From IMG/VR virus record IMGVR_UViG_3300049456_000089, positions 1 through 43,374 of that record: a stretch of DNA of 43,374 nucleotides; one strand, written 5' to 3'. The notes beneath the pieces were generated by a model. It did not search any database, had not been told where the DNA came from, and worked only from the letters and a program-made list of their open reading frames with translations. Positions 1 to 43,374 of this stretch are shown here, piece by piece; the stretch's first letter is position 1, and each line of letters opens with the position of its first letter. Position numbers and translations under genes: made by a program. The stretch is from a virus.

Positions 1-46
1 CCGGAAAGTGCGTCCACGAATTGATGCTCGTTGGTCACCTGCCGAG

Positions 47-976
47 ATGAACACGACATTCTACGTCATCACGACGATCTTCAACCCGCACGGCTTCAAG
101 TCGCGCGCTCGCCTCTATCGTGATTTCGCGCGCCACATGGAATCTTCCGGCGCCAAGCTCCTGACGGTCGAGGCTGCGTTCGGAGATCACGCCTTCGAAG
201 TGACCGATAAGCTGGACCCCTGGAACGTGCAGCTCCGCACCAACTGCGTCTTCTGGCACAAGGAGAGGCTCATCAACCTCGGTAAAGAGCGCTTGCTGCA
301 GCTCGTCCCCGACGCGCGGAATATCGGCTGGTTTGATGCCGACATCACCTTCGCAAATCCTAATTGGGTAGCCGAGTCCGTGCGCAAGCTGATGCACCAT
401 CCGGTGATCCAGCCGTTCTCGCAGGCCGTCAATCTGGACTCGCGGGAAGAAGTGATGTGGACCTGCCCCTCTTCGTTTCGGGCCTTTATCGAGGGCCGCG
501 GGTACCATCAGGAGCCGCCGATTCCCTTGCCCTATATCTACAAGGGTCACCCCGGCCTGGCGTGGGCGGCGACTCGCGAGGCGCTGGATGCGCTGGGCGG
601 CCTATTCGATCTGTGTCCGGCCGGAAGTGCAGACACCGTGATGTCCAACTGCCTGAAGGGCGGCTGGGATATCTATCTGCCCGCGCCGCCTTCGCCGGGA
701 ATGAGCCAGGCGATCAAGCGATGGGCGGCCCGGTGCGATCGCTACGTCAAAGCAAATGTCGGCTTCACGCGCGGTGTCTGCCTGCACCATTGGCACGGGC
801 CGAGCGAGAAGCGGGGTTACGAGAAGCGCTGGTCGATTCTATCGTTTCACCAGTTCGATCCGCATGAAGACGTTGTTCTCGATAGCAACGGCCTATATCG
901 CTGGGCCGGCAACAAGCCGCGGCTGGAGGACGATATCCGCGTGTCGCTGTCGGCTCGAAACGAGGATGAGATTTGA
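47..976 (+). CDS. Glycosyltransferase-like protein (GT-A fold, DxD)
   Basis: The product is about 309 residues and looks like a nucleotide-sugar-dependent glycosyltransferase. It opens with a beta-strand (YVITTIF) typical of GT-A N-termini and has a DxD-like metal site in IGWFDADITF. The C-terminal half is rich in Trp and His (CLHHWHG). I start at the ATG at 47 because homology-like sequence begins there; a GTG at 8 in the same frame would add 13 unconvincing residues. Its stop overlaps the next gene. It lies just upstream of the HNH/terminase block and is the first of four glycosyltransferase genes in the late region. The acceptor cannot be deduced; virion protein, DNA base or host surface glycan are all possible. 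Confidence 0.7.
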   Translation: MNTTFYVITTIFNPHGFKSRARLYRDFARHMESSGAKLLTVEAAFGDHAFEVTDKLDPWNVQLRTNCVFWHKERLINLGKERLLQLVPDARNIGWFDADITFANPNWVAESVRKLMHHPVIQPFSQAVNLDSREEVMWTCPSSFRAFIEGRGYHQEPPIPLPYIYKGHPGLAWAATREALDALGGLFDLCPAGSADTVMSNCLKGGWDIYLPAPPSPGMSQAIKRWAARCDRYVKANVGFTRGVCLHHWHGPSEKRGYEKRWSILSFHQFDPHEDVVLDSNGLYRWAGNKPRLEDDIRVSLSARNEDEI

Positions 977-1334
977 CCTGGCGTTTCTTTCAGACGCACG
1001 AGGTGTTGTGTTTCGGCCTTGTTCAAAGCCCGGCTGTTCGGCGCTGGTAGAGAAAGGCCGATGTGATAAGCACAAGCCGGCCAGGTCCCTTCCCGCTATG
1101 GCCTGGCACGCGCTTTATGGCAGCCGCTGGCGCCGAGCGCGCCTGGCCTTCCTGTTGGAGCATCCGCTGTGCATAGATCCCTTCCGCCGGCATGCCAACC
1201 CGGAACCGGCGACTGTGGTAGACCATCGAAAACCCCACCGGGGGGATAAGGAACTGTTCTGGGATACAAACAATTGGCAGTCGCTTTGCCTGCCCTGCAA
1301 CAGTATCAAGGCCGCGACCGAAGAGCGGGGGTAG
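966..1334 (+). CDS. HNH endonuclease
   Basis: A 122-residue HNH nuclease of the kind that sits beside terminase genes in cos-type HK97-like phages, where family members assist terminase in DNA cleavage. Visible are an N-terminal Cys/His cluster (C19, C24, C33, H36), the first motif as D86-H87 in VVDHRKPHRG, the central N102/N103, and a terminal CLPCN (C108, C111, N112), so the third position is Asn rather than His. The start at 966 overlaps the preceding stop by 11 nt. A longer in-frame ORF begins at 756, but its extra residues are an antisense-like Arg/Ser run. The position directly before terminase supports a packaging role. Confidence 0.85.
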   Translation: MRFDLAFLSDARGVVFRPCSKPGCSALVEKGRCDKHKPARSLPAMAWHALYGSRWRRARLAFLLEHPLCIDPFRRHANPEPATVVDHRKPHRGDKELFWDTNNWQSLCLPCNSIKAATEERG

Positions 1335-1427
1335 GGTGGGAAAAATCGCTAGAGGCGCTGCCCCCGTTGACCCTTTGGAAGACAAATTTTTGAAATTAAT
1401 TCACAGCATTATGCTTGCGGCCACAAG

Positions 1428-1790
1428 ATGGAATCTGGGACTTCGAGCGTAGACACCACCACGATGCCGCTGGCCCTCGCAGTGCCGAGTGAGGACAAGC
1501 CGCACGATGGAAAACGTTTTCGATCATGGCTTGACGAAAATGTCCCGGAGTGGCGCAACTGTGAGCCACTGGCGGAAGAGATGTGCTACACGCTTGACGT
1601 GATGGAGGGCATTCGAAAACGCCTGGAATCTACGGCATTGTACGGTAGGGAACGGAAGCAACAACTTGCAGATTATGCCCGTTTCCAGAAACAGTTTATC
1701 CAGGCCTGGAGGGTTTCGGGCCTCGCTCGCGACGATGAGCAAAAGCGCCCCGTGGGGCGCCCCCCTGGATCAGGGAGCCTGTTCGCCTAA
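1428..1790 (+). CDS. Terminase small subunit (probable)
   Basis: A 120-residue, mostly alpha-helical protein located between the HNH gene and the large terminase, the usual slot for the small terminase that recognises phage DNA. The second half (LADYARFQKQFIQAWRV) resembles the helical region of P27-type small terminases. The C-terminus carries an AT-hook-like KRPVGRPPG, which fits DNA binding. There is no convincing Shine-Dalgarno at 1428; an alternative ATG lies at 1464. The assignment rests mainly on position and size. Confidence 0.6.
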   Translation: MESGTSSVDTTTMPLALAVPSEDKPHDGKRFRSWLDENVPEWRNCEPLAEEMCYTLDVMEGIRKRLESTALYGRERKQQLADYARFQKQFIQAWRVSGLARDDEQKRPVGRPPGSGSLFA

Positions 1791-1798
1791 AAAAGGAA

Positions 1799-3667
1799 AT
1801 GCCGCTACTGAGCCGCCGAAAATCGTTCGGGCCACGCTTCGTCTCACGTGCGCAGAGACTTGAGCTGCTGCTCGGCCCCAATGGAGAGACCGTTTTTCCG
1901 TCGGGTGCCGAGCGCGAACAAGTGTGGGCGCAAATCCGCGACAAGCTGAGCGCGCCGTTTGCGAGGCAATGGCATATCGCAGGCGGTGGCCGCCTGGATT
2001 TCGCGGTCGTAGCGGAGCGCTACGCACGTGACGTCGTGGGCGGCGGGCCCCCCGCCTGCCGGCAAGTCAAGCTCGCATGCCAAAGGCATTTGGAGGACCT
2101 GGTACGCCCCGGCTGGGATTTCGAGTTTGACGTTGCGAGAGCCGAGCGCGTGTGCCGGTTCATCGAGCTGCTGCCGCATGTCAAGGGGACATGGGCCGCG
2201 AATGCGGAGCGGATTACGTTGACGCCGTTCCAGGTTTTCATCCTCTGTGCGCTGTTCGGCTGGGTACACAAGGCCACCCGCGCGCGCCGGTTCACATTGG
2301 CGTACATCGCAATGCCTCGGAAGAACGCCAAGTCGACGCTCGCCGCCGGCGCCGGGCTCTACATGTTTGCTTGCGATCTGGAATTCGGATCAGAGGTCTA
2401 TTCCGGGGCCACGACGGAGCTGCAGGCGCTGGAAGTTTTCCGCCCGGCACGTCAGATGATGGAGCGCTCCCCTGAGCTGGCTCGGGTATTGGGTGTGACG
2501 GTCGGGGCCAAGCGGCTCTTTGTCCCCGAGGACGGATCCCGGTTTGAGCCGGTAGTGGGGCGCCCGGGCGATGGGGCGATGCCCCAGTGCGGCATTGTCG
2601 ACGAGTATCACGAGCACGATTCCGATGCCTTGTTTGACACCCTGAGAACCGGCATGGGCTCGCGGCTCCAGCCGCTCCAGCTGGTGATCACGACCGCCGG
2701 CGATAATACCGCTGGCCCGTGCAAGCTGCTCGAAGACGACGTCGTCAAGATCCTCGAAGGCCTGGTAAACCGCGAGGAAGTATTCGGAATTGTCTTTACC
2801 TTGGACGAAGGCGACGAGTGGACCTCGGACCTCGCGCTCGAAAAGTCCAATCCGAACCTCGGCGTGAGTGTCTTTCCGGAATTTCTGCGAGCGGAACGTG
2901 ACGCAGCGATGACCAACCCGCGTAAACAGGGAGTTTTCCAGACCAAGCACCTGGGCCTGTGGCGTGGTTCCGAGCGCGGCTATTTTGACGTTGCGACATG
3001 GAAGGTTTTGGGCGATCGCTTGCTTGATCCGGGCGACCTTAAGGGCCAACCCTGCGTCATTGCGGTGGACCTGGCGACCAAGCGCGATTTTACGGCCCGC
3101 GTACGAACGTTCAAACAAACCGGTCGCGACGGCAAGGAGCACTACTTCGTTTTCGCCACATTCTACCTGCCGGAGCTGGTCGTTCAGAGGCCAGAAAACC
3201 AGCATTACCAGGGATGGGCGGCACAGGGCTACTTAGTGCAGCAGCCGGGCGCCACGGCAGACTTCGAGCAGATCGTCGAGGACACGGCCGCCGAGGTTGA
3301 GCAATATAGCGCCGAAAGCATCGTCTTCGATCCTCGCAATGCGTCCGCGCTCAAGCGGCTCGACGGCCGCACTGGCGCGCAGATGATCGAAATCGACCAG
3401 AGCACGGGCAATCTCTCGGCGCCCACCAAGGAACTGGACGCGCTCATCGCATCCGGGCGCATCCACCACGACGGCAATCCGGTCCTCACGTGGATGCTCG
3501 GGAACGTCGTCTGCGCCGAGGACCGTAACGAGTGCGTCTTCCCGATGAAGCGGCGCGGGCGCGAAGAGAGCAAGATCGACGGTGCGATCGCGGTGATCAT
3601 GGCTCTGCTGCGTTTGATCGCCGTCGAAGAAACTTCTCAATACGCTGGCGTGCGGAGCGTCGGTTAG
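1799..3667 (+). CDS. terL: Terminase large subunit
   Basis: A 622-residue ATPase/nuclease that drives DNA into the prohead and cuts the concatemer. The Walker A-like loop is PRKNAKST (about residues 173-180), with the Lys/Ser/Thr of the Terminase_1 family, and Walker B is IVDEYHEH (266-273). The RNase H-like nuclease domain shows the acidic set: D424 in IAVDLATK, D511 in SIVFDPRN and D594 in KIDGAIA. The length is normal for the HK97-type family. An AGGA lies only 2-3 nt before the ATG, an unusually tight ribosome site, so translation may be coupled to the small subunit. The portal gene follows after 1 nt. Confidence 0.96.
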   Translation: MPLLSRRKSFGPRFVSRAQRLELLLGPNGETVFPSGAEREQVWAQIRDKLSAPFARQWHIAGGGRLDFAVVAERYARDVVGGGPPACRQVKLACQRHLEDLVRPGWDFEFDVARAERVCRFIELLPHVKGTWAANAERITLTPFQVFILCALFGWVHKATRARRFTLAYIAMPRKNAKSTLAAGAGLYMFACDLEFGSEVYSGATTELQALEVFRPARQMMERSPELARVLGVTVGAKRLFVPEDGSRFEPVVGRPGDGAMPQCGIVDEYHEHDSDALFDTLRTGMGSRLQPLQLVITTAGDNTAGPCKLLEDDVVKILEGLVNREEVFGIVFTLDEGDEWTSDLALEKSNPNLGVSVFPEFLRAERDAAMTNPRKQGVFQTKHLGLWRGSERGYFDVATWKVLGDRLLDPGDLKGQPCVIAVDLATKRDFTARVRTFKQTGRDGKEHYFVFATFYLPELVVQRPENQHYQGWAAQGYLVQQPGATADFEQIVEDTAAEVEQYSAESIVFDPRNASALKRLDGRTGAQMIEIDQSTGNLSAPTKELDALIASGRIHHDGNPVLTWMLGNVVCAEDRNECVFPMKRRGREESKIDGAIAVIMALLRLIAVEETSQYAGVRSVG

Positions 3668-3668
3668 C

Positions 3669-5045
3669 ATGTTGCCGGCAATCACCGCCATGGTTAAAGG
3701 CGTGTTGGACCGAATGAATCCCGAGCCGTTGTCTTTAGGCCTGAAGGCTGCGGGGGGTATCTCATTCGACGCCGTGAACGCAGGCTGGTACGGGCGCAAC
3801 GGATATCCCGGCATCTACGCGATTCTCTCCGGCGGCCTGCCCGCCTGGTCCGGGGAGCCGGTCAGCGTCGGTACCGCCCTTAACCATTCGGTCGTTTACG
3901 CATGCCAGAAAATCATTAGCGAGTCTGTAGGGTTCATCCCGGCCTTGATGCTGCAGGAGAGGGGCGGCGAGAAACAGCCGGCACGCGACAAACCGATGTT
4001 CGGAGCGATGAAGAACGCGCCCAACGACGAAATCACCGCCCAGACCTTCACCGAGCTGCTGACCGGCCATGCCGTGATGCAGGGCAACGCGTATTCGCAA
4101 ATTATCAGGCGGAGCGGAACGGGCGAGGCAGTCGAGCTGCATCCCATCGCGCCCGAGGCCGTCTATCCGGACCGCGAAAAGTCCGGGAAGAGGCGGCTGA
4201 CCTATACGATCAAGACCGGGAATTCGCCGGACAAGACCTACACGGTCGAGCGCGGCAAGCCGCATGACATCCTGCACATCCGTGGCCTTGGCTGGGACGG
4301 TGTCCGCGGTTATTCGGCGATTGCAGTCGGTCGCCAGTCGATGGGAACCGCGATCGCGGCCGAGCGGAACGTCGCGCGCTTCTTCGCGAACGGCGGCCGC
4401 GTGCCCTACCTGCTGAAGAAAGATTCGAAGTTCAAGACGGATCAGGATTTCGACAAGTTCCGGGAGACGTGGGAGAAGGTTTACTCCGAGCCCCACCGCG
4501 CGCCCATGCTCGAGGGCGATATGCACTACGAGACGATCGGGCTTTCGATGGCAGACGCGCAGATGCTCGAGACGCGTTTGTTTACGATCCATGAGATCTG
4601 CCGCTGGTTCTCAATCTCGCCCCACTTGGTGGGCGACTTAACGCATGCGACATTTTCCAATATCGAAGAGCTGGCGCTGCAGTTCGTGAAAATGACGCTG
4701 GCCACCTGGCTCACCCGCTGGGAACAGGAATTCTGGCGGTGCGTGCTCACCGACGAAGAGAAGAGCCAGGGCTATTTTTTGCGGCACAACGTCAAAGAGC
4801 TCCTGCGGGGAGATTTTCGGAACCGGATGGCCGGCTACGCGACGGCGCTGCAGAATGGCTACATGAATCAGAACGAGGTCCGCGACGAAGAGGACATGAA
4901 CCATTTCGAAGGCGGCGACGACTTCCATATCCAGCTGAATATGCAAACCCTGCCGGGCGGTCAGCCGACCGAGAGCCAGCAGGCCAGTCTCATGAAGCTC
5001 GGGAGCTCGAAGAAAGGCTCCTACTTCCGCCGTTCGGCCGCCTAA
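3669..5045 (+). CDS. Portal protein (HK97 family)
   Basis: A 458-residue portal that forms the dodecameric ring at the head vertex through which DNA passes. The family signature is clear at residues 295-320 (ADAQMLETRLF, then EICRWFSISPHL), followed by the LTHATFSNIEE and WLTRWEQEF segments before the C-terminal part. The start at 3669 lies 1 nt after the terminase stop; in-frame ATGs at 3690 and 3714 are alternatives. A 26-residue peptide from this protein recurs, diverged, in the minus-strand gene at 30435-30728. Confidence 0.95.
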   Translation: MLPAITAMVKGVLDRMNPEPLSLGLKAAGGISFDAVNAGWYGRNGYPGIYAILSGGLPAWSGEPVSVGTALNHSVVYACQKIISESVGFIPALMLQERGGEKQPARDKPMFGAMKNAPNDEITAQTFTELLTGHAVMQGNAYSQIIRRSGTGEAVELHPIAPEAVYPDREKSGKRRLTYTIKTGNSPDKTYTVERGKPHDILHIRGLGWDGVRGYSAIAVGRQSMGTAIAAERNVARFFANGGRVPYLLKKDSKFKTDQDFDKFRETWEKVYSEPHRAPMLEGDMHYETIGLSMADAQMLETRLFTIHEICRWFSISPHLVGDLTHATFSNIEELALQFVKMTLATWLTRWEQEFWRCVLTDEEKSQGYFLRHNVKELLRGDFRNRMAGYATALQNGYMNQNEVRDEEDMNHFEGGDDFHIQLNMQTLPGGQPTESQQASLMKLGSSKKGSYFRRSAA

Positions 5046-5065
5046 AAAGAGGAGAAACCAACCCC

Positions 5066-6388
5066 ATGGGAGCCATTCCAGTACATCACACCGCGGTTGA
5101 TAAAGAGGGCGCGTGGAACGCGGCCGCGAACCTCAAGCGCCTGGGCGATGCGCCGACGGAAGCTGCGCTGCGCGCGATGCATGCCTGGGTGGACTCTGCC
5201 AAGGACGCCAGAACCAGGTCGGCCTATAAGGAACCGCATCACGATGTTACGGAAGCGGGCGAGGTTGGATCCGCCAATATGAAGGGCGTCGAATCCGCCC
5301 TGGGGCGGCTAAATGGCGGAGGCCTCGAGATCCCAGAAGGCGACCGAAAGGCGGTGTATGCGCACCTGGCCGCGCACTACAAGGACGCCGGCATGGACGC
5401 GCCGGAGCTCAAGAGCCGCGCCGCGAAGCACAAGAGCCATCTCCGCATGGAGATCAAGCAGATCGCCGAAGACGGCACGTTCGAGGGCCTGCTTTCTACC
5501 TACGGGAACGTGGATGACGGCGGAGACCTGGTAGAGGCGGGCGCCTTCACCAAGACCATCAAGGAGCATGGAAACGAAGTGCCGCTGCTGTGGCAGCACC
5601 GGCCGGATGTTCCCATCGGGATGCTTACGCTCGAGGACACGGCGGAAGCGCTCAACGTCAAGGGCCGCCTGCTGATGGATCTGCCCGAGGCGCGCAAGGC
5701 CTACCTGCTCATCAAGGCCCGCATCGTAAAGGGGCTGTCCATCGGGTTCGATACCGTCAAGGACGCGGTCGAAAATGGCGTGCGGCGCCTCAAGGAGCTA
5801 CGGCTGTACGAGGGGTCCATCGTGACGTTCCCCATGAATGCCGCGGCCCTGATCACATCGGTCAAAGCAGACGCGGCCGGCAACAATGACTTCGACGAAG
5901 AGCTGAATGAGACGCAGTTTACGGATGCCTTTTATCAGATGATGAGCGCCCTGCGCGCAACGCTGCTGCGCCCTCTTTGGTCCGCCACGAGCGGCGATTT
6001 GACGAAAGAGCAGGCGGTCGAGGCCTCGCGGGCCATCATCGAGCAGTTCCAGGAAACATACATGGCCTATCTGCCGCCCTATCTGGATCTCATCCAGAAG
6101 TGGTACGGCACCAAGGGCCGGCCCGCGCTCGAAACCAAGGAAGGCCGGCGCCACAGCGCGGCCACCAAGGGGCAGATCCAAATGGCCTGCGACCACGTGA
6201 AGAGCGCCATGAAGAGCGCCAATGGCGCCAACGACATTCTGCTTGCACTCCTCGAGGAAGAAGCCGTCGAAGACGACACTTCGGAATCGGGAGCCGCGGC
6301 CGAGGGTAAGTCCAAGTCCGAGCCGGTAAACCACTCGGCGATCAGTGAACAAATTTCTCAATTAAAAGGAGCTTTCAAATGGAACTGA
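5066..6388 (+). CDS. Prohead maturation protease with N- and C-terminal extensions
   Basis: A 440-residue protein with a central HK97-type (peptidase S78) protease that cleaves the scaffold and capsid protein during head maturation. Catalytic candidates are H178 in LLWQHRP and S225 in KGLSIGF, with E249 in RLYEGSIVTFPMN. Residues 1-125 are a separate module (HHDV...RLNGGGLEIP...YAHLAAHY) that I recall at the N-terminus of other phage proteases. Residues beyond about 265 form a helical acidic tail that could act as scaffold. The start at 5066 is preceded by an AGAGGAG ribosome site. The longer ORF from 4739 is an out-of-frame extension into the portal gene. The stop overlaps the capsid gene by 10 nt. 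Confidence 0.92.
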   Translation: MGAIPVHHTAVDKEGAWNAAANLKRLGDAPTEAALRAMHAWVDSAKDARTRSAYKEPHHDVTEAGEVGSANMKGVESALGRLNGGGLEIPEGDRKAVYAHLAAHYKDAGMDAPELKSRAAKHKSHLRMEIKQIAEDGTFEGLLSTYGNVDDGGDLVEAGAFTKTIKEHGNEVPLLWQHRPDVPIGMLTLEDTAEALNVKGRLLMDLPEARKAYLLIKARIVKGLSIGFDTVKDAVENGVRRLKELRLYEGSIVTFPMNAAALITSVKADAAGNNDFDEELNETQFTDAFYQMMSALRATLLRPLWSATSGDLTKEQAVEASRAIIEQFQETYMAYLPPYLDLIQKWYGTKGRPALETKEGRRHSAATKGQIQMACDHVKSAMKSANGANDILLALLEEEAVEDDTSESGAAAEGKSKSEPVNHSAISEQISQLKGAFKWN

Positions 6389-7557
6389 CCCAACAACTGA
6401 CCGAACTGATCTCCGAGCAGAAAACCTTCGTCACTAAGGCGAAGGAAGAGTTCGCGAGCCTCGGTTCGGTCACCCAAGCAACCAAAGAATGTCTGGACAA
6501 ACTCCAGAAGCAAGTGGACGCGCTCGACGTGAAGCTGGCCGACCGGCACGTGGGCGAATCCCAGGAAGAATCGCTCGAGGAAATGCTGCGGAAGGATGAG
6601 GGCGTCACTCGCCTGCTGAAGAGCCGCAGCGGCCACGCGGCCGTAACTATTTCCGGCAAACACGCGCGCAACCTGATCGAGCGCAAGACCACCATCACGA
6701 GTGCGCTCGTCGGGCAGGCCGTGAGTGGTGTCCTGCAGATCGATCGCGTCGCCGGGATCACGGTCGAAGCGCGGCAGGCGCTGCGCATCCGGGATCTGTT
6801 GACCGCGCGACCCACCCTCATGCAGGTCGTCGACTTCGTCAGGGTCAAGCAGGCGCTCTCGCCGGCGTCCCCGGTCGCCGAGGCGAGCTCGAAATTCGAG
6901 AACGCGCTCAACTTTGAGAGCAAGTCGGAAAAAGTGCGGACCATCGCGACGTGGATCCCGGCCACCAAGCAGATCCTGGACGATTTCAGCGAACTGGCGG
7001 GCTTCATCAACACCTCGCTCCCGTATTACGTCAACCTGGAGGAGGAGTTGCAGCTGCTGAGCGGCGATTCGACCGGAGAAAACTTGGACGGCTTGATCGT
7101 GCAGGCCTCGGCGTTCAACACGGCGCTGCTTCATGCGGCGGCGGGCTGGAACAAGATCGATATCGTGGGGCGCACCATCGAGCAGATCACTGCCGCGAAG
7201 GAACTGCAGCCCACCTTCATCGTTCTGCACCCCACCGACTGGTGGGACATCCGTCTGACCAAGGACCAGTTCGGCCGCTATATCCTGGGCGATCCGCAGA
7301 CCAATGTGGCGCCCTCGCTGTTCGGCCTGGATGTGGTCTCGACGACCAGCATCGCCAGCGGCACGTTCCTGGTGGGCTCGGGCAGTCCGATCGCGTCCGA
7401 AATCCGCGACCGCATGGAGATGCAGGTGGAGATCAGTACGGAGCACGCGGACTTCTTCACTAAGAACCTGGTGGCGATCCGCGCCGAGAAGCGCCTGGCG
7501 CTGATCGTCAAGAGGCCGGCGTCCTATATTACCGGGACCTTCACCACCAGCCCGTAG
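6379..7557 (+). CDS. Major capsid protein (HK97 fold)
   Basis: A 392-residue capsid subunit that follows the protease as in HK97-like phages. The N-terminal ~100 residues are charged and helical (a delta-domain-like scaffold), and a cut there would leave a mature ~290-residue subunit. The core has typical motifs: RIRDLLTARPT, KVRTIATWIPATKQILDDF and the VLHPTDWWDIRLTKD loop, then the C-terminal beta segment MQVEISTEHADFF. The best ribosome site in the head block, AAAAGGAG 8 nt before the ATG, fits high expression. A small hairpin follows the stop. Confidence 0.95.
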   Translation: MELTQQLTELISEQKTFVTKAKEEFASLGSVTQATKECLDKLQKQVDALDVKLADRHVGESQEESLEEMLRKDEGVTRLLKSRSGHAAVTISGKHARNLIERKTTITSALVGQAVSGVLQIDRVAGITVEARQALRIRDLLTARPTLMQVVDFVRVKQALSPASPVAEASSKFENALNFESKSEKVRTIATWIPATKQILDDFSELAGFINTSLPYYVNLEEELQLLSGDSTGENLDGLIVQASAFNTALLHAAAGWNKIDIVGRTIEQITAAKELQPTFIVLHPTDWWDIRLTKDQFGRYILGDPQTNVAPSLFGLDVVSTTSIASGTFLVGSGSPIASEIRDRMEMQVEISTEHADFFTKNLVAIRAEKRLALIVKRPASYITGTFTTSP

Positions 7558-7571
7558 TCTTCTCCCGCGGG

Positions 7572-7587
7572 GGGCTAGCCGGAGCCC
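7572..7587 (+). other. Small hairpin after capsid gene
   Basis: GGGCT (7572-7576) pairs with AGCCC (7583-7587) around a 6-nt loop, 14 nt after the capsid stop. There is no T run, so it is not a classical intrinsic terminator. It could stabilise the capsid mRNA or attenuate read-through. Confidence 0.3.
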
Positions 7588-7639
7588 GTGATGAACCGGA
7601 CCGGGCGGCTGCGAGGCCGCCCCAAAAATCAAAAACTCA

Positions 7640-7990
7640 ATGAGATTAGTCGCAAACCGGCAGCTGACCGGCGAATACGGCACGGTCGTAGACGGCCAAC
7701 AGTTCGACGCGACCGAGGATGCCGCCAGAGTATTGCTCAGCAAGGCGGTCGCTCGCCGCGCCGGTCCGCCGAAGGTTTTATACGAAACCAAGGTTGTCGA
7801 TCCGGAGTCGCGCACGCACGTTCCCGAGGTGAGCCCGCGGCCTCCCTTTCGTGACCTGCCTGTGCCTGACGCGCAACCGCAGAGAGTGGCTTCCGAAGGC
7901 GATCGAGTGCTTTCAGGCGCAGACGTATCCGCACCGCGAAATGTTGATCCTGGCGAGCGGGCACGACGTGCGCGACCTGGCGCCAAATGA
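7640..7990 (+). CDS. Small protein between capsid and connector
   Basis: The frame reads 116 residues. The first ~70 (MRLVANRQLTGEYGTVVDG...) look like a genuine small phage protein, while the last 46 overlap the next glycosyltransferase gene in another frame and are Arg/Pro-rich. Either the gene really has a 140-nt overlap or its coding sequence effectively ends near 7850. The position matches small head-decoration or head-completion proteins, but no family is recognised. No good ribosome site precedes the ATG. Confidence 0.5.
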   Translation: MRLVANRQLTGEYGTVVDGQQFDATEDAARVLLSKAVARRAGPPKVLYETKVVDPESRTHVPEVSPRPPFRDLPVPDAQPQRVASEGDRVLSGADVSAPRNVDPGERARRARPGAK

Positions 7991-8468
7991 CGATCGCTCG
8001 ATCCGGCTGGTACACATCGAAGACGGCCGCAAGATCGGAGAGAATCGCAATTTCGGCTGCGACCGCTCGGCCGGCGAATTTATTGCCATCTGGGATGACG
8101 ACGACTACTCGGCCCCGGGGCGCCTGGAGGACCAAGTCCGGCGTATTGAGGACTCCGGAAAAGCGGTTACCGGCTACCGCACGATGTATTTTACTGACGG
8201 AGTCAGGTGGTGGCTATATCGCGGACGCCCCGGGTTCGCGCTCGGGACATCGCTGCTATTCCGCCGGAGCTGGTGGATCGAGCACCGATTTCTGGACGTG
8301 CAGATCGGCGAGGACAGCGACTTCGTGGAGGCGGCGCGCGCGGAGATTACGGTGACAGACGCCCAATCCCTGATGTTCGCCCGCGTGCACGCGCGCAACA
8401 CCAGCCCTAAGAACACGGGGCAGTGGGGGCAGGTGGCAGAGCCGGGAGTTTTCAAGAGTTTGTTCTGA
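7851..8468 (+). CDS. Family 2-like glycosyltransferase (copy 1)
   Basis: A 205-residue GT-A glycosyltransferase that would move a sugar from a nucleotide donor. It starts with the family's TCLCLTRNR strand and has the metal-binding AIWDDDDYSAPGRL motif (about residues 79-92) and a C-terminal GEDSDFV acidic motif. The start is a GTG at 7851, since a stop at 7830 closes the frame upstream, so it begins inside the preceding ORF. It is clearly homologous to the gene at 9555 (shared DDDD...GRL.DQV, SGK.VTGY and GASLL-type segments). It sits between the capsid and the connector gene, so it is expected to be made with late proteins. Confidence 0.82.
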   Translation: MTCLCLTRNRREWLPKAIECFQAQTYPHREMLILASGHDVRDLAPNDDRSIRLVHIEDGRKIGENRNFGCDRSAGEFIAIWDDDDYSAPGRLEDQVRRIEDSGKAVTGYRTMYFTDGVRWWLYRGRPGFALGTSLLFRRSWWIEHRFLDVQIGEDSDFVEAARAEITVTDAQSLMFARVHARNTSPKNTGQWGQVAEPGVFKSLF

Positions 8469-8469
8469 T

Positions 8470-9171
8470 ATGGGATCCCCTTCTTTTTCAGGCGGCTCGT
8501 CCTTTTACGGACAATACGCGAATCTGGGGCTGTACGGCTCGTTAGTCGCGTACGGAACGCTCAATCTGACCGAGCTCTCGCCGCCCCAGAGTTTCGCAGA
8601 GCCGCTCAGCCGCGGGGACGCGAGGGCGTTCTTGAATCTTCCAGACAGCGAGAGCGACTCTCCTGACCCGCAAGAAGACGACCTGATGGATGCGTTCATT
8701 TCAGCCGCGCGCAACGAAGCGGAAATCGCGCAGGGCCGGGATCTTGTCCTGAAGCAGTGGGACCTTGCGCTGGACTACTGGCCGTCTTTCCGAATCGAGC
8801 TGCGGGCTCCCCTAGTCACTGTCGATCGCGTCGAATATCGCGATTCGAACGGCGATTTTAACCTCATGGCAGAGGGCCCAGATTACATCGTCGACAAGGC
8901 GCGGCAGCCCGGCCTGATCTCACCGCCCTACAATGCGACGTGGCCTGTGTTTGCGCCGTGGCCGACATCGGCGCTCCTGATTCGCTTTACCAGCGGACTG
9001 GCCCCCGGGGCAGCATGGTGGTCCGACACCGGTGGGATCGTCAAGGCCGGAATGAAGTACCTGATCTCGCTGTGGTTCAATAAGCGCCTGCCATTCCAGG
9101 TGGGCTCCTCGGCGAGCGATGCATTTACAACCGGCCTGCTGGCGCACGGCGCGAATCCGAGGGTGAGGTGA
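8470..9171 (+). CDS. Head-tail connector (gp6-like)
   Basis: A 233-residue protein matching the HK97 gp6/connector family that docks under the portal. It has the helical segment DDLMDAFISAARNEAEIAQGRDL, then LDYWPSFRIELRAPLVTVDRVEYRDSNG and the DYIVD loop, and ends in a helical segment (YLISLWFNKR). The first ~45 residues (Gly/Ser/Tyr-rich) are an extension not usual in the family. The ATG is 1 nt after the glycosyltransferase stop. Confidence 0.85.
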   Translation: MGSPSFSGGSSFYGQYANLGLYGSLVAYGTLNLTELSPPQSFAEPLSRGDARAFLNLPDSESDSPDPQEDDLMDAFISAARNEAEIAQGRDLVLKQWDLALDYWPSFRIELRAPLVTVDRVEYRDSNGDFNLMAEGPDYIVDKARQPGLISPPYNATWPVFAPWPTSALLIRFTSGLAPGAAWWSDTGGIVKAGMKYLISLWFNKRLPFQVGSSASDAFTTGLLAHGANPRVR

Positions 9172-9174
9172 AAA

Positions 9175-9552
9175 ATGCCGCAGTCCAGGTTCGTAAGCGT
9201 TGCAAGCGGGGAGCCGGTGATCGACCCGGGCGCGATGCGGCACCGGATCGCCGGGCTGCGGTTTCAGGAAACGATCCCCAGGCAATTCGACGCCGCCGGT
9301 CCGGCGCAAACCTGGGTCGAAGTGGTCCGGGGCCGTGGGGCTATCGAGGCCTATCGCGGCAAAGACGTGATCCAGGCCGGACAGACCACGGCCCAGCTGC
9401 AGTTTGTTATCGCCACCTGGTTTCACCCCGCGTGGTCTTCCGGGATGCGCGTGCAGACGCGTCGAGGCACCTACGTGATCGAGGCGATGTATAACGTGGA
9501 TCTGCGGGATCGGGTTTTAGAGCTGATCTGCGTGCAATTGGGAGACGGCTAG
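9175..9552 (+). CDS. Head closure / head-tail joining protein
   Basis: A 125-residue beta-barrel protein of the SPP1 gp16-like (Phage_H_T_join) type that seals the connector after packaging. Seen are DPGAMRHRI near the N-terminus, QTWVEVVRGRGAIEAY in the middle and YVIEAMYNVDLRDRVLELIC at the end, in the family order. It is 3 nt downstream of the connector gene and 2 nt upstream of the second glycosyltransferase. Confidence 0.82.
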   Translation: MPQSRFVSVASGEPVIDPGAMRHRIAGLRFQETIPRQFDAAGPAQTWVEVVRGRGAIEAYRGKDVIQAGQTTAQLQFVIATWFHPAWSSGMRVQTRRGTYVIEAMYNVDLRDRVLELICVQLGDG

Positions 9553-9554
9553 CG

Positions 9555-10157
9555 GTGATCTCCCTTATCATGCCTACCCGCGGCCGGCCACAGTTTGCGG
9601 AGCTTGCGCTGCTATGCTTCCTCGCCCAGGACTGGAGCGAGAAGGAACTGATCATCCTGGACGATGCGGATTTTCCAAGTTTCGCGAAAGTCCCCGACGC
9701 GCCTCAGGTCCACTACCACCGAACGAAGGAAAAGATGCCAGTAGGAGTGAAGCGCAACCGATGCTGCGAGCTTGCCAAGGGCGACCTGATCGCCCACCTG
9801 GACGACGACGACTTCAGCACCACCGGCCGGCTCGCGGACCAGGTTCACCGGCTCGAGCAGAGCGGGAAATCTGTGACCGGCTATCACTCGATGCGGTTTA
9901 AGGACGGTGAGCGCTGGATTCAGTACCTTGGATCCCCGGCCACGGCGCTTGGAGCCTCGCTCCTCTACCTGCGCGAATGGTGGGCGTGCCATCCCTTCGC
10001 CCCGATCGATCGCGGGGAGGATGGGCAGTTTGTCCGCGAGGCCTTCGACGCCGGGCAGCTGGTCGTTTCGGACGCCGGCGAGATGATGTACGCCACGATC
10101 CATCCGCTCAATACCAGTCCTCGCGATACAAAGGACAACAATTGGAGAGCGCTGTAA
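9555..10157 (+). CDS. Family 2-like glycosyltransferase (copy 2)
   Basis: A 200-residue GT-A glycosyltransferase with the SLIMPTRGRP nucleotide-binding strand, the donor/metal motif AHLDDDDFSTTGRL and the acidic GEDGQFV segment. It is a paralogue of the 7851 gene. The start is GTG, 2 nt after the preceding stop. Its stop (TAA) shares one base with the ATG of the methyltransferase gene, so the two are probably translated together. The recipient of the sugar is unknown. Confidence 0.82.
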   Translation: MISLIMPTRGRPQFAELALLCFLAQDWSEKELIILDDADFPSFAKVPDAPQVHYHRTKEKMPVGVKRNRCCELAKGDLIAHLDDDDFSTTGRLADQVHRLEQSGKSVTGYHSMRFKDGERWIQYLGSPATALGASLLYLREWWACHPFAPIDRGEDGQFVREAFDAGQLVVSDAGEMMYATIHPLNTSPRDTKDNNWRAL

Positions 10158-10786
10158 TGATCGACTCCGCGGTTGAGCGCCGCCGCCCAGCTTGGCACCT
10201 ACAGTGGTCCGAGGACATCAACATCACGCCCTGGCTCATCCCTGGCGGGGCTCTTGATGTGGAGCGTTGCCCGGCGTGTTGGGAGCTGCGGGCCCACTAT
10301 GAGCGCTACCTGTTCGCCAGCCAGGCGCTTTCCGGGATGCGTGTCCTCGACTTCGGCTGTGGGGTGGGCTACGGTGCCTGGCTGCTTGCGGAGGCGGGGA
10401 ACCAGGTCGTCGGTTACGACCAATCCATGCCGGCCATAAAGCGGGCTCAAGCCAGCGGGATCCGCGAGAATCCGGCTTTTACGCATGAGCGCTGCGAATG
10501 GGATCCCTTCGATGCCTGTGTGGCGTTCGAGGTGATCGAGCACCTGGAATTCCCGGAAGCTTTTATTCATACGGTCCAGGCGCGGCACCTGATCGCTTCG
10601 GTGCCGGTCGAGCCGACGCTAGGACACAATCCCAACCATCGGCACGATTTTACGGTCGAGAGCTTCCGGGAACTGATCGAGCGCCGGTTCCGGATCAAGT
10701 GGTGGTGGACCCAGACGCGGCCGTTCCGGCATGAGCCCGCCTACGCGATTTTTCACGGAGAGCTTTTCACTGAAAGAGAGCAATGA
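10157..10786 (+). CDS. SAM-dependent methyltransferase (class I)
   Basis: A 209-residue Rossmann-fold methyltransferase. Motif I is VLDFGCGVGYGAWLL (about residues 56-70), followed by the acidic strand end VVGYDQS and a motif IV-like ACVAFEVIEHLE. N-terminal CPACWE could bind a metal. The ATG at 10157 was chosen because of the TAATG junction and an upstream GGAG at 10144-10147; an in-frame ORF from 9977 is an extension into the previous gene. Flanked by glycosyltransferases with 1- and 4-nt overlaps, it probably methylates a sugar or glycan rather than DNA; there is no DNA methylase DPPY/NPPY motif. Confidence 0.82.
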   Translation: MIDSAVERRRPAWHLQWSEDINITPWLIPGGALDVERCPACWELRAHYERYLFASQALSGMRVLDFGCGVGYGAWLLAEAGNQVVGYDQSMPAIKRAQASGIRENPAFTHERCEWDPFDACVAFEVIEHLEFPEAFIHTVQARHLIASVPVEPTLGHNPNHRHDFTVESFRELIERRFRIKWWWTQTRPFRHEPAYAIFHGELFTEREQ

Positions 10787-12180
10787 AGCCCCTCGCGATC
10801 ATTCCCGCCTTCAATGAGGACGACATCCTCGGCGCTGTGGTGTTGCATCTGAAGACCGAGGGCTGTGACGTCCACGTGATCGACAACTGGTCGACGGACA
10901 ATACCGTTGCTGTAGCAAGGCAAGCCGGCGCCATGGTCGAGACCTGGCCGTCCGAGGCCCCCGGTTTCTACGACTGGACCGGGTTGTTAAAACGGATCGA
11001 GGAGATCGCCGCGGCGCACCCCGGCCGCTGGATCATCTTTCACGACGCGGATGAAATTCGCACGGCCCCTGCGCAGCTCGCCGGCGCTGATCTCGCCCTC
11101 GGCCTTTATATCGCCCAGAACCATGGCGCGAATGCGGTTGAGTTTCACGTCCGGACGTTTACTCCGGTCGAGGAAGGCTGGAGCGCTGGCCGCGATCCGC
11201 AGGCTTACTTCCAGTATCTAGTTCCGCAGCACATCGATTCCCGCATCGCGCACGTTAAGGCCTGGATCCAACCTGAGGCCCGGGTCGATCTGCGCACGCA
11301 CGGTGGCCACCAGGTACTGTTTGATAATCGCAAGATATACGGCCTGCCGTTCCTGTTGAAGCACTACCCGATCCGGTCCCAGGCCCATGGCGAAAAGAAA
11401 GTTCTTCAAGAACGACGTCCGAGGTACAATCCCGAGGAGCGCGCTAAGCAGTGGCATGTGCAGTACGACTGCTATGGAAGTTCGCCCAGGTTTGTAGGCG
11501 ACCCGGCCGAGCTCTACCGCGACCGTCCGGTTACGATCCTGACCCTGACCCGCTTCCCGGAGATCTTCGCCCGCCTGGCTGACTCTGTCGATCGCTGGGA
11601 ACCCACGCGCCGGCGCATTGTGGTCACCAGCGGCGGCGCGGCAATCGAGCGCCAAGGCTGGCTTGTGATTCGCGGGATCGAGCCCTTCGTCTTCGGCCGC
11701 AACGCCAATCTAGGCATCGCCGCCGCCGGGGGAGACGACGACATTCTCTTGGTCAACGACGATGTGGAATTTACCGAGCCAATCATTGACGAGCTCGGGT
11801 GGGCTGCGGACCAAGGCGCGGGGCTCATCACCCCCCAGGTCATTGGCGACGGCATCAACCACCCCATGGCGTACGCCTCGCGGCCACTGTCAGTCCGGAG
11901 TGCTTTCACGAGCTCCTACCTGCCGTTTGTGTGCGTGCTTCTCCGCCGGCAGACGATCGCGCAATGCGGTGCCCTGGCGGAACGCTTCACGGGCTACGGT
12001 AGCGAGGACGTCGAATTCTGCGGCCGCGCGCAGGCGCGTGGTTTTCGAATGGCGGTTTCACGCGCCCGGGTGAAGCACGGCTTTGGGGAGCATCGTTATT
12101 CTTCGTCGTTCCTGCGAGTGATGACCTCCGCCCAGCGAGAGCAATCCATGCGTGAAATGGGAGCCTTGGTCAAGGAATGA
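10783..12180 (+). CDS. Two-domain glycosyltransferase
   Basis: A 465-residue protein with two GT-A-like domains in tandem. Domain 1 (about 1-235) opens with LAIIPAFNEDDILGAV and has VIDNWSTDNT and the metal motif IIFHDADEI. Domain 2 (about 250-465) has ILTLTRFPEIFARL, ILLVNDDVEF and the galactosyltransferase-like end GYGSEDVEFCGRAQARGF. Both domains keep their acidic motifs, so two successive transfers are possible. It starts in an ATGA overlap with the methyltransferase and ends in an ATGA overlap with the tail-completion gene, so it is locked into the late operon. Confidence 0.82.
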   Translation: MKPLAIIPAFNEDDILGAVVLHLKTEGCDVHVIDNWSTDNTVAVARQAGAMVETWPSEAPGFYDWTGLLKRIEEIAAAHPGRWIIFHDADEIRTAPAQLAGADLALGLYIAQNHGANAVEFHVRTFTPVEEGWSAGRDPQAYFQYLVPQHIDSRIAHVKAWIQPEARVDLRTHGGHQVLFDNRKIYGLPFLLKHYPIRSQAHGEKKVLQERRPRYNPEERAKQWHVQYDCYGSSPRFVGDPAELYRDRPVTILTLTRFPEIFARLADSVDRWEPTRRRIVVTSGGAAIERQGWLVIRGIEPFVFGRNANLGIAAAGGDDDILLVNDDVEFTEPIIDELGWAADQGAGLITPQVIGDGINHPMAYASRPLSVRSAFTSSYLPFVCVLLRRQTIAQCGALAERFTGYGSEDVEFCGRAQARGFRMAVSRARVKHGFGEHRYSSSFLRVMTSAQREQSMREMGALVKE

Positions 12181-12578
12181 TCTCGGACGGCATCGCTCGG
12201 CTGCAATCCGTTCCGGCCGTGAAGGCCATCGCGAAAGTCGGCGGAGGCTTCGCGACTGACCTGCCGAAGGGCCATGACCTGCCAAGCTGGACCTATGCGC
12301 TGCGCGACACAGCGTCCGTACAGACCTCTGGCCGCCAGGAGCCGCTTACGGAAGGCTGGCTCGAGATCGATTGCTACGGCACATCGGCGTCCGATGCAGA
12401 GTTATTGCGTGAGGCTATCGACGCGGCTCTCCGGGCGACTGCGGGCGGCCGGCTTCAGGATGCGGATGCGACTCCGCTACTGATGTACGAGTCCGCCTTT
12501 GTCAGTCCCGATTTGGATGACGCCTCGCGCACTTATCGCCGAAAGATCAGGGCCCACATCTGGTTCCGGAGGAACTGA
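12177..12578 (+). CDS. Tail completion protein (DUF3168-like)
   Basis: A 133-residue protein fitting the DUF3168/gp17-type tail terminator family that stops tail-tube growth and joins the head. Family cues are a short N-terminal helix, LPKGHDLPSWTYALRD, GWLEIDCYGTSASDAELLREAI and the closing beta segment RTYRRKIRAHIWF. It is coupled by ATGA to the two-domain glycosyltransferase. Confidence 0.75.
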   Translation: MISDGIARLQSVPAVKAIAKVGGGFATDLPKGHDLPSWTYALRDTASVQTSGRQEPLTEGWLEIDCYGTSASDAELLREAIDAALRATAGGRLQDADATPLLMYESAFVSPDLDDASRTYRRKIRAHIWFRRN

Positions 12579-12580
12579 CC

Positions 12581-13024
12581 ATGGCGCGATCCGCAATCAC
12601 CACCGGCCAGCTCTCAAAATTCGACGGGATGCAGGAAGCCCTCGCGAATGTCGCAAATATTCTGGACCGGACCACGGCGGAGCGGCTCAAGGACAGCGTG
12701 TTCATGCCCGCCGGCGAGGTGGTGCAGCGCAACCTCAAGGCCGCTGCGCCGTACGATTCGATGCACGCCACCCAGCACAAAGCGTACCCCGCCTGGCCGC
12801 ATCTGCGGGATTCCGTGTTTCTCTCTGGCGGAAAGCCCAGCGCGCCGAACGTAATTGTGGGGGTGAACGCCCGCCGTGCTCCGCAAGGGTTTTGGCGCGA
12901 GTTTGGCACCAAGCATCAGCCGGCAGACCCCTGGTTTTATCCGGCGGTTCGCGCCAGCCGTGAAGCAGTCGCGCAAGTTTTGATCGACGGAATCGACCAG
13001 GCGATCCAGTCTTCTCTGAAGTAG
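12581..13024 (+). CDS. HK97 gp10-family tail protein
   Basis: A 147-residue head-tail/tail completion protein of the HK97 gp10 family. The conserved C-terminal block is visible as APQGFWREFGTKHQPADPWFYPAV, preceded by a helical half with LKDSVFMPAGEVVQRNLKAAAP. The position between the DUF3168-like gene and the tail tube is normal for the family. Confidence 0.85.
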   Translation: MARSAITTGQLSKFDGMQEALANVANILDRTTAERLKDSVFMPAGEVVQRNLKAAAPYDSMHATQHKAYPAWPHLRDSVFLSGGKPSAPNVIVGVNARRAPQGFWREFGTKHQPADPWFYPAVRASREAVAQVLIDGIDQAIQSSLK

Positions 13025-13037
13025 AAAAAACCGCCGC

Positions 13038-13061
13038 CACCCACGGCGCCCCAAGTGGGTG
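13038..13061 (+). other. Hairpin before tail tube gene
   Basis: CACCCAC (13038-13044) pairs with GTGGGTG (13055-13061) around a 10-nt loop. It sits in the 65-nt gap before the tail tube gene, upstream of its AAAAGGAG. There is no T tract. It could be a processing or stability element that raises tail tube expression; a similar GTGGG stem precedes the 31797 gene. Confidence 0.35.
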
Positions 13062-13089
13062 AAATTCAAACCTCAAAAGGAGCAACGCC

Positions 13090-13563
13090 ATGCAAGGTGG
13101 AAATATTGGTAATGGGATTAAGTTCGGCTTCTCGGAACTCACTTCATCCCCGTTCTCGTTTAAGCCGGTCGAGCAGGTCCTAGATGTAACGCCCCCGACT
13201 CGTCAGGCCGATAAGATCGACAATACTGTGTCGAATATCAACAAGCTTAAAAGCAACATGCCCGGCATGCACCAGGTGACGGATACCATTGTTAAAATGC
13301 TTCGCGACAGCCATGTGGCCAGTTCGCCGAATCAGAACCGCCTCGAGGCGCTGAATGTATCGCAGGCGACGGTGTACTGTCGGATCGAGATCCCCACTGA
13401 TCCCGATTTGTCGACGACACTGTGGCGTGTCATCGAGTACTATGCTCGTGTCGGCGGCTTCAAGGAAAGCGCTCCGCTCACCAACCGCCAGGAATGCGAA
13501 GTGCCCTTCGTGTTCACCGGCCAGACGTGGGTATCGCTGAACGATCAGCCCTCGATCCTCTAG
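13090..13563 (+). CDS. Major tail tube protein (probable)
   Basis: A 157-residue protein in the tail tube position, directly before the chaperone pair and tape measure gene. It has a strong ribosome site (AAAAGGAG) and a 5' hairpin, as expected for an abundant virion protein. The sequence is beta-rich at both ends (NGIKFGFSELTSS; ECEVPFVFTGQTWVSL) with a central helical loop. No sharp motif confirms the family; the call rests on synteny and size. Confidence 0.65.
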   Translation: MQGGNIGNGIKFGFSELTSSPFSFKPVEQVLDVTPPTRQADKIDNTVSNINKLKSNMPGMHQVTDTIVKMLRDSHVASSPNQNRLEALNVSQATVYCRIEIPTDPDLSTTLWRVIEYYARVGGFKESAPLTNRQECEVPFVFTGQTWVSLNDQPSIL

Positions 13564-13565
13564 TC

Positions 13566-13901
13566 ATGGACCGCTTTTCGATTGACCCGGTTTGCCTGAA
13601 AACGGTGGACGGCAAGGACCTACGCTTCATTTTGACAAGGGGCGCAGTCAAGCGGCTACGGGCGCGTTTTGGCGGGAAGGAGCTCAGTGAGCTGCTTGGC
13701 CAGGGAGAGGAAGCAGCCGCCGCGCTCCTGTATGAATCGCTCCTGGACAAAGGAGACATGACGGAGGAGCAACTCTCCGACGTTGTTCCCTACCTTCGAA
13801 TGGGCCAGGTCGCCGCTGCGATTCTGGAAGTGTGCCTGGTAAACCCTCCGACAGCCGCAACTCCTCCGGCGGAGAGGGAGCCTCCGATCAAAGCGAACTA
13901 A
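13566..13901 (+). CDS. Tail assembly chaperone, upstream frame (probable)
   Basis: A 111-residue protein lying between tail tube and tape measure genes, where the G-type chaperone is found. The first ~85 residues form a beta start (GKDLRFILTRG) and helices (AVKRLRARFGGKELSELL, PYLRMGQVAAAILEVCL); the end is Pro/Ala/Glu-rich. The ATG at 13566 follows the tail tube stop by 2 nt. The next ORF overlaps it by 70 nt in the -1 frame, the arrangement seen for lambda G/GT. Confidence 0.6.
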   Translation: MDRFSIDPVCLKTVDGKDLRFILTRGAVKRLRARFGGKELSELLGQGEEAAAALLYESLLDKGDMTEEQLSDVVPYLRMGQVAAAILEVCLVNPPTAATPPAEREPPIKAN

Positions 13902-14215
13902 AGCTGTGGGCCTTCTGGACCCAGCGGATGAAGCGCCCCAGTGGGGAGTTCTGGGAGCTTACGGATCGCGAAATATCAGCTTGCATCGAACAATATCTTG
14001 ACGAGCGCGACGAAGTCAACGTGCGCTTCGGAGTAGTGGCGGCGGCGGTGGCCAATTGCGCCGGTATCTCTCGGTCGCATTTCTACACAGCAGCGGATTT
14101 CTTTGCTTTCCGTGAAAAACACGAGACCTCGACCAGTGTTGTTCCTGCATCGCAACGCCTAAGGGAGTTCGACAAGGCCACGGACATGATGAATAAGGTT
14201 CTGGGTAAGGGATAA
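13832..14215 (+). CDS. Tail assembly chaperone, downstream frame (probable)
   Basis: The frame runs for 127 residues from a GTG at 13832; the convincing protein begins near residue 22 (ELKLWAFWTQRMKRPSGEFWELTDREISACIEQY). It lies -1 relative to the upstream chaperone frame and stays open upstream of the GTG, so it may be made as a -1 frameshift fusion. I see no canonical X-XXY-YYZ heptamer in the overlap, so independent initiation is also possible. Its stop abuts the tape measure ATG with no gap. Confidence 0.5.
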   Translation: MPGKPSDSRNSSGGEGASDQSELKLWAFWTQRMKRPSGEFWELTDREISACIEQYLDERDEVNVRFGVVAAAVANCAGISRSHFYTAADFFAFREKHETSTSVVPASQRLREFDKATDMMNKVLGKG

Positions 14216-17200
14216 ATGGCTGGCGGCACATTAGGTGATCTGCTCCTCAAGGTCGGGGCGAACATCGACGGCTTCCGCGCCGCGATGACGGAGGTTTCGG
14301 GAACCTTCGCGCGCGTCGGGGATAACGCCAAAACGTTCCTGACCGCGATGACGGAGGGCTTCGCCTTCGAGCAGCTCATCCAGGCCGCGGAGACCGTGGA
14401 GGGTGCGATCGCCAATATCGGCCGCGTGACGGGAGACACAGGGCCGCGGCTCGAAGCCCTCGGCGCCACCTTCAAGACGGTATTCGCGGACTCGAACGCG
14501 TCGGCAAGTGATCTTTCGAGCGGCCTTGCCATTCTTGCCGCGCGCACGGGTCTTACGGGCGACTCCCTTACGGGCTTATTGGACACCTACTCGAAGCTTG
14601 CCGAAGTAACCGGTCAGCAGGTCGCGCCGGCCATCGACGCCACGCAAAAAGTTTTTGCCGCCTGGGGCGTAGACGTCAAGGACCAGGCAGGGCAACTCGA
14701 TGCCCTCCTGGCAATCGCACGGAAAGGCGGTATCACATTCAGTTCGTTGACAGGCAGCATGCAGTCCGCCGGCGCTGTACTTCGTACGATGGGCGTGGAT
14801 TTCGATACCGCGGCTTCGTTGCTTACGAACTTCCAGGCCAAAGGCCTTGAAACCGACCGCGTTGTGGCGGCGCTCAAGATGGGCCTGACGGCGCTCTCCA
14901 AGGAGGGATTTACCGATCCCCAGGCCGCGATGGGGGCGTTGATTCAGAAGTTGGTTGACGCTAAGGACCCGATGGATGCGCTGACTATCGCGTCTCAGGA
15001 ATTCGGGAAACGTGGCGCGCTCTACATCGTGGATGCCGCCAGGCAGGGCGGCTTCGCCATTGAGGATTTCAAAAACGCGGCCTACGGTGCCGCCGGAACC
15101 ATCAATGAGACGCAGAAGAAAACCAAAACCTTCACGGACTCGGTCACGAAACTATGGCACGAATTCGACACCGCGATTGCCCCGATCGGCCGATTCGTTA
15201 CAGGTGGACTCGGTTTCCTGATCGACGATCCATACATCGGCTTGAAGGCGGCCATTCGGGGCGTGCAAGAACTGGACGCGAATTTAAGGGGACTCGCAGT
15301 CGGAGGCAGCCCAGGGCTCCAAACCTACGCCGATCAGTATGCGGTCATTGCCGCGGCCATAGCGTTGGTCAACGAACGATATGGTGGTACCAAGCTCGCA
15401 GCCGTCGGAGCCGCGGACGCCACGGACCTACTCTCCAACGTCGGTAAGCAGGGCCAGGCCGTATTCAAGGACCTCATGATGGCCGTATCCGCCCACGATA
15501 AAGCGCTTGGCGGCGATCGCGATACGACGAAGCTCCTCGAAGAAGAGCTGAAGAACGCCGAAAAGGCGCTAGGAGAAGTAACGAAGGCGCACCAGCTCGG
15601 CGCCAGCAGCGCTTACAATGTCGCTGCCGCACAGCAGAAAGTCCGCGACATCCTTGCGCAGCTTCATCCCGAGTGGGTTGCCAGCGGAGAAGCGATCACC
15701 AAGGCCGGTACCGCGATGGACAAGTTGGTCGGTCCCGCAGACTATATCGGCGCAGCGCTACGCAACGTCGGCCTGAAGAGTCTGCTTGATGATCTAGACA
15801 AAGCAAACAATGAGCTAGGTGTCGCGGCAGAGGCGTTCGGGGCGGGCCGTATCCGCATCGAGGATTACGCCGACGCCATCGAAAAAGCGTACCAGGCCCA
15901 AATCAAAGCCAATCCGGCATCGGTCGAGTTCCTCGATCTCCAGAAAAAGATAGCCGCTGCCGAGACAGAAGCCGCCAGCGCCGCCAGCGCCATGTTCGGA
16001 TTAACCCCTGATGCCGACCGCCTGGCGGCCGCCCAGGATAATCTCAACAAACTTCTCAATAGTAAAATCCAAGCGGGCTTGGACGACGCAAAGCGTGAGT
16101 ATTCCGACGCTTTCGCCGCGATCAATGATGCCGTGGCTGAGTCCTCAGAAAAGCAAGCTGAACTGTTCGGCTCGTTGGGCAACAGCATGAACAATGCCCA
16201 GTTCGCGATTCTTTCGGTCGATGCGACGCTGCATGGCTTCGGAGAGCAAACCGTATCGGAAACCAAGGATCGCATCAAGCTCCTCCAGGATAACTATGAA
16301 GCGATGCTCCAGGCGATGCGGGTAGGGACGCCCGGCGCTGCGGAGGCCGCGAGCCTCGCGCTCAATGCACTCGCGGATGCGGAGGCGAAAGCAGCTGATC
16401 CTGAGCCGTTCCGGGCCTTGGGAATCAAGAGCCAGCAGTACCTGGACGACATGGCGGCGAAGGCCGACGCGAACTTCAGGGAGATTACAAGGATAGCTGG
16501 CGAAACATCGGCGGACTCCGCACGGAGTTTCCTGGCTTCTCGCGATCTCATGCTGCGGGCCGGCCAGGACCTGAGCGCCGACGCGGCGATTCAGTACCTC
16601 AAAATTCAGCACGACCTCGAAAACCTCAATCCGACCTTCCGCGCGGTCATCGCCATCGAAAACGAGGTCAAGGCTGCCGGCAAGGACATCGCCAGCGGAA
16701 TCGCGGATATCGTCACGGCGGGAAAGAACTGGGCAGATGCGTTTGAAAGCATCGGGCAGAAGATCGCTCACGACATCATAGAGGGCCTGATCCTCAAGGA
16801 ATTGAAGGGCGTGGAGGGTGAGATCACGAAGCTCATCACGAAGCTTGGACAGTTCCTTGGTCTGATTCCGAAGGGCGGCGTGCTCGGAACAAGCGTCGGA
16901 GCTGGGACGGGACTACCCACCATCCCCGGTCTTGGCGGCTCTGGCGGCGGACCATCCCTCGGCCCAGGGGGCGACCTTGGCAATCTTCCAACGGCTGGAC
17001 CAGGGGATGTGGGAGTGGGAGCAGGTAGCGGTGATGGTGGCGCTAGCGGAATCACCGGCATATTGACCAGTTCAGTGACGAGTGCAATCACGGGAATTGT
17101 TTCAGCGGTTTCTGGAATCTTTACCGCCATTGGAACTTTCGAGCAGGTCGGGGCTTTGCACAAGCTCGGAGATATCGAAACTAACATTTTCGAGAACCTG

Positions 17201-18430
17201 ACCTACAGCCTGATTCCGACGCTACAGCACATCGACGAGGTGGACCTGTGGGCGATCAACAGCACGCTCTCCGACCTGGTTGCGCAGCGGATCGGCGGTT
17301 TGTGGACGGACTTCGTCGCATTCCGAGCCGATTTTGACAAAGTGTTCGGCTTATCCGGTGCGGTAGAGCCCGTGGCTACCGATGGCGCGGTTACGCTTGC
17401 GACAGTGAACGCCACGCTCGCCGGCATCTGGTCAACCCTGGCCGACAGCGGACATAACCTGGAAGTGCTGCTCAATAATTTCACGTCGTGGGCGGTTCAA
17501 ATTCTCGATGTTGTGAAGGGCGGAACTGGTTTTATTCCGGCGTCCACGCCTTCAAATACCGTGCCGACTACGACGTCGGCCACGCCTGCAGCGGCGAGCG
17601 CGCCGCCGGCGGCTCCGCATCAGGTTAACATTGGTGCTCAGAACGACGTGGTGGCCCATTACGCGGCTGCCCTGGCCTCGAACGCTACCGCGGCCTACAA
17701 CAGGCTGGCGATACTCAGCCGCGAGCAGGTAGACGCCATGACCGCTCCGATCACTGCGGCGATGGACCAGGTGAAAGCCGCCGCAAATCTGATCGATCGC
17801 CAGTGGAGTCAGTTCAAGACTCCGCAGGAACTGGCTGACATCGCCGCGCAGATCAAGACCGGCATGGCTCAGATGAATCAGATGCAACAGGATTCTGAGC
17901 ATTCCGCCAACAAGATCGCCGACTATCAATCGCAGCTCAGTGCTCTCAAGTCGCAAGCGAGCAATCCGAATCTGTCCGATGCTGAAAAAGCGGCACTACA
18001 GGCTCAGATCACCACCCTGACGGCGACGTTAGCGCAGGCTCAGCAGAGCAAGAGCATCAATGACGCCAAGCTAGCAGATCTGACCGCGAATATCGGGCGG
18101 ATGCAGGCACAGGCGGGAGGCCAGCCAGCCATTATAGAAGCGCTGACTAAACACCTGACTGACTCAGACCAGGCGCTGCAGCGGGCGCTGAATACCCCCG
18201 GCCTGACGTTTGACCAGAAGGCCGTCATGGAAGGCGAGATTCTGGATATCGAAAGCCGGATGTTGCAACTGCGGCCGCCGGCCCTGCCGGCACCGGTTTC
18301 GTCTGGAGTCCCGTCCGTGGCGCGGGCCCCGGTAACCTTCAACGTGAGTTTCCACGGTGTCACAAGCCCCGAAGCAATGATGGATGTGCTCGACCGATAC
18401 CTGAAGACTCACTCGAATCTGTTCACGTAG
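14216..18430 (+). CDS. Tail tape measure protein
   Basis: A 1404-residue protein, the largest in the window, that sets tail length and is ejected with DNA. The N-terminal third has the TP901-type repeat of Ala/Thr-rich helices (LAILAARTGLTGDSLTGLLDT, GVDFDTAASLLTNFQAKGLE). The middle (about 420-860) is helical and Ala/Glu/Lys-rich. Residues ~880-950 are Gly-rich, followed by a hydrophobic stretch SAITGIVSAVSGIFTAIG. A coiled coil occupies about 1200-1300. The C-terminal ~20 residues (VTSPEAMMDVLDRYLKTHSN) recur at 19229-19301. Start and stop abut neighbouring genes. Confidence 0.9.
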   Translation: MAGGTLGDLLLKVGANIDGFRAAMTEVSGTFARVGDNAKTFLTAMTEGFAFEQLIQAAETVEGAIANIGRVTGDTGPRLEALGATFKTVFADSNASASDLSSGLAILAARTGLTGDSLTGLLDTYSKLAEVTGQQVAPAIDATQKVFAAWGVDVKDQAGQLDALLAIARKGGITFSSLTGSMQSAGAVLRTMGVDFDTAASLLTNFQAKGLETDRVVAALKMGLTALSKEGFTDPQAAMGALIQKLVDAKDPMDALTIASQEFGKRGALYIVDAARQGGFAIEDFKNAAYGAAGTINETQKKTKTFTDSVTKLWHEFDTAIAPIGRFVTGGLGFLIDDPYIGLKAAIRGVQELDANLRGLAVGGSPGLQTYADQYAVIAAAIALVNERYGGTKLAAVGAADATDLLSNVGKQGQAVFKDLMMAVSAHDKALGGDRDTTKLLEEELKNAEKALGEVTKAHQLGASSAYNVAAAQQKVRDILAQLHPEWVASGEAITKAGTAMDKLVGPADYIGAALRNVGLKSLLDDLDKANNELGVAAEAFGAGRIRIEDYADAIEKAYQAQIKANPASVEFLDLQKKIAAAETEAASAASAMFGLTPDADRLAAAQDNLNKLLNSKIQAGLDDAKREYSDAFAAINDAVAESSEKQAELFGSLGNSMNNAQFAILSVDATLHGFGEQTVSETKDRIKLLQDNYEAMLQAMRVGTPGAAEAASLALNALADAEAKAADPEPFRALGIKSQQYLDDMAAKADANFREITRIAGETSADSARSFLASRDLMLRAGQDLSADAAIQYLKIQHDLENLNPTFRAVIAIENEVKAAGKDIASGIADIVTAGKNWADAFESIGQKIAHDIIEGLILKELKGVEGEITKLITKLGQFLGLIPKGGVLGTSVGAGTGLPTIPGLGGSGGGPSLGPGGDLGNLPTAGPGDVGVGAGSGDGGASGITGILTSSVTSAITGIVSAVSGIFTAIGTFEQVGALHKLGDIETNIFENLTYSLIPTLQHIDEVDLWAINSTLSDLVAQRIGGLWTDFVAFRADFDKVFGLSGAVEPVATDGAVTLATVNATLAGIWSTLADSGHNLEVLLNNFTSWAVQILDVVKGGTGFIPASTPSNTVPTTTSATPAAASAPPAAPHQVNIGAQNDVVAHYAAALASNATAAYNRLAILSREQVDAMTAPITAAMDQVKAAANLIDRQWSQFKTPQELADIAAQIKTGMAQMNQMQQDSEHSANKIADYQSQLSALKSQASNPNLSDAEKAALQAQITTLTATLAQAQQSKSINDAKLADLTANIGRMQAQAGGQPAIIEALTKHLTDSDQALQRALNTPGLTFDQKAVMEGEILDIESRMLQLRPPALPAPVSSGVPSVARAPVTFNVSFHGVTSPEAMMDVLDRYLKTHSNLFT

Positions 18431-18442
18431 AGAGCTAGTGTA

Positions 18443-19165
18443 ATGGACGAAACAGCAAAACTGACCACGGGTAGCGAGCCGGCCCGGCGTCTTGCCGCTG
18501 AGGCGCTTCGGGAGGTCCGCGAGCTCGATCGGCTCGGATTTCCACTGTTTGAAAACATACCGGATCCGCCATGCCGCCTCCCTGGTGAGCCGCTCGGTGT
18601 GGCAATTGCCCGTGATATGGGGTTCGCGGATATTGATTCTGCGCGGCTCGCCCTCACGGCTGCCGCGGTAATCGATGGGGGCCTTTTACCCTCCGCTCGA
18701 GACGATGACCCCGCGGCACACTTTAGGTTTTGGGCCGGGCTTCTCATAGAGTCCGAGCGTCACGCCGCCGGAGAGGAAAGCTTTCTCCACCGGCGGAAAA
18801 GCCCCGGTGACAGGCCTGGAATATTTCCAGGTATGACCACGGGTACCGAGGATGCCCGGCGTCTTGCCGCTGAGGCCCTTCGGGAGGTCCGCGAGCTCGA
18901 TCGGCTCGGATTTCCACTGCTGGGCAAGATTGAAAACGGACTCATGCCGGGGCCACCCGGCCGCCGGCCCGGTGAGTTCCTCATCGCGGCAATTGCGCGT
19001 GATATGGGCTTCGCGGATACTACCCAGCTCGCGCTCGCAGCCGGCGCGCTGATCAATGAGGGAGTTTTATCAACCAGTGAAGCCGGCGACCCGGCGACGC
19101 ACTTTAGGTGTTGGGCCACGCTTCTTATAGAGTCCGAGCGTCACGCACTGACGGACGATGCGTAA
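18443..19165 (+). CDS. Tandemly duplicated small tail-region protein
   Basis: A 240-residue product made of two copies of one ~120-residue unit. Each begins TTG(S/T)E.ARRLAAEALREV and continues with RELDRLGFPL, AIARDMGFAD, a hydrophobic AL.AAA/ALI helix and LLIESERHA. The DNA repeat has a period of 372 nt (124 codons), so the frame is kept. Copies are nearly identical in the 64 nt after the start of each unit and more diverged later. The unit is helical and Glu/Arg/Leu-rich; I do not recognise a family. The position after the tape measure suggests a tail or baseplate role. Confidence 0.65.
   Translation: MDETAKLTTGSEPARRLAAEALREVRELDRLGFPLFENIPDPPCRLPGEPLGVAIARDMGFADIDSARLALTAAAVIDGGLLPSARDDDPAAHFRFWAGLLIESERHAAGEESFLHRRKSPGDRPGIFPGMTTGTEDARRLAAEALREVRELDRLGFPLLGKIENGLMPGPPGRRPGEFLIAAIARDMGFADTTQLALAAGALINEGVLSTSEAGDPATHFRCWATLLIESERHALTDDA
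18464..19165 (+). repeat. 372-nt in-frame tandem duplication
   Basis: Unit 1 spans 18464-18835 and unit 2 starts at 18836 and ends with the gene. Both start with ACCACGGGTA. The segment after GCCCGGCGTCTTGCCGCTGA shows a single difference over about 64 nt, then identity declines and small indels appear. This pattern suggests a fairly recent duplication or local gene conversion of the 5' part. Confidence 0.85.
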
Positions 19166-19301
19166 AAAGGAGGGTGTGACCTTCAATCACAAAGTGGCCG
19201 CGGAGGCGCCCCCCGAAGGCCGTTGCGCCGTGACGAGCCCCCAGGCGATGGTGGACATCTTTGACCAATACCTTAAGACTCATTCGAGCCTGTTTACTTA
19301 G
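19158..19301 (+). CDS. Remnant copy of the tape measure C-terminus
   Basis: A 47-codon frame from ATG 19158, overlapping the previous stop. It ends in AVTSPQAMVDIFDQYLKTHS followed by SLFT and a stop, matching the tape measure ending VTSPEAMMDVLDRYLKTHSN. The upstream VTFN of the tape measure is also echoed. A strong AAAAAGGAGGG sits at 19164-19174, but it is too close to a GTG at 19176. It may be a short expressed peptide or the eroded end of a duplicated gene. Confidence 0.5.
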   Translation: MRKKEGVTFNHKVAAEAPPEGRCAVTSPQAMVDIFDQYLKTHSSLFT

Positions 19302-19302
19302 C

Positions 19303-20985
19303 GTGGCTGCCACTCTCACGATCGCCGCCGTTGACCAGACGGCGCGTGTGCACATCCCCACCGGTGGAGGCTTCACTCTTCCGCTTAATGGCCAGCGCGG
19401 CACTTCGCGCTTCAGGCTGTTTGTCGACGCGAGCGACTCCTACGCTCCCGTGACCGGCCAGCGGGTCATCTGGGACGACAATAGCATGACCGCCTTCGAG
19501 GGAAGCATCGATTCGATCGACGCGCTCCCCATCGGCGACGGCGGCGGCTTCTGGTATGACGTCGCCTGCGTATCGCTCGAGCAGCTTCTCGATAAGCTCA
19601 CAGTGACCCGTGCCTGGCCGGCCGGAACGAAAGCCGGCGACATCGTCAAGGACATCCTTTCGACCGAGGCCGCGAGCGAAGGCATCACACAGGGGACCAT
19701 CGCCAACGGAGCCACCTTCGATAAGCCGAAGTATTACGATCATGCGCGCATCACGGATGCCTTCCAGGATCTGGCGAAGCTTAGCGGTGATTTTATCGGC
19801 TACATTCTGGATGGCGCCTATAATTTCGGACCGCGCACCACGGCCGCAGCGCCCTTCAGCGCCTCCGACAGCGACCTACTCATCCTGCAGGCCTGCGACG
19901 CGCTCTATAGCCGGCAGGACTATCGCAACAGGCAGACCATCAAGATCGGCGAGCAGAATCTCAGCCCTAATATCGAATCTTTCCCAGGGGACGGATCCAC
20001 CGCGAGCTTTATCCTGTCCAAGGCGATTCGCGAGGTTGTTTCGATCACGCGGACGACGTCCACGTTGCCAGTAAACGGCCCGGCTACCGGAACCTTCACT
20101 GGAAATCCGATCGACGGAGACTTTGTATACGTCGGCGGGCAGAAATACACTTTCCGGGACGGCACGAATCCCGCATTCAATAACGGCACAGTGAATTTTT
20201 TCCTGGGGATTTCCGTACTCATCGGAGCGACTTCGGATGATACGTGCGCAAATCTCGCGGCTGCGATCAATGCCGGCCCAGGTGCCGGAACGCTGTATGG
20301 CTACATAGGCGCTGCTGTTGCCAACCCAAACGCCAGTGCAAGTGCGTCCGCCTCGACGATCACCATCAACCCGCTCGTCCCGGGTTCGCTCAGTGCTTTC
20401 TTTGTCGGCTTGAACGCCAGTTCGGGAATCCCCTTCAGTTGGACGAACTTCACCAGCACCGGAACGGATGGTTCGGTCGCGGACCAATCGTTTGCTGAAG
20501 CCACTGACCCTGGTGCGAAAGGGGCGCAGTGGACCTACTTCGCCGGCGGCTTTACGGTCAACCAGGTGCAGGGCCAGACCATCCTCGACTCGAGTGAAAC
20601 CCTGGTGGTGGCTTACCGCCCGCTCGGCTTCGGATATGTAACGGTTGACGATCCCGTGGAGATCGCCGCGCGCGCGGCGGCGGAAGGCGGCTCCGGCGTC
20701 TATGAAAACGTCCAGTCGAGGACCGATCTGCTTACGCTCGGCGATGGCGCAGCGGCCGCGCAGGCCCTGCTTGATTCGTACGACTTTATGCCCGTCCTGG
20801 CCACGTTTCAGACCGATCACTTCGGGCTCAGGCCGGGGCAGATCATGAGCGGTCTGAGCATGGCCAGGCTGGGCATTAGCGGCGATTTTCTCGTGCAGTC
20901 CGTGGAGGCGGCCATCAAAGGCGTGAGCCTCACCGAGCAGTATCCCTTGCGGTACACCATCAAGGCCGCCTCGCAGGCTCCCTAA
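19303..20985 (+). CDS. Tail hub/baseplate-like protein with inserted domain
   Basis: A 560-residue tail protein in the Dit/Tal position after the tape measure. I start at the GTG at 19303 (MAATLTIAAVDQT), 1 nt after the preceding stop; the longer frame from TTG 19261 reads through the repeat remnant. The flanks (about 1-260 and 400-560) are beta-rich hub-like sequence, with GSIDSIDALPIGDGGGFWYDV and a C-terminal VQSVEAAIKG. Between them is a compact insert (about 265-400) with NPIDGDFVYVGGQKYTF, VLIGATSDDTCANLAAAINA and a Ser/Thr-rich strand region, a cassette domain familiar from other phage tail proteins. Confidence 0.6.
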   Translation: MAATLTIAAVDQTARVHIPTGGGFTLPLNGQRGTSRFRLFVDASDSYAPVTGQRVIWDDNSMTAFEGSIDSIDALPIGDGGGFWYDVACVSLEQLLDKLTVTRAWPAGTKAGDIVKDILSTEAASEGITQGTIANGATFDKPKYYDHARITDAFQDLAKLSGDFIGYILDGAYNFGPRTTAAAPFSASDSDLLILQACDALYSRQDYRNRQTIKIGEQNLSPNIESFPGDGSTASFILSKAIREVVSITRTTSTLPVNGPATGTFTGNPIDGDFVYVGGQKYTFRDGTNPAFNNGTVNFFLGISVLIGATSDDTCANLAAAINAGPGAGTLYGYIGAAVANPNASASASASTITINPLVPGSLSAFFVGLNASSGIPFSWTNFTSTGTDGSVADQSFAEATDPGAKGAQWTYFAGGFTVNQVQGQTILDSSETLVVAYRPLGFGYVTVDDPVEIAARAAAEGGSGVYENVQSRTDLLTLGDGAAAAQALLDSYDFMPVLATFQTDHFGLRPGQIMSGLSMARLGISGDFLVQSVEAAIKGVSLTEQYPLRYTIKAASQAP

Positions 20986-20986
20986 A

Positions 20987-21550
20987 ATGGCACAGCGATT
21001 CAAAAATTTCACCGATACGATGGAGCAGCTCGCGCGGAAATCCGCCAATGCGAACACTCAACCGAGCGGGGGAAGCCATAAGGCGATACAGACTCCGACT
21101 CCGGATGGGCATGCGGACTTCGGAATTGTGGACGATACGGTTGGAAACGACGTGGCGACAAAGTGGGCCCCGATCACGGTCGACGGACAGCCCTACAGGG
21201 GCTTCCTGACGGTACGGACCGCGCCGGCGACGGATGCAGTACTCGACTGCAAAAACAGCGACGATAACGGCGCCAGTTGGACAACCATCTTTCCGAGCGG
21301 AAACCAGAACAAGATTCTCATCCCAGCCGGATTTGTTGGCAAGCGTATCTACAGGAACTTCGCGCCGGTCAAATTGAAGGAAAAAACCGGAATCCTGCGC
21401 CTGGATTCACTGGTGAGTGGCGGCGCCAAGGATATTTTGTTTGTCGTCGTCTACGGAGCGTCCGGCAAAGCTGGTGCCGGCGGGCAGCTTGCCGGAACGC
21501 AGCCTGGCGGATTCATTGCGACCGTGACGGCTAGTTGGGTAGATGGATAG
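20987..21550 (+). CDS. Tail-region structural protein, unknown family
   Basis: A 187-residue soluble protein starting 1 nt after the hub gene stop. The N-terminal 45 residues are polar and probably extended; the rest alternates short strands (YRGFLTVRTAP, RIYRNFAPVKLKEKTGILRL) and ends in a Gly-rich segment. There is no signal peptide or membrane segment. Placement between hub and appendage genes suggests a baseplate or adaptor component. Confidence 0.55.
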   Translation: MAQRFKNFTDTMEQLARKSANANTQPSGGSHKAIQTPTPDGHADFGIVDDTVGNDVATKWAPITVDGQPYRGFLTVRTAPATDAVLDCKNSDDNGASWTTIFPSGNQNKILIPAGFVGKRIYRNFAPVKLKEKTGILRLDSLVSGGAKDILFVVVYGASGKAGAGGQLAGTQPGGFIATVTASWVDG

Positions 21551-21559
21551 GAGTCCAAA

Positions 21560-21958
21560 ATGTCAATAAGCGTACTGGATAGCGGGGGTACACCCGTCCT
21601 GCTCGCCTCCGCGGTCGCCGAAGGTTCATTGTCGCTCTATCGGAACCTCAACGCTGGACCGACGGGCGACGTCGTCAAGGCCACCCCGGGGCAGATCAAT
21701 GGAGGCATGCTCTTCAATCTCAATGCGGCTGTGCGGTTTCTGAAACTCTATGACAAGGCGAGCGCTCCGACCAGTTCCGATACTCCTAAGTTCACCATTC
21801 CGCTCAGCGCCAATGGCGAGCCGGTCGAGCTGCCGGGTGCGGTGTGCGGATTCGCTTTCGCCGCCGGGATCAGCATCAGGGCGACCACGGGAGCTGCCGA
21901 CAGCGATACCGGGGCGCCGACCGCGAATGAGACGATCGTGCATCTGCTTTATTCGTGA
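21560..21958 (+). CDS. Small tail/appendage structural protein
   Basis: A 132-residue beta-rich protein with RFLKLYDKASAPTSSDTPKFTIPL and FAAGISIRATTGAADSDTGAP, a pattern I have seen in small virion proteins next to tail fibres in many phages (recognition from memory, no named family). A ribosome site AGGAG precedes the ATG. Its stop overlaps the start region of the next gene. Confidence 0.55.
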   Translation: MSISVLDSGGTPVLLASAVAEGSLSLYRNLNAGPTGDVVKATPGQINGGMLFNLNAAVRFLKLYDKASAPTSSDTPKFTIPLSANGEPVELPGAVCGFAFAAGISIRATTGAADSDTGAPTANETIVHLLYS

Positions 21959-23433
21959 TGATGACCCGCCGGGCCCTGCTTGCGGGCCTGTTCGCGTTCT
22001 TTCAAAAACAGAAACCTAAGATGGCGTTTACTCCACACTGGATCGATAATTCGGCGCTTCCGGATACCCCTACGTTCGCGGACGCCGGCGGAGGCGCGCG
22101 CTGCGAATCCATAGTGAGGGATGGGGCGACGCTGTGGGGTGTATTCTTCAGGCCGCTGACCTTTTCGCCTTCCATCGCGCAGGCCCATTTCCGACTTTAT
22201 AAGAGCCTCGATGCGGGCCTGACTTGGACCTACACGGGCCTCAATGTGGGAAACGTAGACCCAACGGATTTCGGCAGTGGTGAGTTCGCAGGAATACAGC
22301 CCCATGCCCGCACGCTCTTTATCCACCAAGGCTTCATTTACTTCGTTGGGATCAGGGGCGGAGACAATGGAGACAATTCCCCCTACTGGTCAAAGTTCGA
22401 TCTGAGCAATCCGACGAATCCCTGGACCGATTGGGCAACGCTACCTTTTACGGCTAACACTGACACTGGCGGCTCAATCCCTAGCTTCTTTTGTGGCAGT
22501 CGTCCAGATGGTTCAATTCTTCTGGCTTTGCCAGTGGCTCCGGCATTTCCCAATGGAGTGCTGATTGCAAAATCAACAGACGGAATGGTCACGTGGACAA
22601 CGCTCGGCACACTTGGCACCGTAACTGGGTTTCAGTCAGGCATACAAGTTAATATGCAGAGCGGGCTCGTGCATCCGACAACAGGACACGCCTATTTGTT
22701 TGTCCTTACGTCCGATTGGACCAGCGGTGCTCAAACAGGCGGAGACGATCTTTGCGTTGTAGTAGTCTCAGGCGCCGATGACAGTATAGGTGGATTCCAG
22801 ACAATACAGACCGCGGTTGTTGACTGGGATTTCGGCGGAATTACCATGGCTACCGTCAATGGTCCTGGCGATATCTCGCCAGACGGAAATACAATCTGCC
22901 TGCCCTACGGTCTCAAGCTTGAGCCGGGCGGGGGATCGTCTCCAACATATAAGGAGCTGAAGGCGGCGTTCGGTGATCTTACAGTAGACCCCCTGAATCC
23001 CACCTGGAGCCTTACAACGATTGCGACCAGCCCTAATCAGATGACTTCGGACTGGGAAAAACTGACCACGATGGTTCAGTCAGCATATTTCGGATCGCAG
23101 CTCTGGACATACTGGATCACCCCATACCCGCTTACCAATGTAGACGCCCTTCCCCAGGACTATCGATTATGGCGAAGCAGTTATGTTGGCGGAGCGTGGG
23201 GAACGCCGCAGTTATGGTTCGATCCCGCGACCGATTCAACCGTCAACGGCGAGTCCTTCTATCCGGTGACGAACTTCCAGCTCGTCAAGGCGTTCACAAA
23301 CGGAGTGGGCATCATGTTGGACGTTCGCCAGAAATACGCAGCGTATGACGGCCCTCCGTTCTCGGTAGCGGTTCGCAACTACGCCTCTGCTGGCGGCACG
23401 CTTGCGGGGCCGGGGAACTACGCAGCGGCATAA
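21955..23433 (+). CDS. BNR/Asp-box beta-propeller protein with TAT-like leader
   Basis: A 492-residue protein that begins MMMTRRALLAGLFAFFQ, which looks like a twin-arginine or lipoprotein-type export leader. The body resembles a sialidase/BNR-type propeller: Asp-box-like repeats appear as SLDAGLTWTY and STDGMVTWTTL, with several W/G-rich strands elsewhere. No sialidase catalytic Arg triad could be assigned, so an enzyme role is open; glycan binding is the safer reading. It overlaps the previous stop (ATGATG junction), so it belongs to the tail operon. An export leader on a putative tail protein is odd; a start at ATG 22021 would drop it. Confidence 0.6.
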   Translation: MMMTRRALLAGLFAFFQKQKPKMAFTPHWIDNSALPDTPTFADAGGGARCESIVRDGATLWGVFFRPLTFSPSIAQAHFRLYKSLDAGLTWTYTGLNVGNVDPTDFGSGEFAGIQPHARTLFIHQGFIYFVGIRGGDNGDNSPYWSKFDLSNPTNPWTDWATLPFTANTDTGGSIPSFFCGSRPDGSILLALPVAPAFPNGVLIAKSTDGMVTWTTLGTLGTVTGFQSGIQVNMQSGLVHPTTGHAYLFVLTSDWTSGAQTGGDDLCVVVVSGADDSIGGFQTIQTAVVDWDFGGITMATVNGPGDISPDGNTICLPYGLKLEPGGGSSPTYKELKAAFGDLTVDPLNPTWSLTTIATSPNQMTSDWEKLTTMVQSAYFGSQLWTYWITPYPLTNVDALPQDYRLWRSSYVGGAWGTPQLWFDPATDSTVNGESFYPVTNFQLVKAFTNGVGIMLDVRQKYAAYDGPPFSVAVRNYASAGGTLAGPGNYAAA

Positions 23434-23504
23434 GGTGAGTTCGCGCTTAGTCTCTTTCGAATCGATCCAAAACCGTCAAGCCCAGCAAATTCACCAGGAG
23501 CACC

Positions 23505-25055
23505 ATGAAGATTTGGTCCATCGTTCTCTTTTGCGCCCTTTCTCTGCCGCCCCTGCTTGCTCAGGGCTGGCAGGATCTGCCCAACACCAAGATGTCTGCG
23601 GTCTGCACCTACCCTGGAAGCTACAACTGCGCTGCCGTAGTTGCGTCATGGAGCGGCGGCATTGCCGACACCACGCGGAACCGCCTGATTGTTCACGGCG
23701 GCGGACACGGGGACTCTTCGGACAACGCCGTCTATGCGCTGAGCCTCACCGGAACTCCAGGATGGAGCCGCATCGTGAATGCGGGGCCTCCGAATCCGAA
23801 CTACAACACGAGCTGCCCGATCTCGGTCGACGGCAGCACTCCCAACTCGAGCCACACCTACGACGGGCTTTCCTACGATTTCCTCCACGATCTGATGATC
23901 ATGTTGCACGGGCCCGTGAATTGCAGCAACGGCACTCACTACGGCGATCTGTGGAGCCTGAACCTTGGAACACTGCAGTGGCTGCGGCTAGATCCAGTGA
24001 ACGGCGCGCTGGGGCATCAGCCCAAGGACTATTACACGCCGGTTCCGATGACGAACTCGTTTGACCCCAACACGGGCCTCTCGTTTATCAGCACGACCGC
24101 CGAGCTGTGGTCTTACAACGCCTCAACGAACACGTACGTACTGCTGAACCAGTCTCTTTCCGTTCCGTACACTTCGGTTTCGGTGATCGATCCCGTTCGA
24201 AAGCTTCTCATTTTTATCGGTTCGCAAGGCCCCGGGGTTCAATATGGAATCGCGGGTGCGAACAGCCCAGGAATCGCAGTAGTCAACCTGGCGCCAGGGA
24301 GCAACTACCTGGCGACGAACTGGAGCAATCTCGTGAGCGGTTGCGCGATCCCGTTCGGCTCCGCCTTCCCTGGAGTGGCTTATCACAATCCGAGCGGTAC
24401 CATTATGATCTGGCCGAACTTCGGCGGCACGGTCTATCAGTTCGATCCGGGCACGAAGATTTGTACGCCGCTGGTGTTCAGCGGAGGACCTCCGGATTCG
24501 AAGGACTATAACGGCGCGTCCTACTCCAGCGGAACTTCCGGGCGCTTTCAATACTTCCCGCCCCTTGATGCGTTTGTGGTGGTCAACAGCGTGTTCAATG
24601 ATGCGTTCATGCTCACGCTTGGCCCCGCACCACCGCCGCCGGCGCCGATCATCACGAGCACGCTCACCGCGCCGGCGACCGTGGGCACCGCGTTCAGCTA
24701 CAGCGTTACGGCCTCGAACATGCCGACCAGCTACGGAGCGAGCAGTCTTCCCCCGGGCCTTTCGGTCAACACGAACACTGGAGTGATCTCGGGAACTCCG
24801 ACCGTGAGCAATCTCTTCAACGTCTCGATCTCGGCTACAAACGCCGGCGGAACGGGAAGCGCGACCTTGGCCCTGACGGTCAACCCTCAGCCCCCCGTCC
24901 CTTTCGATCTCAATGGCGATCGCGTGGTGGACGCCCTGGACGTCCAGATAGCGATCGATCAGATGCAGCCGGGGGCCTGCGCAAATGCTGATGTGAACGG
25001 CGACGGAGTTTGCGACGTCAGGGATGTAATTCTGGTAGCAAAGGCGACCCGGTGA
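23505..25055 (+). CDS. Secreted Kelch-like propeller with Ig and dockerin domains
   Basis: A 516-residue exported protein. Residues 1-20 are a Sec signal peptide (MKIWSIVLFCALSLPPLLAQ). Residues ~22-375 look like a Kelch/galactose-oxidase-type propeller (LIVHGGGHGDSSDNAVYAL, GDLWSLNLGTLQWLRL). After a Pro-rich linker comes an Ig-like He_PIG domain (~382-463: PATVGTAFSYSV, LPPGLSVNTNTGVISGTP). The C-terminus (466-516) has two EF-hand-like loops, DLNGDRVVDALD and DVNGDGVCDVRD, as in type I dockerins. Galactose oxidase copper ligands were not identified. It could be a cargo (moron) gene acting at the host surface. Confidence 0.7.
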   Translation: MKIWSIVLFCALSLPPLLAQGWQDLPNTKMSAVCTYPGSYNCAAVVASWSGGIADTTRNRLIVHGGGHGDSSDNAVYALSLTGTPGWSRIVNAGPPNPNYNTSCPISVDGSTPNSSHTYDGLSYDFLHDLMIMLHGPVNCSNGTHYGDLWSLNLGTLQWLRLDPVNGALGHQPKDYYTPVPMTNSFDPNTGLSFISTTAELWSYNASTNTYVLLNQSLSVPYTSVSVIDPVRKLLIFIGSQGPGVQYGIAGANSPGIAVVNLAPGSNYLATNWSNLVSGCAIPFGSAFPGVAYHNPSGTIMIWPNFGGTVYQFDPGTKICTPLVFSGGPPDSKDYNGASYSSGTSGRFQYFPPLDAFVVVNSVFNDAFMLTLGPAPPPPAPIITSTLTAPATVGTAFSYSVTASNMPTSYGASSLPPGLSVNTNTGVISGTPTVSNLFNVSISATNAGGTGSATLALTVNPQPPVPFDLNGDRVVDALDVQIAIDQMQPGACANADVNGDGVCDVRDVILVAKATR

Positions 25056-25870
25056 TGCTTCCTGAACGCCGATGGGAGCGTGAAGGGCCACTCTATCTCC
25101 CTCGGTACGAATTCCCGAGACGCGATCGCGAGCGCACCGAGCCGATTCATCGCCGGCGCGGAATCCCGATCCCCGGACTCGCCATTGCGCTCTCTGGAAA
25201 CAATCAGGCCAAGGCCAGTGGTACTTCCACCGCGACGACGGCCTCTGCCGACACGACCGGCGCCACGCTCTTAACGGTTGTGGTTTCAACCTTTGCCCTT
25301 AGCGCGATCACCGTGACGATCAGCGATTCCAAAGGGAACAGCTGGAGTCGTGATGCTGCCAATTCTACGAATGGAAATGCAAACGTCGCTGTTTTTTGGT
25401 CTCTTCCAACAGCGGTCGGTGCTGGGCACACCGTAAGCTGCAATCCGAACGGTAGCGGATATCCCTGCATCTTCTTCGCTTGGTGGACGGGCACGCAGAA
25501 CATCGGACGCGATCAGGCGAATGCCGCTAATAATGCAAGCGGGACAACGATCGCTTCGGGCTCGGTTACTCCGACCGCCGGTGGGTCCCTGGTGATCGTG
25601 GGCCTGGGAACAGGCGGAAACGCTCCGGGGACAACCTCGATCGATTCCGGTTTTACCATCCAGGATAGTCAAAACAATAATTCCTTTTCCTGCGGTGTGT
25701 GGGCTTATCTGATCCAATCCGTAGCGGCAGCCGTGAATCCAACCTGGACCACCGTGAACGCGCCCAAGGCCACTCGGATAGATAGCTTTTTAGCCGCCGT
25801 CTCCGGCGGAGGGCCTCTCATTGGAGGCGCTCTTTTGAGCGACGGAAGAGGTCTGGTAGTAAGGAGCTAA
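25055..25870 (+). CDS. Beta-rich appendage-like protein, unknown family
   Basis: A 271-residue protein. The ATG at 25055 shares one base with the previous stop (TGATG). The first 40 residues are Arg/Pro-rich with no export signal, and the rest is a Ser/Thr/Gly/Ala beta domain with TISDSKGNSWSRDA, a segment that recurs in appendage proteins of soil phages and bacteria as I recall them. The end (GGALLSDGRGLVVRS) resembles short tail-protein tips. It is probably a virion appendage. Confidence 0.5.
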   Translation: MLPERRWEREGPLYLPRYEFPRRDRERTEPIHRRRGIPIPGLAIALSGNNQAKASGTSTATTASADTTGATLLTVVVSTFALSAITVTISDSKGNSWSRDAANSTNGNANVAVFWSLPTAVGAGHTVSCNPNGSGYPCIFFAWWTGTQNIGRDQANAANNASGTTIASGSVTPTAGGSLVIVGLGTGGNAPGTTSIDSGFTIQDSQNNNSFSCGVWAYLIQSVAAAVNPTWTTVNAPKATRIDSFLAAVSGGGPLIGGALLSDGRGLVVRS

Positions 25871-25875
25871 GCCCC

Positions 25876-28200
25876 ATGTCCTACCTTGGCGATATCGCGC
25901 TCTCGCAAATTCTCTACACCAAGTTCACGACCGTGGCGGCCGCGACGGGCGCCCCGACAACTCTTTCTGGCTCCCCGGCCATCAGCGTCTACAAAGACGA
26001 TGGAACCACGGAGAGCACGGCAGGGATCACGCTCACCGTTGACCATGACAGCCGGACGGGAATGAACCAGGTCAAGATCGACACCTCCGCGGATGGAACT
26101 TTCTACGCAGCGGGCCACGATTTTCAGATCGTGATCACGACGGGGACGGTGGGCGGCACGAGCGCGGTCGGTTATGTGATTGGAGAGTTCTCCATCAATA
26201 ATCGGACCGCCCTTCGCCCCGCTACGTCGGGTAGAACCCTTGTGGTGGACGCCGCGGGCCTCGCGGATGCAAATGCCGTGAAGGTCGGCCCCTCCGGTAG
26301 CGGAACGGCACAGACCGCGCGCGATCTCGGCCTGAGCGTTCTTCTTTCATCCGGAACCGGCACGGGACAACTCGATTTCACAAGCGGAGTCGTGAAGGCC
26401 AACCTGGCGCAGATACTCGGGACGGCGCTCACTGAAACCGCGGGCCAGATCGCCGGAGCCTTCAAAAAGCTTTTTGACGTGGCGGCCCCGACGCTGACCT
26501 GCCTGGATATAAACCAGACTGGTGATTCTTACGCGCGGCTCGGCGCTCCGGCGGGTGCCTCTGTCAGCGCCGATGTCGCGGCGGTCAAGGGCGACACAGC
26601 CGCGATCAAGCTGAAGACCGACAACTTACCAGGTTCGCCCGCGGCGACAGGCGACGCTATGGCCCTGACTGCGCTTCACAGCCCGAACCTTGAAAGCGGG
26701 ACCGCGCAGGCCGGCGGGGCCTCGACCATCACGCTGCGCAGCGGAGCCTCGGCTACCGACAGCCTCTACAGGGGAGAACAAGTCGAAATCTATGGCGGAA
26801 CCGGCGCCGGTCAGGCGCGGGTGATTACGGCCTACGTCGGATCGACCAAAGTGGCGACGGTCGACGAGGCCTGGACCACGCAGCCTGACAATACCTCCAC
26901 TTACCGCCTGATTCACCGCTCCGCGAAGCTAGACTCCTCGCAGCAGGTGGTGGCTGCGAGCGTGCAGGGGAATGTCACCGGAAGCGTGGCATCGCTGACC
27001 GTCAACAATGACAAGACGGGATACGCGCTTACCGCCGGCTACGACCCCGCGAAGACCGCCGCCCAGGCGGGCGACGCCATGGCCCTGACCTCGGGCGAGC
27101 GCACGACGCTCGCTGCTGTTATCTGGAACGCCCTGACCTCCGGCATGACGACCGCCGGAAGTATCGGGAAGCGGATCGTGGACTTTTTAACGGGCGACAT
27201 CTATGCGCGCCTGGGAGCCCCGGCGGGAGTGAGCCTTGCGGCCGACGTAGCGGCCGTGAAGAGCGATTCCGCCGCCATCAAGGCAAAGACCGACAATTTG
27301 CCGGCGTCTCCCGCGGCGACGGGCGATGCAATGGCTGTGACCGGCGATTTCAGCGCGACAATGAAGTCTAGCCTGAATGCCGCTACTCCTTCCGTAACGG
27401 TTTCAGACAAGACTGGTTTCTCCCTGTCTGCAGCCGGTATCCAGGCCATTTGGGATGCGCTCACCAGCGCCTTGACGACAGCGGGCTCGATCGGAAAGCT
27501 GCTGGTCACCAACGTCGATGCGGTGATATCGAGCAGGTCCGCTTATGCCGGAGGAGATACCTCCGGAACCACTACGCTGCTGAGCCGGATCGCCTCGGCC
27601 TTGACGATCACCGGCGGCAAGGTGGACGTGAACGACAAAACGGGCTTCGCCTTAACCGCCGGCTACGACCCCGCGAAGACCGCCGCCCAGGCGGGCGATG
27701 CCATGGCCCTAACATCAGGTGAACGCACAACGCTCGCCGCTTCTATCTGGAATACGCTGACCTCCGGCATGACAACCGCAGGGAGTATCGGGAAGCGGAT
27801 CGTGGATTTTTTGACGGGCGACATCTATGCGCGCCTGGGAGCTCCGGCGGGAGCAAGCTTGGCGGCCGACGTAGCGGCCGTGAAGAGCGATTCCGCCGCC
27901 ATAAAGGCCAAGACCGACAATTTGCCGGCGTCTCCCGCGGCGACGGGCGATCCGATGACGCTCACCAGCGGCGAGCGGAACTCAACCGCGGACGCGCTAC
28001 TCGATCGCGCCAATGGAATCGAGACCGGCCAGACACCACGGCAGGGGTTAAGGCTGATGCTCGCTTCCCTGGCCGGGAAGCTGTCGGGCGCAGCGACGAC
28101 GACCGTGAGCATCCGGGATACCAACGACAGCAAGGACCGTATCGTGGCCACCGTGGACCCTGACGGCAACCGTTCGTCGGTGACCCTGGATGCGAGCTAG
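25876..28200 (+). CDS. Repeat-containing tail fibre protein
   Basis: A 774-residue low-complexity Ala/Thr/Ser-rich protein. The unit YARLGAPAG(A/V)S, then AADVAAVKSDSAAIKAKTDN and LPASPAATGD, occurs three times (about residues 217-258, 440-485, 648-695), separated by hydrophobic helices (TAGSIGKRIVDFL). The N-terminal ~110 residues (YLGDIALSQILYTKF) likely attach to the tail and the C-terminal beta tip is VSIRDTNDSKDRIVATV. The pattern fits a trimeric fibre with coiled-coil shaft segments that bind the host. Confidence 0.75.
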   Translation: MSYLGDIALSQILYTKFTTVAAATGAPTTLSGSPAISVYKDDGTTESTAGITLTVDHDSRTGMNQVKIDTSADGTFYAAGHDFQIVITTGTVGGTSAVGYVIGEFSINNRTALRPATSGRTLVVDAAGLADANAVKVGPSGSGTAQTARDLGLSVLLSSGTGTGQLDFTSGVVKANLAQILGTALTETAGQIAGAFKKLFDVAAPTLTCLDINQTGDSYARLGAPAGASVSADVAAVKGDTAAIKLKTDNLPGSPAATGDAMALTALHSPNLESGTAQAGGASTITLRSGASATDSLYRGEQVEIYGGTGAGQARVITAYVGSTKVATVDEAWTTQPDNTSTYRLIHRSAKLDSSQQVVAASVQGNVTGSVASLTVNNDKTGYALTAGYDPAKTAAQAGDAMALTSGERTTLAAVIWNALTSGMTTAGSIGKRIVDFLTGDIYARLGAPAGVSLAADVAAVKSDSAAIKAKTDNLPASPAATGDAMAVTGDFSATMKSSLNAATPSVTVSDKTGFSLSAAGIQAIWDALTSALTTAGSIGKLLVTNVDAVISSRSAYAGGDTSGTTTLLSRIASALTITGGKVDVNDKTGFALTAGYDPAKTAAQAGDAMALTSGERTTLAASIWNTLTSGMTTAGSIGKRIVDFLTGDIYARLGAPAGASLAADVAAVKSDSAAIKAKTDNLPASPAATGDPMTLTSGERNSTADALLDRANGIETGQTPRQGLRLMLASLAGKLSGAATTTVSIRDTNDSKDRIVATVDPDGNRSSVTLDAS
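27010..27951 (+). repeat. Long direct repeats in tail fibre gene
   Basis: About 315 nt starting near 27010 recurs, with scattered changes, starting near 27634; the offset is 624 nt (208 codons), so frame is kept. The match includes TACGACCCCGCGAAGACCGC and continues to the TCTCCCGCGGCGACGGGCGA segment. A third, more diverged partial copy lies at about 26524-26660. Confidence 0.85.
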
Positions 28201-28401
28201 ATGTTTCCGCGAACATATTTTGCCGGCCGCTACTTTGCACCGCGGTATTTCTCGCAGTCGCAAGGGCTCGTTCCGGCCGGCCTGTCGGTAGAGATCGCAA
28301 CGGTTCAATCGCTCAGTTTGACGCGGACAACCAGGAGTCTGTCGGCATCGCGAGAAGTGAACTCCCTTTCTCAAATACATTCCGTGCGAGGGCTTCCATA
28401 A
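28201..28401 (+). CDS. Small conserved tail-region protein
   Basis: A 66-residue protein beginning MFPRTYFAGRYFAPRYF, an aromatic repeat common at the start of small proteins next to tail fibres in temperate phages. The ATG directly follows the fibre stop. The remainder is Ser/Thr/Arg-rich. It may be a fibre accessory or tip protein; function is unknown. Confidence 0.6.
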   Translation: MFPRTYFAGRYFAPRYFSQSQGLVPAGLSVEIATVQSLSLTRTTRSLSASREVNSLSQIHSVRGLP

Positions 28402-28403
28402 AA

Positions 28404-28718
28404 ATGGCTGAAAATCTGGTCGAGGGCTGGACAGAACGAATACGGCAAACGCTGCTTGGCGACAACGCGGCCGTGAATCTGACGGGCCTGACGGTCAGCC
28501 TGCAGCTCTACGACCGCAACGATCGGCTGACTACCCCGTCCGGCGCCGCGGGAATCGACACTGCTGCTGCGGGCATCGCTTATTTTGACCCGGCCGGGGG
28601 GGACCTGCTGGCGCGCTTGTCTCCCTATCGAATTCGCTGGAAGGTCGTCGACGGGAGCGGAAAGATCACCTATTTTCCCAACGACTCCCCGGATCTGTGG
28701 ATCGTTCGCAAACCTTGA
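28404..28718 (+). CDS. Small baseplate-like protein
   Basis: A 104-residue beta protein (VNLTGLTVSLQLYDRNDRLT, RIRWKVVDGSGKITYFPNDS) similar in layout to short baseplate/upper-fibre immunoglobulin-like proteins of the BppU type. It starts 2 nt after the previous stop and is the last structural-looking gene before the sigma-like gene. Confidence 0.6.
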   Translation: MAENLVEGWTERIRQTLLGDNAAVNLTGLTVSLQLYDRNDRLTTPSGAAGIDTAAAGIAYFDPAGGDLLARLSPYRIRWKVVDGSGKITYFPNDSPDLWIVRKP

Positions 28719-28725
28719 CGAAGAA

Positions 28726-29259
28726 ATGACCCACGGGTCCATTCGCGCTTGGCGAAACCACAGCTGTCGCTGTACTGTTTGTCGCCGAGCCCACGCCGAG
28801 CGTTGCAAGGTATGGAGGCTGTCGAGCCTTGATCGAGCTCGCTCCGTCCGCAGGGAGGCCGACCGGCGCCGCCGAGAACAAGACGCGGCCTGGCCTGGTA
28901 AGCACAGAGAACAAGAGCGAAAACGCCGGGCCATCAAGCGTCGTAATCGTCTTGCGCTAACCCTCTCGGTAGACGTGGGGGCGCTGGCTTCCCGTAAATT
29001 CAAATCGACCGAGCAGCGTGATCATGCAGTCGACGTCGACGATTTCATTCAAGAGGCCTGGATCCGCGCGTTGAGCGCGGCTTCAAGATTCGACCCGGCG
29101 CGGGGCGTAAAGCTGAGGAGTTTCGCCTCGGTGAGAATCAGCAGGGGCCTTCAGGACTTCCTGAGAGCAATCGATCCGCTCAGTCGAACGGATCGAAAAC
29201 TGGTCAAACTCGGTAAACTCGACACCCCGGTGTTCGTGCCCCTGCGGGACAGTGCCTGA
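28726..29259 (+). CDS. Sigma-70 region 2-like protein with Cys/His N-terminus
   Basis: A 177-residue basic protein. The N-terminus HGSIRAWRNHSCRCTVCRRA matches a short HG...CxCxxC motif known from small phage proteins, possibly a metal site. Residues ~35-80 are extremely Arg/Lys-rich. The C-terminal half reads VDVDDFIQEAWIRALSAASR, RFDPARGVKLRSFASVRI and RGLQDFLRAIDPLSRTDRK, a good fit to sigma-70 regions 2.1-2.4 of FliA/SigB-like factors (core binding and -10 recognition). No region 4 follows, so -35 contact would need another protein. I chose ATG 28726; the frame from 28585 extends into the previous gene. It may redirect host RNA polymerase to phage promoters. Confidence 0.6.
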   Translation: MTHGSIRAWRNHSCRCTVCRRAHAERCKVWRLSSLDRARSVRREADRRRREQDAAWPGKHREQERKRRAIKRRNRLALTLSVDVGALASRKFKSTEQRDHAVDVDDFIQEAWIRALSAASRFDPARGVKLRSFASVRISRGLQDFLRAIDPLSRTDRKLVKLGKLDTPVFVPLRDSA

Positions 29260-29280
29260 GTGAAGAAGAAAGAGGAGTAT

Positions 29281-29901
29281 ATGAAAAAGTTATTGTTGTT
29301 TCTTTTGCCGGTGTTCGGGTTGGCCCAGACACTTGCGCCATCCGTGTCGCCTTCGAGTGTCAGGGCCGGACAGACGACGACCGTTACTCACACCCTCACG
29401 CCATCAGCCACCGCGCCAGTCTCCGCTGTGCAGTCGAATACGGCGGGCCTGCCTACTGCGGCATTCGCAGCATGGACGGCGGGAGCTGCTACAACCGCAG
29501 CCGGCAAAACTACTTCTGGGCAGCAGTCAGCCGAACTCACGGCGGGAACGAGCGCGGCCAGCGCAACGACCGCTTTAGGCGCCGGCCCGGTGGCATCCTC
29601 CGTTGTGACCGTACCCGCGAACACTCCCCCCGGGATAGTCACCATCAGCGTCGCGGGAGCGCTGGGAGCGAGCCCGACCGGGCAACCCGTCGTAATCACG
29701 GCCGGCCCTGCGGCAGTGCTCACGGTTCTGGACCCAAAAGACGTAAACGGGGATGGAAAGGTGGACGCGTCGGACCTGGCCATCGTTAAGCTACAGGCTC
29801 TCGGTGTCTATTTTGGTCAAGCGTGCACTATCGGAGACGTGAACGGCGACGGCCAATGCGATATCACCGATGTGCAGCTGGTAGCGAAGGCAATCCCGTA
29901 A
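29281..29901 (+). CDS. Secreted dockerin-domain protein
   Basis: A 206-residue exported protein: signal peptide MKKLLLFLLPVFGLAQ, a beta-rich Thr/Ala-rich middle that resembles a cohesin-like or Ig-like adhesion fold (SPSSVRAGQTTTVTHTL), and a C-terminal dockerin-like EF-hand pair with DVNGDGKVDASD and DVNGDGQCDITD. Two Cys flank the second loop as in the 23505 protein. The ATG at 29281 has GAGGAG just upstream; a GTG at 29260 is less likely. Cohesin-dockerin style attachment between this and the 23505 protein is conceivable but unproven. Confidence 0.65.
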   Translation: MKKLLLFLLPVFGLAQTLAPSVSPSSVRAGQTTTVTHTLTPSATAPVSAVQSNTAGLPTAAFAAWTAGAATTAAGKTTSGQQSAELTAGTSAASATTALGAGPVASSVVTVPANTPPGIVTISVAGALGASPTGQPVVITAGPAAVLTVLDPKDVNGDGKVDASDLAIVKLQALGVYFGQACTIGDVNGDGQCDITDVQLVAKAIP

Positions 29902-29923
29902 AGCCAAGTTCGCAAAAAACTCC

Positions 29924-30364
29924 ATGGGCGATCTCTCACCTCACTTCAGCGAATACGAATTTGCATGCCAGCATTGCGGTCTGATCAAACTCGACCCAGC
30001 TTTAGTTCCCGCGCTCGAGGACCTACGCATGCTGGCGGGCGGAAAGCCGATCAAGATCCACGACGCCTATCGCTGTGAAGTTCATAATGCCCAAGTGGGC
30101 GGCGCTCCGCAGTCCGAGCACGAGACGGGATCGGCCGCGGATCTCGAGATCGAAGGGTTAAGTCTCAAGGAAATGCTTGCCGCCGCACTCCGTAACCCGG
30201 CTTTCGGAGGAATCGGGCTCTATCCCGATGAAGGTTTCATCCACGTGGATGTGCGCGAGCGTTTCGCTCGCTGGGCCCGAGTAGCCGGCAAATACGTGTC
30301 CTACCAGGAAGGCATCACGGCCATGTTCGCCAAAGATCACGAAGGGGGAGAAAAAAACCGGTAA
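29924..30364 (+). CDS. Peptidase M15 endolysin (D-Ala-D-Ala carboxypeptidase-like)
   Basis: A 146-residue M15A-type zinc peptidase that cuts peptidoglycan cross-links at lysis. Zinc and catalytic motifs are SEHETGSAAD (H66, D73) and GFIHVDVRERFARW (H107, D109), with the N-terminal HFSEYEFACQHCG typical of the phage group. There is no signal peptide, so release needs a holin. Near its 3' end an A7 run (30351-30357) lies just before the stop, and the +1 frame continues for 54 more codons (see 30384). Confidence 0.88.
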   Translation: MGDLSPHFSEYEFACQHCGLIKLDPALVPALEDLRMLAGGKPIKIHDAYRCEVHNAQVGGAPQSEHETGSAADLEIEGLSLKEMLAAALRNPAFGGIGLYPDEGFIHVDVRERFARWARVAGKYVSYQEGITAMFAKDHEGGEKNR

Positions 30365-30383
30365 GAAGCCCGTACGCAAGCGC

Positions 30384-30524
30384 GTGACTTTCGGCAGACT
30401 GACGATTCAGCACTGGACTCGCTTCAAGCGCCCTTCAATCGGGTTGGGTCTCAACTTCGAGGATCGCCTGATGTGGGCAAACCTGCTCTTCTGGACCGTC
30501 TCCGTTTTCTGGAACACAAGATGA
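30384..30524 (+). CDS. Possible small basic/hydrophobic protein or frameshifted endolysin tail
   Basis: In the frame +1 to the M15 gene an open stretch encodes FGRLTIQHWTRFKRPSIGLG, then NFEDRLMWANLLFWTVSVFW and a stop at 30522-30524. The hydrophobic end could insert in a membrane. The only conventional start is GTG 30384, with no ribosome site. The open frame reaches back across the A7 run, so slippage could fuse it to the endolysin. It overlaps the minus-strand gene from 30435, and probably only one is real. Confidence 0.35.
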   Translation: MTFGRLTIQHWTRFKRPSIGLGLNFEDRLMWANLLFWTVSVFWNTR

Positions 30525-30728
30525 AAGTCTCGGCACGATCAAATCTGGATCAACGCGAAACAGTCGGCAGATTTGCTCAGCGCTGAATCGGCGGTACTCC
30601 ACGAATTGCATATCCGCTGTCGTGTATTGAATACGGACTGTTTTTCCAGGGACACCGGACGCCTTGGACGCGAACCTCGAAAGCACCGGCGCCAGTAGTG
30701 CAGCAATAAATGAACGCCGATCAGTCAT
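30435..30728 (-). CDS. Exported small protein with a portal-like peptide
   Basis: A 97-residue minus-strand protein starting at 30728. MTDRRSFIAALLAPVLSRFA resembles a TAT or signal-anchor leader (RR followed by a hydrophobic run). Residues 38-63 (ADMQFVEYRRF, EQICRLFRVDPDL) match portal residues 295-320 of this same phage at 12 of 26 positions without a gap, keeping E, R, F, ICR, F, P and L. The C-terminus is polar with two Cys. The longer ORF start at 30788 adds an unconvincing Arg-rich lead. It overlaps the start of the plus-strand 30710 gene by 19 nt. Function is unknown. Confidence 0.55.
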   Translation of the reverse strand: MTDRRSFIAALLAPVLSRFASKASGVPGKTVRIQYTTADMQFVEYRRFSAEQICRLFRVDPDLIVPRLSSCVPENGDGPEEQVCPHQAILEVETQPD

Positions 30729-31126
30729 CAGTTCCAAGTGTAACGCCCTCTGACGAAGCGCGCAAGAAAGCCAACTACGTGGGCGCACCAGCGATCTTCG
30801 CGCTGGAGTTGGCCTGCCACGACATCTGCCAAGCGTTCAATGGGTACGGCTGCTACCTCGTGGGCTCCGCTATCGAAAGACCGGACTGGCGGGACGTGGA
30901 CGTGCGCTTCATTATGGATGACGTTGCCTTCGCGGCTTTCTTTCCGAATGCCGGGCAGCACCGGGAGCACGATACGCGCTGGCTACTGCTAACCGTTTCG
31001 ATTTCGGAACGGCTTTCTAAGGTTACCGGTCTCCCGGTCGATTTTCAGTTCCAGCCACAGACTCACGCGAACGAGCGCCACAAGGGTCCGCGCCATTCGA
31101 TCGGCCTGCGAATTAAACACACATGA
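30710..31126 (+). CDS. Nucleotidyltransferase-fold protein
   Basis: A 138-residue protein with a nucleotidyltransferase signature: YLVGSAIERPDWRDVDVRF supplies GS and the DxD pair, and LPVDFQFQPQ a third acidic strand. This resembles MNT-like minimal nucleotidyltransferases carried by phages. The substrate (tRNA, protein, nucleotide or antibiotic) cannot be inferred. Its stop overlaps the next gene by ATGA. The start at 30710 overlaps the divergent minus-strand start, so the two may share a promoter region. Confidence 0.65.
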   Translation: MNADQSSVPSVTPSDEARKKANYVGAPAIFALELACHDICQAFNGYGCYLVGSAIERPDWRDVDVRFIMDDVAFAAFFPNAGQHREHDTRWLLLTVSISERLSKVTGLPVDFQFQPQTHANERHKGPRHSIGLRIKHT

Positions 31127-31335
31127 AATCACTACTATTTTTGCTTGCTCTCTCTTGCCAAGCGCAGAACTGGGAATATGTTCAGGCTATCGAAGGCTCG
31201 AAAGTATTTCGTCTGCTCCACGGGCAGTACATCGCGCTCGACCTCACGCCAAGCCAGTCAGTTAGCGGACCAACGGTAAGCTTTTCTCCGCAGGGCCGCC
31301 GCCATCCTGACCGATCTCGCCGGCAAGCGTATTAA
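31123..31335 (+). CDS. Small exported protein, probably frameshifted 5' part
   Basis: Begins with a clear signal peptide MKSLLFLLALSCQAQ and then NWEYVQAIEGSKVFRLLHGQ. The last ~15 residues (GRRHPDRSRRQAY) are out-of-character, while the +1 frame over the same bases reads AAAILTDLAGKRIKGVGIDA and continues into the 31358 ORF. A +1 frameshift near 31280-31296 would give one ~175-residue exported protein. It is coupled to the nucleotidyltransferase gene by ATGA. Confidence 0.55.
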   Translation: MKSLLFLLALSCQAQNWEYVQAIEGSKVFRLLHGQYIALDLTPSQSVSGPTVSFSPQGRRHPDRSRRQAY

Positions 31336-31357
31336 GGGCGTTGGCATCGACGCGCTG

Positions 31358-31651
31358 ATGATCTGTTCACCTTCTGGAAATCCCATCAGCGCGGGCTCAG
31401 TGTACCGCTTAGCCAGTCAGCAAGGAATCTCCTGGATCTCGCCCTCGCTTGCTGGACCGTTGTTCCATAAGACCGCAGCCCTCAGCTTGCCATCGCTGCT
31501 GCTCTCGGGAGCAACCTACGCGAGTCTGGGCATTCCGGTTCTGGGCCAGGCCGGCGTGATCTCAATGACCAGCAAGTTCATCGTCGGGATCCTCAGCGGC
31601 CACGCTCTGTTCGATTCGTTCAAATCTCAGCTCCAGGCGCAGGCCGCCTGA
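31358..31651 (+). CDS. 3' part of the same gene, or a small membrane protein
   Basis: The ATG-initiated part is 97 residues, rich in Ser/Ala/Leu, with hydrophobic segments ALSLPSLLLSGATYASLGIP and VISMTSKFIVGILSG. Coding character extends upstream of the ATG in the same frame to about 31280, with no ATG, GTG or TTG there, which supports a frameshifted continuation of the 31123 gene. No ribosome site precedes 31358. It sits within the lysis region; a membrane role is plausible. Confidence 0.5.
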   Translation: MICSPSGNPISAGSVYRLASQQGISWISPSLAGPLFHKTAALSLPSLLLSGATYASLGIPVLGQAGVISMTSKFIVGILSGHALFDSFKSQLQAQAA

Positions 31652-31754
31652 TCCGACGCCGCTGCTTTGGCTCGTTGCTAGATCCTGAAACCGTTCTCTC
31701 GTTCCCGGCCGGATGCCGCGAGTCGAGAATGGTGACCGTCTATCAAAAGAACCC

Positions 31755-31779
31755 GGTGAGTGGGACCTTCCCACTCACC
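31755..31779 (+). other. Perfect 10-bp hairpin
   Basis: GGTGAGTGGG (31755-31764) pairs perfectly with CCCACTCACC (31770-31779) around ACCTT. There is no T tract downstream on the plus strand, only AATAAAAAGGAG leading into the next gene. It may act as an mRNA 5' stabiliser or processing site. On the minus strand it is followed by TTCTTTT, which could make it a weak terminator for leftward transcripts. Confidence 0.5.
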
Positions 31780-31796
31780 CAATAAAAAGGAGAAAC

Positions 31797-32306
31797 ATGA
31801 CACCCATCAGCGTAGCCAACGAAAAACCCCAGCCTGACGCCGCCCTCTATGGCACAGACGCCCTGGAATTATTCACATCCTACAGCCGCGATTCCTATCT
31901 GGCGGCGTTCCAGGTGGAAGCTCCCGCCTTCGATCCGTCGAAGCCCACCAAGACATGGTTTGACTCCTCGGTCGATCTGAGCGACCCGGACAACAATCTC
32001 GTGCAGTACAACAAGCTCGCGCCGCTCAACGGTAGCTGGGGAATCAAGAAGTTCACGCTGCTCGCAGCCGACGCTGCCGTGGTGAACCTCCTGCCGCGCC
32101 CCTCCGTAAATGTCGACCCCAGCAAGTTAAGCAAAAGCCTGACTCCGGTTCCGGTTCGGCAATTGAAGCCGGACGAGACTCTGCTTCCCACCTCCGACGG
32201 CCTGGGAGTGCACATTCACCGGGACGGCTTCATGCCGCAGGACAACACCTTCCTTCTGAGCGACCGCGTCCTGCTCTACAAGATCGCTCAAAAAATCGGC
32301 GCCTAA
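31797..32306 (+). CDS. Unknown soluble protein with strong ribosome site
   Basis: A 169-residue acidic protein without signal or membrane segments. It contains DALELFTSYSRDSYLAAFQV, APAFDPSKPTKTWFD and a C-terminal HIHRDGFMPQDNTFLLSDR. The AAAAAGGAGAAAC leader and upstream hairpin copy the arrangement seen at the tail tube gene, suggesting high expression, perhaps a virion or decoration protein. No family is recognised. The ATG at 31797 is preferred over the longer frame from 31713. Confidence 0.65.
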   Translation: MTPISVANEKPQPDAALYGTDALELFTSYSRDSYLAAFQVEAPAFDPSKPTKTWFDSSVDLSDPDNNLVQYNKLAPLNGSWGIKKFTLLAADAAVVNLLPRPSVNVDPSKLSKSLTPVPVRQLKPDETLLPTSDGLGVHIHRDGFMPQDNTFLLSDRVLLYKIAQKIGA

Positions 32307-32350
32307 GGGCCGACTGCCAACACCACTGACTCAGATGGGACATTCGCATT

Positions 32351-32509
32351 GTGGGAACCGGACCAGCCGGTGAAGAGCAGACCATCAACGTTTGTGAAAA
32401 ACAGGCAACGCTCGAAGCGATCTGGCTTCGAGTGGAAGGCCAGCTGAGGCCGCTCCAGATTCCGCCCGGAACGACGGATATCCAAATCCAGTTAAAAACG
32501 AAAGGCTGA
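32351..32509 (+). CDS. Small protein, unknown
   Basis: A 52-residue frame from GTG: VGTGPAGEEQTINVCEKQAT, then LEAIWLRVEGQLRPLQIPPG and TTDIQIQLKTKG. Amino acid composition and a 1-helix, 2-strand look support coding. There is no clear ribosome site. It lies between the 31797 gene and the holin-like gene. Confidence 0.4.
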   Translation: MGTGPAGEEQTINVCEKQATLEAIWLRVEGQLRPLQIPPGTTDIQIQLKTKG

Positions 32510-32568
32510 AACGACATGTTCACTTCGATGAAAACTATCTGTTCGCTTCCGTCGAAATAAAGCCTTCT

Positions 32569-32961
32569 ATGCCGAGCCCTCTGTTCATCCAGATCCGCAG
32601 CACGATCGCGAACGTGCTCATTATCCTGATCTTCGCGCCAGCGCTGGGGGTGTGGCTCGCTTTCATGGGCGGAGAGATCCATGGATGGAAGGATTTCCCC
32701 AAGGCGCTTGATCACGGGCTGATGCTGGGCGCCGCGATGGCCTTCGGCTGGCTTTTGATGAAGAGTCCCGGCGGCGAATATTTTAGGACGTTGATCAGCT
32801 CGCTTCGCACTACAACGGATCCAGACGGCCAGGTCCACCAGGAGAAAGTGCTGGTCAGCTCGCCGCTCCCTCAGCCCGGCACGAAGACCACGACATCGAT
32901 CGAGTCTGGGAGTGCCCAGGTCACGCAGGAGACGCACGTACTCGACGACAAGGGGGAATAA
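32569..32961 (+). CDS. Membrane protein, holin-like
   Basis: A 130-residue protein with two predicted transmembrane helices, IANVLIILIFAPALGVWLAF (about 13-32) and HGLMLGAAMAFGWLLM (about 49-64), and a polar C-terminal tail. Size, topology and location a few genes after the endolysin fit a class II holin that lets the endolysin reach the wall. No family motif, so the call is by topology and context. Confidence 0.5.
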   Translation: MPSPLFIQIRSTIANVLIILIFAPALGVWLAFMGGEIHGWKDFPKALDHGLMLGAAMAFGWLLMKSPGGEYFRTLISSLRTTTDPDGQVHQEKVLVSSPLPQPGTKTTTSIESGSAQVTQETHVLDDKGE

Positions 32962-32963
32962 GA

Positions 32964-33293
32964 ATGCTGATCAAGGCCCGTTTTGTTGCCCTGGCCGTAT
33001 CGCTGTGCTGGATGGTGGGAGCGTATGCACAGTACGGTTCCAGCAACGGAAATGAGGTGCGGTTTCGCGATAACGCCAATGATGTTCGATTTCGGGACAC
33101 CGAGCGCAGGATCGACGTGCTTGAGAGCATGAAAATCGGCGATCAGCTGGCCCGCATCACTACATTGCTGGAGGTCAACGCGCGGGCTTCTGAGAGCACT
33201 CACAACACCATGCTCGCTTTTGGCGTACCGGTAGTCGTGCTCTCCCTGGAGGCTTTGTTTCGTCTCCTGGCGGGGTTGAAATTGAGAGGTTAA
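32964..33293 (+). CDS. Exported membrane protein, spanin- or holin-like
   Basis: A 109-residue protein with an N-terminal signal/anchor (LVALAV-type core ending AYAQ), a charged helical middle with RFRDNANDVRFRDTERRIDV and a second hydrophobic helix near the C-terminus (MLAFGVPVVVLSLEALFRLL). It follows the holin-like gene by 2 nt. The coiled middle between two membrane-seeking ends recalls unimolecular spanins, but this is inference. Confidence 0.5.
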   Translation: MLIKARFVALAVSLCWMVGAYAQYGSSNGNEVRFRDNANDVRFRDTERRIDVLESMKIGDQLARITTLLEVNARASESTHNTMLAFGVPVVVLSLEALFRLLAGLKLRG

Positions 33294-33342
33294 ACGCGGT
33301 TTGGCTTCGAGTCGAGCGAAAAGTCCAGCGGTGGCTCGAGAG

Positions 33343-33375
33343 GACATGACGCGCCGCTGGTGGGATTACGCCACG
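33343..33375 (+). repeat. Fragment duplicated from the 34675 gene
   Basis: These 33 nt match 34816-34848 with one difference; both contain ATGACGCGCCGCTGGTGGGA and encode MTRRWWDY. Here the frame stops at TAG soon after, so it is a pseudogene scrap in an otherwise non-coding 232-nt gap (33294-33525). Confidence 0.75.
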
Positions 33376-33461
33376 TAGATGAAGCCGGGGTCATCGAACG
33401 GAGTTCGGACTTGGATCAGTTAGGCGGGTGAAAAGTATTGCGGGAACAACCTGCTTCCGGT

Positions 33462-33490
33462 TTGACATACTGACACCAATGTCAGGTAGT
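33462..33490 (+). promoter_or_regulatory. Possible promoter, -35 only convincing
   Basis: TTGACA at 33462-33467 is a perfect -35 hexamer; 17 nt later GGTAGT (33485-33490) is a poor -10. Transcription would run into the 42-nt palindrome and antisense to the minus-strand gene. Confidence 0.25.
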
Positions 33491-33528
33491 GTATCAGTTT
33501 GAATTTCAAAATTCAAACTGATACACTA
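33487..33528. repeat. Near-perfect 42-nt AT-rich palindrome
   Basis: Arms TAGTGTATCAGTTTGAATTT (33487-33506) and its exact complement (33509-33528) are separated only by CA. It contains the stop codon of the minus-strand gene (33526-33528). No T tract flanks either side, so it is not a textbook terminator. It could be a bidirectional transcription barrier, a site for a dimeric DNA-binding protein or a recombination site. It is far more AT-rich than surrounding DNA. Confidence 0.85.
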
Positions 33529-33762
33529 ATGTCCTCTTGGGAACTGCTCTAACTCTAGCAGCGACCATTTGTCACCGCCGATATCCTTGACCTTGCAGCG
33601 GAATTGCGTTCTCAGCATGGCTCCAAAGGAATTCTGCGAATCCACATGGGAGAGCACCCAGTAGGTGCCGTCTCCAAGATAATTCACATCGGCCTCGCTA
33701 ACATCCTGAAATTGAGCTGTCGCCGGAGCCTTGAGTCGATCCTTCATGAACTTCTGAGACAT
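33526..33762 (-). CDS. C-terminal domain of a split zinc-ribbon membrane protein
   Basis: The 78 residues from ATG 33762 contain MSQKFMKDRLKAPATAQF, YLGDGTYWVLSHVDSQNSFG and MLRTQFRCKV, a small secreted-type domain that I recall at the end of zinc-ribbon/TM proteins. Coding character continues upstream of this ATG in the same frame (TPEQGRRLGLAKAEAERSVR, REARWGSTDSKQTAAR) up to about 33866, where it meets the end of the 33833-34129 ORF in another frame. So the gene was probably one 200-residue protein broken by a one-base shift. Confidence 0.6.
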   Translation of the reverse strand: MSQKFMKDRLKAPATAQFQDVSEADVNYLGDGTYWVLSHVDSQNSFGAMLRTQFRCKVKDIGGDKWSLLELEQFPRGH

Positions 33763-33832
33763 TCGTGCAGCGGTCTGCTTGCTATCCGTGGATCCCCACC
33801 GGGCTTCCCTAACGCTCCGCTCGGCTTCAGCC

Positions 33833-34129
33833 TTAGCTAAACCGAGGCGGCGGCCCTGCTCTGGCGTTAAGGGCGGGATCCTTGTGACTCAGGGCGATTC
33901 CGATCGTTGCCAACGAAACAACCACCAATGCTCCGAGTACGCCCGTGACCAGAGGAGCCAGGTTCCGCCCTGGCAGAACATTCGCCCTGGGGTCGGTCGC
34001 AAACTGATATCCGCAGTTCGGACAGAACCTCATAGGGTCTTCATAAATGTGGCGACAGCCAGGGCATTCAATGGCCAAATTAAAAATTAGCTCCGGTCCT
34101 TCAGTGTCGAGATCTCCCGCTTGCGCCAT
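33833..34129 (-). CDS. Zinc-ribbon membrane protein, N-terminal part
   Basis: A 98-residue minus-strand frame starting at 34129. It has a zinc ribbon CPGCRHIYEDPMRFCPNCGY (about residues 23-42) and one transmembrane helix LVTGVLGALVVVSLATIGIA. After HKDPAL the frame reads NARAGPPPRFS and stops, whereas the +1 frame reads TPEQGRRLGLAKAE and joins the 33526-33762 domain. A 22-bp palindrome lies just upstream of the start and may be its operator. Confidence 0.6.
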   Translation of the reverse strand: MAQAGDLDTEGPELIFNLAIECPGCRHIYEDPMRFCPNCGYQFATDPRANVLPGRNLAPLVTGVLGALVVVSLATIGIALSHKDPALNARAGPPPRFS

Positions 34130-34139
34130 TTTCCAAGTA

Positions 34140-34161
34140 ACTGTTCTGAAATCAGAACAGT
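34140..34161. promoter_or_regulatory. Operator-like perfect palindrome
   Basis: ACTGTTCTGA (34140-34149) and TCAGAACAGT (34152-34161) form a perfect 10+10 inverted repeat around AA, 11 nt upstream of the minus-strand start at 34129. Size and position suit a dimeric repressor. CTGT/ACAG ends recall LexA-type boxes, but the spacing (N12) differs from the enterobacterial box. Confidence 0.55.
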
Positions 34162-34193
34162 ACTAAAACCTGATATATTCGCGGATGCCATTC

Positions 34194-34418
34194 TCATCGC
34201 TGACCACCCACAGTCGCGGGGCGGGGCCGTTTAGTCAGTTTGGCTGGAGGGCCATATTGAGCCTCTGTTGCCTCAAACCAGGCCTGGGCTGCCGCTAATC
34301 CCCCCTCCTGCTTATCCGACATCCCATGGCAATACAGGGCCCAGAACCATCGATCAATATCCTTTTGTGTTTTTAGTCTGAACTTTATTTCCATTGACTG
34401 GTTAGGTTTACCCGACAT
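34194..34418 (-). CDS. Small helical protein, unknown
   Basis: A 74-residue minus-strand protein: MSGKPNQSMEIKFRLKTQKD, IDRWFWALYCHGMSDKQEGG, then an Ala-rich helix and a basic tail. I prefer ATG 34418 over 34469 because the longer form would leave only 9 nt to the divergent gene at 34479. No ribosome site is evident at either. The family is unknown; the fold looks like a small helical bundle. Confidence 0.45.
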   Translation of the reverse strand: MSGKPNQSMEIKFRLKTQKDIDRWFWALYCHGMSDKQEGGLAAAQAWFEATEAQYGPPAKLTKRPRPATVGGQR

Positions 34419-34478
34419 AATTGGTCCAACAGTTATTTTGGGCTTGACCCCTTTGGGCCAAAGGCCCATACTACCTAC

Positions 34479-34673
34479 GTGAACGACGGAACCAACGTAA
34501 CACAGTCAGGCGACGAGAAACCGGTACGTCCAAACGTGGTCTTTCCGGCCTGGGTGTGGGACCGCGTGAAGAAAGCGGCCATCGACAAGAAAATCGCAAC
34601 GGGCCAAACGCTTACACCCGGTGAGTTCGTAGTGGACATCGTAAAAAAACACCTTGGCCTGAAGGCCGCCTAA
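34479..34673 (+). CDS. Small DNA-binding-like protein (RHH-like, tentative)
   Basis: A 64-residue protein from GTG. FPAWVWDRVKKAAIDKKIAT and PGEFVVDIVKKHLG suggest a strand-helix-helix layout as in ribbon-helix-helix regulators. It is divergent from the 34194 gene and starts a run of tightly packed plus-strand genes, fitting a regulator. The family is not confirmed. Confidence 0.45.
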   Translation: MNDGTNVTQSGDEKPVRPNVVFPAWVWDRVKKAAIDKKIATGQTLTPGEFVVDIVKKHLGLKAA

Positions 34674-34674
34674 C

Positions 34675-34950
34675 ATGCCAAAACCAATCCTAATGGAAAG
34701 ATCAAATCTACTGCGGATGCCCCGCACCGTCAATCCCGAGGGGCCGCAAACGCCTGATCCCATTGGAAGCCCAGGGCCACGCGGAACGAGTGAAGTTCTA
34801 GATGTTGTGCGAGACGACATGACGCGCCGCTGGTGGGATTACGACACGAGCATCGTGACGATTCGGCGGAAGCTGAACATCAGTATTCCCAGGGCTGAGC
34901 GCATAGTGCGCGCCGGCCTGCGGGCCAGGTTCGGGAGGAAGGCCGCATGA
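34675..34950 (+). CDS. Small HTH-like protein
   Basis: A 91-residue protein whose C-terminal half (RDDMTRRWWDYDTSIVTIRR, KLNISIPRAERIVRAGLRAR) looks like a helix-turn-helix with a basic tail; the N-terminal 40 residues are Pro-rich and likely unstructured. A 33-nt piece of the gene is duplicated at 33343. It ends in an ATGA overlap with the next micro-gene. Confidence 0.5.
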   Translation: MPKPILMERSNLLRMPRTVNPEGPQTPDPIGSPGPRGTSEVLDVVRDDMTRRWWDYDTSIVTIRRKLNISIPRAERIVRAGLRARFGRKAA

Positions 34951-35063
34951 GCGCCCTAGCTCCCGCCCTTATCGAAGGTGTGGGAGTTGCGCTAATTTTC
35001 CTTGTCTTGTTCCACGGTTCCATCGAATCGGCAAGGCGCGAGCAATTACGGAGGGGCAAATGA
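34947..35063 (+). CDS. 38-residue membrane micro-protein A
   Basis: Starts in an ATGA overlap with the upstream gene and reads MSALAPALIEGVGVALIFLV, then LFHGSIESARREQLRRGK. It has one hydrophobic helix with a basic C-terminus, and an ATGA overlap with the next gene. The two overlaps and membrane pattern make it believable despite its size. Confidence 0.55.
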   Translation: MSALAPALIEGVGVALIFLVLFHGSIESARREQLRRGK

Positions 35064-35176
35064 CCGACATTCGCGAAGGCTTGGCAGTGTATCGAAAGCT
35101 ACACCGGCTAGAAGGCATTGTTGCTGTGCTCACGGCTTGGGCGGCGACCATCACGGTTTTGTTTTTTCTCAGGTAG
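35060..35176 (+). CDS. 38-residue membrane micro-protein B
   Basis: MTDIREGLAVYRKLHRLEGI, then VAVLTAWAATITVLFFLR: a basic N-terminus followed by one transmembrane helix, reverse in layout to micro-protein A. The upstream GGAGGGGC is a good ribosome site and the start overlaps the stop of A. A and B may form a membrane pair. Confidence 0.55.
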   Translation: MTDIREGLAVYRKLHRLEGIVAVLTAWAATITVLFFLR

Positions 35177-35227
35177 GACGAATGGACGGCCGAACTCTAA
35201 ATCGTCGAAAACGGACTTCCATCCCGA

Positions 35228-35584
35228 TCAATGCTTCTGAGGGGAACTCGGAGTGTTCAGTATCTGGTTTGCCGTCTCCATCAGCGCCCATCCCAGCCTC
35301 CGGGCCTCGTGAACAGGAATGGCGATCTGTAGCATTTGCACGATTGGCTTGGACTCGAGAGATTTCTGTCCGGAACCGTCTTTCGTGCCTGGATCTGGAG
35401 CGGCTTCGCCAGGCATCAGTGAGTCCCATTCTGTCGGGGCAGCCAGTACCGGAAGCAACTTTTCGAATTGTTCCAGCTTCAGCAGGAGAATGATGGCCAT
35501 CTCAGCATCGAAGACTTGCGAACCTACGACGGCGCCGCGAATGATTAAGCGTCCCTCGGAATCGACCAGCGGGCGAATTGGCAT
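35228..35584 (-). CDS. Unknown minus-strand protein
   Basis: A 118-residue protein from ATG 35584, with AAAGGA eight nt upstream. MPIRPLVDSEGRLIIRGAVV and QVFDAEMAIILLLKLEQFEK are followed by a Pro/Gly-rich linker and a C-terminal helix (VHEARRLGWALMETANQIL). The ORF extends to 35776, but the added residues are antisense to the next gene. No family is recognised. Confidence 0.6.
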   Translation of the reverse strand: MPIRPLVDSEGRLIIRGAVVGSQVFDAEMAIILLLKLEQFEKLLPVLAAPTEWDSLMPGEAAPDPGTKDGSGQKSLESKPIVQMLQIAIPVHEARRLGWALMETANQILNTPSSPQKH

Positions 35585-35618
35585 TGCGGATTTCCTTTTT
35601 GGCGTGAATTGAGAGCTA

Positions 35619-35816
35619 ATGCAACAAATACAACATATCGCAACGCGCCAACGGGAGAGCGCGCGTCGGCGCCGGAAATGGATTGGCGGTGCGATCGTGG
35701 CGGTTTTCTCGCTGGCGGTGGTCTCCTCGATCGCGGAGAATTTCGGCAGAGAGCCGCTGATCATGATCGCGGCCATGATGGCCTGCTGCCTGGTGGCCTG
35801 CTGGGGCGCCCGATGA
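35619..35816 (+). CDS. Small membrane protein
   Basis: A 65-residue protein with a basic N-terminus and two hydrophobic helices, WIGGAIVAVFSLAVVSSIA and LIMIAAMMACCLVACWGA. It is divergent from the 35228 gene (34-nt gap) and overlaps the next gene by ATGA. The function is unknown. Confidence 0.55.
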   Translation: MQQIQHIATRQRESARRRRKWIGGAIVAVFSLAVVSSIAENFGREPLIMIAAMMACCLVACWGAR

Positions 35817-35989
35817 TCGTGACCTGTGTCGCCAACTCCGCCTTGAAGCTGCTGCTCGAGCCCGAGAGCGTTATCGAGCGGGCTTTCCTCGAGGAAATGG
35901 CGGGGCGCTCCGAGAAGGGCGCGACTACGGTTTTGGCGCTGCCTAAGAACGGCGAGAACGTCCCTTATACGGTCGAGGTTTCGCTATGA
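35813..35989 (+). CDS. Small soluble protein, unknown
   Basis: A 58-residue protein, MIVTCVANSALKLLLEPESV then IERAFLEEMAGRSEKGATT and a short strand. It has ATGA overlaps at both ends. The longer frame from 35609 is a shadow of the membrane-protein gene. The family is unknown. Confidence 0.5.
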   Translation: MIVTCVANSALKLLLEPESVIERAFLEEMAGRSEKGATTVLALPKNGENVPYTVEVSL

Positions 35990-36216
35990 ATCGCGAGCTG
36001 GTGATCGATGAGCGGATTTCCGGTCTCACCCTGGACGACATCCGGATGTACGTGCGAGCCACTTTCCGTTTTGAGGGCATGATTACCATTACGAGACTGA
36101 GGTTTAACGCCCCATTGGACCGAGGGGCGGTTCCCTCCGAAGGCCAGCAGCGCCCTCGTATCCCGATCGTGATTGGCCCGCTGGATATCGCGCGAATGGA
36201 GCGCTTGCAGCGATGA
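35986..36216 (+). CDS. Small protein, unknown
   Basis: A 76-residue protein, ELVIDERISGLTLDDIRMYV followed by basic strands (FRFEGMITITRLRFNAP) and a C-terminal helix. It is coupled by ATGA on both sides. No recognised motif. Confidence 0.5.
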   Translation: MNRELVIDERISGLTLDDIRMYVRATFRFEGMITITRLRFNAPLDRGAVPSEGQQRPRIPIVIGPLDIARMERLQR

Positions 36217-36473
36217 CCTCTTCGCAGGCCCACCGGCTCGAGCAAATCGTCAAGCGCCTGGGCGCCTCCGACGGAGAACTGCTGTGGCTTGCCCGGCACT
36301 GCGCCGTGGATGACTCCTTGGTTTCGCTCGGAGCGCTGAGCCGGGTGGACGCCGAAGACATGATCGAGACGCTCGAAACCTACGAGCGCTGGCTGCTCGA
36401 CCACGGCCAGCAGACCGCCGAGGAAATGATGCTCGACGACCTCCGGGGACGGGAACTGGCGCATGCTGCTTGA
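36213..36473 (+). CDS. Small helical protein, unknown
   Basis: An 86-residue mostly helical acidic protein (AHRLEQIVKRLGASDGELLW, VDAEDMIETLETYERWLLDH). It is coupled by ATGA to the upstream gene and overlaps the next micro-gene. The composition suggests a helical bundle; function is unknown. Confidence 0.55.
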   Translation: MTSSQAHRLEQIVKRLGASDGELLWLARHCAVDDSLVSLGALSRVDAEDMIETLETYERWLLDHGQQTAEEMMLDDLRGRELAHAA

Positions 36474-36537
36474 AGTCGTCGCAGGCCTGCTGCTGATCGG
36501 TTACGCGCGTGTCGCGCGCTGGAGAAAGCCGAAATGA
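36463..36537 (+). CDS. 24-residue membrane micro-protein C
   Basis: MLLEVVAGLLLIGYARVARW then RKPK: one short hydrophobic helix and a basic tail. It fills the space between two genes with an 11-nt overlap upstream and ATGA downstream. Support is positional and by topology only. Confidence 0.4.
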   Translation: MLLEVVAGLLLIGYARVARWRKPK

Positions 36538-36818
36538 AGCTCTTTGTTTCGAACATTCACTTTGACGCGACCGAACAGGCCCTTCGCGAGTTCTTCGGGA
36601 ACGCTGGTTATACCGTCCTTGACCTTGTGGTCCGGACGAAGGAGACCGAGAGAGGCAAGCGCCGTTTCGCCTTCGTCGAGATCGCGGACGGTCAAGCCGA
36701 CGATGCGATCGACGAATTGGATGGATCCGAATTTATGGACCGGCGGCTGAACGTCCAGCGCGCGCGACCGGTGGAGACAAGGGAAACACGGCGAAGCAGG
36801 GGCGCAACAAGTACCTGA
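36534..36818 (+). CDS. RNA recognition motif (RRM) protein
   Basis: A 94-residue single-RRM protein expected to bind single-stranded RNA. RNP2 is KLFVSNIHFD at the N-terminus, the first helix ATEQALREFFGNAG follows, RNP1 is KRRFAFVEI with the two aromatic positions, and the second helix is QADDAIDELDGSEF before the last strand RLNVQRARP. The tail is Arg-rich. Bacterial RRM proteins of this form are common in host chromosomes but unusual on phages. It is coupled by ATGA to the micro-gene. Confidence 0.85.
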   Translation: MKLFVSNIHFDATEQALREFFGNAGYTVLDLVVRTKETERGKRRFAFVEIADGQADDAIDELDGSEFMDRRLNVQRARPVETRETRRSRGATST

Positions 36819-37139
36819 ATGCCACGGCCACGCTGTCTCACCTGCGACGGCGTCGAGTTTGTGATCGAGTATTATCTCCGGTGGAAAAAGCGCCGGGAAG
36901 GACAGGCGCCCTTGGAATGCGTCCGGCGCCTGGAGTCGGAGCGCGAAGGCCGGTCGCGGATCGCGGACCTGGGCAAGGACGATTTCTCCCCCGAAATTGT
37001 GAGCGCGGCTCGTCCCTGCCCGCGATGCCGGCCAACCGTGGCGGCGGAAGCCGAGAAAAAGGCCGAGGCCGAACGGAAAGCGGGCGAGACGGAGCCGCCG
37101 GAAAGAGATTGGAAGATGGCCCAGGCGGGGGATTTTTAG
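36819..37139 (+). CDS. Zinc-finger-like small protein
   Basis: A 106-residue charged protein with paired Cys: CLTC near the N-terminus (RPRCLTCDG) and CPRC around residue 67, which could form one zinc site. The C-terminus is a Lys/Glu-rich helix. It starts directly after the RRM stop (TGAATG), so the two may act together on RNA. Confidence 0.5.
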   Translation: MPRPRCLTCDGVEFVIEYYLRWKKRREGQAPLECVRRLESEREGRSRIADLGKDDFSPEIVSAARPCPRCRPTVAAEAEKKAEAERKAGETEPPERDWKMAQAGDF

Positions 37140-37145
37140 GACGAA

Positions 37146-37352
37146 ATGGAAGCGACCAACAATTCCGGGCGCGTTACGCAGGGCGGGGCAATCTGCATTA
37201 TGCGCGATCGCCACTTTACCTGCGATATCTGCGGTGGCCCCGGCGTCAAGATGGTTCCCAATCAGGTCCGCCATCAAGGGGAATGCGCTGCTGTCGCCAA
37301 GCGCAAGAACGCGTCGCGAGCATTGGCTCGCAAGATGCGGAGAACGGCCTGA
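37146..37352 (+). CDS. Small zinc-finger-like protein
   Basis: A 68-residue basic protein with HFTCDICGGPG, then H and C downstream (VRHQGECAAV), a CxxC...HxxxC zinc-binding pattern, and a basic C-terminal tail. It abuts the DUF5131 gene (TGAATG). The function may be nucleic acid binding. Confidence 0.5.
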   Translation: MEATNNSGRVTQGGAICIMRDRHFTCDICGGPGVKMVPNQVRHQGECAAVAKRKNASRALARKMRRTA

Positions 37353-38495
37353 ATGGGCAAGACGTCGATCGAGTGGACCGATCACAGCATCAACCCGTTC
37401 CGCGCGCGGAATCGCGACACGGGACAGGTGGGGCACTTCTGCGTGAAGATCTCTCCGGGATGCAAGTATTGCTACAGCTCGCGACTTCAATCACGCTTCG
37501 GCACATTTCCATTCGTCGTCGAGAATCGCGACAAGGTCGAATTGTTCCTCGACGAATCCAAACTCCAGGACGTCCTTCGGCGAAAGATCCCCACGAAATA
37601 CTTCTGGTGCGACATGACCGACATGTTTCTGGAAGACTATCCGGACGAATGGATCGACCCCTGTTTCGCCACCATGGCGTTGACGCCCTGGCACACGCAC
37701 CAGGTCCTCACGAAGCGAGCGGCCCGGATGCAGAAGTATTTTGCAGACCTACATCGCCTAGGAAGTGATCGCGTGATGGCTATACGCACAAAGACGCCGG
37801 ATTACATCGCGTTCGTTCAGGACAAAGCGAGTCCAATCCACTTCCCGTTACCCAACACGTGGCTGGGCGTGTCGGTCGAAGACCAGCAGCGCGCCGATGA
37901 GCGGATCCCATTGCTCCTGCAGACGCCGGCTGCCGTAAGATTCGTGAGTTACGAGCCTGCGCTCGGCCCGGTGGACTTCACGCGACTGTATGGAAAGATT
38001 ACGTGGCGAACGGGACCGGAACCGGGAGACGCCTGGGTCGATTTATGCGTGGACTCCCTGGGCGGAAAGTGCACCGCGGCATGGTGCGGAAGGAAATCAA
38101 TACCAGACCGGCCGCTTCCCGCTCATCTCGACTGGGTCATCGCCGGCGGCGAGAGCGGTCCTGAAGCCAGGGCCGCCCACTCCGATTGGATCAGGGGGGT
38201 TCGCGATCAGTGCGTGGCCGCCAGGGTTCCGTTCTTCTTTAAACAATGGGGACAATGGGCGCGCTGGAGCCCGAATCTGCCTGCAGGAGACGTTATCCAC
38301 GTGGCTACAGATGGGGCCTACGGAGAATCTGCCTCGTCGGCCGGCTATGTTCGCCGTGGCGGCAGCATTGTCTCTGACTCTACGACCGAGCCCCTGGTGC
38401 CGATCGGTAAGAAGGCCGCCGGCCGCCTGCTCGATGGCCGCGAATGGAGTGAGTTTCCAAAGCAAGCTTGGGTTGGCGGGGAGCTACGGCAGTGA
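37353..38495 (+). CDS. Phage Gp37/Gp68 family protein (DUF5131)
   Basis: A 380-residue protein of the Gp37/Gp68 family. Family features: KTSIEWTDHSINPF at the start, then CVKISPGCKYCYSSRLQSRF with three clustered Cys suggestive of a radical-SAM-like iron-sulfur site, WCDMTDMFLEDYPDEW, WLGVSVEDQQRADERIPLLL, WVIAGGESGPEARAAHSDWI and VPFFFKQWGQW. The biochemical role is not established to my knowledge. Family members are frequent in temperate phages of diverse bacteria. It is the last plus-strand gene before the terminator. Confidence 0.88.
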   Translation: MGKTSIEWTDHSINPFRARNRDTGQVGHFCVKISPGCKYCYSSRLQSRFGTFPFVVENRDKVELFLDESKLQDVLRRKIPTKYFWCDMTDMFLEDYPDEWIDPCFATMALTPWHTHQVLTKRAARMQKYFADLHRLGSDRVMAIRTKTPDYIAFVQDKASPIHFPLPNTWLGVSVEDQQRADERIPLLLQTPAAVRFVSYEPALGPVDFTRLYGKITWRTGPEPGDAWVDLCVDSLGGKCTAAWCGRKSIPDRPLPAHLDWVIAGGESGPEARAAHSDWIRGVRDQCVAARVPFFFKQWGQWARWSPNLPAGDVIHVATDGAYGESASSAGYVRRGGSIVSDSTTEPLVPIGKKAAGRLLDGREWSEFPKQAWVGGELRQ

Positions 38496-38661
38496 GATTC
38501 CCTGGCGTGGTCTGTGTATGTCTCCTTCGATGGAGCTGTGGTTCGGCAGCGGACACCGCGGCTGGGATCTCTACGCAGAATAACCTGGCGCCGGCAGCAA
38601 CGACCGCACGAGCGAAGATCCGCCAACAATTTTTAGAGTTTTTTCCTCCGTCACTTGGAAA

Positions 38662-38718
38662 AAGAAGGGGCGGCTCTGCGTTCCCTGCCGCCTCCGTCAG
38701 GGAGAGCCGCCCCTTCTT
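38662..38718. terminator. Bidirectional intrinsic terminator
   Basis: AAGAAGGGGCGGCTCT (38662-38677) pairs with AGAGCCGCCCCTTCTT (38703-38718); the loop contains a smaller TCCCTG/CAGGGA stem. Rightward it is followed by GTTTAA after TTCTT, leftward by TTTTT. It separates the convergent genes ending at 38495 and 38721. Confidence 0.85.
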
Positions 38719-38720
38719 GT

Positions 38721-38936
38721 TTAACTGCGCGAGCCCCGTCGCCGGAGTTCGCGCCAGGCCTGAACGAGCTGCTGCACGTAGGTCGGCCGCGGCGCCGCGC
38801 CGCGACTTATTCTGCACATCTCGAGAGCAGCTTCATAGAACTTTTGAAGCTCCGCGAGGCTCATTCTGCGGAGGCGAGAGCGCAGCTCAGCAATTTGCTC
38901 GACGGTTAAAGGCCCCTCGCCGGTGCAGCTCCACAC
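38721..38936 (-). CDS. Small helical protein, unknown
   Basis: A 71-residue minus-strand helical protein: PLTVEQIAELRSRLRRMSLA, LQKFYEAALEMCRI and YVQQLVQAWRELRRR. This Leu/Arg-rich pattern is one I associate with small conserved proteins of acidobacterial genomes and phages (recall only). It ends directly at the bidirectional terminator, and the competing plus-strand frame is Pro/Arg-rich and unconvincing. Confidence 0.6.
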   Translation of the reverse strand: MWSCTGEGPLTVEQIAELRSRLRRMSLAELQKFYEAALEMCRISRGAAPRPTYVQQLVQAWRELRRRGSRS

Positions 38937-38964
38937 TCTCTGATCCTACATCGAGGGGATCCGC

Positions 38965-39429
38965 ATGAAGGCGATCAGCCTGACCCAGCCCTGGGCTTCT
39001 TTAGTCGCCATCGGCGCCAAGCGCATCGAGACGCGCGCCTGGTCGACTTCCTACCGCGGGCCGATGGCAATCCATGCGGCAAAAAGCTTCCCTCGATTCG
39101 CGAAGGATCTCTGTTTGAGCCGGCCGTTCTTTGCCGCGCTCGGCTGGCCTTCCGCACTCGAACCACTCACCCAGGCCTGGCTCGATGACAACTTTCAACG
39201 TACCAAGGACCTTCCCCTTGGCTGCGTGCTCGCGACCGCCAGGCTGGCGGATTGTCTTCCGACTGTTCTGATTCCGAAAGTTGTCCGGCCGTTTACGGAG
39301 CGGGAAAAGACGTTCGGAAATTACGAGCCCGGCCGGCATGGATTTCTCCTCGAAGATGTGGTCCAGCTCGCCGCGCCGATTCCGGCGAAAGGCGCGCTGG
39401 GGTTGTGGGATTGGGAGCCGTCCCAATGA
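38965..39429 (+). CDS. ASCH domain protein
   Basis: A 154-residue ASCH-fold protein, a PUA-related domain implicated in RNA binding or modified-nucleoside hydrolysis. Signature segments: KAISLTQPWASLVAIGAKRI, ETRAWSTSYRGPMAIHAAK, LGCVLATARLAD and the C-terminal TFGNYEPGRHGFLLEDV with GALGLWDWE. A ribosome site GAGGGG precedes the ATG. It ends in an ATGA overlap with the excisionase-like gene. Confidence 0.88.
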   Translation: MKAISLTQPWASLVAIGAKRIETRAWSTSYRGPMAIHAAKSFPRFAKDLCLSRPFFAALGWPSALEPLTQAWLDDNFQRTKDLPLGCVLATARLADCLPTVLIPKVVRPFTEREKTFGNYEPGRHGFLLEDVVQLAAPIPAKGALGLWDWEPSQ

Positions 39430-39653
39430 GCCGACCACTGGATGGAAACCCAAGGATCAGCATCGAGGAAATCGTGGGGCGCCTCCAAATCGGAAAGAAG
39501 GCTGTCTATGCACTGCTCCACCAGAAGGAGATTCCATCCATCCGGATCGGGCGCAAGTGGATCATCTCGCGCGGGGCCTACGAGCAATGGGAGCGAACCT
39601 TCGGAAGCCGGGATCAATCCGTGGGCGATCGTGCGGCGGGGGCGATCCGATGA
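39426..39653 (+). CDS. xis: Excisionase-like helix-turn-helix protein
   Basis: A 75-residue MerR/excisionase-type winged HTH: RISIEEIVGRLQIGKKAVYA then LLHQKEIPSIRIGRKWIIS, the classic helix-helix-wing order of DNA-binding excisionase-family proteins. It starts by ATGA overlap with the ASCH gene and overlaps the frame of the integrase, so it probably controls excision. The longer ORF from 39252 is spurious. Confidence 0.8.
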   Translation: MSRPLDGNPRISIEEIVGRLQIGKKAVYALLHQKEIPSIRIGRKWIISRGAYEQWERTFGSRDQSVGDRAAGAIR

Positions 39654-39700
39654 ACTTGAAACCTGCTAGGCTGTTTCTCCAACAGGAGGAACGGAACAAT

Positions 39701-40930
39701 ATGGCGCGCCGGAGGTTCCAACGCACCGGGAGGCTGTTTAAGGAAGGCAATTGGTGGCGGCTGCAGTATTACGAGCATGGCGATCCGGGAATGAAGCCGC
39801 GGAAGCGCAACGAAGCCTTGGGCCTTTGCCGGGGCGCCGAAGCGATCCCTGAAAAAGAAGCCAGGCGCCGCGCGGCCGAGAAACTCCGCGAAGCGAACCT
39901 GGCCGCGATCGCGCCGGGGTCGACTATGCTGCTGCGCAATTTCATCGAGCGCCATTTTCAGCCGGAGCATGTGGCCACGCTCAAGCGCGGCGGGCAAACC
40001 CACTACCGCGTCAACCTGGCGCCTCTGCTCGCCGCATATGGCGATTGGGCACTTCGCGACATCCGGCAAGAGCACATCCAAAAGCTTTGCCTGGGCCTGC
40101 TCGCCCGAACGTACACGTGCGGGAAGGGCGACAGGGCGCATCAGATTCCCTATAGCGTGCAGTCTGCCCTGCATCTGAAAAACGCGGCCAGCCGGGTATT
40201 TGAACACGCCAAGGATTTAGGGACCTACCCTGGTGAGAATCCAGCGCGCCGCGTGCGGCTGCCGGAGATGAAACGCAAGGAGAGCCACACGCTGAGCGCC
40301 GACCAGGTGCAGCGTCTCCTGGCCGCCTTGCCCGAGCCGAGCCGCGCGATCGCGGAGCTCGCAGTCCTGACGTCGATGAACATCGCGGAGATTTGCGGGC
40401 TGAAGTGGGGCGACGTGAATCTGACCCCGCGGTGGCTGATCTCTGAAGGCGAGCCCATTCCTCCGCGCGCGATCGCGGTTCGACGCCAGTTCCGGGAGGG
40501 TGAATACGGGACGCTGAAAAAACCCAGCCGCGCGATTGGATCTTCCCGGCGGAGAGACCTGCCGATCGATGGCGCACTCGCTAAGCTGCTCCGGTCGCTG
40601 AAGCCCGGACCGCCGGACCGACCCGTTTTCCACTCGCGAACCGGAACGCCGGTAGATGGGCACAATGTATTCAATCGCCAGTTGAAGCCGGCGGCGCGCC
40701 GGCTGGGGATGCCCTGGCTCGGCTGGCACACCTTCCGGCACACGCACGCGACTCTGCTGCGGCAGGCGGGCGCCGCGCCGGCCGATCAGATGGCCATGAT
40801 GGGCCACGCGGGGCTGCGGATGACGATGAGCTACGGGGAGCAGGACCTCGATCGCCGGCGCCTGGCGGTCAGCCGGATTGCCGGGAAGATCGCGGCGCGA
40901 GCGCCAAGGAAAGCGAGGGCGAGGGCTTGA
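39701..40930 (+). CDS. int: Tyrosine recombinase (phage integrase), Arg I replaced
   Basis: A 409-residue integrase that recombines attP with a tRNA gene. The N-terminal ~100 residues are arm-binding-like with basic segments; residues ~75-190 are the core-binding SAM-like domain. In the catalytic domain: K283/K284, H343-R346 in GWHTFRHTHA, H369 in MMGHAGL and Y378 in TMSYGEQD. The first catalytic Arg is N227 in LTSMNIAEICGLKW. I start at ATG 39701 because AGGAGGA lies at 39684-39690; ATG 39650 overlaps the xis stop and is an alternative. Confidence 0.9.
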   Translation: MARRRFQRTGRLFKEGNWWRLQYYEHGDPGMKPRKRNEALGLCRGAEAIPEKEARRRAAEKLREANLAAIAPGSTMLLRNFIERHFQPEHVATLKRGGQTHYRVNLAPLLAAYGDWALRDIRQEHIQKLCLGLLARTYTCGKGDRAHQIPYSVQSALHLKNAASRVFEHAKDLGTYPGENPARRVRLPEMKRKESHTLSADQVQRLLAALPEPSRAIAELAVLTSMNIAEICGLKWGDVNLTPRWLISEGEPIPPRAIAVRRQFREGEYGTLKKPSRAIGSSRRRDLPIDGALAKLLRSLKPGPPDRPVFHSRTGTPVDGHNVFNRQLKPAARRLGMPWLGWHTFRHTHATLLRQAGAAPADQMAMMGHAGLRMTMSYGEQDLDRRRLAVSRIAGKIAARAPRKARARA

Positions 40931-40971
40931 GATCTACTCGGCTGACTCTCAGCACCGCGGAACACGTAAAT

Positions 40972-41271
40972 ATGGAGCCCGCTCCAAAAGGTACGGCGAA
41001 GTCATTAAGGCGCGCACTGGAACCGGCACATCGTGAAGACGAGGCAAGGCTAACCCACCGTTGGGAGTGTCATTGCGGCAAGGGTGGATGGATGGAGCCA
41101 GCCACGCGCAATGGCTTCCCGGACCTTTCTCTAGCGGGCCTAGTACGGCAAGCGCGACGAATTCACAATTGCCCCGACCCCGATATCGTATCCGTGCATT
41201 CCAAGCAAGAACATGAGGCGAGGGAATATGATGAGCGCTCGGGGCGTGCGCGCGCACGGAGGAGTTGGTAA
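40972..41271 (+). CDS. Small Cys-containing protein, unknown
   Basis: A 99-residue basic protein with HRWECHCGKGGWMEPATRNG and a following helix (LSLAGLVRQARRIHNCPDP). The Cys/His spacing might bind a metal. The frame is open from a TTG at 40927, but ATG 40972 is the first standard start. No family is recognised. Confidence 0.4.
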   Translation: MEPAPKGTAKSLRRALEPAHREDEARLTHRWECHCGKGGWMEPATRNGFPDLSLAGLVRQARRIHNCPDPDIVSVHSKQEHEAREYDERSGRARARRSW

Positions 41272-41273
41272 TC

Positions 41274-41684
41274 ATGAAGAAAACCCCGCCCGAACTAGAC
41301 CGCATTGTGGACGTGGTTTTGGCATACAAGCCAAAGCCGAGCCGGATCGCGCGGAAGATCGCGCTGCGGGGGGCAGAAGAAGGCGAGGGCCACGGCTTGA
41401 CTCTTCGTAGAAGCACGCTGAAGGACCAGTGCGTTATCATTGCGCGCGCCGATGCCAAAGAGTGCGTAAAGCTCCTTGAGGAGGTCCTCGACTTCATAAA
41501 ATGTTACCCTGAGTTCCGCCAAAGGGACGAACAGATGAAGGAAATTCGATTGGTCCTTCGTAAGCTGCATGCGGCGTCGAGCAGAGGTAGGCTTGCTTGG
41601 GGCGATGTTCCAAGTAGGGTGCGTCCCAATCGACTACGAGTGCCGAAAAAGCGTAGCGGTGCGAAAGCGAGGGCGACGGCATGA
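41274..41684 (+). CDS. Unknown protein of the integration module
   Basis: A 136-residue basic protein; GGAGGAG lies 9 nt before the ATG. KPKPSRIARKIALRGAEEGE resembles a nucleic-acid-binding segment, followed by a helical half (AKECVKLLEEVLDFIKCYPE). It ends with a Lys/Arg tail and an ATGA overlap. No family is recognised. Confidence 0.5.
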   Translation: MKKTPPELDRIVDVVLAYKPKPSRIARKIALRGAEEGEGHGLTLRRSTLKDQCVIIARADAKECVKLLEEVLDFIKCYPEFRQRDEQMKEIRLVLRKLHAASSRGRLAWGDVPSRVRPNRLRVPKKRSGAKARATA

Positions 41685-42109
41685 AGCGTTCCCGCGAAAT
41701 GGTCTTCGATGAGGAGGTCGATCATAGGAACGGCGTCCGGATCTTCAAGCGATGCGAGTGCGGGGATTGCAAGATAGATGGCGGTTGGATTAAGATGGTC
41801 GATTTTCAGCCTCGGCCGCTTGGGTCTCTCAGTAAGCAAAAAGCGCTGGCGAGACGGAAGCCGGCGTCCACGACTGCGGCGCTCTCTCCTAAGGAGCTTT
41901 CGGACCTCATAAGACAATTGAAGGTGCTACGGGCGTGCCTGGTGGAGCTGCTACCTCCGGGCATGACGCTAGAGAATAGCCGTTGTCTTGACTGGGAAAA
42001 GGCCACGGGCTGGATTGCAAGATTGGAGCACGTTCGCCACGCTGAAGTTACATTCCCTCCGATTCCGGAACGAAAAAAGAACGAGGATGTGGAGTTTGCT
42101 GGCAAATGA
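41681..42109 (+). CDS. Unknown protein next to attachment site
   Basis: A 142-residue protein with an N-terminal CECGDCKID cluster that could bind a metal and a helical segment SDLIRQLKVLRACLVELLPP. It starts by ATGA overlap with the 41274 gene. Its 3' end lies 12 nt before the tRNA fragment, so it is the last gene clearly on the phage side. Confidence 0.5.
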   Translation: MKRSREMVFDEEVDHRNGVRIFKRCECGDCKIDGGWIKMVDFQPRPLGSLSKQKALARRKPASTTAALSPKELSDLIRQLKVLRACLVELLPPGMTLENSRCLDWEKATGWIARLEHVRHAEVTFPPIPERKKNEDVEFAGK

Positions 42110-42501
42110 GTAAAGTATTACAGCCTTCTAAGCTGAGGGTCGCTGGTTCGAGTCCAGCCGCGCCTACCAGATCTCCAATAGAATCAGTATGTGATTCTTC
42201 GGCTAACCTCCCACGCGGGGTCCAAAACCCCTCCACGGTCCAGAATTCTGGACCGAAATTGGACCGAGATTGCCGCTCGCGGCATATTCCGCTAATCCAG
42301 GCCTCGGTAAGCGCCGAGGAAATCGCGCGGACGATGGAACAAATCGGCCTGCCTGCGGAGGTCGTCTATGCCTTCCGCAAGACCGGGAGAATTGTGTGCG
42401 ATACGAATCTCCATTTGATCAGTGCGCAGGATCGGGCTGAATGGACCGCCGCGGTGGATGAATTTCGTGGAGCCAGAGATCCCAGTTTGAGTAAAAGGTG
42501 A
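42106..42501 (+). CDS. Small protein spanning or following the attachment core
   Basis: The frame opens with ATG 42106 (ATGA overlap) but runs through the tRNA fragment, so its first ~50 residues are doubtful. The convincing part starts after residue ~60: IPLIQASVSAEEIARTMEQI, GLPAEVVYAFRKTGRIVCDT and ISAQDRAEWTAAVDEFRGAR. Likely true starts are TTG 42259 or ATG 42334. It precedes the 42527 gene by 25 nt. The role is unknown. Confidence 0.45.
   Translation: MSKVLQPSKLRVAGSSPAAPTRSPIESVCDSSANLPRGVQNPSTVQNSGPKLDRDCRSRHIPLIQASVSAEEIARTMEQIGLPAEVVYAFRKTGRIVCDTNLHLISAQDRAEWTAAVDEFRGARDPSLSKR
42121..42169 (+). other. 3' half of tRNA-Arg(TCT): attachment site core
   Basis: The sequence has a CTTCTAA anticodon loop (anticodon TCT), the T arm GCTGG/TTCGAGT/CCAGC (42142-42158), an acceptor strand CGCGCCT and ACCA (42166-42169). 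The matching 5' acceptor (AGGCGCG) and a D arm are absent upstream, so it is not a whole gene. This is the expected look of attP or the distal att site (attR) of a phage that integrates in a tRNA 3' end; the intact tRNA would lie elsewhere. Confidence 0.8.
42217..42265. promoter_or_regulatory. Cluster of GGTCCA sites next to att core
   Basis: GGTCCA or its complement TGGACC occurs four times in about 49 nt: in GGGGTCCAAAACCCC, as both arms of a perfect 20-bp palindrome centred at 42245/42246, and again at 42260-42265. The placement 50-95 nt from the tRNA core suits integrase arm sites, Xis sites or an operator. Confidence 0.5.
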
Positions 42502-42526
42502 TTTTGAAGAACCAAAAAGGAGCGAA

Positions 42527-42868
42527 ATGAAACAAAGGAAGCAGCTGATCCGGCAGGGCGACGTGATGTTTATTCCGGTAAAGAAACTGCCGGCGGGAGA
42601 GCGCAAGCAGCGCGCGGATGGGGCGGTTGCCTATGGCGAAGTCACCGGGCATTCGCACCGCCTCGCAATGGAGGACCAGGTTCAGGCCGAGGTGCTCGAG
42701 ATCGGCGGCGGTGTGTACGTGCACGTGGGTGAGGCCGGCCTGAGCATCAAAGGGGGCGCCGATTTCGTGCACGAAGAGCACGGCACTGTAACGCTCGCCC
42801 CCGGCGATTACGAGGTCCGCATTCAGCGGGAATACTCGCCGGAGGAAATCCGCAACGTGGTGGACTAG
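42527..42868 (+). CDS. Small protein of a phage-linked pair, unknown
   Basis: A 113-residue protein beginning KQLIRQGDVMFIPVKKLPAG, then AYGEVTGHSHRLAMEDQ, HEEHGTVTLAPGDYEVRIQR and EYSPEEIRNVVD. The cupin-like HSHR...HEEHG spacing suggests a small beta barrel, with His residues that could bind metal. AAAAAGGAG is 7 nt upstream of the ATG. In my recollection this type of protein occurs with the DUF6745-like gene that follows; function is unknown. Confidence 0.6.
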   Translation: MKQRKQLIRQGDVMFIPVKKLPAGERKQRADGAVAYGEVTGHSHRLAMEDQVQAEVLEIGGGVYVHVGEAGLSIKGGADFVHEEHGTVTLAPGDYEVRIQREYSPEEIRNVVD

Positions 42869-42871
42869 CTT

Positions 42872-43374
42872 ATGGTTGCGAAGATCACCCAGCTTACGCC
42901 TGGGCAGGAGAGCCGCCTGCGCGAGGTCTACGCCGAGTGGCTCGCGGTGGGCAGATCGTGCGAGCCACTCGACCGCGCCGAGGCGACCGCGATCGTCGGA
43001 GAATTCTACGCGCGCATCGGGAAGCCGCGCCCGCCGGTTCTTTTCTTCAGCTCGCCGCTGATTTGTATTCTAGCCTATGGTGCCCTGAGCGCGGCCGGCG
43101 TTGAGCCGGCCGCGCGAAATTTGCGGGGCCAGCTTTGGGGCCAGCTTTGGGGCCAGCTTTGGGGCCAGCTTCGGGGCCAGCTTTCGGACCAGCTTCGGGG
43201 CCAGCTTTCGGACCAGCTTTCGGACCAGCTTCGGGACCAGCTTTCGGACCAGCTTTGGGGCCAGCTTCGGGGCCAGCTTTGGGGCCAGCTTCGGGGCCAG
43301 CTTTCGGGCCAGCTTTCGGACCAGCTTTCGGACCAGCTTTCGGACCAGCTTTCGGACCAGCTTTGGGACCAGCT
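42872..43374 (+). CDS. DUF6745-like protein with GQLW-type repeats (partial)
   Basis: The reading frame is open to the window end (167 codons, truncated). The N-terminal ~85 residues (ITQLTPGQESRLREVYAEWL, CEPLDRAEATAIVGEFYARI, PRPPVLFFSSPLICILAYGA) resemble the start of DUF6745 proteins, which also carry internal short Gln-rich repeats. From residue 86 it becomes a perfect tetrapeptide repeat (G/D)QL(W/R/S). The start at 42872 lies 3 nt after the 42868 stop. The function is unknown; a repeat array of this kind could be a protein-binding or helical surface. Confidence 0.6.
   Translation, partial: MVAKITQLTPGQESRLREVYAEWLAVGRSCEPLDRAEATAIVGEFYARIGKPRPPVLFFSSPLICILAYGALSAAGVEPAARNLRGQLWGQLWGQLWGQLRGQLSDQLRGQLSDQLSDQLRDQLSDQLWGQLRGQLWGQLRGQLSGQLSDQLSDQLSDQLSDQLWDQ
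43127..43374 (+). repeat. 12-bp tandem repeat array, about 21 units, continues past window
   Basis: Each unit is G(G/A)C CAG CTT (TGG, CGG or TCG), coding (G/D)QL(W/R/S). CAG and CTT never vary in any copy, while the two variable codons differ only by single bases that change the amino acid. The array runs without interruption from 43127 to the last base. Confidence 0.95.

Follow-up and report, generated by a model that had tools for sequence, protein, structure and literature searches.

Slot-bound glycosyltransferases and variable sugar-gene islands: a putative virion-glycosylation module in Acidobacteriota siphophages

Why would a phage encode glycosyltransferases (GTs) and a methyltransferase between the genes from which its head and tail are built, and what would these enzymes modify? 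The question is raised by a virus record of IMG/VR that is 43,374 bases long (the window, i.e., the whole stretch of DNA analysed here), which encodes an HK97-type siphophage with every late gene on the + strand. The recognisable structural genes, identified with PHROG and Pfam profiles, are those of TerL, portal, protease, the capsid protein MCP, the head-tail adaptor (connector), the head closure protein Hc1, the tail terminator, Neck1, MTP and TMP. The host is an Acidobacteriota bacterium and the virus is of soil type; an integrase gene at 39281 indicates that the phage is probably temperate.

The sugar genes occupy two slots (Table 1). GT1 is found between MCP and the adaptor, and the block GT2-MT-GT3 is found between Hc1 and the terminator. 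GT2 and MT share a TAATG at their junction, the MT/GT3 and GT3/terminator junctions share an ATGA each, and GT1 lies 1 nt from the adaptor gene, i.e., the late-operon junctions around these genes overlap or lie within a few bases. On its other side GT1 overlaps the small conserved gene that follows MCP by about 140 nt, an arrangement that also occurs in many relatives. An earlier note on this DNA had described a cassette set among structural genes and joined to them by such overlaps, and this layout was confirmed, including the identities of TerL, portal, MCP, adaptor, Hc1, terminator and Neck1. Location among structural genes with overlapping codons is the placement expected of a virion-glycosylation system. 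The wider picture of a GT set threaded through head-tail assembly held for 7851 and for 9555-10157-10783, but not for a further gene at 47-976 (GT0), which could not be placed in the module.

Table 1. Features of the cassette and its neighbours in the window.
Feature	Position	Strand	Evidence or remark
GT0, probable GT-A-like protein	47..976	+	DAD and HxWHG motifs; weak family-level similarity
MCP, HK97-type	6379..7557	+	phrog_10 E 6e-53; ~36% identity to HK97 gp5; candidate acceptor
MCP C-terminal Ser/Thr tail YITGTFTTSP	7525..7554	+	candidate O-glycosylation site (inference)
Small conserved gene between MCP and GT1	7640..7990	+	present in 57 loci
GT1, GT-A family 2 glycosyltransferase, slot-A copy	7851..8468	+	Pfam PF00535 (Glycos_transf_2) E 6e-17
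Head-tail adaptor, between the two GT positions	8470..9171	+	phrog_442 E 5e-6
Head closure Hc1 / head completion protein	9175..9552	+	PF05521 E 5e-13; phrog_25
GT2, same family as GT1, slot B/C-lineage copy	9555..10157	+	PF00535 E 1e-13
MT, class I SAM-dependent methyltransferase	10157..10786	+	Methyltransf_23 E 3e-13
GT3, two GT-A domains, 465 residues	10783..12180	+	PF00535 E 8e-8, N-terminal half
Tail terminator, overlaps GT3 end (ATGA)	12177..12578	+	phrog_123 E 5e-4
Neck1 / tail completion protein	12581..13024	+	phrog_5 E 2e-12

The genes at 7851, 9555 and 10783 had been read as glycosyltransferases and that at 10157 as a class I methyltransferase, and the family profiles agree. GT1, GT2 and GT3 score 62.5, 52.1 and 32.8 bits, respectively, with Glycos_transf_2 (curated cut-off 23.3), and MT scores 50.2 bits with its profile (curated cut-off 27); possibly, MT is a sugar O-methyltransferase. 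GT1, which begins with GTG, carries a DDD metal motif and a C-terminal His, and both the DDD and this residue (H180) are invariant in an alignment of 8 GT1-family relatives. GT3 has a DAD motif in its N-terminal half, and NDD and ED motifs in its C-terminal half. An AlphaFold2 model of this protein (30-sequence alignment, mean pLDDT 89.4) displays two domains, and in a structure search of the kind that the earlier note had proposed, the top Foldseek matches were dual GT-A polymerases, i.e., heparosan synthase 2 (E 2e-12) and the K4 chondroitin polymerase (E 2e-10), with LARGE1, polypeptide GalNAc-transferase 2 and SunS also among the best; whole-chain TM-scores were low, such that the domain folds are supported but not the domain arrangement. 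Because of these model-based matches, the C-terminal half of GT3, which is hardly seen by Pfam, is most likely also a GT-A domain. In most relatives the two halves of GT3 are two separate genes.

Of the four GT genes with five GT-A domains that had been proposed, four domains are secure (one each in GT1 and GT2, and two in GT3), but the fifth, that of GT0, is only probable. GT0 has no Pfam, PHROG or NCBIfam match of its own. In its family, 5 of 10 members have a weak match to Glycos_transf_2 (the best with E 0.012), the family profile matches a ceramide glucosyltransferase (GT21) with E 0.0037, and the DAD and HxWHG motifs are common to relatives in other phages; these similarities suggest that GT0 is probably a glycosyltransferase. 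An AlphaFold2 model built from three sequences only (pLDDT 47) was too poor for a reading of the fold, and profile-profile comparison of the family with the other GTs was uninformative. The gene precedes the packaging genes, members of its family are present in unrelated phages, and none of its relatives turned up among the island loci described below; GT0 is at most a candidate member of the module.

A search of viral contigs with a GT1-family alignment yielded 80 loci, most of which were retrieved with the GT sequence as the sole criterion, irrespective of structural genes. The family shared by GT1 and GT2 has members in about 80 different contigs of viruses and in three Acidobacteriota MAGs; the five loci in GTDB genomes comprise four in these MAGs (one of them "Candidatus Sulfopaludibacter") and a distant one in Armatimonadetes. 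Among 396 sampled Acidobacteriota genomes, a score comparable to that of the phage genes is reached only by the Sulfopaludibacter locus already mentioned, and the remaining matches are much weaker and mostly reside in long multi-domain frames. Searches of 50,697 records of isolate phages, among them mycobacteriophages (tblastn, E 1e-5), gave no match to GT1 or to the C-terminal half of GT3, and GT2 matched only two short records; megablast revealed no close relatives of the window among isolates. In a terminase-anchored sample, which was not chosen for GTs and comprised TerL relatives with enough downstream sequence, GT1 was present in 5 of 7 relatives at ≥51% identity and in 0 of 40 below that level (Fisher value 1e-5, which ignores shared ancestry), and a shorter relative (L011) also carries GT1. 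PF00535 was detected in 6 of the 7 nearest terminase relatives tested and in none of the others. The GT1 family is restricted to one group of phages.

Homologous phages keep these genes in the same slots, a check that the earlier note had put forward and that was made by a slot census over the roughly 80 loci. The 89 GT1-family domains are distributed over the MCP-adaptor slot (slot A, 52 domains), the position after the adaptor (10), the Hc1-terminator slot (18) and contig ends or unresolved positions (9). On the GT1-family tree the slot A label changes 8 times, compared to 28.6 times after shuffling (0 of 500 shuffles as low), where many nodes are weakly supported and kinship alone adds to the clustering by slot. 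GT1 of the window groups with slot-A copies, and GT2 with copies from the adaptor-Hc1 and Hc1-terminator slots (slot B/C). Judged from this sequence tree, GT1 and GT2 are two old slot-associated lineages; a recent local duplication was considered and rejected, because the copies fall in these separate lineages.

Around the core GT, the set of sugar genes differs from phage to phage and extends up to 7.6 kb, and some relatives harbor the core gene only. Across the loci the gap between MCP and adaptor spans 79 to 7,632 bases, with a median of 1,600, and that between Hc1 and terminator 1 to 7,345 bases. Beyond GT1 and the split halves of GT3, these islands contain 87 further ORFs, including 15 methyltransferase matches, 5 DegT/StrS sugar aminotransferases (best E 1.9e-78), 3 PIG-L deacetylases, 4 MUCI70-like GTs and 3 FkbM methyltransferases, as well as GT9, GT4 and GNAT enzymes. 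In one relative (L108) the methyltransferase and two-domain GT3 relatives are found side by side in a slot other than that in the window, as expected of a cassette, and in two others (L129 and L130) GT1 is fused with the C-terminal half of GT3 in one protein.

In mycobacteriophages, the capsid and tail-tube proteins carry their glycans at the C-terminus (PMC12619734), which is why the C-terminal tails of the MCPs were inspected post hoc. The HK97-type MCPs of phages with GT1 mostly end in G[TS]F-x-[TS]SP; an [ST]SP ending is seen in 36 of 43 MCPs with a readable tail from such phages, compared to 0 of 3 from relatives that lack GT1 and 0 of 16 from isolate phages, an association that is confounded with shared ancestry. 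The tail is kept in MCPs that are 38-48% identical to that of the window, with S-P at 90% compared to a body mean of 71%. The MCP of HK97 itself ends in GTFSSGS, and four phages with GT1 (L102, L126, L137 and L161) have an MCP without such a tail. Phages whose GT1 is confined to the later slots have other MCP types that lack this tail, and for this reason the acceptor cannot be the same everywhere. The conserved Ser/Thr tail in the MCPs of phages with GT1 lends indirect support to the capsid as the target and is itself a candidate acceptor, a lead rather than proof. The Ser/Thr content is higher in the MCP and adaptor, but not the portal, of phages with GT1; it was dropped as a general target signal since it is confounded with ancestry.

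We propose that the locus is a phage-encoded virion-glycosylation (glycan-assembly) module with variable islands, for which we estimate a probability of about 0.6, the virion being the presumed target. The cassette would be produced together with the head and tail proteins, presumably late in infection of the Acidobacteriota host, and the soluble GT-A enzymes would use nucleotide sugars of the host in the cytoplasm. A GT1-family enzyme would probably start a glycan, or extend one, on a protein of the virion, for which the MCP is the likeliest candidate, possibly at its Ser/Thr tail; GT3, with two active-site domains, would add further sugars, and the methyltransferase would modify or cap the chain, where the order of steps and the chemistry are likewise presumed. 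Because the cassette differs among relatives, the type of glycan would be specific to each phage. A more specific version is put forward tentatively, at somewhat less than even odds, i.e., that these phages form a group of Acidobacteriota siphophages with capsid-glycan loci resembling those for O-antigen or capsule in bacteria, in which a slot-bound core transferase acts on the MCP Ser/Thr tail and an exchangeable island of aminotransferases, deacetylases, methyltransferases and GTs sets the glycan "serotype" of the virion, distinct for every phage. The suggestion of the earlier note that the enzymes decorate the virion with a possibly methyl-capped glycan is borne out in part: slot-bound, soluble and co-oriented enzymes agree with it, but the modification of virion proteins, the protein that bears it and the methyl cap are what we infer.

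The same enzymes could instead alter lipopolysaccharide or exopolysaccharide of the host, excluding superinfecting phages or aiding release of progeny in a manner similar to seroconversion. This would suit a probably temperate phage, the enzymes do resemble the surface-polysaccharide GTs WcaA, TuaG and EpsE (all weakly), and GtrB-like O-antigen conversion genes were reported in other Acidobacteriota vOTUs (PMC11924767). Gtr seroconversion cassettes are also phage-borne GTs in temperate phages, but they differ from the window, which has neither GtrA nor a membrane GT: the GtrA flippase was found in 0 of 21 records (the window and 20 relatives; a control gave a match), no transporter or polymerase family is among the commonest island families, and neither the GTs nor the methyltransferase of the window have a transmembrane or membrane-like stretch. 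Furthermore, the cassette is part of the late head-tail operon and is not grouped with the lysogeny genes, and we consider a role at the host surface unlikely. Glycosylation of modified phage DNA bases to counter restriction is the best-known role of phage GTs. Hypermodification of viral DNA by diverse GTs is described (Pyle 2024, cited in PMC12619734). However, a base hydroxymethylase of the thymidylate-synthase type (PF00303) was detected in 0 of 20 relatives, where a control gave a match, and sugar aminotransferases and deacetylases combined with placement among head genes would be atypical of such systems; the lack of a Tet/JBP oxygenase in 21 records carries little weight as its control was silent. 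DNA hypermodification is accordingly regarded as very improbable, and both it and host-surface conversion, the alternatives named in the earlier note, gained no support and are less likely than a virion module.

Finally, the genes may be "morons", horizontally acquired cargo that the structural operon tolerates in its gaps and that has no role in the virion. The strong variation in island content and size (about 0.1 to 7.6 kb), down to the core gene by itself, is what such cargo would display. The core gene behaves differently, as it is found in few slots across about 80 phages, falls into slot-associated lineages, has start and stop codons that overlap those of structural genes and keeps its catalytic motifs; as an explanation of the whole, cargo thus seems quite unlikely, slightly more so than action at the host surface.

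Virion glycosylation by a phage has been demonstrated, according to the accounts in PMC12363180 and PMC11600133, in a few mycobacteriophages, i.e., Che8, Corndog and Myrna (Freeman et al. 2023, as cited in these two papers and in PMC12619734), with the glycans located C-terminally on the capsid and tail-tube proteins (PMC12619734, PMC12363180). These phages are similar in that phage-encoded GTs modify capsid and tail-tube proteins, and cluster O phages are described as having three tandem GTs beside an O-methyltransferase. In contrast, the Acidobacteriota phages tie a core GT to slots among the head-tail genes and combine it with exchangeable sugar genes, and the isolate search gave, for GT1 and the C-terminal half of GT3, no homology to the mycobacteriophage virion GT families (Che8 gp110, Corndog gp38). 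The architecture of a slot-bound core with swappable islands appears to be new, while in function the module would be like a known kind, without matching it in sequence at the sensitivity used. Acidobacteriota proviruses, including a Bryobacterales group, and scattered GT annotations have been described (PMC11924767), but no description of slot-bound sugar-gene islands was found within the literature searchable. A parallel in logic, which does not imply homology, may be drawn with chlorovirus PBCV-1, where A064R (GT-GT-methyltransferase) takes part in capsid glycosylation (PMC9614988). There, too, the capsid glycan is produced by the virus's own soluble enzymes in the cytoplasm, and the end of the chain is assembled and capped by a GT-A domain, another GT and a methyltransferase; however, PBCV-1 is a giant virus of algae with N-glycans and early genes scattered in the genome (PMC9614988). 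GT3 resembles the Pasteurella heparosan synthase 2 and the E. coli K4 chondroitin polymerase in having two GT-A domains in one chain, but identity is about 12%, and polymerase activity is not implied.

The anatomy of these loci predicts virion glycosylation for dozens of phages, as yet uncultivated, whose hosts belong to a phylum abundant in soil. The core enzyme is clear, the MCP C-terminus is the predicted acceptor, and the other enzymes vary naturally from phage to phage. The loci also call for caution, in that genes of GT family 2 in soil viral contigs should not be counted as auxiliary metabolic genes for carbon utilisation. If the prediction is true, these phages would be a source of virion-directed glycosyltransferases and would offer a natural series in which to ask what role phage glycans have in soil, e.g., in adsorption, stability or protection.

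The small gene that lies 5' of GT1 (the GT-A family 2 glycosyltransferase gene, which starts at 7851) occupies positions 7640-7990, such that about 140 nt are common to both genes. An overlap of 140-143 nt recurs in many of 48 loci; a possible reason is that the K-R-N conserved in GT1 makes a stop in the other frame. Among the members of the islands, i.e., the variable sets of sugar genes found around the GT1-family core in relatives, two gave B12-binding and radical SAM matches, and one each matched the TIR, collagen repeat and YdjC families (island loci, alignment A4).

Other features of the window are listed in the table below. Proteins ending in a dockerin type I domain, of which there are two, are unusual in a phage. 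A PHROG search with the duplicated-domain protein returned no match. With the phage integrase and the DUF5131 protein, the phage is probably temperate.

Additional features of the window
Feature	Position	Description
Duplicated-domain protein, function unknown	18443-19165	one domain in two copies, RRLAAEALREVRELDRLGFPL...IARDMGFAD
Dockerin type I protein 1	23505-25055	signal-peptide-like start; Kelch-like region and Ig domain; dockerin type I domain at end
Dockerin type I protein 2	29260-29901	signal-peptide-like start; Ser/Thr/Ala-rich; dockerin type I domain at end
DUF5131 (Gp37/Gp68-like) protein	37353-38495	
Phage integrase	39281-40930	

A gene composed of tandem QLSDQL/QLWGQL repeats (42872-43374) runs past the end of the window; the contig break is therefore probably located within the repeat, and the phage genome may be incomplete.

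Close to the prophage, the Sulfopaludibacter contig L204 has very long open reading frames (1754, 970 and 1499 aa); on visual inspection these frames look like a defence locus of the DISARM or BREX type. The closest host relatives of GT1 reside within open frames of 560-920 residues in Acidobacteriota (L180, L181, L185 and L186), and these frames are a possible origin of the phage GT1 family.
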